Shown here: positions 1 to 64,000 of the stretch, one piece after another
Layout: every line of letters starts with the position of its first letter
How positions within the stretch are numbered: position 1 is the stretch's first letter
Virus record (IMG/VR): IMGVR_UViG_3300013006_001433
Coordinates: 1 to 64,000 of that record
Strand: one strand, 5' to 3'
From: a virus
DNA: 64,000 nucleotides
Program-made: the position numbers and the translations under genes
Notes under the pieces: model-generated
The model's database searches: none
Seen by the model: only the letters and a program-made list of their open reading frames with translations
Told to the model about the DNA's origin: nothing

Positions 1-128
1 ACAATAATTTGACTCGTACTCGCCACAGGAATCCCGCTGGGTGCGGCTGAAACTATTCTTTTTTTAGGAACATATAAATTTATTCCTTTTTTAAAGTTTC
101 CGAGTTGTTTGGTTTTCTTGACTATCAT
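1..128 (-). CDS. Partial virion-type protein, N-terminal 42 residues
   Basis: An open frame starts at ATG 126-128 and runs leftward off the window without a stop. The visible N-terminus is basic (MIVKKTKQLGNFKKGINLYV) and continues with a Pro/Ala/Ser-rich stretch. It follows the 149-541 gene on the same strand by 20 nt, so it probably belongs to the same late virion unit. I do not recognise the family from 42 residues, and no function is assigned. Confidence 0.6.
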   Translation of the reverse strand, partial: MIVKKTKQLGNFKKGINLYVPKKRIVSAAPSGIPVASTSQII

Positions 129-148
129 ATAGTCAATATAAAGTTAAA

Positions 149-541
149 TTAACTTCTTTCCCAACAAATATAACTTGAATTCACTCCACTAACACTAACT
201 ATTCCTGTATAATTAAGATCACTTAAACTTCCACCATCACCACCTCCAGAAACAGTACTTGATGCTAGAACAAAATTAAATGAATTAGAAGCAGCAGAAG
301 CTCCGTATTTTACATAAAGATTGCCGCTTTGTAAATTTTGAATAAAAAGTTCTTCACGATTAGCATTTGCTTGTAATACTGTTCCATTTGTTCCGCTTTG
401 TGTAAAATTAGATATTGTCCCACCTTTTGATGTTAAATCATCTACTGTTATAGCTTCTTGGGCTTTATAAGAGTCTGTGGTTGCATCATAAACTAATGAT
501 ATGCGTTTTTCTGTAGGATCATTTAAATTAATATTAGGCAT
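149..541 (-). CDS. Small virion protein candidate
   Basis: This gene encodes 130 residues with no signal peptide or membrane segment. The sequence is rich in Ser, Asn, Gly and Thr with alternating hydrophobic positions, as in beta-rich phage head or tail proteins. The central part (LFIQNLQSGNLYVKYGAS, residues about 65-82) resembles small beta-sandwich virion proteins, which is inference from composition rather than a family match. A late-promoter motif lies 10 nt upstream of the start, which supports a structural role. The next gene on the same strand begins 20 nt downstream and leaves the window. Confidence 0.6.
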   Translation of the reverse strand: MPNINLNDPTEKRISLVYDATTDSYKAQEAITVDDLTSKGGTISNFTQSGTNGTVLQANANREELFIQNLQSGNLYVKYGASAASNSFNFVLASSTVSGGGDGGSLSDLNYTGIVSVSGVNSSYICWERS

Positions 542-551
542 AGTACCTAAT

Positions 552-563
552 ATTACACATTAA
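552..563 (-). promoter_or_regulatory. Late-type promoter motif
   Basis: Read on the minus strand this is TTAATGTGTAAT. It ends 10 nt before the ATG of the 149-541 gene. The same motif precedes six other genes in this window (see findings). No -35 box is visible. Confidence 0.55.
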
Positions 564-567
564 ATAT

Positions 568-595
568 AAAAAATGACTAGATAAAATTATCTAGT
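568..595 (-). terminator. Probable intrinsic terminator
   Basis: Positions 576-584 and 587-595 form a perfect 9-bp inverted repeat (ACTAGATAA / TTATCTAGT) with a 2-nt centre. On the minus strand it is followed by CA and six T residues. It lies downstream of the 633-839 gene and would end transcripts coming from 1.4 kb before the late promoter at 552-563. Confidence 0.5.
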
Positions 596-632
596 TTCTC
601 GCCATTGTAAGCTCGCAAAAGTATTTGACTAA

Positions 633-839
633 TTAATGTACTTTATGTATCTTAACAAACTCGACTACAGTAGAGGTTCCTTGGTTAGTTTTGCTTATTA
701 CTTTATAGTTCAATTTATCTAATTGAGTTTTTAAATCTTCAAAGTATTTTTCATCAACTAAAACGAGTATACTTTTTTCTGATTCTTTATAATGAATCTT
801 ATTTGAGAACTCTTGACAAATTGCTATTTCTGCTTTCAC
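633..839 (-). CDS. Hypothetical small protein (68 aa)
   Basis: A 68-residue protein with a GTG start at 837-839. An overlapping ATG one base upstream is followed at once by TGA, so it is not the start. The protein is charged, with no membrane segment or signal peptide. The pattern (ILVLVDEKYFEDLKTQL) suggests a small alpha/beta fold. It has its own late-type motif 6 nt upstream and a terminator just downstream. I do not recognise the family. Confidence 0.55.
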   Translation of the reverse strand: MKAEIAICQEFSNKIHYKESEKSILVLVDEKYFEDLKTQLDKLNYKVISKTNQGTSTVVEFVKIHKVH

Positions 840-845
840 ATAATA

Positions 846-857
846 ATTTACACTATT
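846..857 (-). promoter_or_regulatory. Late-type promoter motif
   Basis: Minus-strand reading is AATAGTGTAAAT, 6 nt before the GTG start of the 633-839 gene. It matches the TTAATRGTGTAAT consensus with one inserted A. Confidence 0.45.
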
Positions 858-870
858 GGGCTATATAATA

Positions 871-1035
871 TTATTTTTCTTGTATATAGAAATTTTTATG
901 GTTTTTTGGTGAAATTTTCTGTATGTAGGTTTTCGCCTCTTTGTATCCTTCTTTTGATAGGGGAAATACTCCATGAAGAAAATTATCGTTCTTTGATAAG
1001 ATTGCGTAATATTTTTTTCTTTTGGTTTTGGGCAT
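871..1035 (-). CDS. Hypothetical very small protein (54 aa)
   Basis: An intact frame of 54 residues starts at ATG 1033-1035 (MPKTKRKKYYAILSKNDNFL) and stops at 871-873. It is strongly basic at the N-terminus and has no membrane segment. Its start follows the stop of the upstream 1037-1303 gene by a single base (TAATATG arrangement), the same coupling used elsewhere in this genome. That arrangement is the main reason to call it real. No family is recognised. Confidence 0.5.
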   Translation of the reverse strand: MPKTKRKKYYAILSKNDNFLHGVFPLSKEGYKEAKTYIQKISPKNHKNFYIQEK

Positions 1036-1036
1036 A

Positions 1037-1303
1037 TTATTTTTTCTTTTGAAGGACTCTTAATTCTTTTTCTAAATTATCCATTGTTTGCATTTCTTTG
1101 TCGCTTTTATTTAATAAATATTTTAATTCTTTCATGTACTCTTCAAATTTCTTATTATAAGATGAGCAAAATTTATCGTTATCTAGTTCATCTAGTTTAG
1201 ACAAGATATTAAAAGCTTTATTAGCAATCCACTCGCAAGTGGCAATGCAATAATTCGATCTATCTGTAAAATCTTTTACTTTATGAGCTTTTTTCTTTTT
1301 CAT
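1037..1303 (-). CDS. Hypothetical small protein (88 aa)
   Basis: An 88-residue Lys/Glu-rich protein, mostly helical, with likely coiled-coil character in the second half (residues about 45-88). It is the second gene of a leftward three-gene unit (1442 to 871) and overlaps the upstream gene by 23 nt. Two or three Cys residues in the first half are not in a recognisable metal-binding motif. No family is recognised. Confidence 0.55.
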   Translation of the reverse strand: MKKKKAHKVKDFTDRSNYCIATCEWIANKAFNILSKLDELDNDKFCSSYNKKFEEYMKELKYLLNKSDKEMQTMDNLEKELRVLQKKK

Positions 1304-1442
1304 ATTCTTCTAGTAAGGTTCTTAATAATTTTAAATGATGTACATCCCAATTGTCGCCAGTAGCATCTTTATCTTTGCTCATATTATCTTCCCAAATATT
1401 TTTTTCAATAATTTGATCTAATAAAGTATATATCTTTTGCAT
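1281..1442 (-). CDS. Hypothetical small protein (53 aa), leaderless start
   Basis: The frame is open from 1496, but a TTGACT-N17-TATAAT promoter lies inside that extension and ends 6 nt before the ATG at 1440-1442. I therefore choose MQKIYTLLDQII as the true N-terminus, giving 53 residues. The protein is acidic and helical (C-terminal LLEEYEKEKSS). It is the first gene of the unit that continues with the 1037-1303 and 871-1035 genes. No function is recognised. Confidence 0.6.
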   Translation of the reverse strand: MQKIYTLLDQIIEKNIWEDNMSKDKDATGDNWDVHHLKLLRTLLEEYEKEKSS

Positions 1443-1448
1443 ACTAGT

Positions 1449-1477
1449 ATTATACATAAAATATTGATAAAAGTCAA
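1449..1477 (-). promoter_or_regulatory. Early sigma-70 promoter, leaderless
   Basis: Minus strand: TTGACT (1472-1477), 17-bp spacer, TATAAT (1449-1454). The ATG at 1442 starts 6 nt after the -10 box, so transcription should begin at or next to the start codon. Confidence 0.75.
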
Positions 1478-1492
1478 AATCTAATGTAATAT
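1464..1492 (+). promoter_or_regulatory. Candidate tmRNA promoter
   Basis: Plus strand: TTGATA (1464-1469), 17-bp spacer, TAATAT (1487-1492). Transcription would start near 1499, about 15 nt before the mature 5' end of the tmRNA, leaving a short leader for RNase P removal. It overlaps the divergent promoter at 1449-1477. Confidence 0.5.
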
Positions 1493-1513
1493 ACATTATA
1501 GTTCTTTAACATT

Positions 1514-1899
1514 GGGCCCGTACTGGTTTCGATTTTAAGAAAATAAATTGAAATGCAGGTGGAGGTTGAATCGAGGACTCCTTAAAAAGTTTCAATTATA
1601 TTAACTGCCAAAACAGCAAAATATAAAGGTCATGTTTCAGCAAGAGTTTCTCTTGTTGAGATGGCCGAATCTGTAGCCTAAGTTACAGCGTGATATCCAC
1701 GATACATCTACTGGAATATTGCGTTATTAGATGTTTGAGTATTATAAGTTTTTTTATTCTTATAGTATTCAATATTCAAAATAAAATAGCTAAGTATGTT
1801 TGTTCTTTATCTATACAAGGCTAAAAATAAAAAGAACTAAACTTGTAGTGTTTTAATTTAGATTTTTAAAAGACAGAGGTTCAATTCCTCTCGGGTCCA
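1514..1899 (+). ncRNA. ssrA: Transfer-messenger RNA (tmRNA, one-piece)
   Basis: The ends form a tRNA-like acceptor stem: GGGCCCG (1514-1520) pairs with CGGGTCC (1892-1898), including the G3-U70 wobble that alanyl-tRNA synthetase recognises, and A1899 is the discriminator. The T arm is AGAGG-TTCAATT-CCTCT (1875-1891). No CCA is encoded. The tag reading frame runs from GCC 1607 to TAA 1679-1681 and gives 24 residues beginning AKTAKYKG and ending MAESVA; a later resume at GCA 1616 would give 21. A at position -4 from the resume codon fits the usual context. A late H-type pseudoknot is clear (GTTCTT/AAGAAC interleaved with TACAAG/CTTGTA). The role is rescue of stalled ribosomes and tagging of the unfinished protein, using host SmpB and alanyl-tRNA synthetase. 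Confidence 0.95.
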
Positions 1900-1930
1900 A
1901 GCAAACGAATCCCTGTGTCCGCATTTTTAC

Positions 1931-1959
1931 TAGACAATACAATAAGATTCATGTATGAT
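1931..1959 (+). promoter_or_regulatory. Early sigma-70 promoter, leaderless
   Basis: TAGACA (1931-1936), 17-bp spacer, TATGAT (1954-1959); the ATG at 1966 follows after 6 nt. It lies between the tmRNA 3' end and the HNH gene. Confidence 0.6.
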
Positions 1960-1965
1960 ACTTAT

Positions 1966-2532
1966 ATGAAGATAAAAAAGACAAAAATAATTTGCGCCGA
2001 ATGTGGTAAAGAGCACGAAATAAGACAAGGTGATTATAATAGAAAAATTAAAGCTGGCCAAGATAAATTCTATTGCAGTTTAAAATGCTCTGGAAAAGCT
2101 GATTACAAAAATAACCCAAGTAAATTAGAAAAAAATAAAGGTAATATTAGTTTACTAAAAGGTTATGAAGCTAATAGATTAGATGAATACAGTCCTTTTA
2201 AATACTCCTTAAATAAAGCTAGATCAAGAAGCAAAGAAAGAGGAGAGGAAACGGATTTAACTCTGGAATACTTAAAGGAAATTTGGGAAAAGCAAAATGG
2301 TTTATGTACATATACAAATATAGTCATGGAAATGCCAAGAAGTTCTCAAGATGAAGATATTAAAAAAAGCCCAACAAAATTAAGTCTCGACAGAGTGCAT
2401 TCTCATACTGGTTATTTCAAAGGAAATGTTGAATTCGTTTGCTACTGCGTTAATGTTATGAAAAACGACTTTAGTAAAGATCAGATGCTGGATTTTATAG
2501 AATTAATTATTAAAAATAATGTTAAAATTTGA
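1966..2532 (+). CDS. HNH-type endonuclease with N-terminal zinc finger
   Basis: The 188-residue protein starts at ATG 1966. A longer frame back to 1915 is open, but the promoter at 1931-1959 lies inside it. The N-terminus has a likely four-Cys zinc site (ICAECG ... FYCSLKC, residues about 8-38). The C-terminal half carries an HNH/endonuclease VII-like core: NGLCTYTNI, then LSLDRVHSHTGYFKGNV, then a VCYCVNVMK segment. Such proteins in phages cut DNA as homing or recombination nucleases. The gene sits 66 nt downstream of the tmRNA, a typical place for a homing endonuclease, and overlaps the next gene by 14 nt. The HNH call is from motif recognition; the target is unknown. Confidence 0.7.
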   Translation: MKIKKTKIICAECGKEHEIRQGDYNRKIKAGQDKFYCSLKCSGKADYKNNPSKLEKNKGNISLLKGYEANRLDEYSPFKYSLNKARSRSKERGEETDLTLEYLKEIWEKQNGLCTYTNIVMEMPRSSQDEDIKKSPTKLSLDRVHSHTGYFKGNVEFVCYCVNVMKNDFSKDQMLDFIELIIKNNVKI

Positions 2533-3277
2533 TAAAATATTAACTGAAGATCAAGCTGAATTATACTCATTAAGAGTGCTTGATTGCAAGGATGTATTTA
2601 ATTCTTATGCAGACAATAAGTTTAGTACTTTAGGTGCAGCAAGTTACGCTAATGGTTTAGAAGAATATAATTTAATTAAAAATAAAATCAACCCAGTTAT
2701 TAAAAATAACTTTTTAGATTTGCTTAATATTGTCAAGGACTACTTAGAGTTAAGCATAAATGAACCTTGTTATTTTGATGAAAATTTAAGTTATCCAGGA
2801 TTTCATATATTTTATACAGATCATAAAGACGCTTTATTGCCATTGACCTCTTTGCATATTGATACTCCTTATGAATTACATAAAAATTATTTATTAAAAA
2901 AATATAGTGTTGTTGATTTTGATTCGCCTATTACTTTTACTTTATGTTTAAAATTGCCTAAAAGTGGTGCAGGATTATATTATTGGGATAAAGATAACTG
3001 GGACAAACAAACAGAAGAACAAAGTTACGAATTCTATTCTGATGTTTACGACAAGTATTCAACAATTTTTAAAACAAATACTCCAAGCAGAGAAGACTAT
3101 GAAAAGTTTCTGCAACCAAAAATTCTATCTTATGAAATTGGTAGTATAGTTTTATTTAAAGGAAATCTGCTTCATCAAATCGCGCCGTTTTATAATCCCA
3201 TTTATTCTGATGAATCAAGAATCACCTTGCAAGGGCATGGAATTAAATGCGATAACAAGTGGTTGCTTTATTTTTAA
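2519..3277 (+). CDS. 2-oxoglutarate/Fe(II)-dependent oxygenase-like protein
   Basis: A 252-residue protein with the facial-triad pattern of 2OG-Fe(II) oxygenases: HID (residues about 118-120, LHIDTPY), a distal His (NLLHQIAPF, about 222), and a downstream Arg in SRITLQGHG that would bind the 2OG carboxylate. The strand pattern around FTLCLKLPKSGAGLYYWD fits the double-stranded beta-helix. Phage members hydroxylate proteins, nucleobases or small molecules; the substrate here is unknown. The start overlaps the HNH gene by 14 nt, suggesting coupling. Its 3' end overlaps the convergent purA-like gene by 4 nt. Confidence 0.65.
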   Translation: MLKFDKILTEDQAELYSLRVLDCKDVFNSYADNKFSTLGAASYANGLEEYNLIKNKINPVIKNNFLDLLNIVKDYLELSINEPCYFDENLSYPGFHIFYTDHKDALLPLTSLHIDTPYELHKNYLLKKYSVVDFDSPITFTLCLKLPKSGAGLYYWDKDNWDKQTEEQSYEFYSDVYDKYSTIFKTNTPSREDYEKFLQPKILSYEIGSIVLFKGNLLHQIAPFYNPIYSDESRITLQGHGIKCDNKWLLYF

Positions 3278-4266
3278 ATTTTACTTTTATCACCAGAAAA
3301 TACGACTTCAACATAATCATTAAGTGCGTGATTTAAATAAGCTTTAATAAAAGACTGCATTCCTTGTAATGTATTAAAATTATATAAACTATTATTTTGA
3401 TATACTTTATAAGTATTAATTTTCTCCAATACATCGCATTTATTAATTATAAGTTTTGTTACTCCAGAGATTTTAAGCGCATCAATTAGTTTGTTCAAAT
3501 TAAGCCAATTGACTATTCTTTTTCTTCCAGTTGTAGATCCAAATTCTTGACCTATATCAATAATCATATTCAACTCCGAATCTTCCCAAAGAGATTCTGG
3601 AAAGAGTGGGTCTACTCCACTTTTGGTATCATAAATTTTTGCTACTCCAATTATCTCTCTTATTTTTTTAGGACTAAAGCCTAAAGAACAAGCAGAGTAT
3701 GGCAGAGTCTCACTACTTGTAACATATGGATAATCTCCATAATTTAAATCCAACCAAAAGCTTTGCGCTCCTTCGCAAAGAATTTCTCCATAAAGCTCTC
3801 CATCCCAAAGATATTGTTTATCTAAATAATTTCCAGCAAGTTTCCCAGTTCGTAAAGCTTTATCTGCATAAGCTGGAGCAATTCCTTGCCCAGTAGTTCC
3901 AAGTTTAGGTTTTAAAAATTTAAGATCATACTGAATATGTTTTTCAGTAATGATATGGGCTTTAGGGCTTACTTTGATTAAAGATGTATCAAATCCCTCT
4001 TTCTTTAAGTACTCTATCTCATCAAAAAATTTATCAATATTGATAACGCAATTTGGACCAATGACGCTAAGTTTATTTTGAAAAACACCACAAGGAATGA
4101 TATGAGTTTTATACTTTTTATCATTAAGATAAACTGTGTGACCTGCATTGGGGCCACCATTCCAACGACAAACAATATCATAATTTTTAGATATTGCATT
4201 ACTTATCTTGCCTTTGCCTTCATCGCCCCAAGCTAATCCAAAGATGATGTCAACTGCTTTGATCAT
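3274..4266 (-). CDS. purA: Short adenylosuccinate synthetase family protein (PurA/PurZ-like)
   Basis: The 330-residue protein has the GDEGKGK phosphate loop (residues 14-20), GPNAGHT (His43) and the aspartate-binding loop GSTTGRKRIVNW. PurA joins aspartate to IMP using GTP, the first step towards AMP. At 330 residues it matches the short archaeal/phage type rather than the roughly 430-residue bacterial enzyme. Phage PurZ enzymes of this type use dGMP to make diaminopurine DNA. As I recall, characterised PurZ proteins replace the catalytic Asp, while this protein keeps it (Asp15), which favours IMP or an ancestral PurZ0-like activity. It is the last gene of the 6313-3274 unit and overlaps the gene upstream by 17 nt. 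Confidence 0.8.
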   Translation of the reverse strand: MIKAVDIIFGLAWGDEGKGKISNAISKNYDIVCRWNGGPNAGHTVYLNDKKYKTHIIPCGVFQNKLSVIGPNCVINIDKFFDEIEYLKKEGFDTSLIKVSPKAHIITEKHIQYDLKFLKPKLGTTGQGIAPAYADKALRTGKLAGNYLDKQYLWDGELYGEILCEGAQSFWLDLNYGDYPYVTSSETLPYSACSLGFSPKKIREIIGVAKIYDTKSGVDPLFPESLWEDSELNMIIDIGQEFGSTTGRKRIVNWLNLNKLIDALKISGVTKLIINKCDVLEKINTYKVYQNNSLYNFNTLQGMQSFIKAYLNHALNDYVEVVFSGDKSKI

Positions 4267-4495
4267 TTTTAGCTAATTGTTCTTGAGCTTTTTGAAGTCC
4301 ATCTAGGTAATCGGTAAGAAGTTTTTTGCAGAAATTACTGCCATCTGCTCCACAGCATTTTTTAAATTTTTTGTTATTGATTTGGCAAAAATCATTTCTC
4401 TGCATTTTGGGAGCAAGCCTTCTAACGGGTGCTCTAAAATAAGCTTGAACATATGGGGTTATACCATCTTCTTCTTTTTTAAGATCATCATTCAT
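4250..4495 (-). CDS. Small protein with SEC-C-like zinc motif
   Basis: An 81-residue protein. The middle (NDFCQINNKKFKKCCGADG, residues about 35-53) resembles the SEC-C metal-binding motif (C-x-C-x-GxKxKKCCG), although the first CxC pair is reduced to one Cys. The C-terminal third is a charged helix (DYLDGLQKAQEQLAKND). It overlaps the amidinotransferase upstream by 8 nt and purA downstream by 17 nt, so it is translated with them. SEC-C domains bind zinc and partner proteins; no specific function can be given. Confidence 0.5.
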   Translation of the reverse strand: MNDDLKKEEDGITPYVQAYFRAPVRRLAPKMQRNDFCQINNKKFKKCCGADGSNFCKKLLTDYLDGLQKAQEQLAKNDQSS

Positions 4496-5666
4496 AAATA
4501 ATTTTTCTTTTCTTTCCTTTTCTTTTTATATCCAAAGTAAGACAATGGATTCCTGCGTCCCAAAATCCTCCGTGCCTTATTTTGCATACATGACAATTAA
4601 TTCCAAACGTTTCTAGTAATTTAAAAACTTTTGGTTGTTCTGTATTATATATTATATTTGTTGGATTGACAACTAAAACATTTGATTCAAAAGCTACTTC
4701 TTGAGCGTACCCTTTCCATTCCATAAGCCAATAGTTTAACCAATCTAAAATGGACTGATCATTGTTTAAATCAAGTTTATCTTTGAATTTTTGTGTAGAT
4801 TGATAAAAAGTATAAGAATCAAAAGGTTTATATAAACCTTTAAGTTCAACGATGTATTTGTTGCGTAGACATTTTGGCACCCATTCTTTGGACGTACATA
4901 AAACCATATCATCATTAGGCATGTAAAATCCATGATCAATGTGACCCCAGCCATTCATAATTGTTTCTTCATTCCTAACGATATTCCCTGATAAATTTCT
5001 TTTCATCCATTCAAGCCCAAGCAAAGTTCCTGGCCCTAAGTTATTAGTAATAATATCTTCTCCACATTTAAAAAAATTTGCGGTATGCCATAACAAATGA
5101 TTTGAATATTTTTTATATAAATCATTCGGAGCTATATCTACGAGTTGCCAATTATCGTCAGGAGCAACTGAATTTACCAAATCAAAATATGGACTAGGCA
5201 GGTATACCTTTTCAGCTCCAGAGTTTGTAGCTAAAAAGAAATTTTTCATATTTGGAGGAGGTTGACTAATCCAATTGTAACCTTCTTCGAATAAAGATAA
5301 AAATATATCATAATATGCTAATGAATCTACATATCTATCTTGAAAAGAAGTATAGGTTTGGTATAAGGTTTTGTCATATGCAAAATATTGATCTCTTGGT
5401 ACAAGAGGAAAAGATGGGTTTCTGATTGTAAAGTCTCCACATTTTATATTTTGACTGAAATTAATAATTTTAGGTCTGTGTACTTTTACTTTAAATGTAC
5501 TTGTAATATAATTAGCTAAATTATCTAAGTCTTCTTTCGTTTCAGATAGAATTAAATTAAAAGTTTTTCTTACATCTTTCGATACTGGCCAATCAGCTGG
5601 AATTTCAATTGGACAATTTCCAACTATCACTTCTTCTAATTGATCCCAATTTGTAAAAATGCTCAT
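4488..5666 (-). CDS. Arginine:X amidinotransferase family protein
   Basis: The 392-residue protein resembles glycine (arginine) amidinotransferases. The N-terminus is NWDQLEEVIVGNCP, the classic opening of the pentein amidinotransferase fold. Other family signatures are PRDQYF, a GHIDHGF segment carrying the catalytic His-x-Asp, and GFWDAGIHCLTLD near the end with the probable catalytic Cys (about residue 375). The reaction moves the amidino group of arginine onto a primary amine, giving a guanidino product and ornithine. A class III aminotransferase, which could supply such an amine, lies upstream in the same direction. The length is close to cellular AGAT. The acceptor is unknown; glycine is not implied. 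Confidence 0.75.
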   Translation of the reverse strand: MSIFTNWDQLEEVIVGNCPIEIPADWPVSKDVRKTFNLILSETKEDLDNLANYITSTFKVKVHRPKIINFSQNIKCGDFTIRNPSFPLVPRDQYFAYDKTLYQTYTSFQDRYVDSLAYYDIFLSLFEEGYNWISQPPPNMKNFFLATNSGAEKVYLPSPYFDLVNSVAPDDNWQLVDIAPNDLYKKYSNHLLWHTANFFKCGEDIITNNLGPGTLLGLEWMKRNLSGNIVRNEETIMNGWGHIDHGFYMPNDDMVLCTSKEWVPKCLRNKYIVELKGLYKPFDSYTFYQSTQKFKDKLDLNNDQSILDWLNYWLMEWKGYAQEVAFESNVLVVNPTNIIYNTEQPKVFKLLETFGINCHVCKIRHGGFWDAGIHCLTLDIKRKGKKRKIIYE

Positions 5667-6103
5667 TTTATTTTTAATATTTTATTTAAATAAGATTTAT
5701 CCCAAAATTCGTAGTAAGAAGTTTTAGATAAAATATCTCTAGCCTTATTCAATTCTTCTTTAGGTTGACAAAAAATCATATCATATTTATCATTATCTGT
5801 TCTAATATTATTAATATAAGTTCTTTCTGATTTACTATTGTATAGAAATATAAATTTTTTATATTTACAATTTAAATTATCGCAAATTTTTTGTAAAAAT
5901 TTAGGAGTATATTGTTTTTCTGTATCAGAAACGAATATTACTAATTCATAACCATGGGGAAAATTTATTATAATGTTATCAAGGTCTGTGCTAATTATTT
6001 TATATTTGGCTTTTTTTGCAAAAGGACAAATAGAGTGTCCACCTATGTTTTTTTGTGGCTTAGATATCTTATCAATCCAATCATTGATATTGATTTTTTG
6101 CAT
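5663..6103 (-). CDS. Hypothetical protein (146 aa), CPFAKKA motif
   Basis: A 146-residue soluble protein. Near the N-terminus it has NIGGHSICPFAKKAKYKI, reminiscent of the CPFA motif of DUF1415-type proteins, which is a weak resemblance. The rest alternates strands and helices (YELVIFVSDTEKQYTPKFL). It lies between a 69-residue gene upstream and the amidinotransferase, overlapping the latter by 4 nt (ATGA). The tight coupling suggests a role with the amidinotransferase. Function unknown. Confidence 0.5.
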   Translation of the reverse strand: MQKININDWIDKISKPQKNIGGHSICPFAKKAKYKIISTDLDNIIINFPHGYELVIFVSDTEKQYTPKFLQKICDNLNCKYKKFIFLYNSKSERTYINNIRTDNDKYDMIFCQPKEELNKARDILSKTSYYEFWDKSYLNKILKIK

Positions 6104-6313
6104 TTATAATTCTTGAGAAGGATTCCTGATATCAAAAATAGAAGCTTTAGAAGATTCGTTTTTGTCATTTTTAACAACTACATTAGTTTCATCAAAAACT
6201 TCAATTACCTCTCCATAAAAGTGGTCTAAAGTGTTATAATTTGTTATAACTGCCACTCTTTTACCAAGCATTCTCTTCAAGACATTTAGTTTTTGTGTAT
6301 TTTTTTGTTTCAT
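6104..6313 (-). CDS. Hypothetical small beta-barrel-like protein (69 aa)
   Basis: A 69-residue protein: a basic helix (residues 1-18), then a strand-rich part, GKRVAVITNYNTLDHFYGEV followed by IEVFDETNVVVKND, which looks like a small SH3- or Sm-like barrel. Such folds often bind RNA or peptides, but this is inference from the strand pattern only. It is the first gene of a leftward unit (6313 to 3274) under its own promoter. Confidence 0.45.
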   Translation of the reverse strand: MKQKNTQKLNVLKRMLGKRVAVITNYNTLDHFYGEVIEVFDETNVVVKNDKNESSKASIFDIRNPSQEL

Positions 6314-6321
6314 CTTTTAGA

Positions 6322-6350
6322 ATTATATATTATATATTAGTTAATATCAA
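6322..6350 (-). promoter_or_regulatory. Early sigma-70 promoter, nearly leaderless
   Basis: Minus strand: TTGATA (6345-6350), 17-bp spacer, TATAAT (6322-6327), then 8 nt to the ATG at 6311-6313. It overlaps the end of the aminotransferase gene and splits the 11-3.3 kb cluster into two units. Confidence 0.7.
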
Positions 6351-7585
6351 GCTTTTTTCTTAATAAAAACTTTTTCTATTATTGATAATCCCTTGTCGCA
6401 TCCTTCTTTATCTATTGTCAAAGGCGGTAAAGCTATTAAAGAATTATTATCTCCAGAAGTGCACCACATCAATCCATTATTTATAAATTCAAAGAATAGT
6501 CTACCTACTAAATAAGTATTTGGTGTTCTGTCGACTTTATTGATTAATTCAACGGCTATCATTAATCCAATGCCCCTTACTTCTAGTGTTTCTTCTGGAT
6601 AATATTTTTTAAATAGTTTTTCTATATTCGTTCTTAAATACTCTCCCATTGTAATTGAATTTTCGCATAGCTTATCTTGTTCTATAATATCTATATTAGT
6701 TTTAGTTATACTAGTTGAGTATGGGGTCCAGGAGAAAGTAGCGGAAATATCTCCAAATTTATATTTTTTTAAATATTCTTCTTTCACAAGAACTGCTCCA
6801 ATTGCGGAATAACCAGAAGATACGCCTTTAGCAAGTATAATTGCATCTGGTTCAATTTTAAAATAATGCGAAGCAAGCATGTGCCCTATTCTTCCAAATC
6901 CAGTAATTGCTTCATCTAGGATAAGGAAAATATTTCTTTTTTTACATATTTCATAAAATTTTTTCCAATAATCTTTATGGGGTATAATAACTCCTCCGCT
7001 ACCTAAGATTGGTTCAGCTATAAATATTTTTATGTCTGGATTATTATCGAAAAATTCTTCTACTTCTTGCATGGATTCAGAATAGGAATTTGGCGGATCT
7101 AGTTTAATTGATTCATAACCTTTTCTAACGAATGGAAGTTTAAATTTTACTATTTCTCCCATTCCAAGCGTGGCTTGACTCCATCCATGATAAGATCTTT
7201 TGAATGTACCAATTTTGCCATTGGTTATATTAGAGAAAATTGATAAAGCTACTTCATTTGCATTTGCTCCACCAGTAGCTCTTAAACATTTATACTTAGA
7301 TTGTGGAAAAAAAGAAATTAACTTTTTAGCTAGTTCGTCAGCTTCTTGAGTAGGCATCCAAGGAGGGGCGTAATTTGATTTATTAATTTGCTTTATTTGA
7401 GCTTGTAGCATTTTAGGGTTCTGCCAACCAATATTGGCCACTCCATATCCTGCAGAAAAGTCAATATATTCTTTACCTTCTACGTCTATTAACGTATAAT
7501 TTTTGGCAGTTTCAAACGCTGCTGGAATTAAATAAGCAGATGCCATATTATTTTTTAATGATTTGTATAGCAATTTATTGTTCAT
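6347..7585 (-). CDS. Class III PLP-dependent aminotransferase
   Basis: The 412-residue protein has the class III (ornithine, GABA, glutamate-1-semialdehyde type) layout. GKEYIDFSAGYGVANIG is at the N-terminus, ATGGANANEVAL binds cofactor phosphate, LDEAITGFGR contains the PLP-pyridine Asp, and ILAKGVSSGYSAIGAV contains the Schiff-base Lys. Length is normal for the family. It moves an amino group between an amino donor and an aldehyde or ketone. Glutamate-1-semialdehyde aminomutase is a close relative and cannot be excluded. Next to an amidinotransferase, it could make the amine that becomes a guanidino group (inference). Confidence 0.8.
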   Translation of the reverse strand: MNNKLLYKSLKNNMASAYLIPAAFETAKNYTLIDVEGKEYIDFSAGYGVANIGWQNPKMLQAQIKQINKSNYAPPWMPTQEADELAKKLISFFPQSKYKCLRATGGANANEVALSIFSNITNGKIGTFKRSYHGWSQATLGMGEIVKFKLPFVRKGYESIKLDPPNSYSESMQEVEEFFDNNPDIKIFIAEPILGSGGVIIPHKDYWKKFYEICKKRNIFLILDEAITGFGRIGHMLASHYFKIEPDAIILAKGVSSGYSAIGAVLVKEEYLKKYKFGDISATFSWTPYSTSITKTNIDIIEQDKLCENSITMGEYLRTNIEKLFKKYYPEETLEVRGIGLMIAVELINKVDRTPNTYLVGRLFFEFINNGLMWCTSGDNNSLIALPPLTIDKEGCDKGLSIIEKVFIKKKA

Positions 7586-7589
7586 TTGA

Positions 7590-8336
7590 TTAGCACTTTA
7601 TACTTTCGTAAATTTCGAGTTGATCTTTAAGCATTTTTTCTAACAAATCTCTTTTATAATAATTACCTCGATATGATGTTATTTGCTCCTCATTAAATGG
7701 CTTTATATAACAATCAAGTAATTCACTTAATGATTTACATGTTTTTTTAATTTCTGAAAATTTACCAATATAATTGAAGTCTTTAATGTTTTCATATCCA
7801 TAAAATAATTCTTTTATTGGTTGATATTTAATTCCATTGTAATAAAAATATATTGGAATATCATTTAATATCATATCTATATATTCTTCTAATGAATGAT
7901 ATTGATTAGCTTTAAAAACCATACTTATTCTTTCATCTAAAGATAATTTATTTATTGCGTCTAGAGATAATTTATTTGCTTCATCTAAAAATTTTTTATT
8001 TGTTGCAAAATTCCAATAAGCGAAAAGTTCGTATATTTGATCTACTGGATGATTTATTATCGTAAAATGAAGATCTTCTTGTTTTTTGTTTAAATTAGAG
8101 GTAGAAAAAACTCCATAAAGTATGCCTTCGAATCTTTCGTGTTTTAATGTGGCTGGTATCATTTTAAGTATATCATTCGAGTCTCTATAATCGTTTTCAT
8201 TACATAATAGATAAGGATAATGAAACTCTTTGATTTGTTTGTTTTCTATATCTGGATCATATAAGTCTATTCCATCTAATATAGAATCAAGTATTTTTGG
8301 ATACAATCTTCCTGCCATTGCTTGATATATTATCAT
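7590..8336 (-). CDS. Possible degenerate sulfotransferase-like protein
   Basis: A 248-residue soluble protein. Two stretches recall family 2 sulfotransferases: HFTIINHPVDQIYELFAYWN (around residue 95, like the RxPxxRxxSxY region) and FNYIGKFSEIKKTCKSLSEL (around 190, like the F-x-G-x-F/E-x-L region). The N-terminal PAPS-binding loop of true sulfotransferases is not visible, so the protein is degenerate or a remote relative. It lies 8 nt after gpK-like gene b and 4 nt before the aminotransferase in one leftward operon. The identification is weak. Confidence 0.35.
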   Translation of the reverse strand: MIIYQAMAGRLYPKILDSILDGIDLYDPDIENKQIKEFHYPYLLCNENDYRDSNDILKMIPATLKHERFEGILYGVFSTSNLNKKQEDLHFTIINHPVDQIYELFAYWNFATNKKFLDEANKLSLDAINKLSLDERISMVFKANQYHSLEEYIDMILNDIPIYFYYNGIKYQPIKELFYGYENIKDFNYIGKFSEIKKTCKSLSELLDCYIKPFNEEQITSYRGNYYKRDLLEKMLKDQLEIYESIKC

Positions 8337-8344
8337 ATGGAATA

Positions 8345-9103
8345 TTATTCTTTATCATCAAACCTTGCGACATAAGATATCATTCTAAAATGGGCTTTTC
8401 TTAAAGATTCTATTTTAGAGGTTTGATGATCCCGTTGGTGAAGGATTAATTTGTTTTCTAGTAATATTGCTCCAGAGGTTGGTATTAGTTCGTTTTGGCT
8501 TTTAAAAATTAATATATCTCCAACTTTTAAATCAGCAATAGATTGAGGATGAATTTTTTTAAAATTATTTTTTTGTAACCAGTCTTTTCTATATTCCCAT
8601 GTCCAAGATAGATTTTCGTCTGGTTTTTTTGATCTTTCTGGCTCTGGATCTGTTATGAAGATTTTTAATTCTTGAACAAGATGTCTTTCTAGAGTTGCCC
8701 AACAATCGTTTACCCCATTTTGGTAATTTAAATTAATGTATTTTTTATAATGAGAATATTTAATTGGATCAAAAAAATAAAATTTATTTTCTATAACATT
8801 ATAAAGAACATAAGGAATTTCAGTTTTTAAACTGGTATCTATATCTTCACTAGAAAAACCTCCTCCTTTTACATGAGAATGAAAGCACGCTAAAATGTCT
8901 CCTTTTTGTTCACATATTTTTTGATCCATCGGATTTATTAGAAATTTATTCCTTTTATCTAATGATATATTTTCACATTCTCGAATAAATATTTCTTTTT
9001 TAAAGATAGAAATATAAATTAATCCACAAAGTTCTTCCTTGGTGTTACTTAAGGAATACTCTTTGATTTTTTTTAATATATTTTTATTTAAAAGATTATG
9101 CAT
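8345..9103 (-). CDS. Tail assembly protein, JAB + NlpC/P60 (gpK-like copy b)
   Basis: The 252-residue protein has the two-domain plan of lambda gpK. The N-terminal JAB/MPN metalloprotease domain shows EELCGL and FHSHVKGGGFSSED (His-x-His ... Ser-x2-Asp). The C-terminal NlpC/P60 domain has GVNDCWATLE with the nucleophile Cys. At the catalytic His position the active copy upstream reads PTHGA, but this one reads PTSGA, so the peptidase domain may be dead. It is a tandem paralogue of the 9096-9857 gene, which it overlaps by 8 nt. In lambda, gpK acts at the tail tip during assembly or entry. Its place far from the tail operon is unusual. Confidence 0.7.
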   Translation of the reverse strand: MHNLLNKNILKKIKEYSLSNTKEELCGLIYISIFKKEIFIRECENISLDKRNKFLINPMDQKICEQKGDILACFHSHVKGGGFSSEDIDTSLKTEIPYVLYNVIENKFYFFDPIKYSHYKKYINLNYQNGVNDCWATLERHLVQELKIFITDPEPERSKKPDENLSWTWEYRKDWLQKNNFKKIHPQSIADLKVGDILIFKSQNELIPTSGAILLENKLILHQRDHQTSKIESLRKAHFRMISYVARFDDKE

Positions 9104-9857
9104 ACTTTTTATGTCTTAAAATATATGATATATATCTTGAGTGTCCTTTTCTAAAAGATTCTAAAGTAGAAATAAAATTATATCTTTGATGTAGAATTAA
9201 GTCGTTCTCTAGTAATAAAGCCCCATGAGTTGGTATATTTTCTTCAAAACCAGTAAAAACTATTATATCGTAAATTTTTAAGTCTTTAATAGTTTTTGGA
9301 TTTAAAACTTCAAATCCAACTCGATGATATTCACTTTCATATTTTTCAAGTGACCAAGCGTGTTCGTTAACAGTTTTAAGATCGTTATATGATAAGCCTA
9401 TCCTTTTTGGACTATTTTTTAAGCTTATATCTAAATCTAGTTCATTTTTATAAAAATCTACTATTAACGTTTCGCAATCTGTGACCCCTAATTCATAAGG
9501 TCTATTTATATATTTCTTGTAACATTCTTTTTCTTTTGGATCAAAAATATAAAATTTATCACTTTTAATATTATAAAGATAGTAAACAAGATTATGCTTA
9601 AAACTATTTACAATATCATGAAAAGAAAAAGATAAATTTTTAATATGGGAATGGAAACATCCTATTATATCTCCATATTGTTTTGCATATAGATAACATA
9701 ATGGATCTATAGCAAATGACTCCATTTTGCTTAAAGAGATATTTTTACTTTTTAAAAAGATTTTATTATTTTCTACCTGTACGACAAGACCGCAAGCTTC
9801 TTCTTTTTTATATTTTAATGCATGTTCCTTGGCTTGTATTAAAAAGTCATTTTCCAT
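9096..9857 (-). CDS. Tail assembly protein, JAB + NlpC/P60 (gpK-like copy a)
   Basis: About 253 residues from ATG 9855-9857 (MENDFLIQAKEHAL); an upstream ATG at 9872 would add five residues. The JAB/MPN part shows EEACGLV and FHSHIKNLSFSFHD. The NlpC/P60 part has GVTDCETLIVDFY (Cys) and IPTHGALLLEND (His), so both catalytic residues are present. The known role of the family is a tail-tip peptidase that helps assembly or opens peptidoglycan during DNA entry. The start overlaps the end of the IMPDH-like gene by 11 nt, so it is translated in the same operon. Confidence 0.7.
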   Translation of the reverse strand: MENDFLIQAKEHALKYKKEEACGLVVQVENNKIFLKSKNISLSKMESFAIDPLCYLYAKQYGDIIGCFHSHIKNLSFSFHDIVNSFKHNLVYYLYNIKSDKFYIFDPKEKECYKKYINRPYELGVTDCETLIVDFYKNELDLDISLKNSPKRIGLSYNDLKTVNEHAWSLEKYESEYHRVGFEVLNPKTIKDLKIYDIIVFTGFEENIPTHGALLLENDLILHQRYNFISTLESFRKGHSRYISYILRHKKYA

Positions 9858-10956
9858 GAGCAAAACCTTCATACATGCTGTTGGGGCTATTTCTCACTGC
9901 TTGTATTGTGTCATTCCATAGTCCACCTCGCATATCTTGTAGATTTCTGAATCCTAAATAACTCATAGCACTTCTTAAGCCATTAGTAAAATCATAAACT
10001 ATGTCCTCTATAGTTTTATTTTCTACAATAGGAATAAGAGTATTATCTCCTTCAACAAAAAGATTTTTCTTTGTCCCATCGTGAAGGTCATAATCTTCGA
10101 CAACGTCTTGACTTGCCATTCCTCTATACTTAGCGAATCTTTTTCCATCTATTTCAATAATATTTTCATCATCAACTACATCAGCTAATCCAGCAAAAAT
10201 TCTTCCACAAATAACTGCGTCGCATCCACTAGCAATAGCTTTAACTAAATCCTTTGGATAACGAATACCGCCATCAGCAAGTATACTTGGTCTATGTTCT
10301 GGATTGGGTTTGTCTTGTTTGAATAGATCAACTTGCGACAACTCCCAATTCCTTACGGCTTTCCAAGCGTAATAATTTCCAGTTAAACTCGGACATCCAA
10401 TTCCAGTTTTTACTTGAGTTAAACACATCGAACCTGGTCCAATCAAGTGTCTAAACCCATCTGCTTTTAAATTCGCTAATCTATAAACACTTTCTTTAGT
10501 TAAAGTATTACCGACAATGACATCTTGAGAAAATCCAGAAGTTTTATACCATCTAAGAAAATCTTCAACATTCTTGGCCAAACCATTAGCAGTATCCAAA
10601 AAGTAAATATTTGTAAATGCGCTAGTAGCTCTAATTCTTTCTTCTGCGTCTTTTAAACCAATGGCTGTAACACAAAAATTACTTTCATCTTTAATAATTT
10701 TAGCTTTTACTCTTTGGTCGTCAATGGACATAAATCTATGTAATACTCCTGCTGCGCCAAGTTTATTAATTTTAATACAAGATTTAACTGAAGATACAGT
10801 ATCCATTGGGGAAAGAATAATTGGAATTTTAATATTACAATTCCTTGATATCTTAGTAGTTGTATCTACCTCTTTCCTAGAGGTTATATCTGAAAAATTT
10901 GGGAGTAATGAAATATCATCGTAACTTAAGGCTTCTTTGAATTCTTGTTTTTGCAT
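9847..10956 (-). CDS. guaB: IMP dehydrogenase/GMP reductase family protein
   Basis: The 369-residue TIM-barrel protein has LSYDDISLLPNFSD at the start, LSPMDTVSS (the IMPDH SPMDTV motif), and the active-site loop IGPGSMCLTQVKTGIGCP with the catalytic Cys. ILADGGIRYPKDLVKA and YRGMAS follow, with an IMPDH-like C-terminal segment. The CBS regulatory pair of bacterial IMPDH is absent, which explains the short length. IMPDH makes XMP on the way to GMP; GMP reductase runs the related reverse step. The motifs fit either, with IMPDH slightly favoured. It heads the leftward metabolic operon behind the promoter at 10969-10997. Together with purA it covers both branches leaving IMP. Confidence 0.8.
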   Translation of the reverse strand: MQKQEFKEALSYDDISLLPNFSDITSRKEVDTTTKISRNCNIKIPIILSPMDTVSSVKSCIKINKLGAAGVLHRFMSIDDQRVKAKIIKDESNFCVTAIGLKDAEERIRATSAFTNIYFLDTANGLAKNVEDFLRWYKTSGFSQDVIVGNTLTKESVYRLANLKADGFRHLIGPGSMCLTQVKTGIGCPSLTGNYYAWKAVRNWELSQVDLFKQDKPNPEHRPSILADGGIRYPKDLVKAIASGCDAVICGRIFAGLADVVDDENIIEIDGKRFAKYRGMASQDVVEDYDLHDGTKKNLFVEGDNTLIPIVENKTIEDIVYDFTNGLRSAMSYLGFRNLQDMRGGLWNDTIQAVRNSPNSMYEGFAHGK

Positions 10957-10968
10957 ATATTTTAACTT

Positions 10969-10997
10969 ATTGTAATCTAAAATTACAAATAAGTCAA
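10969..10997 (-). promoter_or_regulatory. Early sigma-70 promoter
   Basis: Minus strand: TTGACT (10992-10997), 17-bp spacer, TACAAT (10969-10974), with 12 nt to the ATG at 10956. The mRNA leader would be only about 5 nt. Confidence 0.65.
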
Positions 10998-11005
10998 TAG
11001 ATTAA

Positions 11006-11302
11006 TTAAAAACTACAAATTAATTGATCTGGTCTATTAAAATGATATATATTAATTTTAGAAGCCGAAAAGTGTTTTTTTATTAAGTCTTTATGTTCAA
11101 TCAAACATTCTTCATTAAAGTATGATGTTACTCTAGCTGATAGCACTTCAATTTTATTTTTGTATTGGCATTTACAACCTATACTTAAATTTTGATATAA
11201 ATTTTTAATTAAAATTGTAGTTGGAGACGGAAAAGATTCATAAATAAAATCTATTATTCCCGAATATTTATCTGAACTTTTAAAATCTAATTCTTGCAGC
11301 AT
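11006..11302 (-). CDS. Hypothetical small protein (98 aa)
   Basis: A 98-residue soluble protein with several Cys residues (SIGCKCQYKNK, LICSF at the end) that do not form a standard motif. It overlaps the DUF1360-like membrane gene by 16 nt and ends just before the promoter of the IMPDH operon. No family is recognised. Confidence 0.5.
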   Translation of the reverse strand: MLQELDFKSSDKYSGIIDFIYESFPSPTTILIKNLYQNLSIGCKCQYKNKIEVLSARVTSYFNEECLIEHKDLIKKHFSASKINIYHFNRPDQLICSF

Positions 11303-11640
11303 AAATTTTTAATATAAAAGAATAAAATTATAGATGCTGTATATACAACAAATACAAATTTAATCTGTATTAATATTACACTACAAAATATAGATGTCCA
11401 AAACCCAAAGCAAAATGGACAAGATAAAAGCTTTGTTATAAAATTCCTATTAGAATATTGAAGATAATCAACATAATGAGCTGGCATGCCTAATGTTTTT
11501 ATATATTCTTGATATCTTAAGAAAAATGTTTTAGAAAGACATTTGAAGTATTCATAAAAAGCATCCGTTAAAAACCATACTATTAATATGGTAGTATTTA
11601 ATGATATACTTAATATTAAATTAATTACCACCGACTCCAT
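11287..11640 (-). CDS. Small membrane protein, DUF1360-like
   Basis: About 117 residues from ATG 11638-11640 (MESVVINLILS). An earlier ATG at 11709 would lie deep inside the upstream gene. A first membrane helix spans residues about 5-25, a central soluble part follows, and LLSCPFCFGFWTS leads into a second hydrophobic stretch of about 40 residues that may form two helices. The CPxCxGxW signature is that of DUF1360 phage/bacterial membrane proteins, whose role is unknown; a lysis accessory role is possible but unproven. Confidence 0.55.
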   Translation of the reverse strand: MESVVINLILSISLNTTILIVWFLTDAFYEYFKCLSKTFFLRYQEYIKTLGMPAHYVDYLQYSNRNFITKLLSCPFCFGFWTSIFCSVILIQIKFVFVVYTASIILFFYIKNLCCKN

Positions 11641-11914
11641 TGGCAACTGTTCCTGCTGGAAATGGCAATCTAATAATTGAATTAGAGTAATTCTTATAAA
11701 TATAACCACCTTGAACTGTAAAAGCTGGGAATGGTTCTCTTACGATTGAATTTTCATAGTTTCTATAGATATATTTTCCTTGCATTGTGTATGCTGGAAA
11801 TGGAGTTCTTACGATTGAACTGGAATAATTCCTATAGATATAAGTAGGCTTTTCTTGAGCTTGTAAAGTCGCGGAAAGACTAGCTAACAATATTAAGTAT
11901 ATAATTTTCTTCAT
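11621..11914 (-). CDS. Secreted three-repeat protein
   Basis: A 97-residue protein with a clear signal peptide: MKK, hydrophobic core LILLASLSATL, likely cleavage after Ala in LQAQE. The mature part is three tandem repeats of 23 residues (25-47, 48-70, 71-93), each of the form YIYRNYxxSIVRxPFPAxT. It would be exported to the periplasm or cell surface. Its promoter (11921-11949) predicts a leaderless mRNA. A possible role is altering the host envelope or blocking superinfection, but nothing in the sequence proves this. Confidence 0.6.
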   Translation of the reverse strand: MKKIIYLILLASLSATLQAQEKPTYIYRNYSSSIVRTPFPAYTMQGKYIYRNYENSIVREPFPAFTVQGGYIYKNYSNSIIRLPFPAGTVANGVGGN

Positions 11915-12269
11915 TTGAGAATGATAATAGTTTTATATAAAAAATGCAAGTGTTTTTTGGTATATTTTTATATATTAAAGAAAAATGCTCTTGTTTCGGT
12001 TCTTTTTTATAAGAAAATACTTCAATAAAAACATTTGAATTATATAATATATTGTTAATTGGAGTACAGTCGTACTTCTTATATATGTCAGATGGAATTA
12101 TATTAAAATATATATTTGATAAATAAAATCCAGATTGTATTGCGCATAATCTACTTGGAATAATGTCATTATTATAGCATGAAAAAAATTTATAATAGTT
12201 TAAGGCAACTCTTTCTGGAGGAATTGCATTTTCATGTATTTGATTTATAGGTATGATTATATCTTTCAT
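11880..12269 (-). CDS. Hypothetical protein (129 aa)
   Basis: A 129-residue protein without signal peptide or clear membrane segment. The segment GFYLSNIYFNIIPSDIYKK and the overall strand-rich pattern do not point to a family. It overlaps the upstream dCMP deaminase stop by one base (TAATG) and runs 35 nt into the downstream repeat-protein gene, so its 3' end carries that gene's promoter. Confidence 0.5.
   Translation of the reverse strand: MKDIIIPINQIHENAIPPERVALNYYKFFSCYNNDIIPSRLCAIQSGFYLSNIYFNIIPSDIYKKYDCTPINNILYNSNVFIEVFSYKKEPKQEHFSLIYKNIPKNTCIFYIKLLSFSNEENYILNIVS
11921..11949 (-). promoter_or_regulatory. Early sigma-70 promoter, leaderless
   Basis: Minus strand: TTGCAT (11944-11949), 17-bp spacer, TATCAT (11921-11926), 6 nt to the ATG at 11912-11914. 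Confidence 0.55.
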
Positions 12270-12679
12270 TATATTTTAATAAGATCTATTTTGTAAAAGT
12301 TAAAAATATCATATGATCCTTTGTCGTTATTATAATCTTCTATATAAAAGACTTTTTTAATTCCATATGAAGCTATATTTAAGGCACATCCCGAGCAGGG
12401 TAGTAATGTGGTAGCCATAATATAAGGCTCTTCTTCTCTTTTTATTCTAGATAAAGCGTTTATTTCTGCATGGATTATATATCTTCTTCTGAAGTCTCTG
12501 TCTAACCAAAATTTTCTATCCATATCAACTTTAGGTAATAGTCCGTTATAACCAGTTGATAATATCCTTCCTTCTTTATTCATTATACAGCATCCGACCT
12601 TTTTATGAAGGTCTTCTGATCTTTTAGCGCATTCTTTTGCTACATTTAATGCTAGTTCTGCGAATGATATTCGACTCAT
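12269..12679 (-). CDS. Deoxycytidylate (dCMP) deaminase
   Basis: The 136-residue protein carries the zinc-dependent cytidine/deoxycytidylate deaminase motifs: IHAEINAL (zinc His and catalytic Glu) and LLPCSGCALNIA (PCxxC zinc ligands). The N-terminal KKVGCCIMNKEGRILSTGYNG also fits. It converts dCMP to dUMP, the substrate of the phage ThyX at 35523-36182. Length is typical of phage enzymes. It is coupled to the 129-residue gene downstream (TAATG). I see no convincing promoter directly upstream. Confidence 0.88.
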   Translation of the reverse strand: MSRISFAELALNVAKECAKRSEDLHKKVGCCIMNKEGRILSTGYNGLLPKVDMDRKFWLDRDFRRRYIIHAEINALSRIKREEEPYIMATTLLPCSGCALNIASYGIKKVFYIEDYNNDKGSYDIFNFYKIDLIKI

Positions 12680-12764
12680 AGTTTATAAAATAAATATGCT
12701 GAAAATATTATTAATAATATAAAAGTAATTTGCATGTTTAACATCTTATCATAAAACTAATAGC

Positions 12765-12793
12765 TTGACAAGACATTTTATTTTTATTATAAT
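12765..12793 (+). promoter_or_regulatory. Early sigma-70 promoter, leaderless
   Basis: Perfect consensus TTGACA (12765-12770), 17-bp spacer, TATAAT (12788-12793). The ATG at 12801 follows after 7 nt, so the mRNA should start at the initiation codon. Confidence 0.85.
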
Positions 12794-12800
12794 GATAGTT

Positions 12801-13385
12801 ATGATTATAGGTATAACTGGTGTCGCCAGATGTGGAAAAGATACATTTTACTCTATACTTAAAAAATACTTAGAGGAAAGGCAACTAAAATCTCAAAGAT
12901 TAGCCTTTGCTGATGATCTTAAAGAAGAGCTTAATGGATTTACTAAAGAAAAATTTAAAATAGATTTATTTAAATGCGATGGTGTGGATAAAGAATTAGT
13001 ACGACCTTTAATGGTGGCTTACGGAAAATGCAGAAGAAGTCAAACAGAAGGTAAGTACTGGACATCTAAATTGGACCCTAAAGTAGAAAAATTATTAAGA
13101 GAACAAATTGTTCCAATTATTACTGACGTAAGATACATTGAGTATAAAGATGACGAATACTCATGGTTAAAATCTCATAATGGCATATTAATCCATTTGT
13201 CTAGAAAATTAGATGATGGAAGTTTTGTGCCACCAGCAAACATTGAAGAAAAAGCGAATGATAATAAATTGAAAGCTGTAGCTGATTTTTCTATATGTTG
13301 GGAAACTTGTCAAGATACAAATTTCTTGTATGAACTTATGCAGAAAAACTTAAGGAATATATATGACAGACTTAGACCTAATTAA
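12801..13385 (+). CDS. Deoxynucleoside monophosphate kinase
   Basis: About 194 residues from ATG 12801. Earlier starts are ruled out because they lie in or before the -10 box. The N-terminus is a P-loop, IIGITGVARCGKDTFYS (GxxxxGKD/T), as in phage T4 gp1-type dNMP kinases. RLAFADDLKEEL and PIITDVRY are the expected substrate-binding and Walker B-like segments. The enzyme phosphorylates dNMPs to dNDPs for DNA synthesis, using host or modified nucleotides. The first gene of a plus-strand unit, it overlaps the sigma-like gene by 23 nt. Confidence 0.75.
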   Translation: MIIGITGVARCGKDTFYSILKKYLEERQLKSQRLAFADDLKEELNGFTKEKFKIDLFKCDGVDKELVRPLMVAYGKCRRSQTEGKYWTSKLDPKVEKLLREQIVPIITDVRYIEYKDDEYSWLKSHNGILIHLSRKLDDGSFVPPANIEEKANDNKLKAVADFSICWETCQDTNFLYELMQKNLRNIYDRLRPN

Positions 13386-13947
13386 AAATATAAAAAATAA
13401 CCAAGATAATGAATCTCTTAAATGCCTAATACATAGACATAGTGGAATTTTTTGTGAGATTATAAAAAGATATCAATCTTTTATAGCTCAAAAAGGCCAT
13501 GACCCAAAAGATCTTTATGAAGATAAAGATGTTATCGTATATCAATCTGCTCTTTCTTTTAATGAAGATAAGAATGTGAAATTCTCTACTTGGTTAGGGA
13601 ATCAAGCCAGATATCATTGTTTGAATTTTTTAAATAAAAATGCCAAATTCTTACCTACAGATAATGAATATCTTCAAAATATGATAGAGAATTCTCAAGA
13701 TCAAAAAGAAGACATGCAAAAAGAAAATTGCGATTATTTTCTTAATATTCTAAAATCCTTAAAAGATAAAAGAGTATATAAAATATTTAAAATGCGTTTC
13801 TACTCTCCAAAAAAGAAAAATCGTTCTTGGAATGCTATTGGTAAAAAATTAAATATAAGTACCCAAACTGTTATTAATATATATAACAAGCACATTCATT
13901 TCTTAAAAGTCAAATCATTTAAAAATAATTTTAATGATCAGATATAA
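13363..13947 (+). CDS. Sigma-70-family (ECF-like) RNA polymerase sigma factor
   Basis: The 194-residue protein has the two-domain plan of small sigma factors. Region 2 spans about residues 20-85: LIHRHSGIFCEIIKRY, then ALSFNEDKNVKFSTWLGNQA, the core-binding and -10-recognition part. The C-terminal region 4 helix-turn-helix is at about 145-185: RSWNAIGKKLNISTQTVINI. Length is normal for ECF factors. It would redirect host RNA polymerase to phage promoters, most plausibly the TTAATRGTGTAAT late motif. It is transcribed with the dNMP kinase from an early consensus promoter, as expected for a middle/late regulator. The identity as a sigma factor is good; the target is inferred. Confidence 0.7.
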   Translation: MTDLDLIKNIKNNQDNESLKCLIHRHSGIFCEIIKRYQSFIAQKGHDPKDLYEDKDVIVYQSALSFNEDKNVKFSTWLGNQARYHCLNFLNKNAKFLPTDNEYLQNMIENSQDQKEDMQKENCDYFLNILKSLKDKRVYKIFKMRFYSPKKKNRSWNAIGKKLNISTQTVINIYNKHIHFLKVKSFKNNFNDQI

Positions 13948-13951
13948 TTTC

Positions 13952-13980
13952 TTGACTTTTTATTATAATAGCAATATAAT
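13952..13980 (+). promoter_or_regulatory. Early sigma-70 promoter, nearly leaderless
   Basis: TTGACT (13952-13957), 17-bp spacer, TATAAT (13975-13980), then 8 nt to the ATG at 13989. Confidence 0.8.
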
Positions 13981-13988
13981 CATAAAAT

Positions 13989-14348
13989 ATGAATACACAA
14001 CAAAAAAATAATAGTACTAATACAGAAGCTAACCAAAAGAACAACGATTGGTCTAAAAGAGAAATCGGTGCTCTTTGGAAGAAGGATGGTCCAAGTCAAA
14101 AATATCTATCTGGATATTTGACGATTGATGAACTTGGAACAAAAACTAAAGTAAATGTAGTAGTATTTAGTAACAAAAATAAATCAAAAGATACTGCTCC
14201 TGATTTTAGAGTATATCTTTCAAAAGAAAATGCTCCAGCTCAAGCTTCTGCTAAAGCTACTATTGAAACTCCAGCTAAAGCTGTAGTCGCTCCAGTAGCC
14301 AAAGTAAAAGTTAAGCAAGTAGAGGAAGTCGAAGAAGATCTACTATAA
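13989..14348 (+). CDS. DUF736-like protein, possible DNA-binding accessory
   Basis: A 119-residue protein. Residues about 20-80 (REIGALWKKDGPSQKYLSGY, then KVNVVVFSNKNKSKDTAPDF) match the pattern of DUF736-type small phage proteins, which end in a DFRVYLS-like strand. The C-terminal third is a low-complexity Ala/Pro/Val/Lys linker ending in an acidic tail (EEVEEDLL). That tail resembles the acidic ends of several replication proteins here and of SSB proteins, so a role at the replication fork is possible. It overlaps the glycosyltransferase downstream by one base. Confidence 0.55.
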   Translation: MNTQQKNNSTNTEANQKNNDWSKREIGALWKKDGPSQKYLSGYLTIDELGTKTKVNVVVFSNKNKSKDTAPDFRVYLSKENAPAQASAKATIETPAKAVVAPVAKVKVKQVEEVEEDLL

Positions 14349-15433
14349 TGGATCTAGCTTGTAATTTACCTTTAAACAATTTAAGTTTCGGGCAAACATC
14401 ATTTGCTCTTATAAAAAACTTATATGAAAAGGAATTTAAAGCTAAAATATTTCCAATTGGAGGAAATGTAGATCTATCCTCTCAAAAGTTAGATCAAAAT
14501 CTTGGCGCATGGATAAAAAATTCTATTGATAGAGCTAATTTGAGTTTCTCAAGAAAAGAGAAGATATTCAAACTTTGGCATATCAATGGATCACTCGAAA
14601 GTTTTGCAGAACGTCAAGTTCTGTTTTCTTTCTATGAATTAGATTCTCCTACTGCTGTAGAGCTTAATATAGTAAAAAATAATCATAAGGTTATATTTTC
14701 TTCTAAATATACTTGTGATATATTCAAATCTCTTGGATGCGACAATATTGAGCATATTCCATTATTTTTTGATAATAATAATTTTTCCGTAAAGGATAAG
14801 AGTTATAGTTCAGATGATAGAATAGTTTTTAATCTAGTGGGCAAATTAGAGAAAAGAAAGAATCATAAAAAAGTAATACAATCTTGGCTTAAGAAGTATG
14901 GAAACGATAGAAAATATTTTTTACAATGTTCTATTTTTAATCCATTCTTAAAACAGGAAGATCAAAACGCATTGATTAATTCTATGTTGGAAGGAAATAG
15001 ATATTTTAATATTTCATTCTTAGGACATATGCAAGCCAATGAAACTTATAATGATTATTTAAATAGTGCAAATATTATTCTAGGAATGAGTGGTGGTGAA
15101 GGGTGGGGATTGCCAGAATTTCATTCTTTAGCTTTGGGTAAACATGCTGTAATATTAAATGCTCATACTTATAAAGATTGGGCTAATGATAATAACTCAG
15201 TTATGGTAGATCCATCTGAAAAAATAGAAGTATATGATAATATGTTTTTTACAAAAGGCTCTCCTTTTAATCAAGGTAATATCTTTTCGTTTAAAGAAGA
15301 AGCTTTTATTGCTGGTTGTGAACAAGCAATTAAGAGATACGAGTCTAATAAAATTAATACTGCTGGTCTAGAACTTCAAAAGAAATATACTATAGACAAT
15401 ACAGTCTCTCAAATATTAAAATTAATGGAATAA
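14348..15433 (+). CDS. Glycosyltransferase, GT4-like (GT-B fold)
   Basis: A 361-residue protein. The C-terminal nucleotide-sugar domain shows NLVGKLEKRKNHKKVI and the donor-binding segment GMSGGEGWGLPEFHSLALGK (ExxxxxxxE-like pattern, about residues 255-275). The N-terminal acceptor domain is shorter and divergent. It should transfer a sugar from an activated nucleotide donor to an unknown acceptor. It stands apart from the 20-29 kb sugar island but could serve the same glycan. Start ATG overlaps the DUF736-like stop (TAATG). Confidence 0.75.
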   Translation: MDLACNLPLNNLSFGQTSFALIKNLYEKEFKAKIFPIGGNVDLSSQKLDQNLGAWIKNSIDRANLSFSRKEKIFKLWHINGSLESFAERQVLFSFYELDSPTAVELNIVKNNHKVIFSSKYTCDIFKSLGCDNIEHIPLFFDNNNFSVKDKSYSSDDRIVFNLVGKLEKRKNHKKVIQSWLKKYGNDRKYFLQCSIFNPFLKQEDQNALINSMLEGNRYFNISFLGHMQANETYNDYLNSANIILGMSGGEGWGLPEFHSLALGKHAVILNAHTYKDWANDNNSVMVDPSEKIEVYDNMFFTKGSPFNQGNIFSFKEEAFIAGCEQAIKRYESNKINTAGLELQKKYTIDNTVSQILKLME

Positions 15434-15434
15434 T

Positions 15435-15785
15435 ATGCCAGAATATTTATATCAGCATCCTACTGATGGAAGAACGATTTGCTTAATTCAAGGAATCAAT
15501 GACAAACATGAATATACTGATGTAAAAGGCGTTAAATGGAATAGGCTATTTACTAGTCCACAGATAAATTCTCAAGAAAAATTATCAGTAAATTCGAGTG
15601 ATAAAGATTTCGCTAGGGTAACTTCTTCTCAGCGAGGGAATGTTGGTGATCTTTTCGACAGAAGCAAAGAGCTTTCTGAAAAGAGACAGCAGCTCTATGG
15701 TAAAGATCCAGTTAAGAATAAATACTTTAAAGACTGGAGTAAAAAACGCAATGGAAAGAAACACCCTAAATCACATTCAGATTGA
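15435..15785 (+). CDS. FmdB-like small phage protein without zinc cysteines
   Basis: A 116-residue basic protein. MPEYLYQHPTDGRTICLIQG and the WNRLFTSPQ segment recall the FmdB-like zinc-ribbon proteins common in marine T4-like phages (M-P-x-Y-x-Y ...), but the CxxC pairs are missing. The C-terminus is highly charged (KDWSKKRNGKKHPKSHSD). Function unknown. It begins one base after the glycosyltransferase stop (TAATATG) and ends convergent with a membrane protein gene on the minus strand. Confidence 0.5.
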   Translation: MPEYLYQHPTDGRTICLIQGINDKHEYTDVKGVKWNRLFTSPQINSQEKLSVNSSDKDFARVTSSQRGNVGDLFDRSKELSEKRQQLYGKDPVKNKYFKDWSKKRNGKKHPKSHSD

Positions 15786-15786
15786 T

Positions 15787-16116
15787 TTATTTTTTATTTA
15801 AATGGTTTTGTATTATATCGAAATTACGATCTAATTTCGCTTCTATTCTATCAAAATAAACTTCAAAAGATTCTTTAGTAACATAAGTAGTACTTATCTT
15901 TAAAGCTAAATCGGCTATTTCTTGTTGGTGCTTTCTTCCTTCTAATTCCATTTCTTTTCTTAAAGTAATAAAATCGCTAAAGGTTTTATCATTAATTTCC
16001 TTCATAAGATTCTCTTGTTTATCAAAAAGAGAGAACACTCTAGTAAACAACCATCCTCCGAGAAAGGATAAAGCTCCTAAAATGACATTAAATAGTATTG
16101 TAATATCTAAATTCAC
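15787..16116 (-). CDS. Small membrane protein with coiled coil, lysis-type candidate
   Basis: A 109-residue protein with a GTG start. One membrane helix spans residues about 5-28 (ILFNVILGALSFLGGWLFTRV). A long, charged, probably coiled-coil cytoplasmic or periplasmic part follows and ends RIEAKLDRNFDIIQNHLNKK. This layout is common among phage lysis accessory and holin-like proteins, but also among other small phage membrane proteins. A late-type promoter motif 7 nt upstream supports late expression. It is convergent with the 15435-15785 gene. Confidence 0.5.
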   Translation of the reverse strand: MNLDITILFNVILGALSFLGGWLFTRVFSLFDKQENLMKEINDKTFSDFITLRKEMELEGRKHQQEIADLALKISTTYVTKESFEVYFDRIEAKLDRNFDIIQNHLNKK

Positions 16117-16123
16117 ATAGATA

Positions 16124-16136
16124 ATTACACATTAAT
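16124..16136 (-). promoter_or_regulatory. Late-type promoter motif
   Basis: Minus strand ATTAATGTGTAAT, ending 7 nt before the GTG start at 16116; followed by TAT as in the copy at 55622. Confidence 0.55.
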
Positions 16137-16145
16137 ATATAATTA

Positions 16146-17210
16146 TTAGAGTTTTAAATCGCCAAAATCTTCGTCTTCTATATCTGTTTTTCTTGCACCA
16201 ACTTTATAGCTAGAAATCTCAGTTTCTTGAGGGGCAACTTGTACTTTGCTGCTATCTAGATAACTATCATGCCATCCGCCAATAGGGTTATCTTTTTGAT
16301 TAAATATCTTCTTATAACCCAAACTTCTTAGTCTACTATCACAAAGCCATTTAGAGTAACCATCTAAAACATCAGCATTTAATCCAAGTAAACTACCATT
16401 ACTAAAGAGATACTGAGACCATTCACTTTCATTCTTTGCGGCTTGCTCATAAAAAGCATAGATTTTATCTTCACTTTTCTTGACTATACTTGTAAAACCT
16501 TCCTTGTCTTCATCTCTTAATATTTTGAGTAAATTTTGGCTTACTGCAAAATGAAGAGCTTCATCACGTTGAATGAATTTTATAATTTTAGAATTGCCTT
16601 CCATCTTACCGCGATATCCAAAATAGAAAGAACAAGCAAAAGAAACGTAAAATACAAGACCTTCCATTACGTTGATAGAAAGAATAGCATCAAAAATCTT
16701 TTGTTTAGGATCTTTCTTATCGTCATCTCCAAGAATTTTATCAAAGTTATTTCTAATTAACTCTGCGCGGCTTGTAATTTCTTTATCTTCCATAATGCTA
16801 TCAAAAAATTTAGTAGCATCTGGATATACATTATTCAAAAGATAAGAATAAGAATAACTATGAATACCTTCAAATTGAGCCCATGTATTCATGCAAATCT
16901 CAAGTTCTGGATTACTTACGTAGTCTTTAAGAGAATGAATACTTCTGGAAAGCATACTATCGCCAAGAGTTTGAAATCTTAAATTACTGTCAAAAACAAA
17001 TCTCTCTGTGTCTGTTAGATTATTATAATCACCACGATCTTTTCCTAAAGCTATTTCATGAGGCCACCAAAAATTTTCATTTTGTTTTTTAAACAATTCA
17101 AAAAATATTGGATATTTAAAACGATCATATCTTTGAAGATTTAAATCTTCACCAAGAAACAATGGTTGTTTTGTAGTATCTATATTCTTAAAATTTAATA
17201 CTGTTTTCAT
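16146..17210 (-). CDS. nrdB: Ribonucleoside-diphosphate reductase, beta subunit (class Ia)
   Basis: About 354 residues from ATG 17208-17210 (MKTVLNFKNIDTTKQ). A longer in-frame start at 17249 would lie inside nrdA. It is a ferritin-like R2 protein: the segment TWAQFEGIHSYSYSYLL carries E-x2-H iron ligands and the likely radical Tyr, and RDEALHFAVSQNLL holds the second Glu/His pair. The C-terminal tail EDEDFGDLKL resembles the R2 tail that docks on NrdA. With NrdA it makes deoxynucleotides for phage DNA. It follows nrdA by only 4 nt, in one operon. Confidence 0.92.
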   Translation of the reverse strand: MKTVLNFKNIDTTKQPLFLGEDLNLQRYDRFKYPIFFELFKKQNENFWWPHEIALGKDRGDYNNLTDTERFVFDSNLRFQTLGDSMLSRSIHSLKDYVSNPELEICMNTWAQFEGIHSYSYSYLLNNVYPDATKFFDSIMEDKEITSRAELIRNNFDKILGDDDKKDPKQKIFDAILSINVMEGLVFYVSFACSFYFGYRGKMEGNSKIIKFIQRDEALHFAVSQNLLKILRDEDKEGFTSIVKKSEDKIYAFYEQAAKNESEWSQYLFSNGSLLGLNADVLDGYSKWLCDSRLRSLGYKKIFNQKDNPIGGWHDSYLDSSKVQVAPQETEISSYKVGARKTDIEDEDFGDLKL

Positions 17211-17214
17211 ATGC

Positions 17215-19476
17215 TTATAGCTTACACGCACCGCTAGAACAATCTCCATCTTCTTTTTGATCTAGGGATTGCTCTCTATCTCCATCGTCTGTATTATTAT
17301 AATAAAGGCTAATTAATCCAAGACTATATGCGTACATGATTTCTTTCATTACTTTAGCATCTGGTAATATATTGTTTTCATAATGACTATAGTTGTAGTA
17401 TACATTAGTTGATATAGCCATGTCAATATATTTTTGAATAACTGCATTAATTTTTAATATACCAGTATTATCTTTAAGATCATAAGCTAATTCGTAATTA
17501 TCATGATACTTACCAATCCCTGGAACCATAACTGGAAGTTTACCCATTTTGCTGGTTTTATAAGTGATAAGACTACGAATTGGTTCTACTCCATTTGTAG
17601 AGGATTGAATAACAGAACTACTTTCACAAGGCATGCATGAGGATAATGTTGAGTGTCTTAAACCATGTTCTTTAATTTGTTTTCTCAACTTTTCCCAATC
17701 AAGAGATAGTTTTCTTTTACATATTTCATCTACTTTATCTTTATAAGTATCAATTGGTAATACACCTTTAGAATATTTTGTATGATTGAATTTTTCACAT
17801 TTACCTTTTTCTTTAGCTAATTCTAGACTACTCTCTAAAAGATAGTATTGAAAATGCTCCATCCATTCATCAATAACTGATAACGATTTATCTGAGCTAT
17901 ATTTTAATTCATTTTTAGCGAGGAAAGCTGCTAGATTAGTGATTCCAATTCCAAGGCTTCTTCGTTTTTTAGCAAAATTTTCAGCAGCAACATTAAAGTA
18001 ATCTTGAAGTTCAATGATTTCATCAAGAAATCTTACGATAAGATCGCAAGTCTTTTCAAGATCTTGCCAGTTTTTTATTTCTAGCATATTTACTGCCGAA
18101 AGAATACACATTCCAATTTCCCCATTCTTGTCATTGTAATCGTTTAATGGAATAGTTGGATGGATAACTTCTGTGCAAAGATTACTCATTGTAACTTTAT
18201 CAGACCAAGCTCCATGCTCGTTAGCATGATCTACATTAAGAATATAAATGCGACCAGTTTCAACTCTTTCTTTAATTATCAAAGAGAATAATTTTCTAGC
18301 AGATACTTTCTTTTTTAGTTTTAATTTTTTAGATTCGCATTCTTTATATACTTTATCAAAGTCTCTAGTCCCCCAAGCTTCATAAAGTTCTGGAACTTCT
18401 GAATTATTGAATAATGTGACATCTTCATCTTTCAAAACTCTATCATAGAATAATTTACTCATACCAACTGTATAATCAAGCTTACGAACTCGATTGTCAT
18501 CTGTTCCAGCGTTATTCTTTAATACAACAATATCTTCAATTTCGTAATGCCACCATTGAATATTGCAAGTTGCACTGCCACCTCTTAAGCCATTTTGTTG
18601 CCAAGCTTTTACGCTACTCTCATATATTTTTAAAAATGGAATTAAACCAGTGTGTACAACTTCTCCGTTCTTAATGGGAGAACCAATCGCTCTAATTTTA
18701 CTTATATCAATACCAATTCCACATCTATTTGCTGTGGCCATACTTACAGCAGTTGCACTAGCTGTAATACTTTCTCTTGTATCGTCTACTCCAATCAAAC
18801 AGCAACTAGCATAATTTCTGCTAGAAGTTCTAACTCCAGCCATTACTGGCGTTGGAAGATTGATTTTGTGTTTACTTATAGCATCATAAAATTTTCTTAC
18901 ATAATTTAATCTTGAATCTGCTGGATATTTTGCAAAAGCATAAGACGCAATTAGTATATATGCAAATTGTGGAGTTTCATAAATTTGACCAGTGGTTCTA
19001 TTTTTAATTAAATATTTATCACAAAGCTGTTTAATTCCAGCATAAGTGAAAGTAAAATCTCTTTCATGATCAATAAATTCTCCAATTTTATTAATCTCAT
19101 CCTCAGAGTAATTCTCTAGAATAGAACCATCATATACTTTATTCTTTATTCCTTGATTTAAGAACTCTGATAGTCTCGGAGCATGCTTGCCCTTCCAAAC
19201 ATCTTTTCTTAATTGATAATTCAAAAGTCTCGCTGCGACAAATTGATAATTTGGTTTTTCAGTTGAAATCAAATTAGCAGCACTTTCAATCAATAGGTTG
19301 TGTATTTCTTTACTTGTTATACCATCATGTATGTTTATTTTCGCATTGATTTCTATATCTGTTAAACTTACCCCAGTATAACCATCAATTGCCCAGTTGA
19401 TTACTTTATTAATTTTTTCTACATCAAATTTTTCTGTTGCACCATTTCTTTTCTTTATAATAACATTCTTGCTCAT
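17215..19476 (-). CDS. nrdA: Ribonucleoside-diphosphate reductase, alpha subunit (class Ia)
   Basis: The 753-residue protein starts with an ATP-cone (VIIKKRNGATEKFDVEKIN, residues 4-22). The catalytic barrel has CCLIGVDD, the NLCTEVIHP motif with the thiyl Cys, and SCMPCESSSVIQSSTNGVEP. The C-terminus ends CSSGACKL, the redox-active Cys pair that delivers electrons from thioredoxin or glutaredoxin. Length is typical of class Ia. It reduces NDPs to dNDPs; the ATP-cone implies dATP feedback control. The gene is preceded by an intergenic region of over 480 nt holding a structured RNA and a strong promoter, so expression may be controlled by that leader. A GAAAG sequence 5 nt before ATG could act as a weak ribosome-binding site. 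Confidence 0.93.
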   Translation of the reverse strand: MSKNVIIKKRNGATEKFDVEKINKVINWAIDGYTGVSLTDIEINAKINIHDGITSKEIHNLLIESAANLISTEKPNYQFVAARLLNYQLRKDVWKGKHAPRLSEFLNQGIKNKVYDGSILENYSEDEINKIGEFIDHERDFTFTYAGIKQLCDKYLIKNRTTGQIYETPQFAYILIASYAFAKYPADSRLNYVRKFYDAISKHKINLPTPVMAGVRTSSRNYASCCLIGVDDTRESITASATAVSMATANRCGIGIDISKIRAIGSPIKNGEVVHTGLIPFLKIYESSVKAWQQNGLRGGSATCNIQWWHYEIEDIVVLKNNAGTDDNRVRKLDYTVGMSKLFYDRVLKDEDVTLFNNSEVPELYEAWGTRDFDKVYKECESKKLKLKKKVSARKLFSLIIKERVETGRIYILNVDHANEHGAWSDKVTMSNLCTEVIHPTIPLNDYNDKNGEIGMCILSAVNMLEIKNWQDLEKTCDLIVRFLDEIIELQDYFNVAAENFAKKRRSLGIGITNLAAFLAKNELKYSSDKSLSVIDEWMEHFQYYLLESSLELAKEKGKCEKFNHTKYSKGVLPIDTYKDKVDEICKRKLSLDWEKLRKQIKEHGLRHSTLSSCMPCESSSVIQSSTNGVEPIRSLITYKTSKMGKLPVMVPGIGKYHDNYELAYDLKDNTGILKINAVIQKYIDMAISTNVYYNYSHYENNILPDAKVMKEIMYAYSLGLISLYYNNTDDGDREQSLDQKEDGDCSSGACKL

Positions 19477-19539
19477 ATTTTCTTTCTAAGGTAAAGAATA
19501 GTTTACAGTGTTTTTAATTTTTATAAAAGAAAAATAACT

Positions 19540-19894
19540 AAACTAGTGTTAATAACTTTATATCGTACTAAACAAGTGTACTGATCTAATATCTTTTCTT
19601 AATAAATATTTCCCAATGAGCTCCTTCAAAGCAGAGCTTTCCCTGTGTTTTACCACAAGTTCGCTTGAGCCGTTAGTTCAATTTCCCAATTGAGTCCATA
19701 AGCCTTTCGGCTCCCTAACACTTATCGGATGTCGGTAGGATCATCCATCGCGTGTTAGCCCTTTCACCTACACTCCCAGAATTTCTTCTGGTTTCTCAGG
19801 TCGCAAGCTCTGTTAGCGTTGCCTGACGTTAAGAACTAATCTAACTCACCATTTTAAGGAGTATGGCAAACCTTTTCGCCTTTCAGCGAGATGT
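19540..19894 (-). ncRNA. Structured RNA, nrdAB leader or independent ncRNA
   Basis: This stretch has no gene and is visibly richer in G+C than its surroundings. On the minus strand it folds into a series of hairpins capped by GNRA loops: CGCT-GAAA-GGCG, CCAGAA-GAAA-TTCTGG, AGCC-GAAA-GGCT and CAATT-GGGA-AATTG. There is also CAAG-CGAA-CTTG, and a longer stem CTAACAC ... GTGTTAG enclosing GGATG/CATCC. A long-range 7-nt complement, TTAGTTC with GAACTAA, encloses much of the middle. A TTGACA-N17-TATTAT promoter starts transcription near 19894. NrdA begins 60-odd nt past the visible structure on the same strand, so it may be a riboregulatory leader. The remaining 19477-19539 shows only weak hairpins and a T-rich run. 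The 3' end is approximate. No known RNA class is recognised. Confidence 0.7.
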
Positions 19895-19900
19895 CGTAGT

Positions 19901-19929
19901 ATAATACATGAATCAATATATTTTGTCAA
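19901..19929 (-). promoter_or_regulatory. Promoter of the structured RNA / nrdAB
   Basis: Minus strand: TTGACA (19924-19929), 17-bp spacer, TATTAT (19901-19906). Predicted start near 19894. Unlike the other early promoters it is followed by a long non-coding leader. Confidence 0.75.
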
Positions 19930-19940
19930 ATAAAAAAGTA

Positions 19941-19952
19941 AATAGGTGTAAT
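19941..19952 (+). promoter_or_regulatory. Late-type promoter motif
   Basis: Plus strand AATAGGTGTAAT, 7 nt before the ATG at 19960. It lies back-to-back with the minus-strand promoter at 19901-19929. Confidence 0.5.
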
Positions 19953-19959
19953 AATATAC

Positions 19960-20223
19960 ATGCCGATACCAAATCCAAAAGACAAAGAAAAGCAAAACGA
20001 TTATATGGGTCGCTGTATGGAGTTTATGAAAGATGAAAAATATCCTCAAAAACAAAAAGTTGCTATTTGTTTGAATACTTTTCGTGGTCCACAAAAGAAA
20101 GCTAAGGGCGAAATTGAAATTGATTTCTCTGAACAAATCAAAAATCTGCATAAAAAAGAAGTAAAAATAGAAGAACCAACTCATACAGCTGTAACTGCAC
20201 CAGTAGAACAAACTAAAGCCTAA
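19960..20223 (+). CDS. Small phage protein of the MPIPxPK ... RCM type
   Basis: An 87-residue protein. The opening MPIPNPKDKEKQNDYMGRCM followed by YPQKQKVAICLNTF is a pattern I know from short phage proteins and from the N-terminus of some head-maturation or capsid-related proteins in marine phages. It is recognised by eye, not by a search. The C-terminal half is Lys/Glu-rich and ends in a Thr/Ala/Val linker. The late-type motif upstream suggests a virion or morphogenesis role. Confidence 0.55.
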   Translation: MPIPNPKDKEKQNDYMGRCMEFMKDEKYPQKQKVAICLNTFRGPQKKAKGEIEIDFSEQIKNLHKKEVKIEEPTHTAVTAPVEQTKA

Positions 20224-20284
20224 AATTCAGATTTATTAAATATCAAATATAAAGTATTGACTGATATTAATTTAATCAAATTAA

Positions 20285-20313
20285 TTGACATTTTTATAAT
20301 AATAGCTTACCAT
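20285..20313 (+). promoter_or_regulatory. Early promoter of the sugar island, leaderless
   Basis: TTGACA (20285-20290), 17-bp spacer, TACCAT (20308-20313, 4 of 6 matches), 5 nt to the ATG at 20319. It is the only promoter I see before the run of overlapping genes to 32 kb. Confidence 0.6.
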
Positions 20314-20318
20314 TATCT

Positions 20319-21182
20319 ATGGTAACAAATAAAAAGATATTATGGATATCTGATTATAGCTTATCCCATTCTGCTGGAGGAGCCCAAAGAAGTAATGATA
20401 TAATTATCCAAAAAGGCAGAGAATTAGGATATTCTATATTAGAAGCAAATTATAATTTTAATTTCAATATTGAAGATTTTAATCAATATGATATATTAAT
20501 TTCATCCAATTTAGAAGCAATATACAAATTGCATTCTAATATCATAGATAAAATAGCTTCTCACAAGTATCATGTTAGACTTGAGCACGATTCAAATAGA
20601 TACTTGAAACAAGAAGATAGAGAAAAACTTTTTAGATCTTGTAAAAAGACAGTATTTTTAACTAATTTTCATCATAAGTTATTTATTAATAATTATGGAA
20701 ATATTTTTAATGATGTAAAAATCGTAGCGGATCCTATAGATACAGATTTATTCTACAATCAAAACCAAGAAAGAGAAGACAAGATTTTATACGTTGGATT
20801 TATGCATGAGCTAAAAGGCACATTATCGTTTTTTGAATTTGCTATGGACAACCCTCAATTACAATTTGTAGTTGCTGGATGGGGAACAAGAGTTTTTAAT
20901 TTTTTGGCGACCAATACTCCTAATGTACAATATCTAGGAACAGTCTCCCACGAAGAAATGCCTAAGCTTTTTAATAAATATGAAACACTTTTTTATAATC
21001 CAATTATACCAGAACCATTCTGTAGATCAGTTGCGGAAGGTGCATTGTGTGGAATAAAATTAATGTCATCTAGTTCAAATATTATAGGATGTATGCACGA
21101 ATTTCGAGAGTTAGGTAAAGAAAAATTTATTGAAAATTGCAAAAATGCTTCTAACTATTTTTGGGAATCAATTATACAGTAA
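20319..21182 (+). CDS. Glycosyltransferase, GT4-like
   Basis: A 287-residue GT-B-fold protein. The N-terminal domain opens KKILWISDYSLSHSAGGAQR, with the Gly-rich acceptor loop. The C-terminal domain has ILYVGFMHELKGTLSFFEFA and PEPFCRSVAEGALCG, the E-x7-E donor-binding motif of GT4 retaining enzymes. It is slightly shorter than usual for the family. The first gene of the sugar island, it overlaps the next by one base (TAATG). Donor and acceptor are unknown. Confidence 0.75.
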   Translation: MVTNKKILWISDYSLSHSAGGAQRSNDIIIQKGRELGYSILEANYNFNFNIEDFNQYDILISSNLEAIYKLHSNIIDKIASHKYHVRLEHDSNRYLKQEDREKLFRSCKKTVFLTNFHHKLFINNYGNIFNDVKIVADPIDTDLFYNQNQEREDKILYVGFMHELKGTLSFFEFAMDNPQLQFVVAGWGTRVFNFLATNTPNVQYLGTVSHEEMPKLFNKYETLFYNPIIPEPFCRSVAEGALCGIKLMSSSSNIIGCMHEFRELGKEKFIENCKNASNYFWESIIQ

Positions 21183-22096
21183 TGACTATTATATTAGTCA
21201 TAAATAAAACTCTGTCTAGGGGAACAAATTCACATCTAGATTCTGGATATTATAATTTTTATATACCATTACTAGAATTAGGACACAAAGTATTTTTATA
21301 CGACACGATAAAAGGAAATGGAAAACCATTTCAAAATTTAGTAAAAGAAGTTAATCCAGATCTTATTATTTCTATATTGACTGGAAATAAAAACTTAACG
21401 CCATACGAGCCAATAGAAGAAATAGAATCTATAACGAAAGAAAACAAAATAAAGACATTTAATTGGTTTTGCGATGATACATGGAGATTTGATACTTTTA
21501 ATAAAAATATTTGTAAAAAATTTACAGTATGTTCAACACCAGAAGCGAATTATATAAGTAAATACAAACAAGAAGGATATAATAATATATTATTAGGTCT
21601 ATGGCATTGTAATCAAGACTTAAGAGTAGATTCAGATAAAGTATTAAATGTCACTTTTTGCGGCGGGCTGACAAATTCCAGAGCACAAAACTTTAATTAT
21701 CTATCGCAAAATAATGTAGATTTAAAATATTTTCATGGATTATCTTATGAAGACGTCTTAAAAGCTTACTCTATATCTAAAATTGGATTAAATTTAACGG
21801 TAAATGATAATGATGTAGATAAAAAACCTCAAATGAAATTAAGAATATTTGAAATTCCAGCTTCTAAAACATTTCTGTTAACCGAGTATATAGACGATCT
21901 TGAAAATTACTTTGATATTGGGAAAGAAATCGAAACTTTTAAAACTATAGAAGAAGCAAAAGAAAAAATTAATTTCTATTTAAAAAACGATTCAGCTAGA
22001 GAAAATATTGCTAATGCTGGTTATCAAAGATTTTTAAGAGATCATACTTCTAAAATTAGATTAAATAATATAATAAATCAGATAGAAACCTTATGA
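21182..22096 (+). CDS. CgeB-like glycosyltransferase
   Basis: About 304 residues from ATG 21182, which overlaps the previous stop. It resembles the CgeB/Glycos_transf_1_2 group: NWFCDDTWRFDTF (the W-x-x-D-D pattern), VTFCGGLTNSRAQNF, and a C-terminal region with KLRIFEIPASKTFLLTEYID, where a conserved R-x-FE lies before the final domain. It probably transfers a sugar within the same glycan as its neighbours. It overlaps the next gene by 4 nt (ATGA). Confidence 0.65.
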   Translation: MTIILVINKTLSRGTNSHLDSGYYNFYIPLLELGHKVFLYDTIKGNGKPFQNLVKEVNPDLIISILTGNKNLTPYEPIEEIESITKENKIKTFNWFCDDTWRFDTFNKNICKKFTVCSTPEANYISKYKQEGYNNILLGLWHCNQDLRVDSDKVLNVTFCGGLTNSRAQNFNYLSQNNVDLKYFHGLSYEDVLKAYSISKIGLNLTVNDNDVDKKPQMKLRIFEIPASKTFLLTEYIDDLENYFDIGKEIETFKTIEEAKEKINFYLKNDSARENIANAGYQRFLRDHTSKIRLNNIINQIETL

Positions 22097-22992
22097 GAAT
22101 TTATATACAGTTTCATCCCGCCCATGCAGGAAAATGGATTTATAATGGATACGCACACGCATGGTTGTATCATGGATTTGAAGTTAAATTTATTAAATCA
22201 TTAAATGAAATAGATCAAAATGAACCCTATCATTTGATGATAACAGATGGTATAATTTCTGAAAATAATATTCAATTTCTAGAAAAAAGCATTAAAACTA
22301 TTCTATATGTATCACCAAATTTCTATCCAAAACCATGGGGAGATCATCCAAATTGGAAATGCCCACTTAATGAAAACCTTATAGATAAAATTAATCAACT
22401 ACCAAATATAATTAAATGGAATTTTTCAGATGTAAAAAATCAATTTTTCTTTATTTGGAAAAATGTAATTACATTACCATTAGCATTTGATAATATAAAT
22501 TATTCTAATTCAATAAAAGATAAATATGAATATGACGTTTGCTATATTGGTGGTTTAGCTGATAATGGATTTAATGAAAAAATAAAAATAATGCAAGATA
22601 CATTGACTCCATTTTTAGACACAAAATTGAAATGCGCTTTTTTCGTTGCTCAGAACTTGTCTCACGAACAAGAAAATTATATATTAAATAACTCTAAAAT
22701 AGCTTTAAATATACATGACGAATACCAAAGAGTAAATCAATTAGATTGTAATGAAAGAACCTTTAAGGGGTTAGGAGCAAATGGTTTCTTAGTGAGTGAT
22801 AAAATAGAACAATTAAATAGACTTTTTCCACATGTTTTTATGTCAAACAATCCGCAAGAATTAGTTAATTTTTGTTTAGACTTTGCATCGAAAGATGCGA
22901 ATCATATAAATGAAGAAAAATTAAAAAATCAAAAAATGATTGAGTCTAGCCATACTTATATTAAAAGAGTAGAGTATTTATTAAAAATATGA
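22093..22992 (+). CDS. CgeB-like glycosyltransferase, divergent
   Basis: A 299-residue protein. The C-terminal half parallels the CgeB group: YDVCYIGGLADNGFNEKI, SKIALNIHDEYQRVNQLDCN and ERTFKGLGANGFLVSDKIE, the region that normally includes a conserved R-x-F-E and donor site. The N-terminal half (MRIYIQFHPAHAGKWIYNGY) is weakly similar to other GT-B domains. Overlaps of 4 nt on both sides place it firmly in the island operon. Sugar and acceptor unknown. Confidence 0.55.
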   Translation: MRIYIQFHPAHAGKWIYNGYAHAWLYHGFEVKFIKSLNEIDQNEPYHLMITDGIISENNIQFLEKSIKTILYVSPNFYPKPWGDHPNWKCPLNENLIDKINQLPNIIKWNFSDVKNQFFFIWKNVITLPLAFDNINYSNSIKDKYEYDVCYIGGLADNGFNEKIKIMQDTLTPFLDTKLKCAFFVAQNLSHEQENYILNNSKIALNIHDEYQRVNQLDCNERTFKGLGANGFLVSDKIEQLNRLFPHVFMSNNPQELVNFCLDFASKDANHINEEKLKNQKMIESSHTYIKRVEYLLKI

Positions 22993-23714
22993 AAATCAAT
23001 ATTTTTATACCTAACTATAACAAAGAAAATTTTGTTCTAAAATGCCTATCTTCGTGCTTAAATCAAACGCATAAAGATTTAAAAATTATTTTTATAGACA
23101 ACGAAAGTAAAGATAATAGTTTAGATTTAGTTAAAAAATTTCGAGATGAAAATAAATATGACTTCACGATAGATAGTGCTAAAAATATTTATCCAAGATG
23201 TTGGGAAGAATGTATATACAAAGCTTTAGAATATTTCGATGGAGATTTCTTTACAATTGTTGGTTCAGATGATTGGCTTGATCCAAATTATATTGAAAAC
23301 TTTTGCAAATGGTTAGAATTTAAAAATAAAGAGATTTTAATAGCTCAATCGGCTTTACTTTGGATGAAGGATGGAGCAAGAGTTAACTTAGTCAACCATC
23401 CCTATTCTAATATTGAAGAATTAAAATTGAAGTTAACATTAGGCTGTTACGTTAATACTCCGACTGTTTTCTTTAATAAAGAACTTGTGAAAAATGGCCT
23501 TTACAGAACTTATCCAAAACTTTATAGTGGAGCAGCAGATTATGATTTATATTGTCAACTAGTAGATAAAAATATATATATAGAAAATATTGGAGAATGG
23601 ATCGGATATTGCTATAATATTAATGATACTCAAGCAACTTGGCAAATGCATGGGGATACAATTAATTATTCAAATGTTATTCGTAAAAAATGGAGAGACA
23701 AATGGAAGATCTAA
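22989..23714 (+). CDS. Glycosyltransferase family 2
   Basis: A 241-residue GT-A protein: INIFIPNYNKENFVLKCLSS with SCLNQTHKDLKIIFIDNESK is the classic GT2 start, and TIVGSDDWLDPNY (about residues 92-104) is the DxD-type metal-nucleotide motif. There is no membrane segment. GT2 enzymes are inverting transferases of O-antigen and similar glycans. It overlaps the next gene by about 25 nt if that gene starts at its first ATG. Confidence 0.8.
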   Translation: MKINIFIPNYNKENFVLKCLSSCLNQTHKDLKIIFIDNESKDNSLDLVKKFRDENKYDFTIDSAKNIYPRCWEECIYKALEYFDGDFFTIVGSDDWLDPNYIENFCKWLEFKNKEILIAQSALLWMKDGARVNLVNHPYSNIEELKLKLTLGCYVNTPTVFFNKELVKNGLYRTYPKLYSGAADYDLYCQLVDKNIYIENIGEWIGYCYNINDTQATWQMHGDTINYSNVIRKKWRDKWKI

Positions 23715-25015
23715 ATAATATTCTAAATTTGGTTAAATCTTATATAGATAATAAACCTAATACTTGGGAACCTGGAAAAGACTGGGTCCAATATGCTGGA
23801 CCATTTTTTGATTCTACGGAATATACTTCAGCAATTAGTACGCTATTAAATGGGTGGTTAGTACTTGGAGAAAAAGGCATTTCATTTGAAAATCAATTTC
23901 CTAAACTTTTAAATAAAGAATATGGAATATTAACTAATAGCGGAAGTAGTTCAAATTTAATAATGATGTCAGCAATGAAATCAAAAAGATTATATAATTT
24001 TCCAAATGGAACAAAAGTAATTACTCCAATCGCTGGATTCCCAACCACAATAAACCCTATATTTCAAGTTGGATTTACCCCAGCTTTTGTAGACATCGAC
24101 TTAGATACTCTTAATTTAAACTTAGATCAAGTAGAACAACAAGCCAAAAATGGTGCAAAAATTATTACATTCGCTCATGTATTAGGCAATCCACCAAATA
24201 TGAGAAGACTTATGGATATTATAAAAGAATATAATTTAATCCTACTAGAAGATTGTTGTGACGCTTTAGGATCAACATACGACAATAAACCTCTTGGTAG
24301 TTTTGGAGAATTCGCTAGCTGTTCATTTTATCCAGCACATCATATGACAATGGGAGAAGGTGGGTTCATAGCATGTAACACTTATAATCAAGAAGTTGTA
24401 ATTAGAAGTTTTAGAGAATGGGGAAGAGGATGCTATTGTGTTGGTAAAAAAGCTAATCTATTAAAAAATGGCACATGTAAAAATAGATTTTCTAATTGGT
24501 TGCCCTCTATACCAGATGAAATTTTTGATCATAAATATATCTATGATGAAATTGGTTATAATTTAAAACCTATAGAATTACAAGCAGCAATAGGGTTATG
24601 CCAAATGAAAAAGCTTCCAGAAATTCATACTCGTAGAAAATTAAATCATATGAGATTAGTTAAAATATTTAGTGAGTTTGAAGAATATTTTATATTACCA
24701 AAAGCTACAGACTGGGCAGATCCAAGTTGGTTTGCTTTTGCGTTAACCATTAAAGATAATGCACCATTCAAAAGGAAAGATATTGTACATTATCTTGAAG
24801 ATAACAAAATACAAACAAGACCATATTTTGCTGGTAATATTATGTTGCAACCAGCTTATGATGGACTTATGGATAAAAATGAAGTAATTAATAAATTTCC
24901 AGTATCAAGAAAAGTAACAACTGACACTTTCTTTCTTGGTACAAGTCCAGTTATAGGAGAAAAACAATTAGATTATATAGAAAATACAGTATATAATTAT
25001 TTCAAAACATTATGA
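23690..25015 (+). CDS. NDP-4-keto-6-deoxyglucose 3-dehydrase, E1/RfbH type
   Basis: A DegT/DnrJ/EryC1-family protein of 441 residues (or 437 from the ATG at 23702). The position that holds PLP-binding Lys in aminotransferases is His here (FYPAHHMTMGEGG, about residue 218). This is the hallmark of sugar 3-dehydrases. Cysteines at about 190, 248, 250 and 263 reproduce the C-x57-C-x-C spacing of the iron-sulfur E1 enzyme that makes 3,6-dideoxyhexoses. Together with a reductase it removes the C3 hydroxyl of CDP-4-keto-6-deoxyglucose. The neighbouring 4,6-dehydratase would make its substrate. A dedicated E3 reductase is not seen in the window. Confidence 0.8.
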   Translation: MERQMEDLNNILNLVKSYIDNKPNTWEPGKDWVQYAGPFFDSTEYTSAISTLLNGWLVLGEKGISFENQFPKLLNKEYGILTNSGSSSNLIMMSAMKSKRLYNFPNGTKVITPIAGFPTTINPIFQVGFTPAFVDIDLDTLNLNLDQVEQQAKNGAKIITFAHVLGNPPNMRRLMDIIKEYNLILLEDCCDALGSTYDNKPLGSFGEFASCSFYPAHHMTMGEGGFIACNTYNQEVVIRSFREWGRGCYCVGKKANLLKNGTCKNRFSNWLPSIPDEIFDHKYIYDEIGYNLKPIELQAAIGLCQMKKLPEIHTRRKLNHMRLVKIFSEFEEYFILPKATDWADPSWFAFALTIKDNAPFKRKDIVHYLEDNKIQTRPYFAGNIMLQPAYDGLMDKNEVINKFPVSRKVTTDTFFLGTSPVIGEKQLDYIENTVYNYFKTL

Positions 25016-25965
25016 AAGTAGTATACATAACAGGATGCCTTGGTTTTATAGGTTCTTATATAACTAGATTATCCTTAAATAAGGGTTGGCATGTTAAAGG
25101 CGTAGATAAAATAACATACGCCGCAAACCAAGATCTTCTTAAAGAGTTTAATAAGTATCCAAATTTTTCATTTGTTCATTGTGATATAAATGATCTTAAG
25201 TTTTTGTACGATTGCGATTATATTATCAATACCGCAGCAGAAACTCATGTTGGCAACTCAATAAGCAATAGTGACGATTTTATACATTCAAATATTGATG
25301 GTGTGCATAATTTATTAGAATTAATTAGAAACTACAGACAAGAGCATACAACTGTTCCTACTTTAATACATTTTAGTACAGATGAAGTTTATGGAGATGT
25401 TGATCATGGAGCGCATACAGAGAAAGACCTATTGAAACCATCAAATCCATATTCAGCAACAAAAGCAGCCGCAGACATGTTAATCTTAGCATGGGCAAGA
25501 ACTTATAAAACAAACTATATAATTGTAAGACCAACGAACAATTATGGAATTGGTCAATATGTAGAAAAGCTTATTCCTAAAGCATGCAAGTATTTAAATT
25601 TAGGCAGAAAAATACCATTACATAATTCTGGATCACCCATTAGAAATTGGCTTCATGCAGAAGATACCGCAAATGCAATTATAAAAATTATTGAAAGTAA
25701 TGTTAAAAATGAAATATATAATATTGCAGGTGGATTTGAACAATCAAATCTTGATACAGTCAAAAAAATCTTAGAGATATATCTGAATACAAAAGATTTT
25801 AATTTAGTAGATTACATAGATCTTTCATATTCTAGACAAGGACAAGACGTTAGATATGCTCTAGACGACACCAAATTAAGAAGTTTAAATTGGAAATCGA
25901 ATAAAGTCTTTGACGAGGAAATAAAAAGCATAGTTGATTATTACAATAATAAATTTATATGGTAA
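25012..25965 (+). CDS. NDP-glucose 4,6-dehydratase-like SDR
   Basis: A 317-residue extended SDR: YITGCLGFIGSY is the NAD-binding GxxGxxG motif, HFSTDEVYGD carries the Thr-Asp-Glu of RmlB-type dehydratases, and NPYSATKAAADML is the YxxxK catalytic pair. It removes water from NDP-glucose to give the 4-keto-6-deoxy sugar. The nucleotide (dTDP or CDP) cannot be told from motifs; the E1/RfbH-type gene next to it suggests CDP. It overlaps both neighbours by 4-7 nt. Confidence 0.82.
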   Translation: MKVVYITGCLGFIGSYITRLSLNKGWHVKGVDKITYAANQDLLKEFNKYPNFSFVHCDINDLKFLYDCDYIINTAAETHVGNSISNSDDFIHSNIDGVHNLLELIRNYRQEHTTVPTLIHFSTDEVYGDVDHGAHTEKDLLKPSNPYSATKAAADMLILAWARTYKTNYIIVRPTNNYGIGQYVEKLIPKACKYLNLGRKIPLHNSGSPIRNWLHAEDTANAIIKIIESNVKNEIYNIAGGFEQSNLDTVKKILEIYLNTKDFNLVDYIDLSYSRQGQDVRYALDDTKLRSLNWKSNKVFDEEIKSIVDYYNNKFIW

Positions 25966-26585
25966 AAGAAGATTTAATAAATTTTGAAAAAGAAATAGCT
26001 GATCTATTTAATTCTGGTCAGATAAAATCTCCAGTTCATCTTTATTCTGGAAACGAAGATCTTATGATCGAAATTTTTAAAAACATTGATATTGAGAATG
26101 ATTGGGTATGTTCCGCATGGCGTAACCATTATCAAGGTTTATTAAAAGGAATACCTCAAGACATATTAAAGCAAAATATTATACAAGGTAAATCTATGGT
26201 AGCTAATTTACCACAATATAAATTTATATGCAGTTCTATAGTTGGAGGGATTCCTTCAATTGCAGCGGGTATTGCGATGTCAATTAAAGTTAAAAATAAA
26301 ACTAATAAGGTTTGGTGTTGGGTTGGCGACATGTCTTCTGAAACTGGCGCTTTTCATGAGGCTTACAAATATAGTTTAAATCATGATCTTCCAATTACAT
26401 TTATAATTGAGGATAACAAGAAATCGGTATGTTCGCCAACTCAAAGGATTTGGAACAGAGAAAAGCCATATTATTTAGATAAAGATTATACTGGAGGTCT
26501 ATTAGTTCAAAAAAATTTAATATACTACCAATATGACAATCAAAAATATCCTCATGCTGGAGCAGGGAAAAGAGTACAGTTTTAA
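25959..26585 (+). CDS. Thiamine-diphosphate enzyme, E1 alpha-like subunit
   Basis: A 208-residue protein resembling the alpha subunit of 2-oxoacid dehydrogenase E1 enzymes but shorter (usually about 320-360). The diagnostic part is WVGDMSSETGAFHEAYKYSL followed by LPITFIIEDNKKSVCSPT, the GDG(M) ... N thiamine-diphosphate/Mg motif. An adjacent beta-like gene completes the pair. Such split enzymes decarboxylate a 2-oxo acid and transfer the aldehyde unit. Between a 3-dehydrase and an SDR, the likely job is adding a two-carbon branch to a sugar, as in yersiniose synthesis (inference). Confidence 0.7.
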   Translation: MVKEDLINFEKEIADLFNSGQIKSPVHLYSGNEDLMIEIFKNIDIENDWVCSAWRNHYQGLLKGIPQDILKQNIIQGKSMVANLPQYKFICSSIVGGIPSIAAGIAMSIKVKNKTNKVWCWVGDMSSETGAFHEAYKYSLNHDLPITFIIEDNKKSVCSPTQRIWNREKPYYLDKDYTGGLLVQKNLIYYQYDNQKYPHAGAGKRVQF

Positions 26586-26589
26586 TTTT

Positions 26590-27126
26590 ATGAAATACTT
26601 TGAAGAACTTAAAAAAGCAATGACCATGCTATCTGAGCATCCCGATACTCTTTTTATAGGACAATCCATAGAATATGAGGGAACTGGTCTTTATGATTCG
26701 TTAACTCATATACCAGCTCATAAAAAAATAGAACTACCAGTAGCAGAATATCTTCAAGCGGGCCTAGCGAATGGAATGGCAATAGAAGGTATAATTCCAA
26801 TATCTACTTATCCAAGATGGAATTTTTTATTAATGGCAACAGATCAAATAGTAAATCATTCAGATAAATTCAAAGAAATGTCAAATGGAAAATGTCTTCC
26901 TAAATTAATAATTCGCGTTGCGGTTGGTAGCGAAAGGCCAATAGATCCACAATGTCAACATAAAGGAAATTTTTCAGAAGCATTTAGACTGATGATGAAC
27001 AATACAGAAATAATTGAATTGAAAGAACCAGAAGAAATTTTGCCAGCATATATAAAAGCATTAAATAGAAATGATGGAGTTATTACAATACTTGTAGAAT
27101 TTGCAGATTACTCAAAAGAAAAATAA
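26590..27126 (+). CDS. Thiamine-diphosphate enzyme, E1 beta-like subunit
   Basis: About 178 residues from ATG 26590, four bases after the alpha stop. A longer start at 26533 would overlap alpha by 50 nt. The segment ELPVAEYLQAGLANGMAIEG is the conserved Glu and helix of E1 beta/transketolase pyrimidine domains, which activates thiamine diphosphate. LLMATDQIVNHSDKFKEMS and LIIRVAVGSERPIDPQCQH follow the E1 beta pattern. The C-terminal transketolase domain is largely missing, so this is a pyrimidine-domain-sized protein. It should form the active site with the alpha protein. Confidence 0.7.
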   Translation: MKYFEELKKAMTMLSEHPDTLFIGQSIEYEGTGLYDSLTHIPAHKKIELPVAEYLQAGLANGMAIEGIIPISTYPRWNFLLMATDQIVNHSDKFKEMSNGKCLPKLIIRVAVGSERPIDPQCQHKGNFSEAFRLMMNNTEIIELKEPEEILPAYIKALNRNDGVITILVEFADYSKEK

Positions 27127-27141
27127 CTTTTACAAATTAAT

Positions 27142-27972
27142 ATGAAAATTTTTTTAACTGGAAGTAATGGTTATATAGCTAAAAATATATACGAATACTT
27201 TAAAGATCGATATGTTTTCTTTCTAGCTAACAGAGAATCAGTAGATCTTACAAACATAAATGATTTGAAAAACAAAATAACAAATTTTAAGCCAGATATA
27301 ATTATTCATACAGCAATAGAAGGAGGCAGGAGAAATGAAGCTGATACAGCAGATATGGCTTATAGGAATATATTGATTTTTGAAAATTTAATATCCTTTA
27401 AAGAGCAAGTTAAATTTATTTTTAATATTGGATCTGGAGCAGAATTTGATAGGTCTAGAAATATTTCTTACGCAAATGAAGAGGATATATTTTCTGTATT
27501 ACCAATTGATTATTATGGATTTTCTAAAAATTTAATATCAAGAAAGATAAATATTTTAAATTCAAATATAATAAATTTAAGAATATTTGGCATCTTTAAT
27601 CATAAAGAATTAGTCTCTAGATTTATAAAAACTAATATTTTGAAAATTCACGAAAACGAAGAACCAATTATACATGAAAATAAATATATGGATTATATAT
27701 ACATGGACGATTTTTTAGAAGCATTAAAATATTACTTAAATATTGAAAAACCAAAATACAAAGATATTAATATATGTTACGAAAAAAAATATAAGTTAAC
27801 AGATTTAATTAATTTAATATATATAAATTTTAATAAAAAACAAAGAATAGATCAATATATGGTAAATGGATTAAGTTATACTGGAAATGGATCTAAAATA
27901 AATTCTTTAAATTTGCCATTTAAAGGAATAGAATATGGTATGAAGGAAATGATTAAAAATATTATAAAATGA
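27142..27972 (+). CDS. NAD(P)-dependent sugar epimerase/reductase (SDR)
   Basis: A 276-residue extended SDR with KIFLTGSNGYIAKNI (GxxGxxA nucleotide site), IGSGAEFDR around the catalytic Ser, and YYGFSKNLIS (YxxxK). The C-terminal substrate domain is short and Ile/Asn/Lys-rich. It could reduce or epimerise the product of the preceding enzymes, for example the 4-keto or branched sugar; its position suits this but the exact reaction is unknown. It overlaps the next gene by 4 nt. Confidence 0.65.
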   Translation: MKIFLTGSNGYIAKNIYEYFKDRYVFFLANRESVDLTNINDLKNKITNFKPDIIIHTAIEGGRRNEADTADMAYRNILIFENLISFKEQVKFIFNIGSGAEFDRSRNISYANEEDIFSVLPIDYYGFSKNLISRKINILNSNIINLRIFGIFNHKELVSRFIKTNILKIHENEEPIIHENKYMDYIYMDDFLEALKYYLNIEKPKYKDINICYEKKYKLTDLINLIYINFNKKQRIDQYMVNGLSYTGNGSKINSLNLPFKGIEYGMKEMIKNIIK

Positions 27973-28769
27973 AAAATACAGCCTGCTTCTTCTACTCAGA
28001 CTCAGAAAAATATTCAAAATTACTAGAATGCGCAATGAACAGCTTTGAAAAATTTCATCCAGATATACCGATTATTCTATTAACAAGAAAAGACCCAAAT
28101 ATTTATCAAGCAGTAGATAAATTTCAGCAAGCATTAAATATATGTTTGTATAATAATTATGAAAAGGCAATTTTTCTTGGTGCGGATACTATAACATGCT
28201 CAAGGCTTGATGAGTTTCTAGAATCCGAAGAGGACATACTTGCCACGTTAGATTATCCTTATAGATTAGTTACAAAATATGTAGCAACTCCAGATGATCA
28301 AACACATGTCAACGCTGATGTATTATGTATTAATAATTTATCATTTATGTACAAACTTTGTGAGATAACCACGAAATGTCCAACAGAATATTGGGAACAA
28401 GGAGCACTCAATCAAATAATTTGGAATAGAATTAATAATTATTCTTGTAGAATAATAGATGCGCCGTATAATACATCAAAAATTATCTATAATACCAGAG
28501 CAAAAGGAAATATAATTGCGCAATCTGGAGAAAAGCCATGGCATAATTATACCCAGCATTGGAAAGTCTCGGATAATAAACTATACTCGCATGACAATAA
28601 ACAAATTAAAGTTTTTCATTATTGCGAAGGTCTTGGCACACTTAATAATGATAAATTTGAAGAGATAATAAATTACTGGATAGATACAGCTTTTAATAAA
28701 GAAAGCAAAGCATTTTTTGAAGAATATTGTAATTGCGGTGATTTTTTTAAAAAGCAATTCAAAATATGA
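27969..28769 (+). CDS. GT8-like / nucleotide-diphospho-sugar transferase
   Basis: A 266-residue GT-A-fold protein. The motif AIFLGADTITCSRLDEFLES (about residues 67-86) is the DxD-type donor site of GT8-like enzymes. HVNADVLCINNLSFM and EYWEQGALNQIIWN continue the usual order (product-side Asn and the ExGxxNQ motif). HYCEGLGTLNN near the end may be the distal His metal ligand. It transfers a sugar to an unknown acceptor. It overlaps both neighbours by 4 nt. Confidence 0.65.
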   Translation: MKNTACFFYSDSEKYSKLLECAMNSFEKFHPDIPIILLTRKDPNIYQAVDKFQQALNICLYNNYEKAIFLGADTITCSRLDEFLESEEDILATLDYPYRLVTKYVATPDDQTHVNADVLCINNLSFMYKLCEITTKCPTEYWEQGALNQIIWNRINNYSCRIIDAPYNTSKIIYNTRAKGNIIAQSGEKPWHNYTQHWKVSDNKLYSHDNKQIKVFHYCEGLGTLNNDKFEEIINYWIDTAFNKESKAFFEEYCNCGDFFKKQFKI

Positions 28770-29683
28770 AGATTTTAATAACTGGTGGAACAAGCATGGT
28801 CGGGAAACACCTTAAAAAGTATTTACCTAATGCAATTTATTTATCCAGCAAAGATTGCGATTTATTTGATAGCAAAAAAACTAGAGAACTTATATTAGAT
28901 ACAAAACCTAATAAAGTAGTGCATTTAGCCGCGAAAGTTGGCGGAATAATGGACAACATATCTAACCCAGTAGGATTTTTTGAAGATAATATATTTATGA
29001 ATACAAATGTTTTAAAATATTCATATGAAGCAAAAGTAGATCAATTCATTGGTATTCTCAGCACATGCATCTATCCAGATCAAGTTTCAGATAATCTCTA
29101 TCCAATGAAAGAAGATTTATTGCATTTGGGACCACCAACTCCAACTAACTTTTCTTATGGCTACGCTAAAAGATGCTTGGCCGTTCAAATTGATGCTTAT
29201 AATAAACAATTTAATACAAACTACAATTATCTAACGCCTTGCAATTTATATTCAGAGCACGATCATTTTGAAGGAAATAAAGCTCATTTCTTATCTAGCT
29301 TAATTCATAAGATTTATCAGGCTAAAATTAATAATACCAAAGAAATTAATTTAATGGGCTCTGGATCCCCTTTAAGGCAATTTATGTATGCGGATGATTT
29401 AGCCAGAGTAATACATTTATTTATTGAAAATAACATTATTGAAAATTGTAACGTATGCACAGATGAAGTTAAAACTATTAAAGAAATTGCAGAAATAGCC
29501 TTAAAAGCTTGCGATGCTTCGGATATTGATTTGGTATGGGATACTACTAAGCCAGATGGTCAATACAGAAAAGATGCATCTTCAGATAAACTATTAAACA
29601 TTTTTAAAGATTTTAAATTTACTTTTTTAGAGAATGGAATCAAAAACACATATAATCAATATGTGGAAGCTAAACGAGTCTAA
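28766..29683 (+). CDS. colC: GDP-L-colitose / GDP-L-fucose synthase-like SDR (ColC-like)
   Basis: A 305-residue SDR of the GDP-fucose synthase type: KILITGGTSMVGKHL, AAKVGGIMDN, LSTCIYPD, YGYAKR (YxxxK) and KPDGQYRKDAS near the end. GDP-fucose synthase and ColC carry out C5 epimerisation and C4 reduction on a GDP-4-keto sugar. Because the adjacent genes are a His-type 3-dehydratase (ColD) and GMD, I read it as the ColC-like step giving GDP-L-colitose rather than GDP-L-fucose. The symbol is inferred from context. Confidence 0.72.
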   Translation: MKILITGGTSMVGKHLKKYLPNAIYLSSKDCDLFDSKKTRELILDTKPNKVVHLAAKVGGIMDNISNPVGFFEDNIFMNTNVLKYSYEAKVDQFIGILSTCIYPDQVSDNLYPMKEDLLHLGPPTPTNFSYGYAKRCLAVQIDAYNKQFNTNYNYLTPCNLYSEHDHFEGNKAHFLSSLIHKIYQAKINNTKEINLMGSGSPLRQFMYADDLARVIHLFIENNIIENCNVCTDEVKTIKEIAEIALKACDASDIDLVWDTTKPDGQYRKDASSDKLLNIFKDFKFTFLENGIKNTYNQYVEAKRV

Positions 29684-30806
29684 CTTTACTTTAAAAGATA
29701 AGTGTAAAATAGCCAAATTCTTCTTTCAAAAGAAAGATATGTGGACTATGGGCGATCAAGTTAAAACATTTGAACGCAAAATGGCGAAATTTGCTAGTTC
29801 AAAATATGCTGTATTTGTAGCGAATGGTTCAGTTGCTAATACTTTAATAGCCATGTATCTAAAAGACAAAGTATATAAACCAAATAAAAATATAATAGTA
29901 TTTCCATCTACAACGTGGGTCACATCGGTTTCGCCATTCATCAGAGAAGGTTTTACCCCAGAATTTATTGATATTAACCTAGATGATTGGTCAATTGACT
30001 TAAACAGCCTAGAAAAATTTTTAAAATCTAAAGCTGAACATGTAGCTTGCATTTTTATCACAAGCCTTCTTGGGTATACTCCAAATATTAATAAAATCAA
30101 AGAATTATCAGAAAAATACAAGGTAAAAGTAATGATGGATAATTGCGAAAATACTTTTGGCGAATTTGAAAATAAAAATGTTAGTTCTTTTTTTACTTCT
30201 ACGACTAGCACTTACTTTGGGCATCAACTGCAAAGCGTTGAAGGTGGTTTTGTTTTTACGGATTGCAAGGATGAATATGAATATTTTTTAATGGCAAGGA
30301 ATCACGGCATGTCAAGAAGCGTGCCAGATCCAAAGCCTTTTCTAAATAAAAATGTAGATTCAAGATTTGATTTTCATTTATTAGGCAATAATTTCAGAAA
30401 CACTAATATTCACGCATTTATTGGGCTTCTAGACTTTGAAAGAATATCATTTTATATAGAAGAAAGAATTAAAATATACAAATACTACGAAAGCAAATAT
30501 CAACACGCAGATTTATTACCTAAATATTTTGATGACAGACTGCATGTACCATTTTGTATACCAATTATTTGCAAAAGCAAAGAAGAAAGAGATAAGGCTT
30601 TAGAGTTTTGCAGATATAATCATATTGAAACAAGACCTATAATTTCTGGCAATTTACTAAAACAAACATGTTTTCAAAAATATGGAGATTATAAAAAATA
30701 TAAAAATAGCGAATTTTTGGATCAATACGCTTTTTACGTTGGCCTTCATAGTAAAGTAAATAAAAATATTTTAGATAAACTGCTAAAATATCTCAATAAT
30801 ATCTAA
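29661..30806 (+). CDS. colD: GDP-4-keto-6-deoxymannose 3-dehydratase (ColD-like)
   Basis: A DegT/AHBA-family protein of 381 residues from ATG 29661; an ATG at 29634 adds nine. The Lys that binds PLP in aminotransferases is replaced by His in TYFGHQLQSVEGGF. With the chosen start this is His188, the same number as the catalytic His of E. coli ColD. It lacks the Cys set of the iron-sulfur E1 enzyme, as ColD does. It removes the 3-OH of GDP-4-keto-6-deoxymannose using PLP and glutamate. GMD directly downstream supplies the substrate, and the SDR upstream would finish the colitose pathway. Confidence 0.8.
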   Translation: MWKLNESNFTLKDKCKIAKFFFQKKDMWTMGDQVKTFERKMAKFASSKYAVFVANGSVANTLIAMYLKDKVYKPNKNIIVFPSTTWVTSVSPFIREGFTPEFIDINLDDWSIDLNSLEKFLKSKAEHVACIFITSLLGYTPNINKIKELSEKYKVKVMMDNCENTFGEFENKNVSSFFTSTTSTYFGHQLQSVEGGFVFTDCKDEYEYFLMARNHGMSRSVPDPKPFLNKNVDSRFDFHLLGNNFRNTNIHAFIGLLDFERISFYIEERIKIYKYYESKYQHADLLPKYFDDRLHVPFCIPIICKSKEERDKALEFCRYNHIETRPIISGNLLKQTCFQKYGDYKKYKNSEFLDQYAFYVGLHSKVNKNILDKLLKYLNNI

Positions 30807-30807
30807 T

Positions 30808-31860
30808 ATGAAGAAAATTATTATAACTGGTGTTAGTGGTCAAGACGGTTCTTATATGGCGGAACATTGTTTAGCTTTGGGGCATAAAGTCTACGGGATA
30901 GTAAGAAGGTCATCTAATCCAAATTATAGTAATTTAATTAATGTAATTAATAATGCTAATTTTAAATTTGTTTATGCAGATTTATCTGATTTTTCATCCA
31001 TTGAAAATGCAATAAGAGAAATAGAACCAGATTATTTTATTAATTTTGCCGCTCAATCTTATGTAGGCGCAAGCTGGGTAATGCCAGAGCAAACATTTGA
31101 TATTACTGCCATGGGTGTTTTAAGATGTCTAGAAGCTATTAGAAAAAATTCTACAAAATGTAAATTCTATAGTGCTGGATCTAGCGAAGAAATGGGAAAT
31201 GTTGAATACAGCCCACAGGATCTTAAGCATCCATTGAAACCAAGATCTCCATATGGAGCAGCAAAAGCAGCTGCTAGACATATAACTAAAGTTTATAGAG
31301 AGTCTTATAATTTATATGCAATTCACTGTATTTTATATAATCATGAAAGCGAAAGACGAGGAGAAGAATTTGTAACTAGAAAAATAACAAAAGGCGTAGC
31401 AAGAATTAATTATGCCTTAAAAAATAAACTACCATTCGAACCAATTGAATTAGGAAATTTAGATTCAAAAAGAGATTGGAGCCATGCTAAAGATTTTGTT
31501 GAAGGAATATGGGAAATGCTTAATCAAGAATCTCCAAAGGAATATATTCTTTCTTCAAATGAAACTCATAGTATCAGAGAATTTGTAGAAAAATCATTTA
31601 AAAATATTGGTATTGATGGACATTGGATTTATATAAATGATGGCAGACCAGAAGACGAAGGATATTATCTAAAAGATAATAATGGCAATCATGTACTATT
31701 GGTTAAAGTTAATCCCAAATTTTATAGGCCAGCAGAAGTCGATCTATTATTAGGAGACTCTTCTTTAGCTAGACAAGAGCTAAATTGGGAGCCTAAAATT
31801 TCATTTGACAATCTAGTAAAAAGAATGGTAGAATGGGACGTTGAAAATTACAAACCATAA
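30808..31860 (+). CDS. gmd: GDP-mannose 4,6-dehydratase
   Basis: A 350-residue SDR with ITGVSGQDGSYMAEHCL and YGIVRRSS (NADP binding), NFAAQSYVGASW, a Ser/Ser-Glu catalytic site (AGSSEEMGN), and RSPYGAAKAAA (YxxxK). ILYNHESERRGEEFVTRKIT and GNLDSKRDWSHAKDFV are strong GMD signatures. It turns GDP-mannose into GDP-4-keto-6-deoxymannose, feeding the ColD-like enzyme. GDP-mannose must come from the host, since no mannose-1-phosphate guanylyltransferase is seen here. Length is normal. Confidence 0.92.
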   Translation: MKKIIITGVSGQDGSYMAEHCLALGHKVYGIVRRSSNPNYSNLINVINNANFKFVYADLSDFSSIENAIREIEPDYFINFAAQSYVGASWVMPEQTFDITAMGVLRCLEAIRKNSTKCKFYSAGSSEEMGNVEYSPQDLKHPLKPRSPYGAAKAAARHITKVYRESYNLYAIHCILYNHESERRGEEFVTRKITKGVARINYALKNKLPFEPIELGNLDSKRDWSHAKDFVEGIWEMLNQESPKEYILSSNETHSIREFVEKSFKNIGIDGHWIYINDGRPEDEGYYLKDNNGNHVLLVKVNPKFYRPAEVDLLLGDSSLARQELNWEPKISFDNLVKRMVEWDVENYKP

Positions 31861-32182
31861 GCTTTGCCAATTTATAATTAAAAAATACATTAAAGAAAAA
31901 GTTAATTGGCCAAGAGAAATTAAAATAGCTCAAAAACTTACTAAAATATATAAAAGTTATTCCTATTGGAATAATTTAAAAGATTTAAAATTACCTAGTC
32001 TAGCTTGGTTCTTAACACAAGAAGGAAAATGCTTTATGGCTACAGAAGCTATAAAAGATAAAGTAGTTATATCTAAACCTCAAAAATACAAATTAGAAGA
32101 AAATAAAATAGGTGAAGATAAAAAAGTTTGCCAAAAGCCCAAAAGCCTGTTAGAATTTATTACATATGGCAAAAAAATCTAA
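31841..32182 (+). CDS. Hypothetical protein (113 aa), TTG start
   Basis: A 113-residue basic protein. The only usable start in the frame before residue 67 is TTG at 31841, inside the end of gmd. It contains NWPREIKIAQKLTKIYKSYS and LPSLAWFLTQEGK, a Trp-containing helical stretch, and then a Lys-rich tail. It overlaps the RecA-like gene by 17 nt, so it stands at the junction of sugar and replication blocks. I do not recognise the family; a role with the recombinase is possible from position only. Confidence 0.45.
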   Translation: MKITNHKLCQFIIKKYIKEKVNWPREIKIAQKLTKIYKSYSYWNNLKDLKLPSLAWFLTQEGKCFMATEAIKDKVVISKPQKYKLEENKIGEDKKVCQKPKSLLEFITYGKKI

Positions 32183-33308
32183 AGAAGAAATTATTGAATC
32201 ATCTGGCCCCAGTGCATCAGATAGGCTATTATCGTTTTTAAAAGACAATAAAGAAGATCATTATAATTTTGAAGATGAGGTATATTATAAGGTATCTACT
32301 GGTAGTTTAAACCTGGATATCGCTACGGGTGGTGGTTTATGCCCAGGTTTGCATAGATTTATCGGAATGAATGAAGGTGGTAAAACTTCAGAAGCACTTG
32401 AAGTTACGAAGAACTTTCTTAAGTCAGTAGAAAGTTCTAGAGCCTTGCTTTTTAAAGCGGAAGGAAGATTAAGCAAAGAGATCAAAGAACGTTCTGGAAT
32501 TAAATTTGTAACTGACCCTAAAGAATGGGTCGATGGAACTTGCTTTGTATTTGAATGCAATATTTTTGAAACCGTTTCGGAATTAATGAAAGATCTTATT
32601 CAATCTAATGATGAAAATAAAAGATACATATTTATTCTTGACTCGGTTGACGGATTAATGACGAAGGGTGATTCTCAAAAAAGCATGACAGAGGCAACAA
32701 AAGTCGCAGGAGGAGCGGTTATCTCATCAATGTTAATGAAGAAAATTTCCCTTGCTCTTTCTAAGCGTGGTCATATGGCTATTTTTATCAGTCAGGTTAG
32801 ATCAGATATTAAACTAGATCCTTATGCTGCAAATAAAGATATTCGTCAAACTACAGCTACTGGTGGAAATGCATTATTACATTTCGCTAATTGGATTCTG
32901 GAATTTGAACCAAAGTTTAATAAAGATCTTATTCTTGAAAAGCCAAATGAAAAATATGACGCAGTAAAGAATAAAATTATTGGACACAATGTTAAGATCG
33001 CAATCAAAAAATCAACTAATGAATCTACAAATTCAAAAGTTCAATATCCAATTAAATATGGCCGAAAAGATGGTTCATCAGTTTGGAAAGAGTACGAAGT
33101 AATTGATCAAATTCTTTCTTGGGAATTTGCATCAGCTAAAGGAGCATGGGTAACATTCTCAGATGAAATCATTGCCGAACTAAAAGAACAAAATTTAGAA
33201 CTTAAAAAACAACACCAAGGTATAGACAATCTAAGATCTTATTTAGAAGAAAATAAACCAATTGTTGATTATTTTTATAATAAATTTATTCAAACTCTTG
33301 CGTCATGA
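32166..33308 (+). CDS. RecA/UvsX-like recombinase
   Basis: A 380-residue RecA-fold ATPase. The Walker A loop is GMNEGGKTSEAL (about residues 67-78), Walker B is RYIFILDSVDGLM, and IFISQVRSDIKLD followed by RQTTATGGNALLHFA corresponds to RecA loop L1/L2 and the Q/R motif region. The C-terminal part is helical and Lys/Glu-rich. It would form filaments on ssDNA for strand exchange and recombination-dependent replication. Its length and the extra acidic N-terminus match phage UvsX-type proteins. The next gene, a PD-(D/E)xK nuclease, overlaps it by 4 nt. Confidence 0.8.
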   Translation: MAKKSKEEIIESSGPSASDRLLSFLKDNKEDHYNFEDEVYYKVSTGSLNLDIATGGGLCPGLHRFIGMNEGGKTSEALEVTKNFLKSVESSRALLFKAEGRLSKEIKERSGIKFVTDPKEWVDGTCFVFECNIFETVSELMKDLIQSNDENKRYIFILDSVDGLMTKGDSQKSMTEATKVAGGAVISSMLMKKISLALSKRGHMAIFISQVRSDIKLDPYAANKDIRQTTATGGNALLHFANWILEFEPKFNKDLILEKPNEKYDAVKNKIIGHNVKIAIKKSTNESTNSKVQYPIKYGRKDGSSVWKEYEVIDQILSWEFASAKGAWVTFSDEIIAELKEQNLELKKQHQGIDNLRSYLEENKPIVDYFYNKFIQTLAS

Positions 33309-33724
33309 GATTATTAAATGTTAACGGAACTCTCGTTAACAAAAATGTAAGTAAATATCTAGTAAATTGGAATGGAAAATGCAGAAGTAAACTGCAATTT
33401 AAATTCAAACAATTCTTTTATCCTTACTGGAAGAATCACATTGTATATGAAGAGTTTCCAGTTTATGGAAGCATGCTTAAAGTTGATTTATTAAATGCAA
33501 CAAAAAAGATAGCAGTTGAGATACAAGGCGATCAACATGAATCATTTAACAAATTCTTCCATGATAATTCTAGATTTAAATACCTTCAAAGCATTAAAAG
33601 AGATGTTAAAAAAGAAAAATGGCTTGAAATGAATGAATTTAAATTCCTTCAAGTCTACGAATCTGATTTAAAAACTTTATCACCACAATATATAGAAGAA
33701 AAGTGTGGAATTTTAATTATTTAA
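33305..33724 (+). CDS. PD-(D/E)xK nuclease, DUF559/VSR-like
   Basis: A 139-residue protein with the Asp ... Glu-x-Gln core of small PD-(D/E)xK nucleases: MLKVDLLNATKKIAVEIQGD (about residues 56-75), then QHESFNKFFHDNSRF, and a C-terminal KFLQVYESDLKTL strand-helix. Such enzymes nick or cut DNA during repair or recombination. The overlap with the RecA-like gene suggests it processes recombination intermediates (inference). Confidence 0.65.
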   Translation: MRLLNVNGTLVNKNVSKYLVNWNGKCRSKLQFKFKQFFYPYWKNHIVYEEFPVYGSMLKVDLLNATKKIAVEIQGDQHESFNKFFHDNSRFKYLQSIKRDVKKEKWLEMNEFKFLQVYESDLKTLSPQYIEEKCGILII

Positions 33725-33739
33725 GTGTAAAATTAGTTG

Positions 33740-34003
33740 GTGACTAATAAGAAAAAATTTAATTTTCCAGACGCTCTTTTAAAACAAATTGACGAATGCA
33801 GTTTTGGCGGATATGTTCTTTTTAATTTCTCAAATAAAGGTGAGCCTCAAGTATTCACAAAGTTTGATAATCAAATAAATGCTATGGCACTTTTATATTA
33901 TTTAAATACTTGGAGTCAAAGCGTAGATCAACTTAACTTAGAAGCCACAACAGATTTAATTGCCAGAAAAAATGACGAAGACGACCAAGAAGACGAAGAT
34001 TAA
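33740..34003 (+). CDS. Hypothetical acidic-tailed protein (87 aa)
   Basis: About 87 residues. No ATG is available, so the start is TTG 33737 or GTG 33740. A GTGTAA sequence 9-14 nt upstream weakly resembles the late motif. The body (FPDALLKQIDECSFGGYVLF, then FTKFDNQINAMALLYYLNTW) suggests a small alpha/beta fold. The C-terminus is strongly acidic (NDEDDQEDED). It sits between a nuclease and the DnaB helicase. Unknown family. Confidence 0.5.
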   Translation: MTNKKKFNFPDALLKQIDECSFGGYVLFNFSNKGEPQVFTKFDNQINAMALLYYLNTWSQSVDQLNLEATTDLIARKNDEDDQEDED

Positions 34004-34004
34004 C

Positions 34005-34033
34005 TTGACTTTTAATTTTTAATATAGTATCAT
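34005..34033 (+). promoter_or_regulatory. Early sigma-70 promoter, nearly leaderless
   Basis: TTGACT (34005-34010), 17-bp spacer, TATCAT (34028-34033); ATG at 34042 after 8 nt (TTG at 34039 after 5). Confidence 0.7.
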
Positions 34034-34041
34034 AACTGTTG

Positions 34042-35526
34042 ATGATTTATTCTATTCAAGTAGAACGACATGTATTAAGTGGCTTAATTAAATATCAAAA
34101 CCTATTTGCAGAAGTAGATATTTTCTTAAATGATACGGACTTCTTTAATGAAGTTCATTCTACTATATATTCTGTTTATAAAAGCATAGCTCATAAAGGC
34201 GAAAAAGTAGATAAAGTACTTTTAGCAGAAAAGATTAAAAATCTTGGTATATCTTTTAAAGACGATATTAACATATTTGACTACATCGAAAACTTGGCGT
34301 TCTCTCAAATCACAGAAGAAGCCACGATGAACGCTTGCAAAGAATTAATGAAATTAAGAATACGTAGAGAGATAATACAAACAGCAGATAAATTAAAATC
34401 TTTTATAACAAAAAATGGTGACGACGCAATCGATAAAATCATAGCCGAAGCAGATTCTATTTATAATAATAAAATTTCATCTTACATCTCAAAGGACGAG
34501 CCAATCAATTTATTTGAAGGAGTCGAGGATATAATTGAAGAATTAGGAAATAATCCCAAAGAAGACTCTGGTTTAATTACTGGTTATCCAGAGTTTAACA
34601 GACTTTATGGTGGTTTAAAAAATGGAAACATTTATGCAATCGTAAGTCGTCCAGGTCAAGGAAAATCTACTTGGATAAATGACATATGTTTTAATATAGC
34701 AAAGAATCCAAAGAACAAAGTAAAAACATTAATTCTAGATACAGAAATGCAGACCTTTGATATTCAATTAAGAATGGTATCCTCTATATCAGATGTACCC
34801 ATGTGGTATCTTGAAACTGGAAATTGGCGTAAAAATGAAGACATGACTAAAAAAGTTAGAGCAGCTTGGGCGCACGTTAAGAATTACGAGCATTATCATT
34901 ATCACGTTGGCAGTAAAAACATTGATCAAATCTGCTCTATGATTCGTAGATGGTATTTGTCTAAAGTAGGCAGAGGAAATCAAGCTCTGATTGCTTATGA
35001 TTACATTAAATTAACTGGAGAAAAGGTTGGGCAGAATTGGGCAGAGCATCAAGCGATTGGAGATAAGATTGATAAGCTTAAAAGAATTTCAGAAGAAATT
35101 AATTGTCCAATCGTGACAGCTATGCAACTCAATAGAACTGGAGAAAACTTTAATAGAAACGCTTCAGCAGTTGTTGATGATAGTTCAGCTATTTCATTGT
35201 CAGATAGACTACAATGGTTCGCTTCATTCGTAGCGATTTTCAGAAGAAAAACATTAGATGAATTAGCTTTGGATGGTCAACAATTTGGAACTCATAAGTT
35301 AATTCCAACTAAGACTAGATTCCAAGGTAGAGAAGCAGCTGGTCATCAAGATTTGGTTAGAAGACTAGATGCTACTGGCAAAGAAACATGGGCGCAAAAT
35401 TATTTAAATTATAATGTACAAAACTTTAAGATTGAAGAACGAGGATCTTTACATGACATCGCCACAAGACAAAGAGAACAGTACCAATTAAATGACCAAA
35501 GCGCAAATGATGGAGAATTATTATGA
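34042..35526 (+). CDS. Replicative DNA helicase (DnaB-like)
   Basis: About 494 residues. The N-terminal DnaB-N domain (VERHVLSGLIKYQNLFAEVD) is followed by a linker and a RecA-type ATPase with Walker A IVSRPGQGKSTWIN and a TLILDTEMQ strand. Walker B-like IAYDYIKLTG, CPIVTAMQLNRTG and an arginine-finger segment follow. It unwinds the fork 5' to 3' and should work with the DnaG-type primase two genes downstream. The C-terminus is acidic (SANDGELL), like other replication proteins in this window. The start may be TTG 34039. It overlaps thyX by 4 nt. Confidence 0.9.
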   Translation: MIYSIQVERHVLSGLIKYQNLFAEVDIFLNDTDFFNEVHSTIYSVYKSIAHKGEKVDKVLLAEKIKNLGISFKDDINIFDYIENLAFSQITEEATMNACKELMKLRIRREIIQTADKLKSFITKNGDDAIDKIIAEADSIYNNKISSYISKDEPINLFEGVEDIIEELGNNPKEDSGLITGYPEFNRLYGGLKNGNIYAIVSRPGQGKSTWINDICFNIAKNPKNKVKTLILDTEMQTFDIQLRMVSSISDVPMWYLETGNWRKNEDMTKKVRAAWAHVKNYEHYHYHVGSKNIDQICSMIRRWYLSKVGRGNQALIAYDYIKLTGEKVGQNWAEHQAIGDKIDKLKRISEEINCPIVTAMQLNRTGENFNRNASAVVDDSSAISLSDRLQWFASFVAIFRRKTLDELALDGQQFGTHKLIPTKTRFQGREAAGHQDLVRRLDATGKETWAQNYLNYNVQNFKIEERGSLHDIATRQREQYQLNDQSANDGELL

Positions 35527-36182
35527 ACGTAAAATTAATATCTATAACTAAACCAGATATTGAAGGACTACAAAATGCAGAAGATTTAGTTGCTTATTGT
35601 GCCAGAGTAAGTAATCCATCCAATCAAATGAATTCAGAAAGTGCTCCAAAATTACTTGGCTTCTTGATTAAACACAAACATTGGAGTCCATTTGAAATGG
35701 TTGATATGACGGTTGAAATTAAAACCAGCAGAGCAATTGCAGCGCAAATCTTAAGACATAGATCATTTAGTTTTCAAGAATTTAGTCAAAGGTATAGTGT
35801 CGCAACAGATTTTGAAGATATTGAATTCAGACTGCAAGGAGATAAAAACCGCCAAGTAGGTGAGAACTTATTAGACCCAACAGATTTAAGATATGCCGAT
35901 TTATATACTTCCGTCCAAGAAGCGATAGAAGCTTCAACTATAGCTTACAACAAAATGATTCAAGGAGGAGTAGCAAAAGAAGTAGCCCGAATGATTCTTC
36001 CATTAACCACAGAGACAACAATGTATATGAAAGGATCTCTTAGAAGCTGGGTTCATTATATTGATTTAAGAACAGAAAAGAATACTCAAAAAGAACACAG
36101 ATTAATCGCAGATGAATGTAAAAGTATTTTTATTAAAAATTTTCCAACTATAAGTGAGGCATTACAATGGAAAGTGGAGTAA
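35523..36182 (+). CDS. thyX: Flavin-dependent thymidylate synthase
   Basis: A 219-residue ThyX protein with the signature RHRSFSFQEFSQRY (R-H-R-x7-S-x-R-Y, residues about 75-88). HKHWSPFEM and LPLTTETTMYMKGSLRSWVHY with FLxxR-like C-terminal positions also fit. It methylates dUMP to dTMP using FAD, NADPH and methylenetetrahydrofolate. The dCMP deaminase at 12269-12679 can supply dUMP. Length is normal. It overlaps dnaB (4 nt) and the primase (16 nt). Confidence 0.95.
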   Translation: MNVKLISITKPDIEGLQNAEDLVAYCARVSNPSNQMNSESAPKLLGFLIKHKHWSPFEMVDMTVEIKTSRAIAAQILRHRSFSFQEFSQRYSVATDFEDIEFRLQGDKNRQVGENLLDPTDLRYADLYTSVQEAIEASTIAYNKMIQGGVAKEVARMILPLTTETTMYMKGSLRSWVHYIDLRTEKNTQKEHRLIADECKSIFIKNFPTISEALQWKVE

Positions 36183-37081
36183 ATATTCACGAAGTGTTAA
36201 CCAACATAGGTTATTCACTTAAAGATTGTGGAAAAGAATACAGAACAAGACCAATCTATAGAGATAGCGATAATGATTCTGTTTTGAGAATTTATAAAGA
36301 TTCTGGAAACTGGGTCGATTTCAAGGAGAACATAAGTGGGGATTTTGCTACTTTAATTAAACTCAGCTTAAAACTGGAAACTCAAGATCAAGCGAAAACA
36401 TGGCTTAAAGAAAAAAACTTTGTTGGAAGTACCGTTCTCAAAGACGAAAAACCAAAGATTAAATCTACAAAAACTTTTGATAAAGATTTACTTTTAAAAT
36501 TAAAAAAAGATCACTCTTATTGGACAAACAGAGGAGTCTCTCAAGAAACTCTAAAGTTGTTTTTGGGTGGAGTAGCGGATAATGGCAAGATGAAAAATAG
36601 ATATGTATTTCCAATTCTTAATAGTAAAAAAGATATTGTAGGATTTTCTGGAAGAGATTTGAACTCTCAAAGCAAAATCAAATGGAAGCATTTGGGAGAA
36701 AAAATCAATTGGTGCTATCCTTTGTTTTTAAACATTGATGATATTCAAAACTCCAAAGAAGTATTCTTAATAGAAAGCATTGGAGATTGTTTATCTTTGT
36801 GGGACGCTGGAATTAAAAATACAATAGTTACTTTCGGATTAGAAGTTAGCGTATCAATTTTGAATGTTTTACTAAAAGTAGATCCTACTAAAATTTATAT
36901 ATCATTCAATAATGATCAAGAAAAAAATAGAGCAGGTAATGTTGCAGCAGAAAAAGCTTATAATAAATTATTAAGATATTTTGATTCGAGACAATTAGAG
37001 ATTAGATTACCATCCAAGAAAGATTTTGGCGAAATGAACGCCGAAGAAATACTACAATGGCAGAAGAAACCAAAAATTTAA
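36167..37081 (+). CDS. DnaG-type primase
   Basis: A 304-residue protein. The N-terminal part looks like a reduced primase domain (RIYKDSGNWVDFKENISGDF, FATLIKLS) lacking the usual Cys zinc ligands. The middle has the RNA-polymerase-core start (RYVFPILNSKKDIVGFSGRD) and a TOPRIM core: VFLIESIGDCLSLWDAGIKN (Glu) and IYISFNNDQEKNRAG (Asp-type motif). It makes RNA primers for the phage fork. It is about half the length of bacterial DnaG because no helicase-binding domain is visible. It overlaps thyX and the next nuclease gene. Confidence 0.78.
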   Translation: MESGVNIHEVLTNIGYSLKDCGKEYRTRPIYRDSDNDSVLRIYKDSGNWVDFKENISGDFATLIKLSLKLETQDQAKTWLKEKNFVGSTVLKDEKPKIKSTKTFDKDLLLKLKKDHSYWTNRGVSQETLKLFLGGVADNGKMKNRYVFPILNSKKDIVGFSGRDLNSQSKIKWKHLGEKINWCYPLFLNIDDIQNSKEVFLIESIGDCLSLWDAGIKNTIVTFGLEVSVSILNVLLKVDPTKIYISFNNDQEKNRAGNVAAEKAYNKLLRYFDSRQLEIRLPSKKDFGEMNAEEILQWQKKPKI

Positions 37082-38019
37082 AAGTTCTTTCAGCTTCTAG
37101 AATTAAAACCCTTGAAACTTGTTCTTGGGTTTATTGGAATAACTATCATACTAAAGTCCCGCAATCTCAAAATGATGGAGCTTTAAGAGGAACAATTTGT
37201 CATACAGTTTTTGAATTACTTTTAAATAAAAGACACCTTGAGAACTATAATAGAATAATTAAAAAGAATGCTATTAATGGAGATAAAGGTGTCGATACTC
37301 TAGTTAAAAAATTAGCCAAAAAAGTTAAATTAGATGATAGTAATTATAAACTATTAAATGATATGATTTTAGTAGGTTTAAAACATGATTTCTTTGGTCA
37401 ACACGGAGATATAGTTAAACCAGAATACCCATTTGATATAGAAAGCCAAGAGCCTAAATATCGTATTCGAGGCTTTATAGACAAACCCGTTAAAACCAAA
37501 AAAGAAATGCATATAATCGACTATAAGAGCTCCAAATACAAGTTTAGGGGTGATGACCTTGAAGCTAATATTCAAGCCATGATGTATAGTCTAGCAAGTA
37601 AGAAATTATGGCCCAAATTAAAGCCTATTGTAAAGTTCTTATTTCTTAGGTTTCCAAAGCAACCTATTCAAGAGTTGACTTTTACAGACGAACAAATTAC
37701 TGGTTTTGAACATTATTTAGAGCATATTAATGATTACGTTGATAAATTTGATGAAAATTCTGCTAAAGCAAATTTTGCAATAGATAGTGAAAAGAATAAA
37801 TGGATGTGCAAAATAGGTGGATGGAAATGTCCATATAAAGATCCTTATGAATATTATATCAAATTAAATGATAAAGGCGAAATAGTTGAGACAAGTTTAG
37901 AGAATGATTTTAAAGATATTAAAGGATTTAAAGTAGAAACTAGAAAATATGAAGGTTGTCCTAAATGGCCACAAAGCCAAGTCACTAAAAGTAGCGATGA
38001 TTTTGCTGATTTAAATTAG
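37057..38019 (+). CDS. Cas4/RecB-like PD-(D/E)xK exonuclease
   Basis: A 320-residue nuclease with the RecB-family order of motifs: SASRIKTLETCSWVYW, GTICHTVFELLL (conserved His), RIRGFIDKPVK then HIIDYKSSK (the D ... D-x-K core), and QAMMYSL. Cysteines in LETCS, WMCKIGGWKCPY and EGCPKW could hold an iron-sulfur cluster, as in Cas4 and AddB. The C-terminus is acidic (SSDDFADLN). It likely resects DNA ends for recombination with the RecA-like protein. No CRISPR array is present, so a Cas4 role in adaptation is not implied. Confidence 0.75.
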   Translation: MAEETKNLKVLSASRIKTLETCSWVYWNNYHTKVPQSQNDGALRGTICHTVFELLLNKRHLENYNRIIKKNAINGDKGVDTLVKKLAKKVKLDDSNYKLLNDMILVGLKHDFFGQHGDIVKPEYPFDIESQEPKYRIRGFIDKPVKTKKEMHIIDYKSSKYKFRGDDLEANIQAMMYSLASKKLWPKLKPIVKFLFLRFPKQPIQELTFTDEQITGFEHYLEHINDYVDKFDENSAKANFAIDSEKNKWMCKIGGWKCPYKDPYEYYIKLNDKGEIVETSLENDFKDIKGFKVETRKYEGCPKWPQSQVTKSSDDFADLN

Positions 38020-38022
38020 CTA

Positions 38023-38051
38023 TTGACACTAGAATATATATTAATTATAAT
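38023..38051 (+). promoter_or_regulatory. Early sigma-70 promoter, leaderless
   Basis: TTGACA (38023-38028), 17-bp spacer, TATAAT (38046-38051), 6 nt to the ATG at 38058. Perfect consensus ahead of the split replicase genes. Confidence 0.85.
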
Positions 38052-38057
38052 ATCCAA

Positions 38058-38816
38058 ATGGAAGTACTACCATTATTTAAGTCTCATTTTAGTATTGGAA
38101 GATCTATCCTTACTCTTGAAGACGAAGAGAAAGAGGACAATCAGCCAGACTCTATTATAGATATTGCTAAAGATAATAATTTAAAAGAAATTAATCTCGT
38201 TGAAGATAATATGACTTCGTTTCTGCAAGCTTATACCAATACCAAGAAATATAATATCAACTTAAGATATGGATTAAGGATTTCTATAAACGATGATATG
38301 ACTGAAAGATCAGAGGAGTCTCGTCAAAAAACTTCTAAAGTAGTTATATTTTTTAAAAACGAACAAGGCTATAAAGATTTAATTAAAATATTTTCAACTG
38401 CTGCGAAAGATGGTTTTTATTATGAACCAAGAATAGATTTCAAAACTTTAAAATTATTATGGAGCGATAAGAACTTAATATTATGTATTCCATTTTATGA
38501 TTCTTTTATTTTTAATAACACATTAAGAGGAACAGTTTGTGTGCCAGATTTAGAATTTACCAAACCAATATTATTCATTGAAAATAATAGTCTTCCATTT
38601 GATCATATCATTAAGGATAAAGTTTTAGCTTATGCCAAAGCTAATAAACTAGAAACTCTAAATACTAAAAGTATCTACTATAAAAACGGCAAGGATTTTA
38701 AAGCATATTTAACCTTCAGATGTATTAATAATCGAACCACTTTAAATAAACCAGAATTATCACATATGACCAGTAATCGATTTTCTTTTGAAAGCTTATC
38801 CACTAAAAATAAATGA
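38058..38816 (+). CDS. Detached PHP domain of DNA polymerase III alpha
   Basis: A 252-residue protein that lines up with the N-terminal PHP domain of DnaE: PLFKSHFSIGRSILTLED corresponds to the LHxHSxxSxLDG start, DSIIDIAKDNNLKEINLVED to the AxxGxxxxAxTDH region, and INLRYGLRISI to the GxE strand; YEPRIDFKTL also fits. Most metal-binding His/Asp residues are replaced (KSHFS, VEDN), so the domain is probably structural rather than catalytic. The polymerase core is a separate gene 1.4 kb downstream. It overlaps the next gene by 4 nt. Confidence 0.7.
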   Translation: MEVLPLFKSHFSIGRSILTLEDEEKEDNQPDSIIDIAKDNNLKEINLVEDNMTSFLQAYTNTKKYNINLRYGLRISINDDMTERSEESRQKTSKVVIFFKNEQGYKDLIKIFSTAAKDGFYYEPRIDFKTLKLLWSDKNLILCIPFYDSFIFNNTLRGTVCVPDLEFTKPILFIENNSLPFDHIIKDKVLAYAKANKLETLNTKSIYYKNGKDFKAYLTFRCINNRTTLNKPELSHMTSNRFSFESLSTKNK

Positions 38817-39331
38817 AAACTATAGAAAAAATTGTTAATGAGTATGGAAATAAAGTTCGTCAAAGAACAGACAATGAAGACAGAACTCTTGCCTATAGGA
38901 ATATGCTTTATAATGAAAGTGGACTATACGCAATAGATCAAGACTTGATTTGCGTAACATTTGAAAATAAAATACCAGAAGCTAGAGCAGTATTAGAATT
39001 AACCAGAATTGATGATTATACACGCGTGCCTCCGCCAAAATATTTTGAATCAATATTAACAAGATATTCTAAAAGAGATCAACAAAAATATATGAGCGTT
39101 TGGTTTGCTAATATGTTAAAAGCTCCAGTTTATATTGTTGCTTTCGCAGAAAATCTCAACGCATTTCATATGTATAATCTTACGGAAGATAATGGAAATT
39201 GGTTCAAGCAAAATAAGTTAGAGCATTTAGAATGGCATTATAATATCAGAGATATGAAAGTGCCATATCATATATACGAAAAATATGATCAGAATATCTC
39301 AACTGATGATCCATTTGCAGATTTAGGATAA
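38813..39331 (+). CDS. Hypothetical replication-cluster protein (172 aa)
   Basis: A 172-residue soluble protein between the PHP and exonuclease genes. No motif is recognised. The body is mixed alpha/beta with DDYTRVPPPKYFESILTRYS and EHLEWHYNIRDMKVPYHIYE. The C-terminus, STDDPFADLG, is acidic with a buried-looking Phe and closely resembles the tail of the Cas4-like nuclease (SSDDFADLN). That shared tail and the position suggest a replisome or SSB/clamp contact. Function unknown. Confidence 0.5.
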   Translation: MKTIEKIVNEYGNKVRQRTDNEDRTLAYRNMLYNESGLYAIDQDLICVTFENKIPEARAVLELTRIDDYTRVPPPKYFESILTRYSKRDQQKYMSVWFANMLKAPVYIVAFAENLNAFHMYNLTEDNGNWFKQNKLEHLEWHYNIRDMKVPYHIYEKYDQNISTDDPFADLG

Positions 39332-39332
39332 T

Positions 39333-39971
39333 ATGGACGAACATTTATTAAGATACGACAAGAGTAAGACCTTTGTTTTTATTGACTTAGAAACATTTAA
39401 TCTTTGTTTGAATTTCTGTCACAACTTACCTTGGCAAATTGGAATGATAAAAGCAAAAGGTGATTATAAAACCGATAGTAAGAATTTTTATATTAAATGG
39501 AATACTGATTTAAAAATTAGCGATGATGCAGCGAGAATCACAAGATACGATCATAAGAAAGTTCAAAAAGAAGGACTCGATATTAAAGAAGCATTTCCTA
39601 CAATTAAAGATTGGTTAGATCATGCAGATTATATTGTTGGACATAATATTCTTGGTTTCGATATTTTCCTAATTAAAGAACTATATGAATCTATGGGTTG
39701 TCATTGGGATCATTTAATGAACAAAATAATTGATACTAATTGTATAGCCAGAGGAATAAAGTATGGAACTCCATATAAACCTAATACTGATTTATTAGAA
39801 TATCAATATAAAACGTATCATACAAAACGAAAAGATATAAAAAGCAGCTTGACATTCCTTGGTAAAGAGAATAGTATAGATCATGAGTATGATAAATTGC
39901 ATGATGCAATTAACGATCTTGATCTTAACTTAAAAGTTTGGAATAAGCTAAAGTGGCAAATTGAGTTATAA
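39333..39971 (+). CDS. DnaQ-like 3'-5' exonuclease (proofreading)
   Basis: A 212-residue DEDD exonuclease: Exo I is FVFIDLETFNLCL, Exo II is YIVGHNILGFDIFLIKE, and the Exo III-like part is YDKLHDAINDLDLNLKVW with the final His-x4-Asp. It would proofread for the polymerase, as epsilon does for Pol III. It sits between the separated PHP and polymerase-core genes. Start ATG follows the previous stop by one base (TAATATG). Confidence 0.8.
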   Translation: MDEHLLRYDKSKTFVFIDLETFNLCLNFCHNLPWQIGMIKAKGDYKTDSKNFYIKWNTDLKISDDAARITRYDHKKVQKEGLDIKEAFPTIKDWLDHADYIVGHNILGFDIFLIKELYESMGCHWDHLMNKIIDTNCIARGIKYGTPYKPNTDLLEYQYKTYHTKRKDIKSSLTFLGKENSIDHEYDKLHDAINDLDLNLKVWNKLKWQIEL

Positions 39972-39972
39972 T

Positions 39973-40191
39973 ATGGGATCTTTAGATGATGTATATGACT
40001 TGACGCAAAAACTAGAAGATAGTAATATAGAATATCTTCTAATAACTGTTCAAAAAGGTAAAAAGCAAGGAAAAGCAGATGTATTTTTTCACTTAAAAGA
40101 TAAGTCTTCCATGAGAATCTTAGCTACTGGATTAGCGGCTTTTGATAAACAAATAGATAAAATACAAAGAGAGGAAGAAGATGACGAATAA
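39973..40191 (+). CDS. Hypothetical small replication-cluster protein (72 aa)
   Basis: About 72 residues from ATG 39973, one base after the exonuclease stop (TAATATG). A TTG at 39961 is possible but less likely. It contains LEDSNIEYLLITVQKGKKQG and a Lys/Glu/Asp-rich helix, with no recognised motif. It overlaps the polymerase gene by 11 nt, and its acidic end (REEEDDE) carries the GAGGAAGAAG purine run that could serve as the polymerase ribosome-binding site. A small fork subunit is possible by position only. Confidence 0.5.
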   Translation: MGSLDDVYDLTQKLEDSNIEYLLITVQKGKKQGKADVFFHLKDKSSMRILATGLAAFDKQIDKIQREEEDDE

Positions 40192-42742
40192 AGATTTTAA
40201 TAGTTTATTTGATCAAGTGGATCTACCTCTTTATGGAGTAAGACTTCCAGAATTTAAAATAGATAATGAATATAAGCATGACTTAGAAGTAAGTGAAGAT
40301 GTATCAAATTATGAATTCCTGAGAGCATTAGCTTTAAAAGGATTTAAAAAATTAAATCTTAAGAAAGATTCTGATTTATATAAAAAATATATTGAAAGAG
40401 CAAAGTACGAATTAGAAACTCTTAAAGAATTAGAGTTTATTGATTATATTATTTTGGTTTGGAGTGTTATTGATTATTGCAATAAGAACAACATTCCAGT
40501 TGGATTAGGTAGAGGTTCAGCAGCTGGTTCTCTTATACTATATCTAATTGGAGTTACTCAAATTGATCCAGTTAAATATGATCTTTATTTTGAAAGATTT
40601 ATATCTAAGATTAGAGCCAAAAAGCAAGTTGTTGATGGAGTGACCTATTTAGATGGTAGTTTAATGTGTGACGTAGATTTGGATATTTGTTATTATAATA
40701 GGCATAAAGTTCTACAATACCTAGAAGAACAATTCAAAGGTAAGACTAGTAAAATTTTGACATTAAATACATTAAGTGGAAAACTCTTAATTAAGGAGTG
40801 CGGAAAAATCGTTGGAGAAAAATCAGAACAAGAGATGACAGAAGTATCATCCATGATTCCAAAGATTTTCGGACAAGTTAAAGATATTACAACAGCTTTT
40901 GACGAAGTTCCTAAATTTAAAGAATGGTGCGAATCTAATAAAGATATTTATGCCGTTGCTCTTAAACTAAGAAACTTAATCAAAAATAAGGGCGTTCATC
41001 CATCTGGAGTTTTGTTATCTTATAATGATTTAGAAAAATCTTGTCCAACTGAATTATCTGGAGACAAAGAAGCGGTATCAAGTTTTGATATGAGTTGGGT
41101 TTCATTATTTAATATTAAACTTGATATTCTAGGCTTAAGAAGCGTTTCTGTAGTAGATGATGTTTGTAAAAGTATTGGTAAAAAAATAACCGATATTGAC
41201 TTGAATGATGAGTCTATTTATAGAAATCTACAAGACCTAAGAAATCCTCATGGCCTATTTCAAATTGAAGCAGAAACTAATTTTAAAGTTTGTCAAAAAG
41301 TTAAGCCTAAGAACCTAGAAGAATTAAGTGGAGTTTTAGCTTTAGCTAGACCTGGAGCTTTGCAATTTGCTGATAAATATGCTGCTCATACTAATTTTCA
41401 ACAATCTGAAAGCATCCATCCATTCTTCGATGACATATTAAAAGATACTGGTGGAGTAGCTTTGTATCAAGAGCAATTAATGAAGATGGCTCATAAAATT
41501 GGCTTCACCTTAGATGAAGCAGAAATTTTAAGAAGAATTGTAGGTAAAAAGAAAACCGAAGAAATTAAAGCTTGGAAAAAGAAGATCGAAGATAAGATTA
41601 AAGAAAATAAACTTCCAAAAGAAGTAGGGGAAATCTTATGGAAAATCTTGGAGGATTCAGCAAACTATTCATTTAATAAATCACATTCAATCGCTTATGC
41701 AGCTTTAGCCGCGATTACTATTTATTTAAAGTTCAACTATCCTCAACAATTCTTTTTATCTCTACTAAAGATGACTAGAAATGAACCAGATCCAATTGGT
41801 GAAATATCTAAAATTCAAAAAGAAATGGGTCACTTCGATATTAAATTATTAAAACCTCATATCATTAAATCTCAGATGGATTTTTCAATAGAAGGTTCTG
41901 ATATTAGATTTGGATTATTATCAATTAAAGGTATTTCAGATAAGTCAATTGAGAAGTTAAATGGATTTAGAAACAAGTACTCTAATAAGTTTGAAATTTT
42001 TCAAGCAGCAGAAGAAGCAGATCTTAACATCGGAGTATTATGTTCGTTGATTCAAGCTGGAGCTTTAACTGGATTTAAACAATCTAGAAGTAAAATAGTA
42101 TTAGAAGCTCAACTTTGGAATATATTAACATCAAAAGAAAAGAAATATGCAATTTCATTTGCCGAACAATTTGATTATGATCTTATTAGAATCATTAAAC
42201 ATTTAAATACATTTACTGATGAAAAGAATAAAGTTATAATTAAGAGCTCTAGATTAGATACAATTAAAACTAAATACGAACCCTACCTTAAAATATACAA
42301 TCAAAATAGCAAGAGCGAAAGTTTTGCTAATTGGTATTATGAAAAAAGACTTTTGGGCTATACTTACGAAAGAACATTAAAAGATATCTTTAACGAAAAG
42401 AGAGAAGATTTATTATTTATTGATGAAATTATGGATTTGCCAGTAAATCAAAAAGTAGCATTAGTTGGAGAAGTTACTGATGTACATTCTGGTATATCAA
42501 AGAACGAGAAGAAAACCAAATATCTAAGACTTAAAGTTTCAGATGAATCTGGCGATATTACTGTATTATTATTTAATGATAAGATAGAAAATTGCAAAAC
42601 TTTGAATGGAAATAAGAATCCAGAGGAAAAGAATATTGTAATAGTCAAAGGTATTAAAAAAGAAGACTGTGTATTTGCTGACTTAGTAGCTGTTCAAGAT
42701 CATCAAATATATATGAAATTAAGCGAAATTAAAAAGATTTGA
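40181..42742 (+). CDS. DNA polymerase III alpha core (DnaE-like, PHP-less)
   Basis: The 853-residue C-family polymerase lacks the usual N-terminal PHP domain. The palm begins VGLGRGSAAGSLILYLIGV; MCDVDLDICYYNRHKVLQYL carries the catalytic Asp pair, and FNIKLDILGLRSV the third Asp. The fingers include NKGVHPSGVLLS and GVALYQEQLMKMAH, with YSFNKSHSIAYAALA further on. The C-terminal OB fold is at about 760-830 (VALVGEVTDVHSGISK ... DITVLLFND). It replicates the phage genome with the detached PHP protein and the DnaQ-like exonuclease. No clamp gene is seen in the window. Confidence 0.9.
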   Translation: MTNKDFNSLFDQVDLPLYGVRLPEFKIDNEYKHDLEVSEDVSNYEFLRALALKGFKKLNLKKDSDLYKKYIERAKYELETLKELEFIDYIILVWSVIDYCNKNNIPVGLGRGSAAGSLILYLIGVTQIDPVKYDLYFERFISKIRAKKQVVDGVTYLDGSLMCDVDLDICYYNRHKVLQYLEEQFKGKTSKILTLNTLSGKLLIKECGKIVGEKSEQEMTEVSSMIPKIFGQVKDITTAFDEVPKFKEWCESNKDIYAVALKLRNLIKNKGVHPSGVLLSYNDLEKSCPTELSGDKEAVSSFDMSWVSLFNIKLDILGLRSVSVVDDVCKSIGKKITDIDLNDESIYRNLQDLRNPHGLFQIEAETNFKVCQKVKPKNLEELSGVLALARPGALQFADKYAAHTNFQQSESIHPFFDDILKDTGGVALYQEQLMKMAHKIGFTLDEAEILRRIVGKKKTEEIKAWKKKIEDKIKENKLPKEVGEILWKILEDSANYSFNKSHSIAYAALAAITIYLKFNYPQQFFLSLLKMTRNEPDPIGEISKIQKEMGHFDIKLLKPHIIKSQMDFSIEGSDIRFGLLSIKGISDKSIEKLNGFRNKYSNKFEIFQAAEEADLNIGVLCSLIQAGALTGFKQSRSKIVLEAQLWNILTSKEKKYAISFAEQFDYDLIRIIKHLNTFTDEKNKVIIKSSRLDTIKTKYEPYLKIYNQNSKSESFANWYYEKRLLGYTYERTLKDIFNEKREDLLFIDEIMDLPVNQKVALVGEVTDVHSGISKNEKKTKYLRLKVSDESGDITVLLFNDKIENCKTLNGNKNPEEKNIVIVKGIKKEDCVFADLVAVQDHQIYMKLSEIKKI

Positions 42743-42767
42743 CATTTTATTAAACATAATATATCAT
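42739..42767 (+). promoter_or_regulatory. Early sigma-70 promoter, leaderless
   Basis: TTGACA (42739-42744, overlapping the polymerase stop), 17-bp spacer, TATCAT (42762-42767), 6 nt to the ATG at 42774. Confidence 0.75.
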
Positions 42768-42773
42768 CACTAT

Positions 42774-43325
42774 ATGATATCATTCTACAAACCTAATAGT
42801 AAAAATACTGGAACCGCTTGCAGTTTCACAGTAAATTCAAAAGACGCTTCTATTTGGAGCTCATTAATTAAACAATCTTCTTGGAATGAAGCTAAGAAAA
42901 TTGGCTCATTTTCTGAAAATCAAAATAATCCAAACAAAAGTGTTAAGATCAAGTTTTCTTTAACAGAAGCTGCTGGTCTTCTAGACGCTCTTGAAAGAAA
43001 TACCGAATTTTCTGCATATCACACATCAGAAAAACAATCTACACAAATTAAATTATCTCCATATATTAGAGAAGATAAACAAGTTGGATTCTCTTACATG
43101 GTATCTAAAACAGATAAACAAAATAGTGAAAATAAACAATCATATTTAATTGGTTTTTATTTCAATGAGGCTCGCTTGCTAAAGCAATTTTTATCTTATG
43201 CATTAGATTCCGTTTTTGAATGTCAAAGAATAGAAACAATTAAAAAACTTAAAAACTCTAAAAAAGAAGATAACGACGAAAATCAAAACGATGCCAAAAC
43301 TGATAATGATGGCGAACTTTGGTAA
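42774..43325 (+). CDS. Candidate ssDNA-binding protein
   Basis: A 183-residue protein. The N-terminal two thirds is strand-rich with aromatic and basic residues (ISFYKPNSKNTGTACSFTVN; STQIKLSPYIREDKQVGFSY), and the C-terminus is a disordered acidic tail (NDAKTDNDGELW). A folded DNA-binding part plus an acidic tail ending in an aromatic is the SSB design. Its own strong promoter directly behind the polymerase supports an abundant replication protein. I do not see a clear OB-fold family signature, so this remains a candidate. It overlaps the next gene by one base (TAATG). Confidence 0.5.
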   Translation: MISFYKPNSKNTGTACSFTVNSKDASIWSSLIKQSSWNEAKKIGSFSENQNNPNKSVKIKFSLTEAAGLLDALERNTEFSAYHTSEKQSTQIKLSPYIREDKQVGFSYMVSKTDKQNSENKQSYLIGFYFNEARLLKQFLSYALDSVFECQRIETIKKLKNSKKEDNDENQNDAKTDNDGELW

Positions 43326-45247
43326 TGTCTAGAAAAAAGAAATTTTTATATCATTCTGATTTTGCTTTAGCCAAAACAGGTTTCGGTAGAGTTTCTAAAT
43401 CTCTATTAACTTATCTGTATAAAACTGGTAAATATGATATCGTACATTATTGCTGTGGCATGCAAGAAGGAAATCCAGATCTATTAAAGACTCCTTGGAA
43501 ATCTTTAGGCACTCTTCCAAATTCTCCAGCAGAAATAGAACAATTAAATAAAGACCCAAACCAAGCTAGAATGGCGAGCTATGGTTCATATTATATAGAT
43601 AAAGTAATAGAACAAGAAAAACCAGATGTTTATATTGCTGCTCAAGATATTTGGGGCGTAGATTACAGCATATCTAAGCCTTGGTTCAAAAAGATTAAAT
43701 CTGCAATTTGGACTACGCTAGATTCTTTACCTATTCTACCTACCGCTGTAGCTTGCGCTCCAAAATTAAAACATTATTGGATTTGGAGCGATTTTGCAAC
43801 AAAGGCTCTACATGAAATTGGACATAATCATATAGAGACAATGCATGGCCCGATTGATGTCAACAATTTTTATAAATTATCAGAAGATGAAAGAAAAAAT
43901 TTAAGAATTAAAAATAATATTTCTCCAAATGCTTTTATTGTTGGATTTGTTTTTAGAAATCAACTTAGGAAAAGTATACCAAATTTATTAGAAGGCTATG
44001 CTCTGTGGAAAGCTAGAAATCCAGAAGTAAAGAACACGTATTTATTATTGCATACTCATTGGTCAGAGGGTTGGAATATATATAAACTAGCAGATGAATA
44101 TGGAGTGCCGAAGAACGAAATTTTAACAACTTATGTATGTAAGGTTTGTGGTAATTATGAAGTTAAAAATTTTACGGGACAAGAATTGGATTGTAAATTT
44201 TGTGGCGCACAAAAAGCACAGATTACAACTAATGTTGGTCTTGGAATCTCAGAATCTCAACTTAATGAAATTTATAATTTAATGGATGTATATTGTCATC
44301 CATTTACAAGTGGAGGACAAGAAATACCCATTCAAGAAGCAAAACTTACAGAATTAATTACTTTGGTTACAAATTATAGTTGTGGTGAAGAGATGTGTTA
44401 TGAAGAAGCGAATTCTCTAGCTTTAGATTGGTCTGAATATAGAGAGCATGGAACTGAATTTAGAAAAGCTTCTACTATGCCTAGCTCAATTGCAAAACAA
44501 CTTCAAAAAGTTTGGAAAATGCCTATTCAAAAAAGAATAGAAATGGGTAAAGCTGCGAGAGAATGGACTATGAATCATTACTCTTCTGAGGTTATTGGCA
44601 AAAAATTTGAAGATTTTATTGATTCTGCAGAGTATATAGATTATAAAAATTTCTCAATTCAAGCAGAAGACCAAGATCCACTTTTCAATGTTCCTAAAAT
44701 AGATAATGATTCTGAATGGTTAAAATGTTTATATGCTAATATCTTAAAAAGACCAGATGTAGACGAAAACGACGATGGCCATAAATACTGGATGCAAGAA
44801 TTAGGAAAAGGCAAAAAACGAGAAGAGATTGAAAACTATTTTAGACAAGTAGCTTGGCAAGAGAATCAAAAAAATAAAAAAGTCAATTTTGAAGATCTTT
44901 TAGACAAAAATGATAAAGGCAAAAGAATATTATACGTTATTCCACAAGAAGAATCAGACGTATTCTTAAGTACTAGTCTATTTCCTTCTATTAAAAATCT
45001 TTATCCAAACCATAATTTATATGTTGCCACAAAAAATGAATTTTTCGAAATATTAGATGGCAATCCTAATGTTCATAAAGTAATACCTTTTGTTCCACAA
45101 ATGGAAAATCAAATTTGGTGTGAAGGCAATAAAGATCACGAAGGTTATTTCGATATAGCATTTTTGCCCTACGTTGGAACACAAAAAATATTAAACTATT
45201 TACATAATGCTAAAGATAAAATTGAATTTGATATTAAGAACTTTTAA
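43325..45247 (+). CDS. Multidomain glycosyltransferase: GT4 + zinc ribbon + DUF4214-like + GT9-like start
   Basis: About 640 residues from ATG 43325. The GT4-like part opens KKKFLYHSDFALAKTGFGRV and ends with TSGGQEIPIQEAKLTELIT. It is interrupted at about 272-298 by two CxxC pairs (VCKVCGN, DCKFCGA), a zinc ribbon insertion. Residues about 464-520 (WLKCLYANILKRPDVDENDD) look like a DUF4214 domain. The last 100 residues (RILYVIPQEESDVFLSTSLF, DGNPNVHKVIPF) resemble the N-terminal half of GT9 heptosyltransferases. The matching C-terminal half is in the next gene. It probably modifies a glycan or virion surface. Confidence 0.7.
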   Translation: MSRKKKFLYHSDFALAKTGFGRVSKSLLTYLYKTGKYDIVHYCCGMQEGNPDLLKTPWKSLGTLPNSPAEIEQLNKDPNQARMASYGSYYIDKVIEQEKPDVYIAAQDIWGVDYSISKPWFKKIKSAIWTTLDSLPILPTAVACAPKLKHYWIWSDFATKALHEIGHNHIETMHGPIDVNNFYKLSEDERKNLRIKNNISPNAFIVGFVFRNQLRKSIPNLLEGYALWKARNPEVKNTYLLLHTHWSEGWNIYKLADEYGVPKNEILTTYVCKVCGNYEVKNFTGQELDCKFCGAQKAQITTNVGLGISESQLNEIYNLMDVYCHPFTSGGQEIPIQEAKLTELITLVTNYSCGEEMCYEEANSLALDWSEYREHGTEFRKASTMPSSIAKQLQKVWKMPIQKRIEMGKAAREWTMNHYSSEVIGKKFEDFIDSAEYIDYKNFSIQAEDQDPLFNVPKIDNDSEWLKCLYANILKRPDVDENDDGHKYWMQELGKGKKREEIENYFRQVAWQENQKNKKVNFEDLLDKNDKGKRILYVIPQEESDVFLSTSLFPSIKNLYPNHNLYVATKNEFFEILDGNPNVHKVIPFVPQMENQIWCEGNKDHEGYFDIAFLPYVGTQKILNYLHNAKDKIEFDIKNF

Positions 45248-45255
45248 TATAAATT

Positions 45256-46410
45256 ATGCATACTTTAGAATCATTTGCAACATCTTGTGGAGTTAAAATC
45301 AATAGACCATATATTTATGAAAAATATTATCCATTAAATTTTGATAAATACATTATATTAGATACAAACGATAACAAAGCCCCAGCTAAAAATTACGATT
45401 ACTGGCAAGAAGTAGTTAATCTTATTCTTCCAGAATTAAATAAAGCTAATATTAAAATACTACAAACTTGTGCACAAAATGATCTAAAATTACTAAATGC
45501 TTATACAGTTATTGGCGAGACATATAATCAAAAAGCATATTTAATTAAAAATGCTCAATTATACGCAGGTTCTAATAACTTTGGTATTCAACTAGCCTCT
45601 TATTTAAATAAGAAAACTGTAGCATTATATGGTAATATCTATGCTGCTCAAAATAAGCCTTATTGGAGTAAAGATCAGGACATTGTTCTTATTGAAGGAT
45701 TTGAAAAAGGTAAGCCATCTTACGCTGCTCAAGAACAACCCAAATTAATTAACGAAATTAAACCAGATAAAATTGCAGAAGCTATTCTCAATAAATTAGA
45801 TATCAAGCCTAATGTAAAATATAAATTTACAAACATTGGATTAAATTTTAATACTAAAACTATAGAGATGTTGCCAACAATGATAGTTAACACTCAGGCA
45901 TTTAATGTTCCTCATATTATAGTTAGAATGGATTTACATTTTAGTGAAATTGTATTGGAAACAGAATTAGCGCAAAATAAATGTATTATCGTAACAGAAA
46001 AAAGTATATCAGAAGAGATAATCAAAAAGTATAGAGCAAACATTGTTCAAATCATCTATAAAATAGACAAAGACAATAATCCAAACTTTATTAAATTATT
46101 AAAAAGTTTGAATATCCAATATGGGCTAATGTCCGATTTAGAGCAAGAAGAGATTGATAAAATTAAAATAAATTATATGGATTTAGGTTTAATTATAAAA
46201 GCTCAAACCAAGACTAAAAAAGATTTTAATGTTAAAGGTAAATACTATAAAAGTAATCATTTCATATTAAGTGATAATAAGTTATACATGAGCGAAGCTG
46301 CTGTGGAAAAAGATTTACCTATTAAAGATTTCAATGAAAATGTGCAAGAGATAATTGATACAGATACATTTTGGAAATATGCACAAAATTATGCTTTTTT
46401 AGTTGACTAG
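45256..46410 (+). CDS. GT9-like C-terminal half plus unknown domain
   Basis: A 384-residue protein. Residues about 30-170 follow the donor-binding half of GT9 (heptosyltransferase) enzymes: LQTCAQNDLKLLNAYTVIGE and AQLYAGSNNFGIQLASYLNK with KKTVALYGNIYAAQNKPYWS. The second half is not recognised; it looks like a separate alpha/beta domain (IVRMDLHFSEIVLETELAQN). The gene starts 8 nt after the previous one, whose end resembles the missing GT9 N-terminal half. The two may form one enzyme from two chains. Confidence 0.6.
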   Translation: MHTLESFATSCGVKINRPYIYEKYYPLNFDKYIILDTNDNKAPAKNYDYWQEVVNLILPELNKANIKILQTCAQNDLKLLNAYTVIGETYNQKAYLIKNAQLYAGSNNFGIQLASYLNKKTVALYGNIYAAQNKPYWSKDQDIVLIEGFEKGKPSYAAQEQPKLINEIKPDKIAEAILNKLDIKPNVKYKFTNIGLNFNTKTIEMLPTMIVNTQAFNVPHIIVRMDLHFSEIVLETELAQNKCIIVTEKSISEEIIKKYRANIVQIIYKIDKDNNPNFIKLLKSLNIQYGLMSDLEQEEIDKIKINYMDLGLIIKAQTKTKKDFNVKGKYYKSNHFILSDNKLYMSEAAVEKDLPIKDFNENVQEIIDTDTFWKYAQNYAFLVD

Positions 46411-46431
46411 TTTATATAAATAGACTATCAT
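46403..46431 (+). promoter_or_regulatory. Early sigma-70 promoter, leaderless
   Basis: TTGACT (46403-46408), 17-bp spacer, TATCAT (46426-46431), 7 nt to the ATG at 46439. Confidence 0.7.
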
Positions 46432-46438
46432 ACTATTA

Positions 46439-47248
46439 ATGAGTCCAAAAATCAAACAACAAGATCAAACTACCACCATCGGAAGTTCCGCTCTTTTCGA
46501 TACAAATATTGTTCCAGAATTGGTTAGCGAACCAATATTAGAGGTAGTTCCACCAAAACTTATTACTAGAAATAAGTATGGTTTAATTGAAGATAAAAAT
46601 ATCAATTATGTATATAATGATGACGCAACGATTAATTGGCGTAAAATGGTTAAACAAGAATATCTAGTACCAAATAGACAGAAAACTCAAGAAACAGATG
46701 TTTCTAAACTAGAAGATAAGAATTTGCTTATTCTTTTGGGTGGTATCAAAGAACTCGCTCAAATTAGAGGGTTTACTAGTGTCGAATATAAAGTAGTTGC
46801 AGCTAGTGAAAATTACTTTGCTACATCTTGTAAAATTACATGGATTCCTAATTATGAAACAAGTGGTAGAGTTATCGAGTTTGAAGCTCTTGCTGATGCC
46901 ACTTTAAATAATACAAAGAGTTTTGCTAGATTCTTTTTGGCAGCGATTGCAGAGAATAGAGCGTTTGTAAGATGTGTGCGTAATTTTCTAAAGATTAATA
47001 TTGTGTCCCAAGAAGAACTTGGAGATGCTAAACTTTTAGAAGAAGCGGTTTCATCAAATGAAAATCCAACTTCTCCTCAAGTACTACTTGAAAAAGTTAT
47101 GAAAGATAAAAGTATATCATTTGAATATCTAAAAGAAAAACTTGTAAAAGAAAAGTTCGAAGGAGCAGAAAGTTTAAGCTGCGTTCAAGATATTCAAAAG
47201 TCTAAAATTTTTGAGCTGATTGATAGAATTAAAAAAATTAAGAAATAA
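46439..47248 (+). CDS. Possible ssDNA-annealing / recombination protein
   Basis: A 269-residue soluble protein. The centre (LIILLGGIKELAQIRG-like segment, then KVVAASENYFATSCKITWIP) and especially AIAENRAFVRCVRNFLKINI recall the ERF/Rad52-type annealing proteins. There a helix with A-E-x-R-A-x-x-R-x-x-R follows a small sheet. The C-terminal 70 residues are helical (VLLEKVMKDKSISFEYLKEK). The resemblance is by eye and weak. A RecA-like protein and nucleases are encoded in the same strand block. It is convergent with the tail operon, with no strong terminator between. Confidence 0.4.
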   Translation: MSPKIKQQDQTTTIGSSALFDTNIVPELVSEPILEVVPPKLITRNKYGLIEDKNINYVYNDDATINWRKMVKQEYLVPNRQKTQETDVSKLEDKNLLILLGGIKELAQIRGFTSVEYKVVAASENYFATSCKITWIPNYETSGRVIEFEALADATLNNTKSFARFFLAAIAENRAFVRCVRNFLKINIVSQEELGDAKLLEEAVSSNENPTSPQVLLEKVMKDKSISFEYLKEKLVKEKFEGAESLSCVQDIQKSKIFELIDRIKKIKK

Positions 47249-47249
47249 T

Positions 47250-48107
47250 TTATAATCCAGAAAGTGCAGATATCAGAGTATTCACTCTAGCTTTCAACAA
47301 AGTCATATCCAAGTATTCTCCTATAGAATAAAAAGCTATTCTTGCTGGTACACATTCGCTAAGGCTATTATTTAGATTGGCCCGACCAAAAACTAAATAA
47401 TTTGTTGTTGCATCTGGAGTTACACTTGCTACACTAGAAAATGTATAGCTTGATGATGCTGGAGAAGTAGTAAGTGGATAATACAGAGTATGTTGAGAAG
47501 TGCTATTTTTTGTAACACCATAGATACCTGCTACATGAGAAGAAGTTCCATAAGGAGTGAAAATTTGGCTTTGAGTGGTTCTAGCGCCCGCACCCATTCC
47601 CAATGCTCCAGAAGTAGCTTTAAAGAAAGCAATATGGGAAAGAGAAGTTGTTGGTGATCTTGCCCCAATAAGATAATAATAAGTAGCATTTAGCGGAATA
47701 GTATTACTATGATGATATACTGATAAATGAAAATTATTTTGAGGATCTGCATTATGGGCTCTATTACTATTTAAATACTTAGTAGTACCATCACTTAAAA
47801 GACCAGTGCTTCTACTATAATCAGAAGATGTAAAAAAAAAGCTAGTTGGGGCAGTTCCTTTTAAGGGTACAAGAGCGCCATTTAAAGTTCTTGCGCCAGC
47901 AAGTATACAACAACTTTTTATAGCATCCCATATTCCATCGCTTTTGCATCCATCTATAAAATTATTAATAGCTGTTTTTACTGAAGACTCTAATGATTGA
48001 CCATCAGCAGCCTCAACAGCAGCAATATATGTTGATGCTTCTGTTACAACAGAAATAGAATCTGAACGGCTTATAATTCCAAAAGAAACTGATGGTAATA
48101 TTATCAT
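47250..48107 (-). CDS. Tail fibre / receptor-binding type protein
   Basis: The 285-residue protein is the last gene of the tail operon. Residues about 40-125 (VKTAINNFIDGCKSDGIWDA, SCCILAGARTLNGALVPLKG, then SRSTGLLSDGTTKYLNSNRA) match a motif block common in phage tail-fibre and baseplate decoration proteins of marine phages. The rest is Ser/Thr/Gly-rich and strand-forming, like a lectin-type head. It is likely exposed at the tail tip and may bind the host surface. Its ATG overlaps the gpJ stop (ATGA). Confidence 0.65.
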   Translation of the reverse strand: MIILPSVSFGIISRSDSISVVTEASTYIAAVEAADGQSLESSVKTAINNFIDGCKSDGIWDAIKSCCILAGARTLNGALVPLKGTAPTSFFFTSSDYSRSTGLLSDGTTKYLNSNRAHNADPQNNFHLSVYHHSNTIPLNATYYYLIGARSPTTSLSHIAFFKATSGALGMGAGARTTQSQIFTPYGTSSHVAGIYGVTKNSTSQHTLYYPLTTSPASSSYTFSSVASVTPDATTNYLVFGRANLNNSLSECVPARIAFYSIGEYLDMTLLKARVNTLISALSGL

Positions 48108-51100
48108 GCAGCTGTATTTCCGTACATTAAATATCCATTATTTCCTGTATGGAGTAGTGAAATTCCAGCGTATTGTCCTGCTGTTTTGTATTGATTATTG
48201 TAACTATTAATTAATACTCCCACTCCAGAACCAGTAATTTGAATTTGTCCTGCTCCAATTTGAATTATTGTAGTGTTAAATCCTGTAATATTTCCACTTA
48301 CTATTGTACCTGTAATTAATATAGCCGAATTTGCGAATATCATTCTTGCATTTTGTGTTCCAGTAATATTAAAATTAGCAGAAACATTTAAAAGGTCTGG
48401 CACAGCATTTATTATTTTTCCATTTTTAAAATCTATTCCAGAAGCAAATACGCCACTTCCACTAACATTTAAATTTCCACTTATTGTTAGATTTCCACTT
48501 ATTCCTTGATCTCCAGTTATGTAAACTACAGAATTATTAAGTGCATTTGTTTGACTTTGTAATGAATTTCCTGTAGATATTAAATCACTAGCTAAAGCAA
48601 TTCCACTATTATTCAAAGTTAAATTTCCAGAAGGCATGAAGTTTATATTATTACCAGTTATCACTACATCTCTTAAAATTCCAAGATTAGTTTGTTGAGC
48701 TCCAATGATTAAATTATTATTATTATTCCAACCAAAAACACCATATTCTCCAGTATTCGTACCAGTTTTATTGAACACTCTTAAGTTTTGTGGATTAGTA
48801 CCACTAATAATATTTATTCCAGTTGTGAAGCTTTTTACTCCACCTATGTTTTGATTACCAGTAGTAAAGACCGTTCTTCCACTTAAATTTGTTACTGCTG
48901 ATTGTAAAGCAAATCCTGTTAGTATTAAATCTCCACTGACTTGATCTATTCCACTTTGCAAATAACCACTCATCGCTAGAATTTCTGAAGTATTGAAAAC
49001 ATTACTTAATGTGCCAGTTGCTGAAATTGGTCCATTAGTAGCCCAACTTAATGCTAAAATTTGATTTGTTAATTTTCTATTGAATCTTACTCTATCTAAA
49101 GACACTTGATTTCCTGGATTTGGAAATCTAAAAAATGGATCTTGATCTAAAAATGTATAATCTCTGTCATATCCAGTAAATGTTAACCATTCATTAATTA
49201 ATGTATCGTAAGGCTTTATGTTAACGTAACCACTTTTAATAGGATTTCCATTATTAGAAAAAGATGAATTAGTTGAAAATACATCATCTGTTCCCATGTA
49301 CATTTCTCTAACTTGAACTCCACTACTATATAATTCTGCTACCCAACTTTTAGTTTCGTCTGATAAAGCTTGATTTATGATTGAAGTGATATTCGCTTCT
49401 TGAAGCATGCTTTCTTTTGTTTCACTATAAAATACAAAACCGCCCTTAATATCAGGGTATAAAGCTTTTAGTCCTGGAGTAGATAAATTAAAATTATTAT
49501 CTGCAGTAATACCTACATTAATACTATAATCACCACCTACAGGAGGTTTAAGATCAAAAGATACATTATCATTTTGAAAATATCCCACTAAATAACCATC
49601 TGCATTTGTAAATCTATTAGAAGCTGGAGTTGATTGAGATGTCCATTTTCCTGCTGCGCCTGTTCGAGAATCTATAGCTATATAAAAACTGTTAATTGGT
49701 AAAGTAGCAAAAAAATTCAATCCACTATTGTTTGTATTATTTGGATATAGCGAATAACTTATATTCGCCCCATTGTTTTCAGCAAATCCAGTAAATGTAG
49801 ATGTATATATATTATTTTCAGAAAAAGTGCCAGTTATATAATCAATTCTAAATTCAAGATCTTTTGCTTTCCAAGTTTTTAATAAAGGATATAAATTATT
49901 AATTCTCCAAGCTAAATTTATTCCATAATCTCTAAACTTATTTGCAGTAAGTAAATTTGAATTTACACCACTTAAGCTATCAAGGGTTGTTGAATATTCA
50001 AAATTACTTAATGTAATAAAATTTGTAGCATCATTTAAATTTGCATTTAAAAAAGTTATAGGATTAGGGGATCCAGCAAGATAACCATTTGAAATATATC
50101 CATAACTATTTAATCCATAAGCTCTAAAATAATAATCTCCATTCACCGCATCTAGTCCAAAAGAAGAAGATGGATTTGTAACTACTATTGAGCCAATTTG
50201 AAAATCGTTTTTTGGAGCTTGTATTGAGTTTCCTTGATTGTTATAAAAAACAGTAGTAAGATCACCAGCATTAAAATCACTACCAGTCTTAGCAAAAATT
50301 TTCCAATAGGTCGTTTCTCTTGCTCCTGGTCCACTAGTTGGTTGAGTTTGAGCTCCAATTACTCCACTTATTCTTAATTGATTTGTATACGAAGTTAAGT
50401 TAAAAGAAGAGGGTGTTCCTGCATCAAGAATTGTTGTGCTTCCAGGATCTACTACTGGAGCTTCTGAAAGAGAAATTCCAGATTCAATTGATGAATATTT
50501 AGAAGGATTGTATTCAATTGCATTAATATTAAACTTATGAGATTCATTTTCTGTTATACTTATTACTTTAAATAATTCAGTTTCTGGAGTTAGATAAAAA
50601 TTACCTGCACTACCAGTTTGTTCAATAGTCCAAACGGTTCCAGTTGTTAAAGCGTAGTTAGTTGTGTCGAATAATTTATTACAAGTAAGTCTTGTTATTG
50701 CTCTGTCTGGAGTAGGGTTATATCCAGAAATTCCACTTATATTGTTTATAGAAAATAAGCCAGTTTGTATTTCGGATCTTTGATATCCAGTAAGAAAATC
50801 ATTAAAAGTTGTTCCAGTAGTTTTATGCGTAGGAGTTAAAATATTAAATTTATATTGCGGAGCAGAAACACCATTTAAATAACCAGTTAAATCTGAATAT
50901 GATTGATCTAGAATAAATTCGTGAGAAGATGGTGTGGTTTTAATTCCTAAAATTCTTCCACCTAATCGATCTACTGTTCTATTACTATCCTGAATTTTCA
51001 CTATATCTCCAGGATTTAAATATAAAGCATCATATCCTACTGTAAAATTAACTGTTTCTGTTTCATATTGCTCACTAGCTAACGCCCATTTTCCAATTCT

Positions 51101-53185
51101 ATAAGCTTGACCGCGACTCGTACATCCAAAAGCAGTAATTTCAATTTTTCTAACTCCATATTTTCTTAAACCTTCTGGATCTTCTGCGTATTCTATAGTT
51201 GGTTTTGCGAAATTAGACATATCATTCCATCTAACTACTGCAACAGTATTTCTTACTTTTCTACTGCTACTTGAATAAATAAATTCTCCATTTTCTACAC
51301 TACTATTAGTAAATAAAGTCGATGCCTCTTTTGGCATATCTGCTGTAGCGTATATTAATCCATTAGCATAATAAGATAACCCTCTAAAAATACTTGCAAA
51401 ATCATTTATCAAAGTAAATGCATCAGAGAAGTCGTTAATAACTGTATTACATGTAAATCTTGGTTCTAGTCCTCCAATACTATATCCATCTGAAACAAGA
51501 GTGTCGCAGTATCTCGCAATTTGATAAAGATTCCATTTGTCAACATCATAATTTTTAATATACTTTCCTAATCCATATCTACTATTCGTGAGTAAGTCGT
51601 AATAACACCAAGCTGGATTATCTGTCCAATATAAACCTACAGGTAAGGACTGATGAGAAACATCAGAAAATTGACCATCCCAATCTCCATTGTATGTTTT
51701 TCTAATTGGATCGTAATTACTTGGTATTTTTACTTTTAATAATCTAACATCATAAGCCCTTGGTGGAACTTGACTAAAGTATTCAGTAGTAAATAAACTT
51801 TTAAACATTGCAACTTTTGGATATATAAATTTTTCTGCAAAAATTTCAGTAATAGTTGCTACACTAGCAACATCTCTTAAATTTATAACTTTAGATTCTG
51901 CAGATGTTCTAGTAATCTCTACTCTCCAACCGAGAAAGGAAGATTCTTCTGTATTTATATTATAAAAAGAAGAAACATCAAAATCAAATCTATGTAAAAA
52001 TCCACTCGTTACTTTACCAGAACTAGAATCATCTCTATTTATAACTAAATTTTCAGAAAATCCAGATGAACTATTGTAACTTAATTTTTTAATTTTAAAA
52101 TTATAAGTGATTGTTCTATCTCGAATATCACCAATTGTTGTGGATTGTTTATAGCCTCCAGGATAATCAGCTCGATCTAAATTAGGATCATTTTGTTGGT
52201 CATATAAAGAGTCAATTTTAATTGCTACAATAATTTTATTTACATTTTTTGATCTTAAATCAATTACTTTCTTAAAATCCGATCCATATCTTAAAGGTTC
52301 ATTAATATTTAATGTTCGTGAAGCATAAGGTAAGGAATCATAGGTATTTGTAGGCGTTAAACTACCCAAATTACTTTGCAAAAAATTGGCAGTTGTTTGA
52401 GTTCCATAATCTGCTCTAAAATTAATAGATGTATAATTAAAATTTCCTGCATCATCAATTAATGGAACTTGCTTCCAATAAACTGATCTTAATTGTGGAT
52501 TGCTTCCAGCGTAAGAAGCAAAATTCGCGGTTGTCCATCCTACATTTCCAAGCGTACCATTATAACTATAACTACCAGACACTAAACCTTCGATTGGTCC
52601 TTCGCAAACTAAATCTGAAACTTCTGTTTCTGTTCTTGAAAGTTTTTTTGCTCCCTCTACAACAACACCTTCTTCAGCTTCTACTGGAGTGTGAGGTGGA
52701 GGCGGAGGCGGAGGAGGCGGTGGTGGTGGAGGTGATCTTCCTCCTTTGTTATGCACAAATATATCTTCTGCAATATAAGTATTATATTTTTCTACAGTAA
52801 AATTATAAACAGTAGAATCATTATTGATAATTTCTATATGATCTATTTTTATTCTTTCACCAAATCTATCTACAATCAAATCATCTGTAGTAAAATTTGC
52901 AATTTCAATAAATTCATTATTTTGATTTAAAAAAGGATGGTTTGGAGTAGTTCGAATTTTTTTATCTTTAAAAAATACATCAATAACTTTTTCATTATTA
53001 TGTATGAAAACATTTTCAACTGTACTAATTTTTATAGATAAATCTTTATCAAAACAAAATACTGAATCTCCAATTTTAATATCTTCAATATTTTTATATC
53101 CAAAAGGTGTATATATTTTTGTTCCAGCGACAAAACATCCTGCGCCTTTAATTAATTCATTAGGTAAAATATATTTTTTACTCAT
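48104..53185 (-). CDS. Tail tip attachment protein (gpJ-like) with N-terminal Hint domain
   Basis: At 1693 residues this is the largest protein here. Residues 1-16 (MSKKYILPNELIKGAG) are followed by a 130-residue Hint domain (17-146), then KGGRS and 13 consecutive prolines (152-164). The gpJ body then starts: VSDLVCEGPIEGLVSG matches the SEGPIEGL hallmark of lambda gpJ. The middle carries tip-protein beta domains, and the last 300 residues are repeated fibre-like NLTISGNLNVSGSG strands. gpJ forms the tail tip and recognises the host receptor. The gene order gpM-gpL-gpI-gpJ supports the call. Confidence 0.88.
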   Translation of the reverse strand: MSKKYILPNELIKGAGCFVAGTKIYTPFGYKNIEDIKIGDSVFCFDKDLSIKISTVENVFIHNNEKVIDVFFKDKKIRTTPNHPFLNQNNEFIEIANFTTDDLIVDRFGERIKIDHIEIINNDSTVYNFTVEKYNTYIAEDIFVHNKGGRSPPPPPPPPPPPPPHTPVEAEEGVVVEGAKKLSRTETEVSDLVCEGPIEGLVSGSYSYNGTLGNVGWTTANFASYAGSNPQLRSVYWKQVPLIDDAGNFNYTSINFRADYGTQTTANFLQSNLGSLTPTNTYDSLPYASRTLNINEPLRYGSDFKKVIDLRSKNVNKIIVAIKIDSLYDQQNDPNLDRADYPGGYKQSTTIGDIRDRTITYNFKIKKLSYNSSSGFSENLVINRDDSSSGKVTSGFLHRFDFDVSSFYNINTEESSFLGWRVEITRTSAESKVINLRDVASVATITEIFAEKFIYPKVAMFKSLFTTEYFSQVPPRAYDVRLLKVKIPSNYDPIRKTYNGDWDGQFSDVSHQSLPVGLYWTDNPAWCYYDLLTNSRYGLGKYIKNYDVDKWNLYQIARYCDTLVSDGYSIGGLEPRFTCNTVINDFSDAFTLINDFASIFRGLSYYANGLIYATADMPKEASTLFTNSSVENGEFIYSSSSRKVRNTVAVVRWNDMSNFAKPTIEYAEDPEGLRKYGVRKIEITAFGCTSRGQAYRIGKWALASEQYETETVNFTVGYDALYLNPGDIVKIQDSNRTVDRLGGRILGIKTTPSSHEFILDQSYSDLTGYLNGVSAPQYKFNILTPTHKTTGTTFNDFLTGYQRSEIQTGLFSINNISGISGYNPTPDRAITRLTCNKLFDTTNYALTTGTVWTIEQTGSAGNFYLTPETELFKVISITENESHKFNINAIEYNPSKYSSIESGISLSEAPVVDPGSTTILDAGTPSSFNLTSYTNQLRISGVIGAQTQPTSGPGARETTYWKIFAKTGSDFNAGDLTTVFYNNQGNSIQAPKNDFQIGSIVVTNPSSSFGLDAVNGDYYFRAYGLNSYGYISNGYLAGSPNPITFLNANLNDATNFITLSNFEYSTTLDSLSGVNSNLLTANKFRDYGINLAWRINNLYPLLKTWKAKDLEFRIDYITGTFSENNIYTSTFTGFAENNGANISYSLYPNNTNNSGLNFFATLPINSFYIAIDSRTGAAGKWTSQSTPASNRFTNADGYLVGYFQNDNVSFDLKPPVGGDYSINVGITADNNFNLSTPGLKALYPDIKGGFVFYSETKESMLQEANITSIINQALSDETKSWVAELYSSGVQVREMYMGTDDVFSTNSSFSNNGNPIKSGYVNIKPYDTLINEWLTFTGYDRDYTFLDQDPFFRFPNPGNQVSLDRVRFNRKLTNQILALSWATNGPISATGTLSNVFNTSEILAMSGYLQSGIDQVSGDLILTGFALQSAVTNLSGRTVFTTGNQNIGGVKSFTTGINIISGTNPQNLRVFNKTGTNTGEYGVFGWNNNNNLIIGAQQTNLGILRDVVITGNNINFMPSGNLTLNNSGIALASDLISTGNSLQSQTNALNNSVVYITGDQGISGNLTISGNLNVSGSGVFASGIDFKNGKIINAVPDLLNVSANFNITGTQNARMIFANSAILITGTIVSGNITGFNTTIIQIGAGQIQITGSGVGVLINSYNNQYKTAGQYAGISLLHTGNNGYLMYGNTAA
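52748..53137 (-). other. Hint / bacterial-intein-like (BIL) domain inside gpJ
   Basis: Residues 17-146 of gpJ show the intein-type blocks: A (CFVAGTKIYTPFGYKNIEDI, catalytic Cys17), B (RTTPNHPFL, the TxxH pair) and F/G (YNFTVEKYNTYIAEDIFVHN, ending His-Asn). No homing endonuclease is present. The residue after Asn146 is Lys, not Cys, Ser or Thr, so standard splicing is not expected. N-terminal cleavage, or Asn cyclisation with C-terminal cleavage, is possible as in BIL domains. The flanks GAG and KGGRS would form a plausible gpJ start if joined. Confidence 0.85.
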
Positions 53186-53188
53186 ATA

Positions 53189-53881
53189 TTATGTTGTACG
53201 TTGATCTGAAGATGATGGAACATAATTATTATTATAAGAGGCAGATATAGTTTTTGATCCAATTAATAATCTTCCGTATCCTATTGGAATTGGTCCACCC
53301 TCTCCAGCTGTATTAGATGGTCCATCAAAAAGATAAGATTTTCCACCACCACCTTTTGGGCTGGCTACGTCTGGTGCAGAAAATTCTGGAGCAAGATAAG
53401 GAGGCGGAGAAGATAATAAAGAAGCAAATCCTGCTGCTGCAAGACCAATACCTCCTATAATTAAACCTATTCCCAGAGGAGCAGCGGCACCAGTAGCAAT
53501 TAAAACGACTCCTACAACTATCAGAGCAATACCAAATATTGCTCCGAAAAGACCTCCACCACCTCCAGCGCCTTCAATTATGGGTATTATATCTATGCTT
53601 TTTAATTCATCATCTTCAAATTTAGTCATTAAATTTGAATTAAAGACCCTATCAAAATCGTCTCTAATTTCTTCTTCATTCTTAAAACATTTAAAATCTC
53701 TTTTATTAACTAGAACTCTATATTTTATATTTTCTTTATCTAATTCTTTTAAATTTTTATAAAAAATTTGAGTATTTGCTTCAATAGCTCTTATTGCTTC
53801 TGAAACACTATTAACACTAAGTGACCAATTATTTTTTTTAATTTTTTCTCCAATTATACCATGTAGTTGTATGTTTACCAT
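53189..53881 (-). CDS. Tail assembly protein (gpI-like)
   Basis: A 230-residue protein. The N-terminal 85 residues (MVNIQLHGIIGEKIKKNNWS, SVSEAIRAIEANTQIFYKNL) are a ubiquitin-like beta-grasp domain as in lambda gpI. The middle is a Gly-rich hydrophobic hairpin (GGGLFGAIFGIALIVVGVVL, then GIGLIIGGIGLAAAG). The C-terminal part (GGPIPIGYGRLLIGSKTISA) is the conserved end of the family. gpI is needed for tail-tip assembly in lambda but is not clearly part of the virion. It precedes gpJ by 3 nt. Confidence 0.82.
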   Translation of the reverse strand: MVNIQLHGIIGEKIKKNNWSLSVNSVSEAIRAIEANTQIFYKNLKELDKENIKYRVLVNKRDFKCFKNEEEIRDDFDRVFNSNLMTKFEDDELKSIDIIPIIEGAGGGGGLFGAIFGIALIVVGVVLIATGAAAPLGIGLIIGGIGLAAAGFASLLSSPPPYLAPEFSAPDVASPKGGGGKSYLFDGPSNTAGEGGPIPIGYGRLLIGSKTISASYNNNYVPSSSDQRTT

Positions 53882-53898
53882 ATAATATATTCCATTTA

Positions 53899-55014
53899 TT
53901 ATACTGATTTTACTGTAGATGGGAATCCTCCAAATGGAATTCCATCTGCATGTGAACTGGTATATCTTTTTCTACATCCGCTTAATCTTTTTGTACATAG
54001 ATCTTGATACCAGTAATTTTTATCTGTTGGTGGATAAATTGCACTGTTTAGACTATTTATTTTTGCAACAAAATAATATTTGCACCCATTGATATTTATA
54101 AAACAAAATTGCCCTTTATTGTATACTCCAGGACTAGCAGAATTCCATTCTTGTGGAGATCCAGGAGTAATAGCTACTCCTAATAATGTACTAATTATTT
54201 CATCTTTATCCGTAGCAACTGGGTATCCATTAGCTGGATTTTGAGAATTATAAACGTTATTTCCGTATTCACAACCACTTCCTCTATATTCAAAACTACA
54301 AGATTCAGAATATATAGTTCTTAATGGTAATTTAATATTTTCTAAATCTAAAGCTGAACTCATTTCGTATTCAATAAGATTTTTAGATTCTCTTAATTTT
54401 CTGTCTATATAAAAAATATCTGAAGGTAATTCCGCTAAAGAATCTGGATCAATCGCAAGATTATCATCATTTATAATTCCTCCATTGCTTTTAAAATTAA
54501 TTGCGTCTAAATATCTCAAAAATGTTCTTCGCCTCGTTACTTTTAAACCGATAATATCTCCCACAGATTTAATTGCATTTTTTATTGTTCTAAAGAAATA
54601 GTCATATTGACTAATATTATTTTGATTTGAAAAAGTTATTTTAGGTTTTGGTAAAGTTCCTTTAGTTGCGGTTTCGTATCCTTCTACCATAATTGGGAAT
54701 GGCAAGTATCTTTTTCCTTTCCAAATTAGTTGACCAACTAATTGACCATTTAATAAACTTGAACTATAAGATTCTAAATTAATATCTAAATTATGAAATC
54801 TCAATATCCCATTGTCATCTAAATTTACTAAACCTAAATATGGATTTGGTATAGAAGCAGCGTAACTTAAATTATATAAATTTAAATCATTTTTTGCTTG
54901 AGCGATTTCTCTTAGATCCAATTCATAAAAATTAATTAAATTTGTAGGATTTAATTTTGATCTTTCTGTAAAGATTTTTTTAGTTCCAGCTTGTTGGTTT
55001 ACATTTATACTCAT
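53899..55014 (-). CDS. Minor tail protein (gpL-like, probable Fe-S)
   Basis: A 371-residue protein. The first 230 residues form the tip-ring domain (LINFYELDLREI, LLNGQLVGQLIWKGKRYLPF). The C-terminal part carries the Cys pattern of lambda gpL: CSFEYRGSGCEYGN, then LCTKRLSGCRKRY, followed by IPFGGFPS. In lambda these four Cys bind a [4Fe-4S] cluster. gpL links the tail tube to the tip complex. It directly follows the gpM-like gene, as in lambda. Confidence 0.85.
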   Translation of the reverse strand: MSINVNQQAGTKKIFTERSKLNPTNLINFYELDLREIAQAKNDLNLYNLSYAASIPNPYLGLVNLDDNGILRFHNLDINLESYSSSLLNGQLVGQLIWKGKRYLPFPIMVEGYETATKGTLPKPKITFSNQNNISQYDYFFRTIKNAIKSVGDIIGLKVTRRRTFLRYLDAINFKSNGGIINDDNLAIDPDSLAELPSDIFYIDRKLRESKNLIEYEMSSALDLENIKLPLRTIYSESCSFEYRGSGCEYGNNVYNSQNPANGYPVATDKDEIISTLLGVAITPGSPQEWNSASPGVYNKGQFCFININGCKYYFVAKINSLNSAIYPPTDKNYWYQDLCTKRLSGCRKRYTSSHADGIPFGGFPSTVKSV

Positions 55015-55015
55015 A

Positions 55016-55585
55016 TTATATATTTGAAGTCTCTACAAAAGTAACAGATATATTATAATTATTAAAAAATACATATCTTATAGACCAATCTTCACAAATA
55101 AATCTTTTTGGAAAATTTTGCGAAGTACTGTCAAAATTATATGGAAATGGTGCATCAAAGAAAAAATGTTGAGCCCCTCTTCTTTTACTTACAAAATGAG
55201 TTATTGCTCTTGTTTCTTGTTTATCTCTACCTTCAAATGTTAAGTTTAATTTTAGTAAAGTATTATTAATACCGTCTTCGGTTCTTTGTTCATAACCATC
55301 ACCAAATTTTACAAGATTCATTGCTGGTTTAGATTGAATTTCTGAAGCATAATTTGATACCCAAATGAATTCTGGAGCTGAAACTCCAGCAGCAAAAGCG
55401 CTACTATAAGACCTATATCCTCCCCAATATGAATTAGCGGCCGAAGTAGGGGTATTACCAATATTATTATTAACTAGACTATAATAATATTGTCCATTTG
55501 ATGATGGGTGATATACAATATCATTCTTACTGTAAGTAGTAGAATTACCATAAACGCTTACGTCATATATCGAAGATTCTGCCAT
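55016..55585 (-). CDS. Minor tail protein (gpM-like)
   Basis: The 189-residue protein has the gpM hallmark KFGDGYEQRTEDGIN (about residues 92-106), then LTFEGRDKQETRAITHFVSK and GAQHFFFDAPFP. gpM is a tip-ring tail protein. The first 80 residues are an added domain rich in Tyr/Asn/Ser (YHPSSNGQYYYSLVNNNIGN), similar to small carbohydrate-binding modules in phage tails. An unusually good Shine-Dalgarno (AAGGAA) lies 1-2 nt from ATG, and a late-type motif 21 nt upstream. Confidence 0.82.
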   Translation of the reverse strand: MAESSIYDVSVYGNSTTYSKNDIVYHPSSNGQYYYSLVNNNIGNTPTSAANSYWGGYRSYSSAFAAGVSAPEFIWVSNYASEIQSKPAMNLVKFGDGYEQRTEDGINNTLLKLNLTFEGRDKQETRAITHFVSKRRGAQHFFFDAPFPYNFDSTSQNFPKRFICEDWSIRYVFFNNYNISVTFVETSNI

Positions 55586-55606
55586 TTCCTTATACCTTTC
55601 CTATTG

Positions 55607-55629
55607 ATTACACTTATTAATAGTGTAAT
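55607..55629. promoter_or_regulatory. Palindromic divergent late promoter
   Basis: ATTACACT (55607-55614) and AGTGTAAT (55622-55629) are perfect inverted repeats around TATTAAT. Each arm with the shared centre reads TTAATANGTGTAAT-like in its own direction, so one palindrome supplies a late motif to the gpM-like gene leftward and to the 55638-56690 gene rightward. It may also act as an operator or hairpin. Confidence 0.55.
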
Positions 55630-55637
55630 TATAGCTA

Positions 55638-56690
55638 ATGTTAGCTAGAATTTCCAAACAAAATCAACATTTATATATCAATAATACTGGCATTGTTGGA
55701 ATCCAGAATTTTAATGCAAATTACGCCAGCCCAATAGAAATAGTTAAATCTCTTGGCATGGAGTCAGTAACATATCATAATAATAGTAATGTAACAGCCG
55801 AAATTACTATAAATAAACTACTTATAGACAATGATCCATTTATTAATTTTATTGATTATGATAATACGTTTTCTGGTCATGTTGATTATAAAAGTAGATA
55901 TTTTGCATTTAATTCTGGTGTTTTAACTAATTATAGACTTGGATGTTCGATTGGGGAAATTCCCCAATTAAGCGTCACAATTAATACATTGGGAGAATTT
56001 GGTAGTGGAGTCGCTAAACCAAACACGACATCTCTTCAACAACCAGAAATTGATATAACAGACTATTCGAATATAGAGATTGATTTGGATGATTTTCAAT
56101 TTAATAGACTTCAATCTTTTAATTTAAATATAACTTCAAATAAAAATATTATATATGCGATAGGCAATTCATATCCAGTTGATATTAAAATCATCCCTCC
56201 AATTATCGTTGAATTGGAATTTGGAATCAAACCAGACGATTATAATTTGAAAAACATAAGAGATTTATTATGTAAATATAAAGTAGACTCTTTTAGTATT
56301 AGATTTAATAAATTCAAAGATCCTTCTCAAGAATTATTTAGATTCACATTTAATGAAGCTTTATTCATGGGAGAAACTTTTGGTGGATCTGCGGATAGTT
56401 CTTCGGATGTTATTATAAGGTATCATGCATTTTTATATGATCAGAGAAATATAACTTTATCTACTCCGTTAAATATTGGTGATACTGATGATCTTAATCC
56501 ATCTCCAGAGTCAGAAATAACTACCTCTTCAGCTTTAGCAATTGGTGATACGAATGACCTCAATCCATCCCCAGAGTCAGAAATAACAACTTCTTCAAAT
56601 TTACCAATTGGAGATGCTAATCTTTATGTACCTTTGCCAGAAGATTCAATCACAACATCTAATATAATTCCTTCTGACGCAAAAGATTAA
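55638..56690 (+). CDS. Tail-tube-like structural protein on the opposite strand
   Basis: A 350-residue protein lying in the plus direction inside an otherwise minus-strand tail operon. Segments such as VTYHNNSNVTAEITINKLLI followed by NDPFINFID parallel the minus-strand 58374-59186 protein (VIHNVSLQYNIQNDDPIKAL), so these are probably paralogous tail proteins. SFNLNITSNKNIIYAIGNS matches the corresponding later region. The C-terminus has three 22-residue repeats (IGDTDDLNPSPESEITTSS type). Its start is 8 nt after a late-type motif. Role in the virion is inferred. Confidence 0.6.
   Translation: MLARISKQNQHLYINNTGIVGIQNFNANYASPIEIVKSLGMESVTYHNNSNVTAEITINKLLIDNDPFINFIDYDNTFSGHVDYKSRYFAFNSGVLTNYRLGCSIGEIPQLSVTINTLGEFGSGVAKPNTTSLQQPEIDITDYSNIEIDLDDFQFNRLQSFNLNITSNKNIIYAIGNSYPVDIKIIPPIIVELEFGIKPDDYNLKNIRDLLCKYKVDSFSIRFNKFKDPSQELFRFTFNEALFMGETFGGSADSSSDVIIRYHAFLYDQRNITLSTPLNIGDTDDLNPSPESEITTSSALAIGDTNDLNPSPESEITTSSNLPIGDANLYVPLPEDSITTSNIIPSDAKD
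56475..56672 (+). repeat. 66-nt tandem coding repeat, three units
   Basis: Units start at 56475, 56541 and 56607 with ATTGGTGATAC or a close variant. The first two are nearly identical and the third is diverged. They encode 22-residue repeats at the C-terminus of the 55638-56690 protein. Confidence 0.8.
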
Positions 56691-57523
56691 TTTTTTATTA
56701 ATTTATTTAATTTATTTTCTAATTCACCAAATTTTAAATCTATACTAGTTAATAAATTTTTATAAAATTTATTTAAAAATGGATCAAATTCTAAATCTAA
56801 ATAATAAACTTTAAGATTTGGCAAATAGTTAGTAATTATTAAAATCTCTTTATCTTTTTTAAATCTAGACTCAAGATCCTGCTCAACTGTTAGAATAATT
56901 TTTTGAGTGAAAATATTTCCATCTAAAATATGATCTTGTAAATTATTATTGAATTCAATAATTGAATAATTTTTAAAATTAAATATATTTTTGATTATGT
57001 TTGATTGCACTTTGATTTCTGAAATTTTAGAATAAATATGATCGATTAAGATTCTAGCTCCATGATTATTTATAAAATATGATCCCTTCTCTGGTGGTGA
57101 AGTATATTTTCCATTATTTATTATTGAAAATTTTATTTTAGAATCCTTGACCTCAACTACCCTTAAAATAGTTTTCTCATTCCAGCAAAAAATACCTTTT
57201 TCTGGATAAAATTCTTGCCCATCAAATACTTCACCTTCAATATTTAATATTTCACTATATTCTTTGAATTCGTATTCGTTATATCTTAGATCAATTTGAT
57301 CATTTATTGATAAATCATTAGAAGGTTCAAATATATATATCCTATTTTTTTCTTCTAATTTTTTAAAAGGTTTTTCTATAAAATATCTTTCAACTTCTTT
57401 TATATTAAAAATAGAGTGATCATCTTTGAATATAACAGATGAGTTTTTTGATATAGTACTATTAGATAAATTAGCGTTAACTAATATTTTATTATTATAA
57501 ATAGAAGCGATTAAGTTATCCAT
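56687..57523 (-). CDS. Hypothetical tail-operon protein (278 aa)
   Basis: A 278-residue Lys/Ile/Asn-rich protein with no signal peptide. It starts MDNLIASIYNNKILVNANLS and contains repeated strand-like stretches (RIYIFEPSNDLSINDQIDLR; EKGIFCWNEKTILRVVEVKD), and a helical C-terminus (SIDLKFGELENKLNKLIKN). Located between the tail-tube-like genes and the gpM homologue, it is likely a structural or assembly protein. Its end overlaps the convergent 55638-56690 gene by 4 nt. No family is recognised. Confidence 0.55.
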   Translation of the reverse strand: MDNLIASIYNNKILVNANLSNSTISKNSSVIFKDDHSIFNIKEVERYFIEKPFKKLEEKNRIYIFEPSNDLSINDQIDLRYNEYEFKEYSEILNIEGEVFDGQEFYPEKGIFCWNEKTILRVVEVKDSKIKFSIINNGKYTSPPEKGSYFINNHGARILIDHIYSKISEIKVQSNIIKNIFNFKNYSIIEFNNNLQDHILDGNIFTQKIILTVEQDLESRFKKDKEILIITNYLPNLKVYYLDLEFDPFLNKFYKNLLTSIDLKFGELENKLNKLIKN

Positions 57524-57530
57524 TTAACTA

Positions 57531-58373
57531 TTATATATAATATTTTAGTGATATTCTAGTATTTATAACGTTATCAGATTTTAAATCAAAATCTTTATTT
57601 ACTAAATAACCACTATTTAAGCTTATATTGCTTGATAAATTTGTATTATTTAAATTTTTAAGAGATATTAGTCCAGAATAATTAGTATTAGAATCCATCA
57701 TAATATAATCAGAATAATTAAATAAAGTATTTAAATTTATCTCTTCTTTATTATACAATACCCTATAAGGGTATGATTCGTTCATTCTATAAACAGCATT
57801 AATATCTGCTTTATAATCAAAATTGAAATTCAATACTTCGCCAGATAAAGTATCTAATATTAGGTTATTATTTTCCCATAATTTAAATGAAAAATCTTCT
57901 GCGGCACTAGTATTTCTTCCAGTAATGCCATACTGATCTAATTGCCAAGATGGATTATTATTTTGTAAATTAGTTATTAAATTTGGATTAAATCCAGATC
58001 CAGTACTATAAAATACAAATTCTAAATTATTTCTAACTATACTATTTGGCACAACCTCAAAAGAATACGATCTTAAATATCCACTTTCAAATACGCCACT
58101 TCCAAAGCATAACGTGTAAAAATATTTTTGTCCACTTGGAGAGACTATATTATTTAAAAATATATTTTCTTTTGGTATTTCCGCTAAATAACTTAAAGCT
58201 ATTGTGGTGGTTAGACCTTGAGATGCAATACTTCTGAATGGTCTTTTGTCTCCAATTTTAAATGAAAAATCTAAATTTGGATTTATTGTTAATTTTATAT
58301 TTTGGGCATTGAATTGATAGCCCGAATTATTTCCAGTTACAACAATTGGTAAATCTTTAAATGAATAAAACAT
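57531..58373 (-). CDS. Tail-tube-like protein, paralogue
   Basis: A 280-residue strand-rich protein resembling its upstream neighbour (58374-59186) in layout: both have an aromatic N-terminus (MFYSFKDLPIVVTGNNSGYQ here) and a middle segment LRSYSFEVVPNSIVRNNLEF that parallels DGFSFSVAPNTIVSAQASFF there. Both end in RxSLKY/RRFTKFY-type strands. I infer duplicated tail-tube or distal-tail proteins. It starts immediately after the upstream stop. Confidence 0.55.
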   Translation of the reverse strand: MFYSFKDLPIVVTGNNSGYQFNAQNIKLTINPNLDFSFKIGDKRPFRSIASQGLTTTIALSYLAEIPKENIFLNNIVSPSGQKYFYTLCFGSGVFESGYLRSYSFEVVPNSIVRNNLEFVFYSTGSGFNPNLITNLQNNNPSWQLDQYGITGRNTSAAEDFSFKLWENNNLILDTLSGEVLNFNFDYKADINAVYRMNESYPYRVLYNKEEINLNTLFNYSDYIMMDSNTNYSGLISLKNLNNTNLSSNISLNSGYLVNKDFDLKSDNVINTRISLKYYI

Positions 58374-59186
58374 TTAATAAAATTTAGTAAATCTTCTTCT
58401 AGTTGTTGTTACTCCATCTACAGCGCTACTTCCTTCTATAGCAACATTTTGTGCGCCACTAATTTCTACAGAGTAGGTTGTTCCTGGACAACAAATAGCT
58501 TCTAATGAGAAATTAACATTTCTAGATTCTCCAGTATATAATATTCTTCTATACAAAGATTCATTCATTTCAAATTCTTCTGATGCACCATTGAATTTCA
58601 CAGTCTTGGGCCTTCTGTAATTCAATACTTTAATTGGTAAATAAGATGGTTTAAAATTATAACTTATACCAAAAATATCGTCATATGATTCAATTTGATT
58701 TTGGTAATTATTTGGAGTCAAACTCATACTTGTTCTTGATCCGTGCAGAAAATTTGCATTTAAATTTTGTCCATCAATGTAAGAACCAACTTGACCACTA
58801 GGAGGATTAAAAGTAAAAAATGAAGCTTGTGCGCTTACGATTGTGTTCGGAGCCACACTAAAAGAAAAGCCATCTAGAAAGCAACCTGTATATCTTAACC
58901 CTCCAACATCAACATCACAGTTTGGAGCAACGTCTGTTAAATTACTTTTCATATTAGTAATTAACGCCTTAATTGGATCATCATTTTGAATATTATATTG
59001 AAGCGAAACGTTATGAATGACAACATCATTTGTTACTTGGTTATAATAAGCTTGTCTTTTTCCTATACTTTTTACAGGTGTTACGCTAGATGTACTAGAA
59101 AAAGTCACATTTGTTGCTGCTAGAGACCCCGTAACATTATTAAAAATGAACCTAAGTGGGGTGTATTTAAAAGAATATATGTTCAT
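58374..59186 (-). CDS. Tail-tube-like protein
   Basis: A 270-residue protein of mainly beta character: MNIYSFKYTPLRFIFNNVTG, VIHNVSLQYNIQNDDPIKAL, CFLDGFSFSVAPNTIVSAQA and a C-terminal RRILYTGESRNVNFSLEAIC. This is typical of phage tail tube or minor tail proteins, although no diagnostic motif exists. It is the only gene inside the tail operon with a clear late-type motif (59195-59206), suggesting separate, stronger expression. That suits a tube protein needed in many copies. Confidence 0.55.
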   Translation of the reverse strand: MNIYSFKYTPLRFIFNNVTGSLAATNVTFSSTSSVTPVKSIGKRQAYYNQVTNDVVIHNVSLQYNIQNDDPIKALITNMKSNLTDVAPNCDVDVGGLRYTGCFLDGFSFSVAPNTIVSAQASFFTFNPPSGQVGSYIDGQNLNANFLHGSRTSMSLTPNNYQNQIESYDDIFGISYNFKPSYLPIKVLNYRRPKTVKFNGASEEFEMNESLYRRILYTGESRNVNFSLEAICCPGTTYSVEISGAQNVAIEGSSAVDGVTTTRRRFTKFY

Positions 59187-59194
59187 ATGACTAT

Positions 59195-59206
59195 ATTACA
59201 CCATTA
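59195..59206 (-). promoter_or_regulatory. Late-type promoter motif inside the tail operon
   Basis: Minus strand TTAATGGTGTAAT ends 8 nt before the ATG at 59186 and overlaps the stop of the preceding 1177-residue gene. Confidence 0.55.
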
Positions 59207-62200
59207 AAATGGATTTACTCCAGAATTGGCCACCCCAAAGGTCCATTTATTCTGGTCAGCTCGAATATTAGTTGAATCTGTGGTAATTTGTATTCTAACA
59301 CCAGTAACATTATTTGCTAGGGATAAATCTTGAGTTAAAATACTAGTTGTTGATAAAGTATCTATTAGACTTGAAGTTCCACCTCCTCTGACCAAAGCTG
59401 TCATAACTAATCTATCTGGTTCTGTACTATTAGGTTTAAATTTGACTCTAATTTTTCTTGTATAAGTTACTGGCACAATCCAATCAGTTGTCCAAGGCGC
59501 ACTTCCACCAGCAGTAATATTGTCTGTAGAAGTCGTATACTCTACATAAAGATTAGTTAATAAATCATTTGGTCTTGCTATTACACTATAACTCCAAAAT
59601 CCACAAGTAGCTTCGTATGAAGCAATTTCTGCTTTTATAGTATCATAAGACTCAGTTTTATAAAAACAGTAAATTCCAACTCCAGGAGCTTGTATTACTG
59701 AATTATCAAAAGCATCATTGGTTATTTCTCCACAAATAGTTGTATCATAAATTATAGCATTGGTGTCTGCTCGTCTAAAGATAATTCTATTTGGTACAGA
59801 AAATGTTCGAAAATTTATTAAAATCCATCCAGGATCAGATCCAACATAAGTTGTTCTGTAAGGATATTGAGTAGATGGATAAAGCCCTTCTACTTCTGGA
59901 AGCCAGGTATCAGATGCCGCAAAATTAGCCCTATTCCTTCCGTAAATTGGACAGGGATTAAATTCTCTATATACTCCTATATCTTGAGTAAGATTAAAAT
60001 CTGCTAAATCTTTTGCCCCTGTTAATGTGCTTCCATATCCATATCCATATCCAGTATATGGATTATATTGATAATTACAATTACAATCTTCTTTATAAGC
60101 GTTATGAACATATTTTGAATCAGTTAATTCAAAACTTGATAATTTTCCAGCTACATTAATAACGCCATCGATATCAGTATTAAATACATAAAATCTTATA
60201 GGAGTATTTTTAGGTACAATTCCATCCCATGGAGTATTTTTAAAATTGATAAAAGAATTGTAGTTACTATATATGTCGTAAAATGTCATATCCATTCTTG
60301 GGTTTATTTCTTTTAAAGAGCTGCTACTATTTAATATAAATTGCCCAGAAGATAAAGTTCCACTTGTTCTTGGTAATGGCACTATATTCCAATAAAAATC
60401 TCCGTGTTCTCTTCCTTGTCCAACTTTTTGTAAACTATAATCATCATAAGCAATTGGCCCTACTGTCACTCCTGCATTAATAGGAGGATATACATCATGC
60501 ATTCTTTGAGATATTGGATTACCTTGTGTATCAGCTAATACTTGAGAAACCGTTCCAACTGCTGGTCCATTTGTTGCTAAAATTCCAACTCCATTTGGAC
60601 CATTCATTAGGGAGACTGCTGTCCCAGTATAAGCTATAAATTCTATTGGAACAGAAGTAGCCCAAGTTGATCCTGTTGAAACGCAAATACCCAAAGATTC
60701 GGAATTTATGAAAGTTGCAGCTCCAGTTGTAATACCACTAGAATATATTTTATATCCATTTGCTAATGTAGTTCCAGAAAATCTATTTAATGTTGCAAAT
60801 TGTGCTCCACCCCATGGATTGTTAAAGCTGGTCCACACAGTTCCATTCTGACGATAGGCTGTTATATATGTAAGGGCTGGAGAAGTAGTGAAATCTGGAG
60901 TTGCAAGAAATTCTATGTATTCATTATCTGTACCAAAATCATCATAAGATATTTCGTTTAGCCATATAGATTTTGTTTTTGGAGAAGTGGCTGTTCCAAA
61001 ATATCCACTAAATGCATTTATGTTTCCTGGAGAACTTATTGCTGTTTTATATACAGGATCCATTCTTAAAGAAGTATAAAGTGTAAGTCGTGGTCCGATT
61101 CCACTATACGCTACAGTATAAGGCGAGTACCATATTACAGTTTGATTAGCTTCCGTGCCGCTTGTTATTACAAAAATTTGATTTGGATTATTTACCGAAA
61201 TTCCTTGTGGAGCAATTAATCTATAATCAAATGGTGCAGGACCAAAATAAAAACTTTCTATAGCAAAATTTGAATCTGTTTTATTAAGTTCAGAAAAATT
61301 TACATCAATTCCGCAATATGCACAGTAGTCTATTTTCATTGAATCGTAATTATATATATAATTTGGAATATATTGTTGTTCTTTTCCCCAAAGTTGTTCG
61401 TATCCGTATTTTCGTTCGTAACCATATTTTTGTTCGTATCCATATTTTTGTTCGTAACCATATTTTTGTTCGTAACCATATTTTTGTTCGTAACCATATT
61501 TTTGTTCGTAACCATATTTTTGTTCGTAACCATATATTCTTTCTGGCAAACTATCTTCTAAACATTTTTTATAAATTCCACTGGCATTTGCGTTATTCAA
61601 TAAATTAACTTTTAAAGATTGTATTCCTAACGCATCTTCACTATATCTATAAACTGCGCTTCCAGTTACATAACAATCTTCCAAATAAAAATCATATAAA
61701 AATCTACCATTTTGTCCTGTCCAAAATTCTCCAGTTACAAGATAATAACATGAATCACAAGAGTCTTGGGATATATTACTAAGCGCTTGTGCATATGTAC
61801 TAACAAAACTATCTCCGCTAGCATACCCACTTCTTAAAGTAGAAGTAATAGAATTTGAAGGGCAAAGTCCACTGAAAGTCACAGTATAGTCACAATTTGC
61901 GCAAGAAATGGCATTCTGTGCTGCAGTTTGTAATTCTAAAGATTCAGCTTCTGCATCACAAACAGCTTTCACTTGATCTACAAAACTATCTCCTGAACCC
62001 GTAACAAATCCAGTAAAATAACAATTTGTATCATATTTAGAATTAGGAGTATACAATAATTTAGTATTCGCTCTTCCAGTTAAAAGATCAATAGGTAATA
62101 CTCCATAATTAGATATAGTTAAATTAATTCCATTAGATATGTCTACTCCTTGATTTGAAGTGGGATTTCCTCCGCTTATTTTAAAAAAATAAGTTGTGTT

Positions 62201-62737
62201 ACCGCTAAGTTCAAAAGATTTTTTTGTATTTGAATTTATTGTTGTATCTATAATATTAGTATTGATAGTTAATCCTAATGTTAATTTAAGTTCATTATTA
62301 ATACTATTTGCGCCAGTATAAGCAATTGTTAATGGTATTTTATTATTAATACATGAAGAAAAAATAGGTGATAAAGTATCTAATTTTCCAGTAATGAAAA
62401 TTCCAGTTCTTCCTCCAGAACTAGGAGCAGATATTTCAAAAAAGTTTTTTCCTGTGTAAAATGTATGATTTAAAAAATTATTAGGAGATGTAGTGGCATT
62501 TGAATAGGTAAAAAAATTATGACTACCATATTTTAAATTATTATGAACTACTAAAGAGTTTGAATAACTTCCGAATAAATTATATGTTCCAGTTAAATTT
62601 GTTGGTACAGATTTTCCACTTATTAAATAACCAGTCAATATTGGAAAATTATTATAAACATCTTCTGCGCAATCATATCCATATGTTTTAATTGCTTCTC
62701 CAGTATGAAAATTTATTGGCATTGATACTAAGCTCAT
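59204..62737 (-). CDS. Large tail protein with YGYEQK repeats
   Basis: A 1177-residue protein directly after the tape measure. It is Ser/Thr/Tyr/Gly-rich with many Cys pairs in the first half (SCANCDYTVTFSGLCPSN; CDSCYYLVTGEFWTGQNG). Residues about 400-450 are eight copies of a six-residue unit (KYGYEQ). The second half has long strand-rich domains. Size and place fit a distal-tail or tail-associated structural protein, perhaps fibrous; no known family is recognised. The repeats come from an 18-nt tandem array in the DNA. Confidence 0.6.
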   Translation of the reverse strand: MSLVSMPINFHTGEAIKTYGYDCAEDVYNNFPILTGYLISGKSVPTNLTGTYNLFGSYSNSLVVHNNLKYGSHNFFTYSNATTSPNNFLNHTFYTGKNFFEISAPSSGGRTGIFITGKLDTLSPIFSSCINNKIPLTIAYTGANSINNELKLTLGLTINTNIIDTTINSNTKKSFELSGNTTYFFKISGGNPTSNQGVDISNGINLTISNYGVLPIDLLTGRANTKLLYTPNSKYDTNCYFTGFVTGSGDSFVDQVKAVCDAEAESLELQTAAQNAISCANCDYTVTFSGLCPSNSITSTLRSGYASGDSFVSTYAQALSNISQDSCDSCYYLVTGEFWTGQNGRFLYDFYLEDCYVTGSAVYRYSEDALGIQSLKVNLLNNANASGIYKKCLEDSLPERIYGYEQKYGYEQKYGYEQKYGYEQKYGYEQKYGYEQKYGYERKYGYEQLWGKEQQYIPNYIYNYDSMKIDYCAYCGIDVNFSELNKTDSNFAIESFYFGPAPFDYRLIAPQGISVNNPNQIFVITSGTEANQTVIWYSPYTVAYSGIGPRLTLYTSLRMDPVYKTAISSPGNINAFSGYFGTATSPKTKSIWLNEISYDDFGTDNEYIEFLATPDFTTSPALTYITAYRQNGTVWTSFNNPWGGAQFATLNRFSGTTLANGYKIYSSGITTGAATFINSESLGICVSTGSTWATSVPIEFIAYTGTAVSLMNGPNGVGILATNGPAVGTVSQVLADTQGNPISQRMHDVYPPINAGVTVGPIAYDDYSLQKVGQGREHGDFYWNIVPLPRTSGTLSSGQFILNSSSSLKEINPRMDMTFYDIYSNYNSFINFKNTPWDGIVPKNTPIRFYVFNTDIDGVINVAGKLSSFELTDSKYVHNAYKEDCNCNYQYNPYTGYGYGYGSTLTGAKDLADFNLTQDIGVYREFNPCPIYGRNRANFAASDTWLPEVEGLYPSTQYPYRTTYVGSDPGWILINFRTFSVPNRIIFRRADTNAIIYDTTICGEITNDAFDNSVIQAPGVGIYCFYKTESYDTIKAEIASYEATCGFWSYSVIARPNDLLTNLYVEYTTSTDNITAGGSAPWTTDWIVPVTYTRKIRVKFKPNSTEPDRLVMTALVRGGGTSSLIDTLSTTSILTQDLSLANNVTGVRIQITTDSTNIRADQNKWTFGVANSGVNPF
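61394..61537 (-). repeat. 18-nt tandem coding repeat, eight units
   Basis: Eight head-to-tail copies of TTGTTCGTAACCATATTT (plus-strand reading), with point variants in the first three units and the last. They encode the hexapeptide KYGYEQ on the minus strand. There are no spacers, so this is not a CRISPR array. Confidence 0.9.
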
Positions 62738-62739
62738 AA

Positions 62740-64000
62740 TTAACTACCTTTTGCTAGTAATCCTCCTGGCCTTTTTTGTTCGATAATTGTTTTAATGGTA
62801 TTTTCTTTAATCATTTCAGTCAAAGCTTTCATCTTTTGTCCAGATGTTTTGTTTGTATCATCGTTATTATTTTCATCATTATTATTAGAATTACTAGATT
62901 TAGTTTCGGAAGTATTTCCATCACTTTCAATATTAATAGATATATTAATATTATTTACCATTCCTTCATTTGAGGTATTTTTACTTAAGGTGTCATTTAG
63001 ACTACTTAATGTTTGAGCAAGATCAGATGATTGCGTTTGATTGTTGATACTAGTGTTATTATTAATAGTTGAATCTGATACCATTTGTTCAATAATATTT
63101 GGATTTTTGGATTCATTAATTGGCCCAACTTGACCACCATTCGCAAATTTACCAACATTTCCTCGATTTAGTTTATCAAAGAAATTTGATCCATATTTTT
63201 GTACTGCATCTTTACTAACTACGTATTCTCCGTTCATTAATAAAGCTGGAACATCATCTTGCGCCATTCCACCTTCTGCGAATTTAAATCTATTACTATA
63301 TTGTAATCCAGAAGAAGAAGAACCTTCTCTTCTAGTATTTGAGTATGAAGTTCCTCCTCCTAACATACTCGCTAGCATTGGTGCACCTACTGCCCCTGCT
63401 CCAAGTAAACCGAACGTAGCTAATTGACTCATCATTGGGCTCATTCCAAAAAGTCCTCCTGCTCCAGCTGCTGCGGTTGAAGAAGTAACAGCTGTACCAG
63501 CCGAACCTATACCAAAACTTGCACCAAAACCAGTTGATCCTCCAATACTTCCTCCAATTCCTCCTGCTCCCCCTGCTCCTCCAGCAGCGGCTCCCCCAAA
63601 TCCTCCAAATGCACCCATTAATAATGATCCTCCGATTGCCATACCAGCATTCAAGAAAGCAGCTTGCATGCTTTGTTTTTGTTTTCTATTATAAGCATCT
63701 AATTGTTGCTGATAAACATATTCTGCTTGTGCTTTTGTATAAATATTTTGATTTAAAGAATCATTTAAATAACTTTGGTAATCATAATAAGTTTGCTCAG
63801 TTTGCATTCTTTCTAAATTTGCTCTATTTGTTTCATCTGTTAAAGCATAATTACTTAATCTTGGATCTACTTTTGCTTCGCCTTTCATTTGAGCCATATA
63901 AGCTTGTAAAGCAGATATACCTTGGCCAATATCTTTTGTATTTAATCCAGAAGTATTTTCAAAACCACTCACTACATATTTATTTTCTAATTCTTGTTGA
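62740..64000 (-). CDS. Tail tape measure protein, C-terminal part (truncated by window)
   Basis: The frame is open through 64000. The GTG at 63972 is probably internal, because the reading continues upstream as QQELENKYVVSGFENTSG. Visible residues (over 410) include a Gln/Tyr-rich helical part, a Gly/Ala-rich hydrophobic stretch (LLMGAFGGFGGAAAGGAGGA) and the tape-measure signature AEGGMAQDDVPALLMNGEYV followed by KYGSNFFDKLNRG. The Asn/Ser/Thr-rich linker ends in a conserved basic tail (IIEQKRPGGLLAKGS). The tape measure sets tail length and is ejected with DNA. It precedes the minor tail genes, as in lambda. Confidence 0.8.
   Translation of the reverse strand, partial: QQELENKYVVSGFENTSGLNTKDIGQGISALQAYMAQMKGEAKVDPRLSNYALTDETNRANLERMQTEQTYYDYQSYLNDSLNQNIYTKAQAEYVYQQQLDAYNRKQKQSMQAAFLNAGMAIGGSLLMGAFGGFGGAAAGGAGGAGGIGGSIGGSTGFGASFGIGSAGTAVTSSTAAAGAGGLFGMSPMMSQLATFGLLGAGAVGAPMLASMLGGGTSYSNTRREGSSSSGLQYSNRFKFAEGGMAQDDVPALLMNGEYVVSKDAVQKYGSNFFDKLNRGNVGKFANGGQVGPINESKNPNIIEQMVSDSTINNNTSINNQTQSSDLAQTLSSLNDTLSKNTSNEGMVNNINISINIESDGNTSETKSSNSNNNDENNNDDTNKTSGQKMKALTEMIKENTIKTIIEQKRPGGLLAKGS

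Follow-up and report, generated by a model that had tools for sequence, protein, structure and literature searches.

The window analysed here, 64,000 nt corresponding to positions 1 to 64,000 of the 78-kb phage record IMGVR_UViG_3300013006_001433, carries a cassette of five genes, all encoded on the plus strand. They are packed into a tight operon that comprises an RfbH-type 3-dehydrase (23690–25015), an RmlB-type 4,6-dehydratase (25012–25965), a short E1-alpha-like subunit (25959–26585), a short E1-beta-like subunit (26590–27126) and an SDR (27142–27972), with intergenic gaps that are nearly nil (-3, -6, +5 and +16 nt) and a following ORF at -3 nt. The five-gene deoxysugar set with an E1 pair that a preliminary description had placed here was confirmed gene for gene. 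Upstream, and joined directly to the cassette, lie four glycosyltransferase-like ORFs on the same strand (20319–23714), with relatives in synteny in loci L037 and L109; these are possible users of the cassette sugar. One of them (22989–23714) is a GT2 protein (PF00535) and the others were recognized by inspection, a PHROG search giving no match for ORF 20319–21182. A colitose-type set (Fcl/ColC-like, ColD-like and Gmd; 28766–31860, plus strand) lies next door, as recognized by NF047922, TIGR01472 and the ColD structures 2gms/3gr9 (152 bits); it is what had been called the first deoxysugar set. The RecA/UvsX-like protein, tried for host assignment, gave matches of only about 24–25%, which carry no information on the host.

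The first gene product is a PMP- and [2Fe-2S]-type NDP-4-keto-6-deoxyhexose 3-dehydrase of the RfbH/E1 type: it scored 452.7 bits against the curated model NF011936 (cut-off 423), and its top PDB match is Yersinia E1 (3bcx, 335 bits). A motif check, made on the window protein and 131 viral relatives, bore out the C-x57-C-x-C spacing noticed earlier, with Cys190, Cys248 and Cys250 as cluster ligands; the fourth Cys, at +13 (C263), comes after a five-residue insertion relative to Yersinia E1, and His-His is found where the PLP lysine would be (sequence YPAHHMTMGEGG). As in the preliminary description, no E3-type reductase was seen: the 78-kb record, which may be incomplete, contains neither a Fer2-domain gene nor an NTP_transferase gene, that is, neither the electron source nor the NDP-glucose source.

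From its sequence, the 4,6-dehydratase is RmlB-like rather than RmlB proper, because its TIGR01181 score of 295.7 bits, although the top score of all models, is under the cut-off (365.1). Its best PDB matches are RmlB-type (2hun, 254 bits), and it carries the STDEVYG and YSATK motifs. Identity as a CDP-glucose 4,6-dehydratase (RfbG/DdhB) was rejected, the TIGR02622 score (77.8 bits) being far under the cut-off (278.5). Judged from the scores of the two models, the nucleotide of the cassette is probably dTDP, and not CDP as had been proposed. RmlB-type and SDR-type families are promiscuous. The SDR belongs to the RmlD/epimerase family (PF01370/PF04321) and has TGxxGxxA and YxxxK motifs; its linkage and clade suggest an acetyl-branch ketoreductase with a role like that of YerF.

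The E1 pair is strongly reduced. E1-alpha (208 aa) is a ThDP diphosphate-binding (PP) domain without the C-terminal third of E1-alpha; it matches PF00676 (57.7 bits), and its profile finds human E1-alpha in the PDB at 1.8e-17. E1-beta (178 aa) consists of the pyrimidine-binding (PYR) domain only: PF02779 was matched with 24.2 bits, under the gathering score, PF02780 (transketolase C-terminal domain) was not found in it, and a profile built from relatives finds residues 6–172 of human E1-beta at 5e-16. For both profiles the best match is pyruvate dehydrogenase E1. We set the start of E1-beta at 26590; the first ATG, at 26533, was rejected since most relatives lack the N-terminal extension and begin at the residue equivalent to 26590. 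Every catalytic and Mg-ThDP residue is retained. E1-alpha keeps H57, G123-D124, N153 and H199; the catalytic residues H57a, D124a and N153a are invariant across 48 alpha rows, as are E53b (the catalytic Glu, in PVAE) and H124b across 43 beta rows. On the alignments with the human subunits, we take the counterparts to be His63a, Asp167a and Asn196a in alpha and Glu59b and His128b in beta. Loss of the catalytic glutamate (GQS in beta replacing the GEE of E1-beta) was considered and rejected, since alignment with human E1-beta led to E53. The AF2 model of E1-alpha is a confident PP domain (pLDDT 94.1) with a Z of 19.6 against 1umb/1ni4. The PYR fold was judged on a fused homologue in place of the window's own E1-beta; in this prediction PP and PYR are arranged as in transketolase, without a third domain.

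Phylogenetically, the pair is part of a discrete, mostly viral family that forms its own clade (99/98%) apart from host pyruvate dehydrogenase. Grouping with ordinary 2-oxoacid dehydrogenases, the outcome that the preliminary description had set against its own reading, was not observed. A host PDH-like origin was rejected both by the tree and by a discrete gap in scores (minimal type, E<1e-80; canonical, E of at least 4e-31), and the 296 Actinomycetota genomes sampled hold only two minimal-type E1 proteins, the rest being long. The pair shares homologous PP and PYR domains and the same catalytic residues with the alpha2beta2 E1 of pyruvate and branched-chain 2-oxoacid dehydrogenases, from which it differs in being truncated, in lacking an E2/E3 partner and in lying among sugar genes.

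The five-gene set was found again in dozens of viral contigs, with its order shuffled and the set kept. In 53 dereplicated viral loci seeded with E1, E1-beta is always adjacent, and RmlB (50/53), the SDR (51/53; directly 3' of E1-beta in 43) and a His-type 3-dehydrase (42/53) lie within the flanks; the E1 contigs devoid of a His-type 3-dehydrase, checked over their whole length, are nearly all short fragments. More generally, viral RfbH/RmlB cassettes mostly contain one of two ThDP enzymes: the E1 pair, or one resembling YerE/JanthE, which fills the same slot in sister cassettes. The latter carries TPP_enzyme N/M/C domains, and its top PDB match is JanthE (8rph, 375 bits; next match, 246). Among 44 dereplicated loci seeded with RfbH, seven have E1, 24 a YerE-like enzyme, none both and 13 neither (P=0.002), and a YerE-like enzyme is present in 5 of the 53 E1 loci compared to 24 of the 37 E1-less RfbH loci (Fisher, 3e-8). 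Strict mutual exclusion was rejected on account of those five loci. RfbH, RmlB and SDR lineages are common to E1- and YerE-linked loci, the SDRs forming one shared clade, and partner switches were counted on well-supported branches (at least eight for the SDR, at least six for RmlB and at least eight for RfbH); the two ThDP enzymes seem to be exchanged freely among related viruses.

This alternation, with partner lineages that are shared and switch, leads us to conclude that the most likely role of the E1 pair is that of YerE, namely the transfer of a C2 branch from pyruvate onto an NDP-4-keto-3,6-dideoxyhexose. The earlier proposal that a split E1 does the job of YerE gains strong, if indirect, support (the pair stands apart from ordinary 2-oxoacid dehydrogenase E1, is conserved with RfbH, the 4,6-dehydratase and the SDR, and replaces YerE-like enzymes in equivalent cassettes), the reaction itself being predicted from sequence. 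The pair may be a functional counterpart of YerE without being a member of the YerE-like enzymes: its domains are E1_dh/Transket_pyr, an unrelated two-subunit type, whereas YerE is a single TPP_enzyme N/M/C chain of the flavoprotein type.

The likely product of the cassette, in our view, is a nucleotide-activated, C-branched 3,6-dideoxyhexose. The RmlB-type enzyme would convert NDP-glucose, probably dTDP-glucose from the host, into NDP-4-keto-6-deoxyglucose, from which RfbH, with PMP, its own [2Fe-2S] cluster and electrons supplied by the host, would remove the 3-OH to give NDP-4-keto-3,6-dideoxyglucose. The E1 pair, holding Mg-ThDP between the PP (alpha) and PYR (beta) domains, would then decarboxylate pyruvate; attack of the resulting hydroxyethyl carbanion on the C4 ketone would leave a tertiary alcohol that bears an acetyl branch. 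The SDR would reduce the acetyl group to a hydroxyethyl group, as in yersiniose, and the nearby glycosyltransferases would use the branched sugar, presumably for a virion or host surface glycan. The step logic is that of the yersiniose pathway of Yersinia pseudotuberculosis VI (DdhA-D, YerE and YerF), which also combines a 4,6-dehydratase, an RfbH protein (DdhC), a ThDP enzyme and a reductase; here, however, the dehydratase is dTDP-type and no DdhA or DdhD gene was seen in the record.

The idea of a new architecture for branched sugars was too strong, since full-length split E1 pairs make C2 branches in the aldgamycin, kibdelomycin, paulomycin and avilamycin pathways (PMC12247030, PMC4753412, PMC4425429). 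These aKADH2 pairs (AviB1/AviB2, Pau11/Pau12, the aldgamycin and kosinostatin pairs and KbDH-alpha/beta) use pyruvate to build C2 branches on ketosugars, the branch often being reduced afterwards, and no structure of such a ketone-branching enzyme is known (PMC12247030). Like them, the phage pair is an E1-type ThDP enzyme of two subunits; its catalytic residues are intact and its genes lie beside ketosugar genes. By contrast, the aKADH2 pairs belong to actinomycete antibiotic pathways and those for which we saw sizes stated approach full length (Pau11, 325 aa; Pau12, 345 aa), while the phage pair is coupled to RfbH and lacks the beta C-terminal domain. Going by the published descriptions of aKADH2 pairs, the novelty lies in the reduction to two domains, the partnership with RfbH and the occurrence in viruses. 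A literature search that covered few subscription papers revealed no phage-encoded branched-sugar ThDP enzyme, and no description of the two-domain form, of coupling to RfbH, of a phage home or of exchange with YerE.

Four other readings deserve consideration. The unit transferred could be other than acetyl, the donor being a 2-oxo acid that is longer or carries a hydroxyl group, like that of ErwE, giving a branched sugar that is not yersiniose-like. Donors do vary among the relatives of YerE (ErwE, JanthE; PMC12247030), and the donor pocket may differ because E1-alpha is remodelled past residue 153, close to the active-site loop; yet pyruvate dehydrogenase E1 is the nearest relative of the family, branching by aKADH2 enzymes seems limited to C2 units (PMC12247030) and an SDR able in principle to reduce an acetyl branch lies directly 3', which makes this reading unlikely, though it is the one we take most seriously. 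Slightly less probable, in our opinion, is that RfbH and the E1 pair belong to the synthesis of two different sugars in one island, the acceptor being the plain 4-keto-6-deoxyhexose made by RmlB, with its 3-OH kept as in paulomycose. RmlB is indeed a steadier neighbour than an RfbH with 50% identity or more (33/53), but loci without such an RfbH mostly have another His-type dehydrase, a more distant RfbH or a cut-off contig; furthermore, RfbH directly precedes E1-alpha in 12/53 loci and co-switches between E1 and YerE partners.

Members of the E1 family found in cyanophages and several bacteria have different neighbours (Zn-ADH, sugar kinases and radical SAM, with RfbH absent), and the family need not, therefore, have one single acceptor. 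A fused alpha-beta form (PHROG 34187, the transketolase central region-containing protein of S-SM2 and P-TIM68), 35–41% identical and with an annotation that goes no further than transketolase-like or unknown function, adjoins Zn-ADH in these cyanophages and in Kaiserbacteria, as well as a PfkB-type kinase in S-SM2; phosphoheptose isomerase and nucleotidyltransferase genes are near it in both phages, and in Verrucomicrobia a family member adjoins an HddA-like GHMP kinase. Such neighbours would suit a carboligase that, like DXS or transketolase, takes a free aldose or a sugar phosphate as its substrate to give a deoxyketose precursor, RfbH merely sharing the sugar island; DXS and transketolase do appear as structural matches, albeit more distant ones. 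We regard this as somewhat more doubtful still: in the window's clade it is RmlB, the SDR and RfbH or a His-type relative, rather than kinases or isomerases, that constantly accompany the pair, a His-type 3-dehydratase follows even the Verrucomicrobial and Acidimicrobial pairs, and the YerE-like exchange points to a ketosugar acceptor. Finally, a degraded or regulatory E1 remnant without catalysis, e.g. a decoy for host pyruvate dehydrogenase, might be suspected from subunits far shorter than E1 and the missing beta C-terminal domain, but is very improbable given Mg-ThDP ligands and catalytic residues that are invariant at identities down to 36–40%, a clade apart from host E1, and alpha and beta that always occur together and with sugar genes.

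Returning to a C2 branch on a 3,6-dideoxysugar, we lean towards a broader view in which phages hold a distinct and widespread class of two-domain (PP+PYR) alpha/beta ThDP carboligases for such sugars, with rare free-living bacterial relatives, exchanged with YerE-like enzymes in one modular cassette that diversifies surface or virion glycans. If so, viruses would make branched, yersiniose-like sugars on a large scale, two unrelated ThDP enzymes would stand in for each other within one viral sugar cassette, and the pair would be among the smallest E1/transketolase-type carboligases, useful for chiral tertiary alcohols. Viral auxiliary metabolic genes labelled acetolactate synthase, transketolase or pyruvate dehydrogenase may likewise be surface-sugar genes; acetolactate synthase stands with rfbG, gmd and fcl in the list of one viral survey (PMC8226683), and rfbH is named in that of another (PMC10653327).

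The 78,158-bp virus record that contains the window carries a block of sugar genes on the plus strand (about 20.3-31.9 kb), the rest of the window being made up of phage genes (DnaB-like helicase, DNA polymerase, tail proteins and, by inspection, ribonucleotide reductase). Within this block, the five genes named in the preliminary description are confirmed, arranged in tandem and nearly gapless: RfbH (23690-25015), a 4,6-dehydratase (25012-25965), an E1-alpha-like subunit of 208 residues (25959-26585), an E1-beta-like subunit of 178 residues (26590-27126, its start placed at 26590 after its relatives) and, as the final gene, an SDR of the RmlD/epimerase kind (27142-27972). RfbH passes the curated cut-off, has the His and Cys motifs and, judged by its sequence, is a true RfbH; the 4,6-dehydratase is closer to the dTDP-glucose type than to the CDP type. 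A colitose-type set (Fcl/ColC-like, ColD-like and Gmd; 28766-31860) adjoins the cassette.

The linkage of these genes was analyzed in 53 dereplicated viral loci seeded with E1-alpha. E1-beta follows E1-alpha in all 53; 50 loci have a close RmlB relative, 51 a relative of the SDR (immediately downstream of E1-beta in 43 of them) and 42 either RfbH or a shorter relative of the His type. Gene orders differ between loci (RmlB-E1a-E1b-SDR or RfbH-E1a-E1b-SDR-RmlB), which means that common descent of one stretch does not by itself account for the conservation of the set. For 26 contigs without a close RfbH near the pair, the whole contig was searched and 19 gave a match. Most of these matches are the shorter His-type proteins included in the 42 above, and 5 are a close RfbH (64-68%) more distant on the contig. 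The other 7 contigs gave no RfbH match; they are 4.7 to 22.7 kb long and fragmentary, as IMG/VR contigs often are. The Cys motif is present in 131/131 close RfbH relatives and the His motif, by pattern, in 130/131. In Verrucomicrobia and Acidimicrobiales the gene after the E1 pair codes for a DegT-family protein that also has His-His in place of the lysine and is, by sequence, of a 3-dehydratase type. The place of RfbH beside the E1 pair is taken at L006:4853-5995 and 10 other loci by an RfbH relative of 380-386 aa that carries SFYASHVITAGG (a His and no lysine) but no C-x50-64-C-x-C motif.

Both E1 subunit profiles find human pyruvate dehydrogenase E1 as their best solved-structure match (alpha, 1.8e-17; beta, 5e-16). 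H57, D124 and N153 of E1-alpha (48 aligned sequences) and E53 and H124 of E1-beta (43 aligned sequences) are invariant and align with the catalytic histidine, Mg-ThDP ligands and catalytic glutamate of human E1. Of the checks proposed at the outset, structure prediction covered the alpha subunit and a fused homologue, and phylogeny covered E1-alpha. The predicted E1-alpha (pLDDT 94.1) superposes on residues 37-268 of the 362-residue E1-alpha (Z 19.6), the C-terminal third of which is missing from the short subunit, and the short beta stops at the end of the E1-beta pyrimidine domain (residue 172-177 of ~330). The fused homologue (400 aa) is predicted (pTM 0.92, Z ~20 over 350 residues) to have its PP and PYR domains arranged like one transketolase chain as far as residue 477; here too the third transketolase domain is lacking.

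The E1-alpha tree, which included ordinary E1-alpha from part of the genomes sampled, places the short type in a single clade of its own (support 99/98), whose members come from phages, cyanophages, megaphages and, in a few cases, bacteria or archaea. Scores across 296 Actinomycetota genomes are bimodal: two short-type matches have E<1e-80 and all others E>=4e-31, the latter being nearly all long proteins. Among the matches listed, a pattern scan confirmed 531/599 candidates in the viral collection and 16/595 in the genome collection, figures that are not true frequencies, the patterns being mostly of viral origin. Cyanophage members are labeled 'transketolase central region-containing protein'; the label of the PHROG family is 'unknown function'. 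In cyanophages and some bacteria the same E1 family adjoins genes for a Zn-ADH, a sugar kinase, an isomerase or a radical-SAM protein, which suggests that other members may use other acceptors. The minimal pair lies beside a HddA-like GHMP kinase and a B12-radical SAM protein in the Verrucomicrobiota loci L017, L018, L019 and L022 (alpha alone seen in L022), with a His-type DegT 3-dehydratase downstream in L018-L019; these loci possibly encode a different branched heptose pathway. In a Pelagibacteraceae SAG (L021:4226-8106), the minimal pair has as its direct neighbor a split pair (280 + 305 aa) that is transketolase-like by inspection.

The reverse search from RfbH yielded 79 additional loci, many of which lack the E1 pair and have a 575-610 aa acetolactate-synthase-type enzyme, typically directly or shortly downstream of RmlB. 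A domain scan of one such enzyme gave TPP_enzyme N, M and C, and its highest-scoring PDB entry, at 375 bits against 246 for the next, is 8rph, the YerE-like enzyme JanthE (PMC12188165). Of the dereplicated RfbH-seeded loci, 7 carry the E1 pair and 24 a YerE-like gene; none carries both and 13 carry neither (P = 0.002). A YerE-like gene accompanies the pair in 5/53 E1 loci, versus 24/37 E1-less RfbH loci (Fisher p = 3e-8, the samples being seeded differently). The SDRs beside either ThDP enzyme form one clade, separate from Fcl-type SDRs, and partner labels switch on well-supported branches at least 8 times for the SDR, 6 for RmlB and 8 for RfbH; the window RfbH falls in a three-sequence clade (99) with one other E1-linked and one YerE-linked sequence. 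Such repeated swaps of two non-homologous ThDP enzymes among the same partners are expected if both perform the same step. The linkage and this exchange thus support the earlier proposal that the pair may do the job of YerE, the C2-branching enzyme of yersiniose synthesis; the CDP-linked substrate named in that proposal is disfavored by the dTDP-type dehydratase. The E1 pair would sit in a pathway whose known solution was YerE. Viral YerE/JanthE-like enzymes also occur beside RfbH and RmlB at L105:9147-10892, L107:10379-12136, L112:12741-14471 and in ~40 further ORFs, and viral 'acetolactate synthase' genes in surveys may be such enzymes.

Entry from host dTDP-glucose is suggested by the dTDP-type dehydratase and by the absence of any NTP_transferase-family nucleotidyltransferase from the 78,158-bp record. 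The record likewise has no Fer2-domain protein, in agreement with the reported lack of an E3-type reductase, so RfbH electrons would have to be host-derived; E1-type dehydrases running on general ferredoxin or flavodoxin systems exist, e.g. SpnQ. The analysis establishes enzyme families, intact residues, fold, linkage and exchange, and we infer substrates, donor, branch position, product and biological use; the function of the cassette is well supported through comparative evidence. Given the precedent of aKADH2 enzymes on ketosugars, it would most likely yield NDP-4-C-acetyl- and then NDP-4-C-(1-hydroxyethyl)-3,6-dideoxyhexose. Those full-length split E1-type pairs perform the same chemistry in antibiotic pathways (PMC12247030, PMC4753412, PMC4425429), and the architecture is therefore not new as such: the pair would be a branched-sugar enzyme of a known kind in a new, reduced and mostly viral form. 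The aldgamycin pair is backed by knock-outs and feeding and KbDH by in vitro work with pyruvate and ketones (PMC12247030); roles have been proposed for AviB1/B2 and for Pau11/12, the latter going with Pau7, a characterised reductase of the branch (PMC12247030, PMC4753412, PMC4425429).

Several other genes were noted. Proteins of 614-635 aa adjoining viral sugar cassettes (L005:9132-10976, L112:6040-7941, L119:5000-6907) resemble, by inspection only, a sugar nucleotidyltransferase, a HAD-like and a kinase-like region in one chain. On the minus strand of the window, a PurA/PurZ-like synthetase (3274-4266, phrog_1211) scores 260 bits with the PurA model and 101 bits with the PurZ model, in each case under the cut-off; it and an IMP dehydrogenase/GMP reductase-like protein (9847-10956) may serve purine or DNA-base modification. 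The same strand encodes an amidinotransferase-like protein (4488-5666, by inspection; phrog_25854, annotated 'unknown function'), a phage-encoded glutamate-1-semialdehyde-type aminotransferase (6347-7585) and a structural protein in which GYEQKY units recur (59204-62737). It also encodes a large tail-tip-like protein (48104-53185), whose N-terminal ~150 aa form a HINT/intein-like domain that scores 43 bits with PT-HINT and, below cut-off, 32 bits with Intein_splicing; this domain closes with VHN-K, followed by a proline run.

Follow-up and report, generated by a model that had tools for sequence, protein, structure and literature searches.

The locus described here raises the question of which activated sugars a phage would make with a long run of nucleotide-sugar genes, and to what it would attach them. 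The window, i.e. the whole stretch of 64,000 nucleotides that was analysed, belongs to a virus record of 78,158 bases (IMGVR_UViG_3300013006_001433), which encodes tail protein J, a DNA polymerase and a ribonucleotide reductase. Its sugar island spans positions 20319-31860, with a colitose-type trio at the 3' end and a second 3,6-dideoxysugar set directly upstream. We consider the island to be, with fair confidence, a phage module for two activated 3,6-dideoxysugars and the glycosyltransferases attaching them. By sequence, these sugars should be colitose and a C-branched yersiniose relative, both rare in bacterial surface polysaccharides. The basis of this reading is gene identity, catalytic residues, synteny and selection, from which we infer the substrates, products, nucleotide, branch length and acceptor. 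An earlier note on this DNA had been limited to 28766-31860, which covers the trio and omits the adjoining second set (23690-27972), the more unusual half.

Organisation of the sugar island

The genes of the island, all on the plus strand, are as follows.

20319-21182, 21161-22096 and 22093-22992, +, three predicted glycosyltransferases (Pfam Glycos_transf_1 at 1.9e-5, just under the cut-off, and Glyco_trans_1_2 at 2.4e-25 and 2.5e-10), syntenic in L025
22989-23714, +, predicted family 2 glycosyltransferase (Pfam Glycos_transf_2 at 6.4e-20), syntenic in L025
23690-25015, +, RfbH/E1-type NDP-4-keto-6-deoxyhexose 3-dehydratase
25012-25965, +, RmlB-like NDP-glucose 4,6-dehydratase
25959-26585, +, E1-alpha-like subunit of a ThDP enzyme, 208 aa (ThDP-binding half)
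26533-27126, +, E1-beta-like subunit of a ThDP enzyme, 197 aa, pyrimidine domain only
27142-27972, +, RmlD-like SDR, candidate branch reductase
27969-28769, +, putative glycosyltransferase of no family, syntenic in L025 (71%)
28766-29683, +, GDP-fucose-synthase (GFS)/ColC-like 4-keto epimerase-reductase, 305 aa
29634-30806, +, ColD-like GDP-4-keto-6-deoxymannose 3-dehydratase (probable start 29661, 381 aa)
30808-31860, +, GDP-mannose 4,6-dehydratase (GMD), 350 aa

The trio thus runs in the order GFS/ColC-like, ColD-like and GMD on one strand, with an overlap of 50 nt between the first two genes (23 nt if the ColD-like gene starts at 29661) and a gap of 1 nt before GMD. Homology and the ORF in the related locus L004 suggest that the internal ATG at 29661, rather than 29634, is the start of the ColD-like gene. 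As the earlier note had claimed, glycosyltransferases accompany the nucleotide-sugar pathway, being predicted by Pfam at 20319-23714. The product of 27969-28769 had no Pfam match at 1e-3, and its putative glycosyltransferase role is suggested by sequence and place.

The colitose-type trio

The best solved relative of the ColD-like protein in the PDB search was E. coli ColD (2.8e-43, identity ~30%). Its H197 aligns with ColD H188, that is, with a His at the PLP-lysine column, the position of which was fixed by the ColD H188N and H188K mutant chains in the alignment. The ColD active-site residues W88, E162, R219, N248, R250 and E329 are all retained; at the columns of W88, E162, R219, R250 and E329, E1/RfbH enzymes carry F, D, C, K and G/Q, respectively. 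Foldseek ranks 1-11 for the predicted fold were all ColD (TM 0.84-0.85), and the tree placed the protein in the ColD clade with a support of 100/99. Sequence, predicted fold, tree and active site hence all put the middle gene with E. coli ColD. A Lys-type sugar aminotransferase (GDP-perosamine synthase) was also considered for 29634-30806 and rejected because His occupies the Lys column.

Among solved structures, the GFS-like protein matched human GDP-L-fucose synthase best (PDB 4e5y, 9.3e-63), and its S99, C101, Y131, K135 and H174 correspond to the catalytic S107, C109, Y136, K140 and H179, residues common to the ColC and GDP-fucose synthase types. GMD matched the NCBIfam gmd model at 1.3e-107 (360 bits, cut-off 415) and solved GDP-mannose 4,6-dehydratases at 5.5e-90, and retains the SSE and YxxxK motifs. 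To judge from the alignments, all three trio genes keep their catalytic residues. The earlier description of a GMD, a His188-type ColD and a ColC/fucose-synthase-like SDR adjoining with a short overlap or gap is thereby borne out in coordinates, families, catalytic residues and the His in the H188 column.

In the proposed pathway, GMD would convert host GDP-mannose to GDP-4-keto-6-deoxy-D-mannose, from which the PMP/glutamate-dependent ColD-like enzyme would take off the 3-OH, and the GFS/ColC-like SDR would then carry out C5 epimerisation and C4 reduction to yield GDP-L-colitose. GDP-colitose is the best predicted product of the trio, with a last step that we infer. The conversion of GDP-mannose to GDP-colitose proposed earlier is consistent with the trio composition; its less certain part is the specificity of the terminal enzyme, which belongs distantly to the GDP-fucose-synthase family (200 bits, with the equivalog cut-off at 500) and a relative of which is paired with GMD alone in L027. 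It is conceivable, if improbable, that the trio instead yields GDP-L-fucose and that the ColD-like enzyme diverts only part of the intermediate or serves a separate sugar. The terminal enzyme is indeed closest to GDP-fucose synthases, and the L027 GFS (64% identical) lies directly beside GMD with no 3-dehydratase in its 23-kb contig, which leaves room for GDP-fucose as product or by-product. Against this, in the other viral loci with this GFS clade, namely L022, L025, L026, L028-L030 and L032 (L031 is cut), GFS and GMD flank a His-type ColD, and this gene order outlasts replacement of the ColD subclade. Counting against the colitose reading are L005 and L006, where ColD-GMD is present without an adjoining GFS.

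A second 3,6-dideoxysugar set

The RfbH-type protein scored 452.7 bits with NCBIfam RfbH, above the cut-off of 423, matched PDB 3bcx at 6.6e-99 and was placed in the E1 clade of the tree. At the position of the PLP Lys it has His217, and it conserves the four 2Fe-2S cysteine columns of Yersinia E1, the last Cys being preceded by a longer loop. The RmlB-like protein scored 295.7 bits with the NCBIfam dTDP-glucose 4,6-dehydratase model (under the cut-off of 365) compared to 77.8 for the CDP-glucose enzyme, and in almost every viral locus its gene adjoins those of the ThDP enzyme. The RmlD-like SDR (Pfam Epimerase 1.4e-18, weak RmlD PDB match) sits after the ThDP genes in viral loci and is a candidate branch reductase with a YerF-like role. 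No E3-type reductase (PF00175) was matched in the partial 78-kb record or in nine related virus records, and no NDP-sugar pyrophosphorylase (PF00483) was found in the 78-kb record; supply of both by the host is therefore assumed.

The second set is predicted to follow the logic of yersiniose A biosynthesis, with C-C branching at C4. The RmlB-like enzyme would form an NDP-4-keto-6-deoxyglucose, from which the RfbH/E1-like 2Fe-2S enzyme would remove the 3-OH, a host reductase supplying the electrons. A two-carbon (acetyl) unit from pyruvate would then be joined to the C4 ketone by the split E1-alpha/beta ThDP enzyme, and the SDR would reduce the branch to give a yersiniose-type 3,6-dideoxy-4-C-(1-hydroxyethyl)hexose.

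The split ThDP enzyme

The E1-alpha-like subunit matched Pfam E1_dh at 1.2e-15, and for its AlphaFold model (pLDDT 87) all 50 of the 50 Foldseek matches listed were alpha-keto-acid dehydrogenase E1 alpha. Its G123-D124...N153 motif is invariant. The E1-beta-like subunit matched PDH E1 beta at 4.4e-13 and Transket_pyr at 3e-5 (under the Pfam cut-off), and its alignment includes the Glu of the 'PISE' motif of E1-beta. The pair is accordingly assigned to the E1-alpha/E1-beta class, the alpha subunit by sequence and predicted fold and the beta subunit by sequence only. Both subunits are small and far from any solved enzyme, with some 20-25% identity, and take a two-subunit E1-like form instead of that of the single-chain YerE flavoprotein. 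Three ThDP superfamilies have been tied to sugar branching, namely DC, alpha-KADH2 and TK (PMC12247030), and for AviB1/B2 and Pau11/12 the proposed reaction is the attachment of a C2 branch (PMC4753412).

A ThDP enzyme of a sugar-branching class, as judged by class membership only, adjoins a 3-dehydratase here, and a His-type 3-dehydratase was present in 11 of the 13 loci with the split pair, the other two being short contigs. In the closest cellular homologues with a readable downstream gene (Verrucomicrobia L035 and L036, Acidimicrobiales L037), too, the ThDP pair is followed directly by a gene for a His-type 3-dehydratase. It appears unlikely that the pair, rather than branching sugars, works on sugar phosphates or small metabolites as a ketol transferase of the transketolase or acetoin type. 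Relatives of the pair in S-SM2 and P-TIM68 do have heptose-type surroundings, with genes for a sugar kinase, a nucleotidyltransferase and a phosphoheptose isomerase, so that other ketol transfers are possible. In the loci examined, however, the clade of the window has as its neighbour an RmlB-like gene, a His-type 3-dehydratase gene or both, the predicted fold is E1-alpha and not transketolase, and in L026 the ThDP slot is taken by a JanthE/YerE-type branching enzyme (PDB 8rph, 4.6e-113). In L029 and L030 the slot holds a split transketolase. These alternative occupants represent the two remaining ThDP classes that have been tied to sugar branching.

Somewhat tentatively, and at what we judge to be slightly less than even chances, we propose that environmental phages carry an interchangeable C-branched 3,6-dideoxysugar cassette, in which the 4,6-dehydratase/3-dehydratase and the reductase stay constant and three unrelated classes of ThDP carboligase (E1-alpha/beta, YerE/JanthE-type and split transketolase) have been substituted for one another at the place between them. 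The cassette would usually come with the colitose trio. On this view phages would generate branched surface sugars and vary them, some of these sugars being unknown from bacteria. The part-swapping among related viruses suggests that the remodelling and diversification of surface sugars is in part the work of the viruses.

Conservation and selection

L004, an independent assembly with 95-98% identity, has ColD-GMD arranged as in the window, and L025 and L026 show the GFS-ColD-GMD trio in synteny; the trio is therefore neither chance nor an assembly artefact. The same order with another His-type ColD subclade (about 32% identical) was found in L022, L028-L030 and L032. Among close relatives, dN/dS was 0.02-0.13 for ColD, GMD, RfbH, RmlB and both ThDP subunits, compared to 0.02-0.03 for RecA. 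The island genes are under purifying selection.

For cyanophage LPS-type clusters, function versus non-functional stuffer DNA for headful packaging was left open (PMC3037559). That the present island is such filler is very improbable: its genes are free of stop codons, their catalytic residues are intact, and the dN/dS values largely refute it. With intact catalytic residues, synteny over several virus lineages, strong purifying selection and two measurable predicted products, the question becomes directly testable.

Acceptor and host

The glycosyltransferases of the island would attach both activated sugars, most likely to a glycan of the host cell surface and in the early phase of infection. 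That they decorate the virion or phage DNA, as the earlier note had also suggested, found no specific support in this analysis, and we regard it as possible at perhaps one chance in a few. Speaking for such a role are the several glycosyltransferases and the lack of any recognised Wzx/Wzy-type gene in the set of proteins scanned. On the other hand, no base-hypermodification gene was recognised, and the island runs in the same direction as, and overlaps, RecA-like and DnaB-like genes rather than structural genes, a position kept in L004, L005 and L025-L027.

As for the host, replication-protein searches gave only distant matches, and Bacteroidota-type promoters were uninformative (4 matches, 3.6 expected). 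Separately, a PurZ/Z-genome role was considered for 3274-4266 and rejected, as the Asp of GDEGKGK is kept and the PurZ model scored 101 against a cut-off of 300.

Comparison with known systems

The trio resembles the GDP-colitose pathway of E. coli, Salmonella and Yersinia in its neighbouring GMD, His188-type PLP 3-dehydratase and GFS-like epimerase/reductase and in the preserved ColD active site. It differs in being viral, in the ~30% identity to E. coli ColD, in the adjoining second dideoxysugar set and in a terminal enzyme nearer to human-type GFS than to E. coli Fcl. The second set shares with the yersiniose A pathway of Y. pseudotuberculosis O6/O12 (CDP-glucose, E1/E3, YerE and reductase) a 4,6-dehydratase, an Fe-S RfbH/E1-type 3-dehydratase, a ThDP C-C ligase and a reductase, whereas the phage has a split E1-alpha/beta enzyme in place of single-chain YerE, a dTDP-like 4,6-dehydratase, and neither E3 nor pyrophosphorylase in the record. 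Yersiniose A and colitose occur together in Y. pseudotuberculosis O6 (PMC8533242). Like the alpha-KADH2 enzymes of antibiotic producers (AviB1/AviB2, Pau11/Pau12 and KbDH), to which it is likened by class, the phage ThDP enzyme is E1-like, has two subunits and is encoded next to a deoxy-keto-sugar pathway, but it is viral, has short subunits with a beta chain lacking the C-terminal transketolase domain, and belongs to an apparently polysaccharide-type pathway. Sugar-branching ThDP carboligases would thus be placed in viruses, including the E1-alpha/beta class, which has been reviewed as belonging mainly to antibiotic producers.

Phage nucleotide-sugar genes also occur in the LPS-type clusters of the cyanophages S-CAM7, ACG-2014f, S-SM2 and P-TIM68. 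No report of phage colitose genes was found among the open-licence papers searched, which is weak evidence of absence, and by sequence the colitose-type trio is not new to phages, since the cultured cyanophages S-CAM7 and ACG-2014f already have a GMD-GFS-His-type ColD trio. These cyanophages differ in being T4-like, with 190-226 kb, in trio proteins 29-44% identical, and in having no RfbH-RmlB-ThDP-SDR cassette beside the trio in the stretches read. The trio genes of S-CAM7 and ACG-2014f are annotated vaguely as 'nucleotide-sugar epimerase' and 'aminotransferase', and the present assignments offer concrete names for them.

A deoxysugar gene trio in a phage

The source virus record (78,158 bases, incomplete) is backed as a phage by a lambda-J-like tail protein, a DNA polymerase, a ribonucleotide reductase and a sigma-like factor. 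The three genes that an earlier note had assigned to the synthesis of GDP-L-colitose from host GDP-mannose were found on one strand, in the following order:

28766-29683, +, GDP-fucose-synthase (GFS)/ColC-like
29634-30806, +, ColD-like 3-dehydratase (listed start 29634; the copy in the related viral locus L004 is called from an ATG equivalent to 29661)
30808-31860, +, GDP-mannose 4,6-dehydratase (GMD)

The GMD matched the NCBIfam gmd model at E = 1.3e-107, slightly under the equivalog cut-off, and GMDs in the PDB at 5.5e-90, and carries the SSE and YxxxK catalytic motifs. Four ColD sequences were the top solved relatives of the ColD-like protein, ColD filled Foldseek ranks 1-11 for its predicted structure (TM 0.84-0.85), and in the tree it clustered with E. 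coli ColD, apart from E1/RfbH (100/99). It retains S57, W88, D159, E162, S183, H188, R219, N248, R250 and E329 (ColD positions), which we take to be active-site residues; E1/RfbH has different residues at W88, E162, R219, R250 and E329. The ColD-like protein and its nearest viral relatives carry Gly at S187 and Gln at H189. The GFS-like protein retains catalytic S107, C109, Y136, K140 and H179 (E. coli Fcl numbering), and it aligned with the human enzyme.

The GFS-ColD-GMD order was kept in the viral loci L025 and L026, and the same order occurred in L022, L028-L030 and L032 with a ColD from another His-type subclade (~32% identical). That the gene order survived this swap in the middle speaks for a single pathway. 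However, in L027 GFS adjoins GMD and a 3-dehydratase is absent from the 23-kb contig, while L005 and L006 have ColD-GMD without GFS alongside. On balance, GDP-colitose is the best prediction for the product of the trio, with a terminal step that we infer.

A predicted second dideoxysugar set

Directly upstream lies a second set of genes:

23690-25015, +, RfbH/E1-type 3-dehydratase
25012-25965, +, RmlB-like 4,6-dehydratase
25959-26585, +, ThDP gene, E1-alpha-like (208 aa)
26533-27126, +, overlapping ThDP gene, E1-beta-like (197 aa)
27142-27972, +, SDR

The RfbH/E1-type dehydratase scores above the curated cut-off, has His217 and keeps cysteines in the alignment columns that hold the 2Fe-2S ligands in Yersinia E1. 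All 50 listed Foldseek matches of the E1-alpha-like model (pLDDT 87) were alpha-keto-acid dehydrogenase E1 alpha subunits. The sugar nucleotide is likely dTDP-linked, since the RmlB-like enzyme fits the dTDP-glucose model far better than the CDP-glucose model, yet falls below the curated cut-off. The predicted set matches the step sequence of the yersiniose A pathway, in which YerE puts activated acetaldehyde onto CDP-3,6-dideoxy-4-keto-D-glucose (PMC12247030), and split E1-like pairs have been proposed or shown to add such a branch in antibiotic pathways (PMC4753412; PMC12247030).

Comparative evidence for sugar branching

The split ThDP pair of the window clade, or in L023 a related pair, was counted in the window, L013-L023 and L025. 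A His-type 3-dehydratase was present in 11 of these 13 loci, the other two (L018, L019) being short contigs; given near-duplicates among the viral loci (L029/L030, L015/L016), counts are of loci, not independent events. Cellular ThDP relatives showed 42-49% identity, with a His-type 3-dehydratase directly 3' of the pair in L035 and L036 (Verrucomicrobia) and L037 (Acidimicrobiales); in L034 the downstream gene is cut off before the His position.

In L026, the RmlB-to-SDR slot is occupied by a 575-aa enzyme and other genes. The closest solved relative of this enzyme is 8rph (4.6e-113, versus 1e-67 for acetolactate synthase), cited in an engineering paper on JanthE (PMC12188165), a YerE-like branching enzyme (PMC12247030). 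L029/L030 carry a split transketolase in the ThDP slot. All three ThDP superfamilies that a review ties to sugar branching thus fill the viral slot (PMC12247030). ColD-type and RfbH-type (or alternative His-type) enzymes co-occur in the window, L022, L025, L026, L029/L030 and L032, with a cellular precedent in the Y. pseudotuberculosis O6 O antigen, which combines yersiniose A and colitose (PMC8533242).

In some viruses RfbH is replaced by a His-type 3-dehydratase of another class, which has the motif SFYASHVITAGGxGG and lacks the E1 cysteines:

L014, 4999-6141
L020, 5862-7022
L029, 10996-12144
L032, 10997-12139

An HpcH-like aldolase, an SDR and an AroB-like cyclase adjoin the JanthE-like enzyme (L026, 3089-5523) and may be the source of a longer keto-acid donor. 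The Verrucomicrobiae locus L036 (5986-11343) holds an epimerase, a nucleotidyltransferase, a GHMP-type kinase, the split ThDP pair and the His-type 3-dehydratase, a cluster that may encode a separate pathway to a branched sugar.

Selection, genomic place and known relatives

For the window against L004 or L013, dN/dS was 0.05 for ColD, 0.02 for GMD, 0.13 for RfbH, 0.05 for RmlB, 0.05 for ThDP alpha and 0.08 for ThDP beta (RecA reference, 0.02-0.03); L025 pairs, close to synonymous saturation, were excluded. The island genes (20319-31860) are tightly packed and mostly overlapping, in a run that extends into a RecA-like gene. The same site is used in L004, L005 and L025-L027, and in L013 the 3' half is replaced by GMD and a nucleotidyltransferase fusion. 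This arrangement leads us to infer early expression of the island along with replication genes.

The cyanophages S-CAM7 and ACG-2014f (about 50 records) hold vaguely named GMD-GFS-His-type ColD trios, other cyanophages have RfbH-like genes (~40%), ThDP relatives occur at 40% in S-SM2, P-TIM68 and one 735-kb phage, and large cyanophage LPS gene clusters have long been known, their function left open (PMC3037559). The kind of system is therefore already known; new are the gene combination, the presence in a virus of a predicted split ThDP enzyme of branching type, and the apparent exchange of ThDP class.

Other features of the window

1514-1899, +, tmRNA gene (Rfam RF00023, 106 bits)
3274-4266, -, PurA-like (330 aa)
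4488-7585, -, amidinotransferase-like protein without assigned function (392 aa, likeness judged by eye) and class III aminotransferase
8345-9872, -, two tandem JAB/minor-tail-protein homologues of similar size
9847-10956, -, IMPDH/GMP-reductase-like

The PurA-like and IMPDH/GMP-reductase-like genes are predicted to represent phage purine metabolism; a PurZ identity for the former was dropped, the catalytic Asp being kept. The tandem JAB/minor-tail-protein homologues probably arose by duplication. A Shine-Dalgarno signal was absent across the whole window (6 of 59 gene starts, versus 5.2 expected from background), which may point to a host not using such sites, and gene starts have A-rich leaders. 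The tmRNA, of a phage-borne type treated in the literature (e.g. PMC9004378), has the predicted tag AKTAKYKGHVSARVSLVEMAESVA, with an unusual ending.
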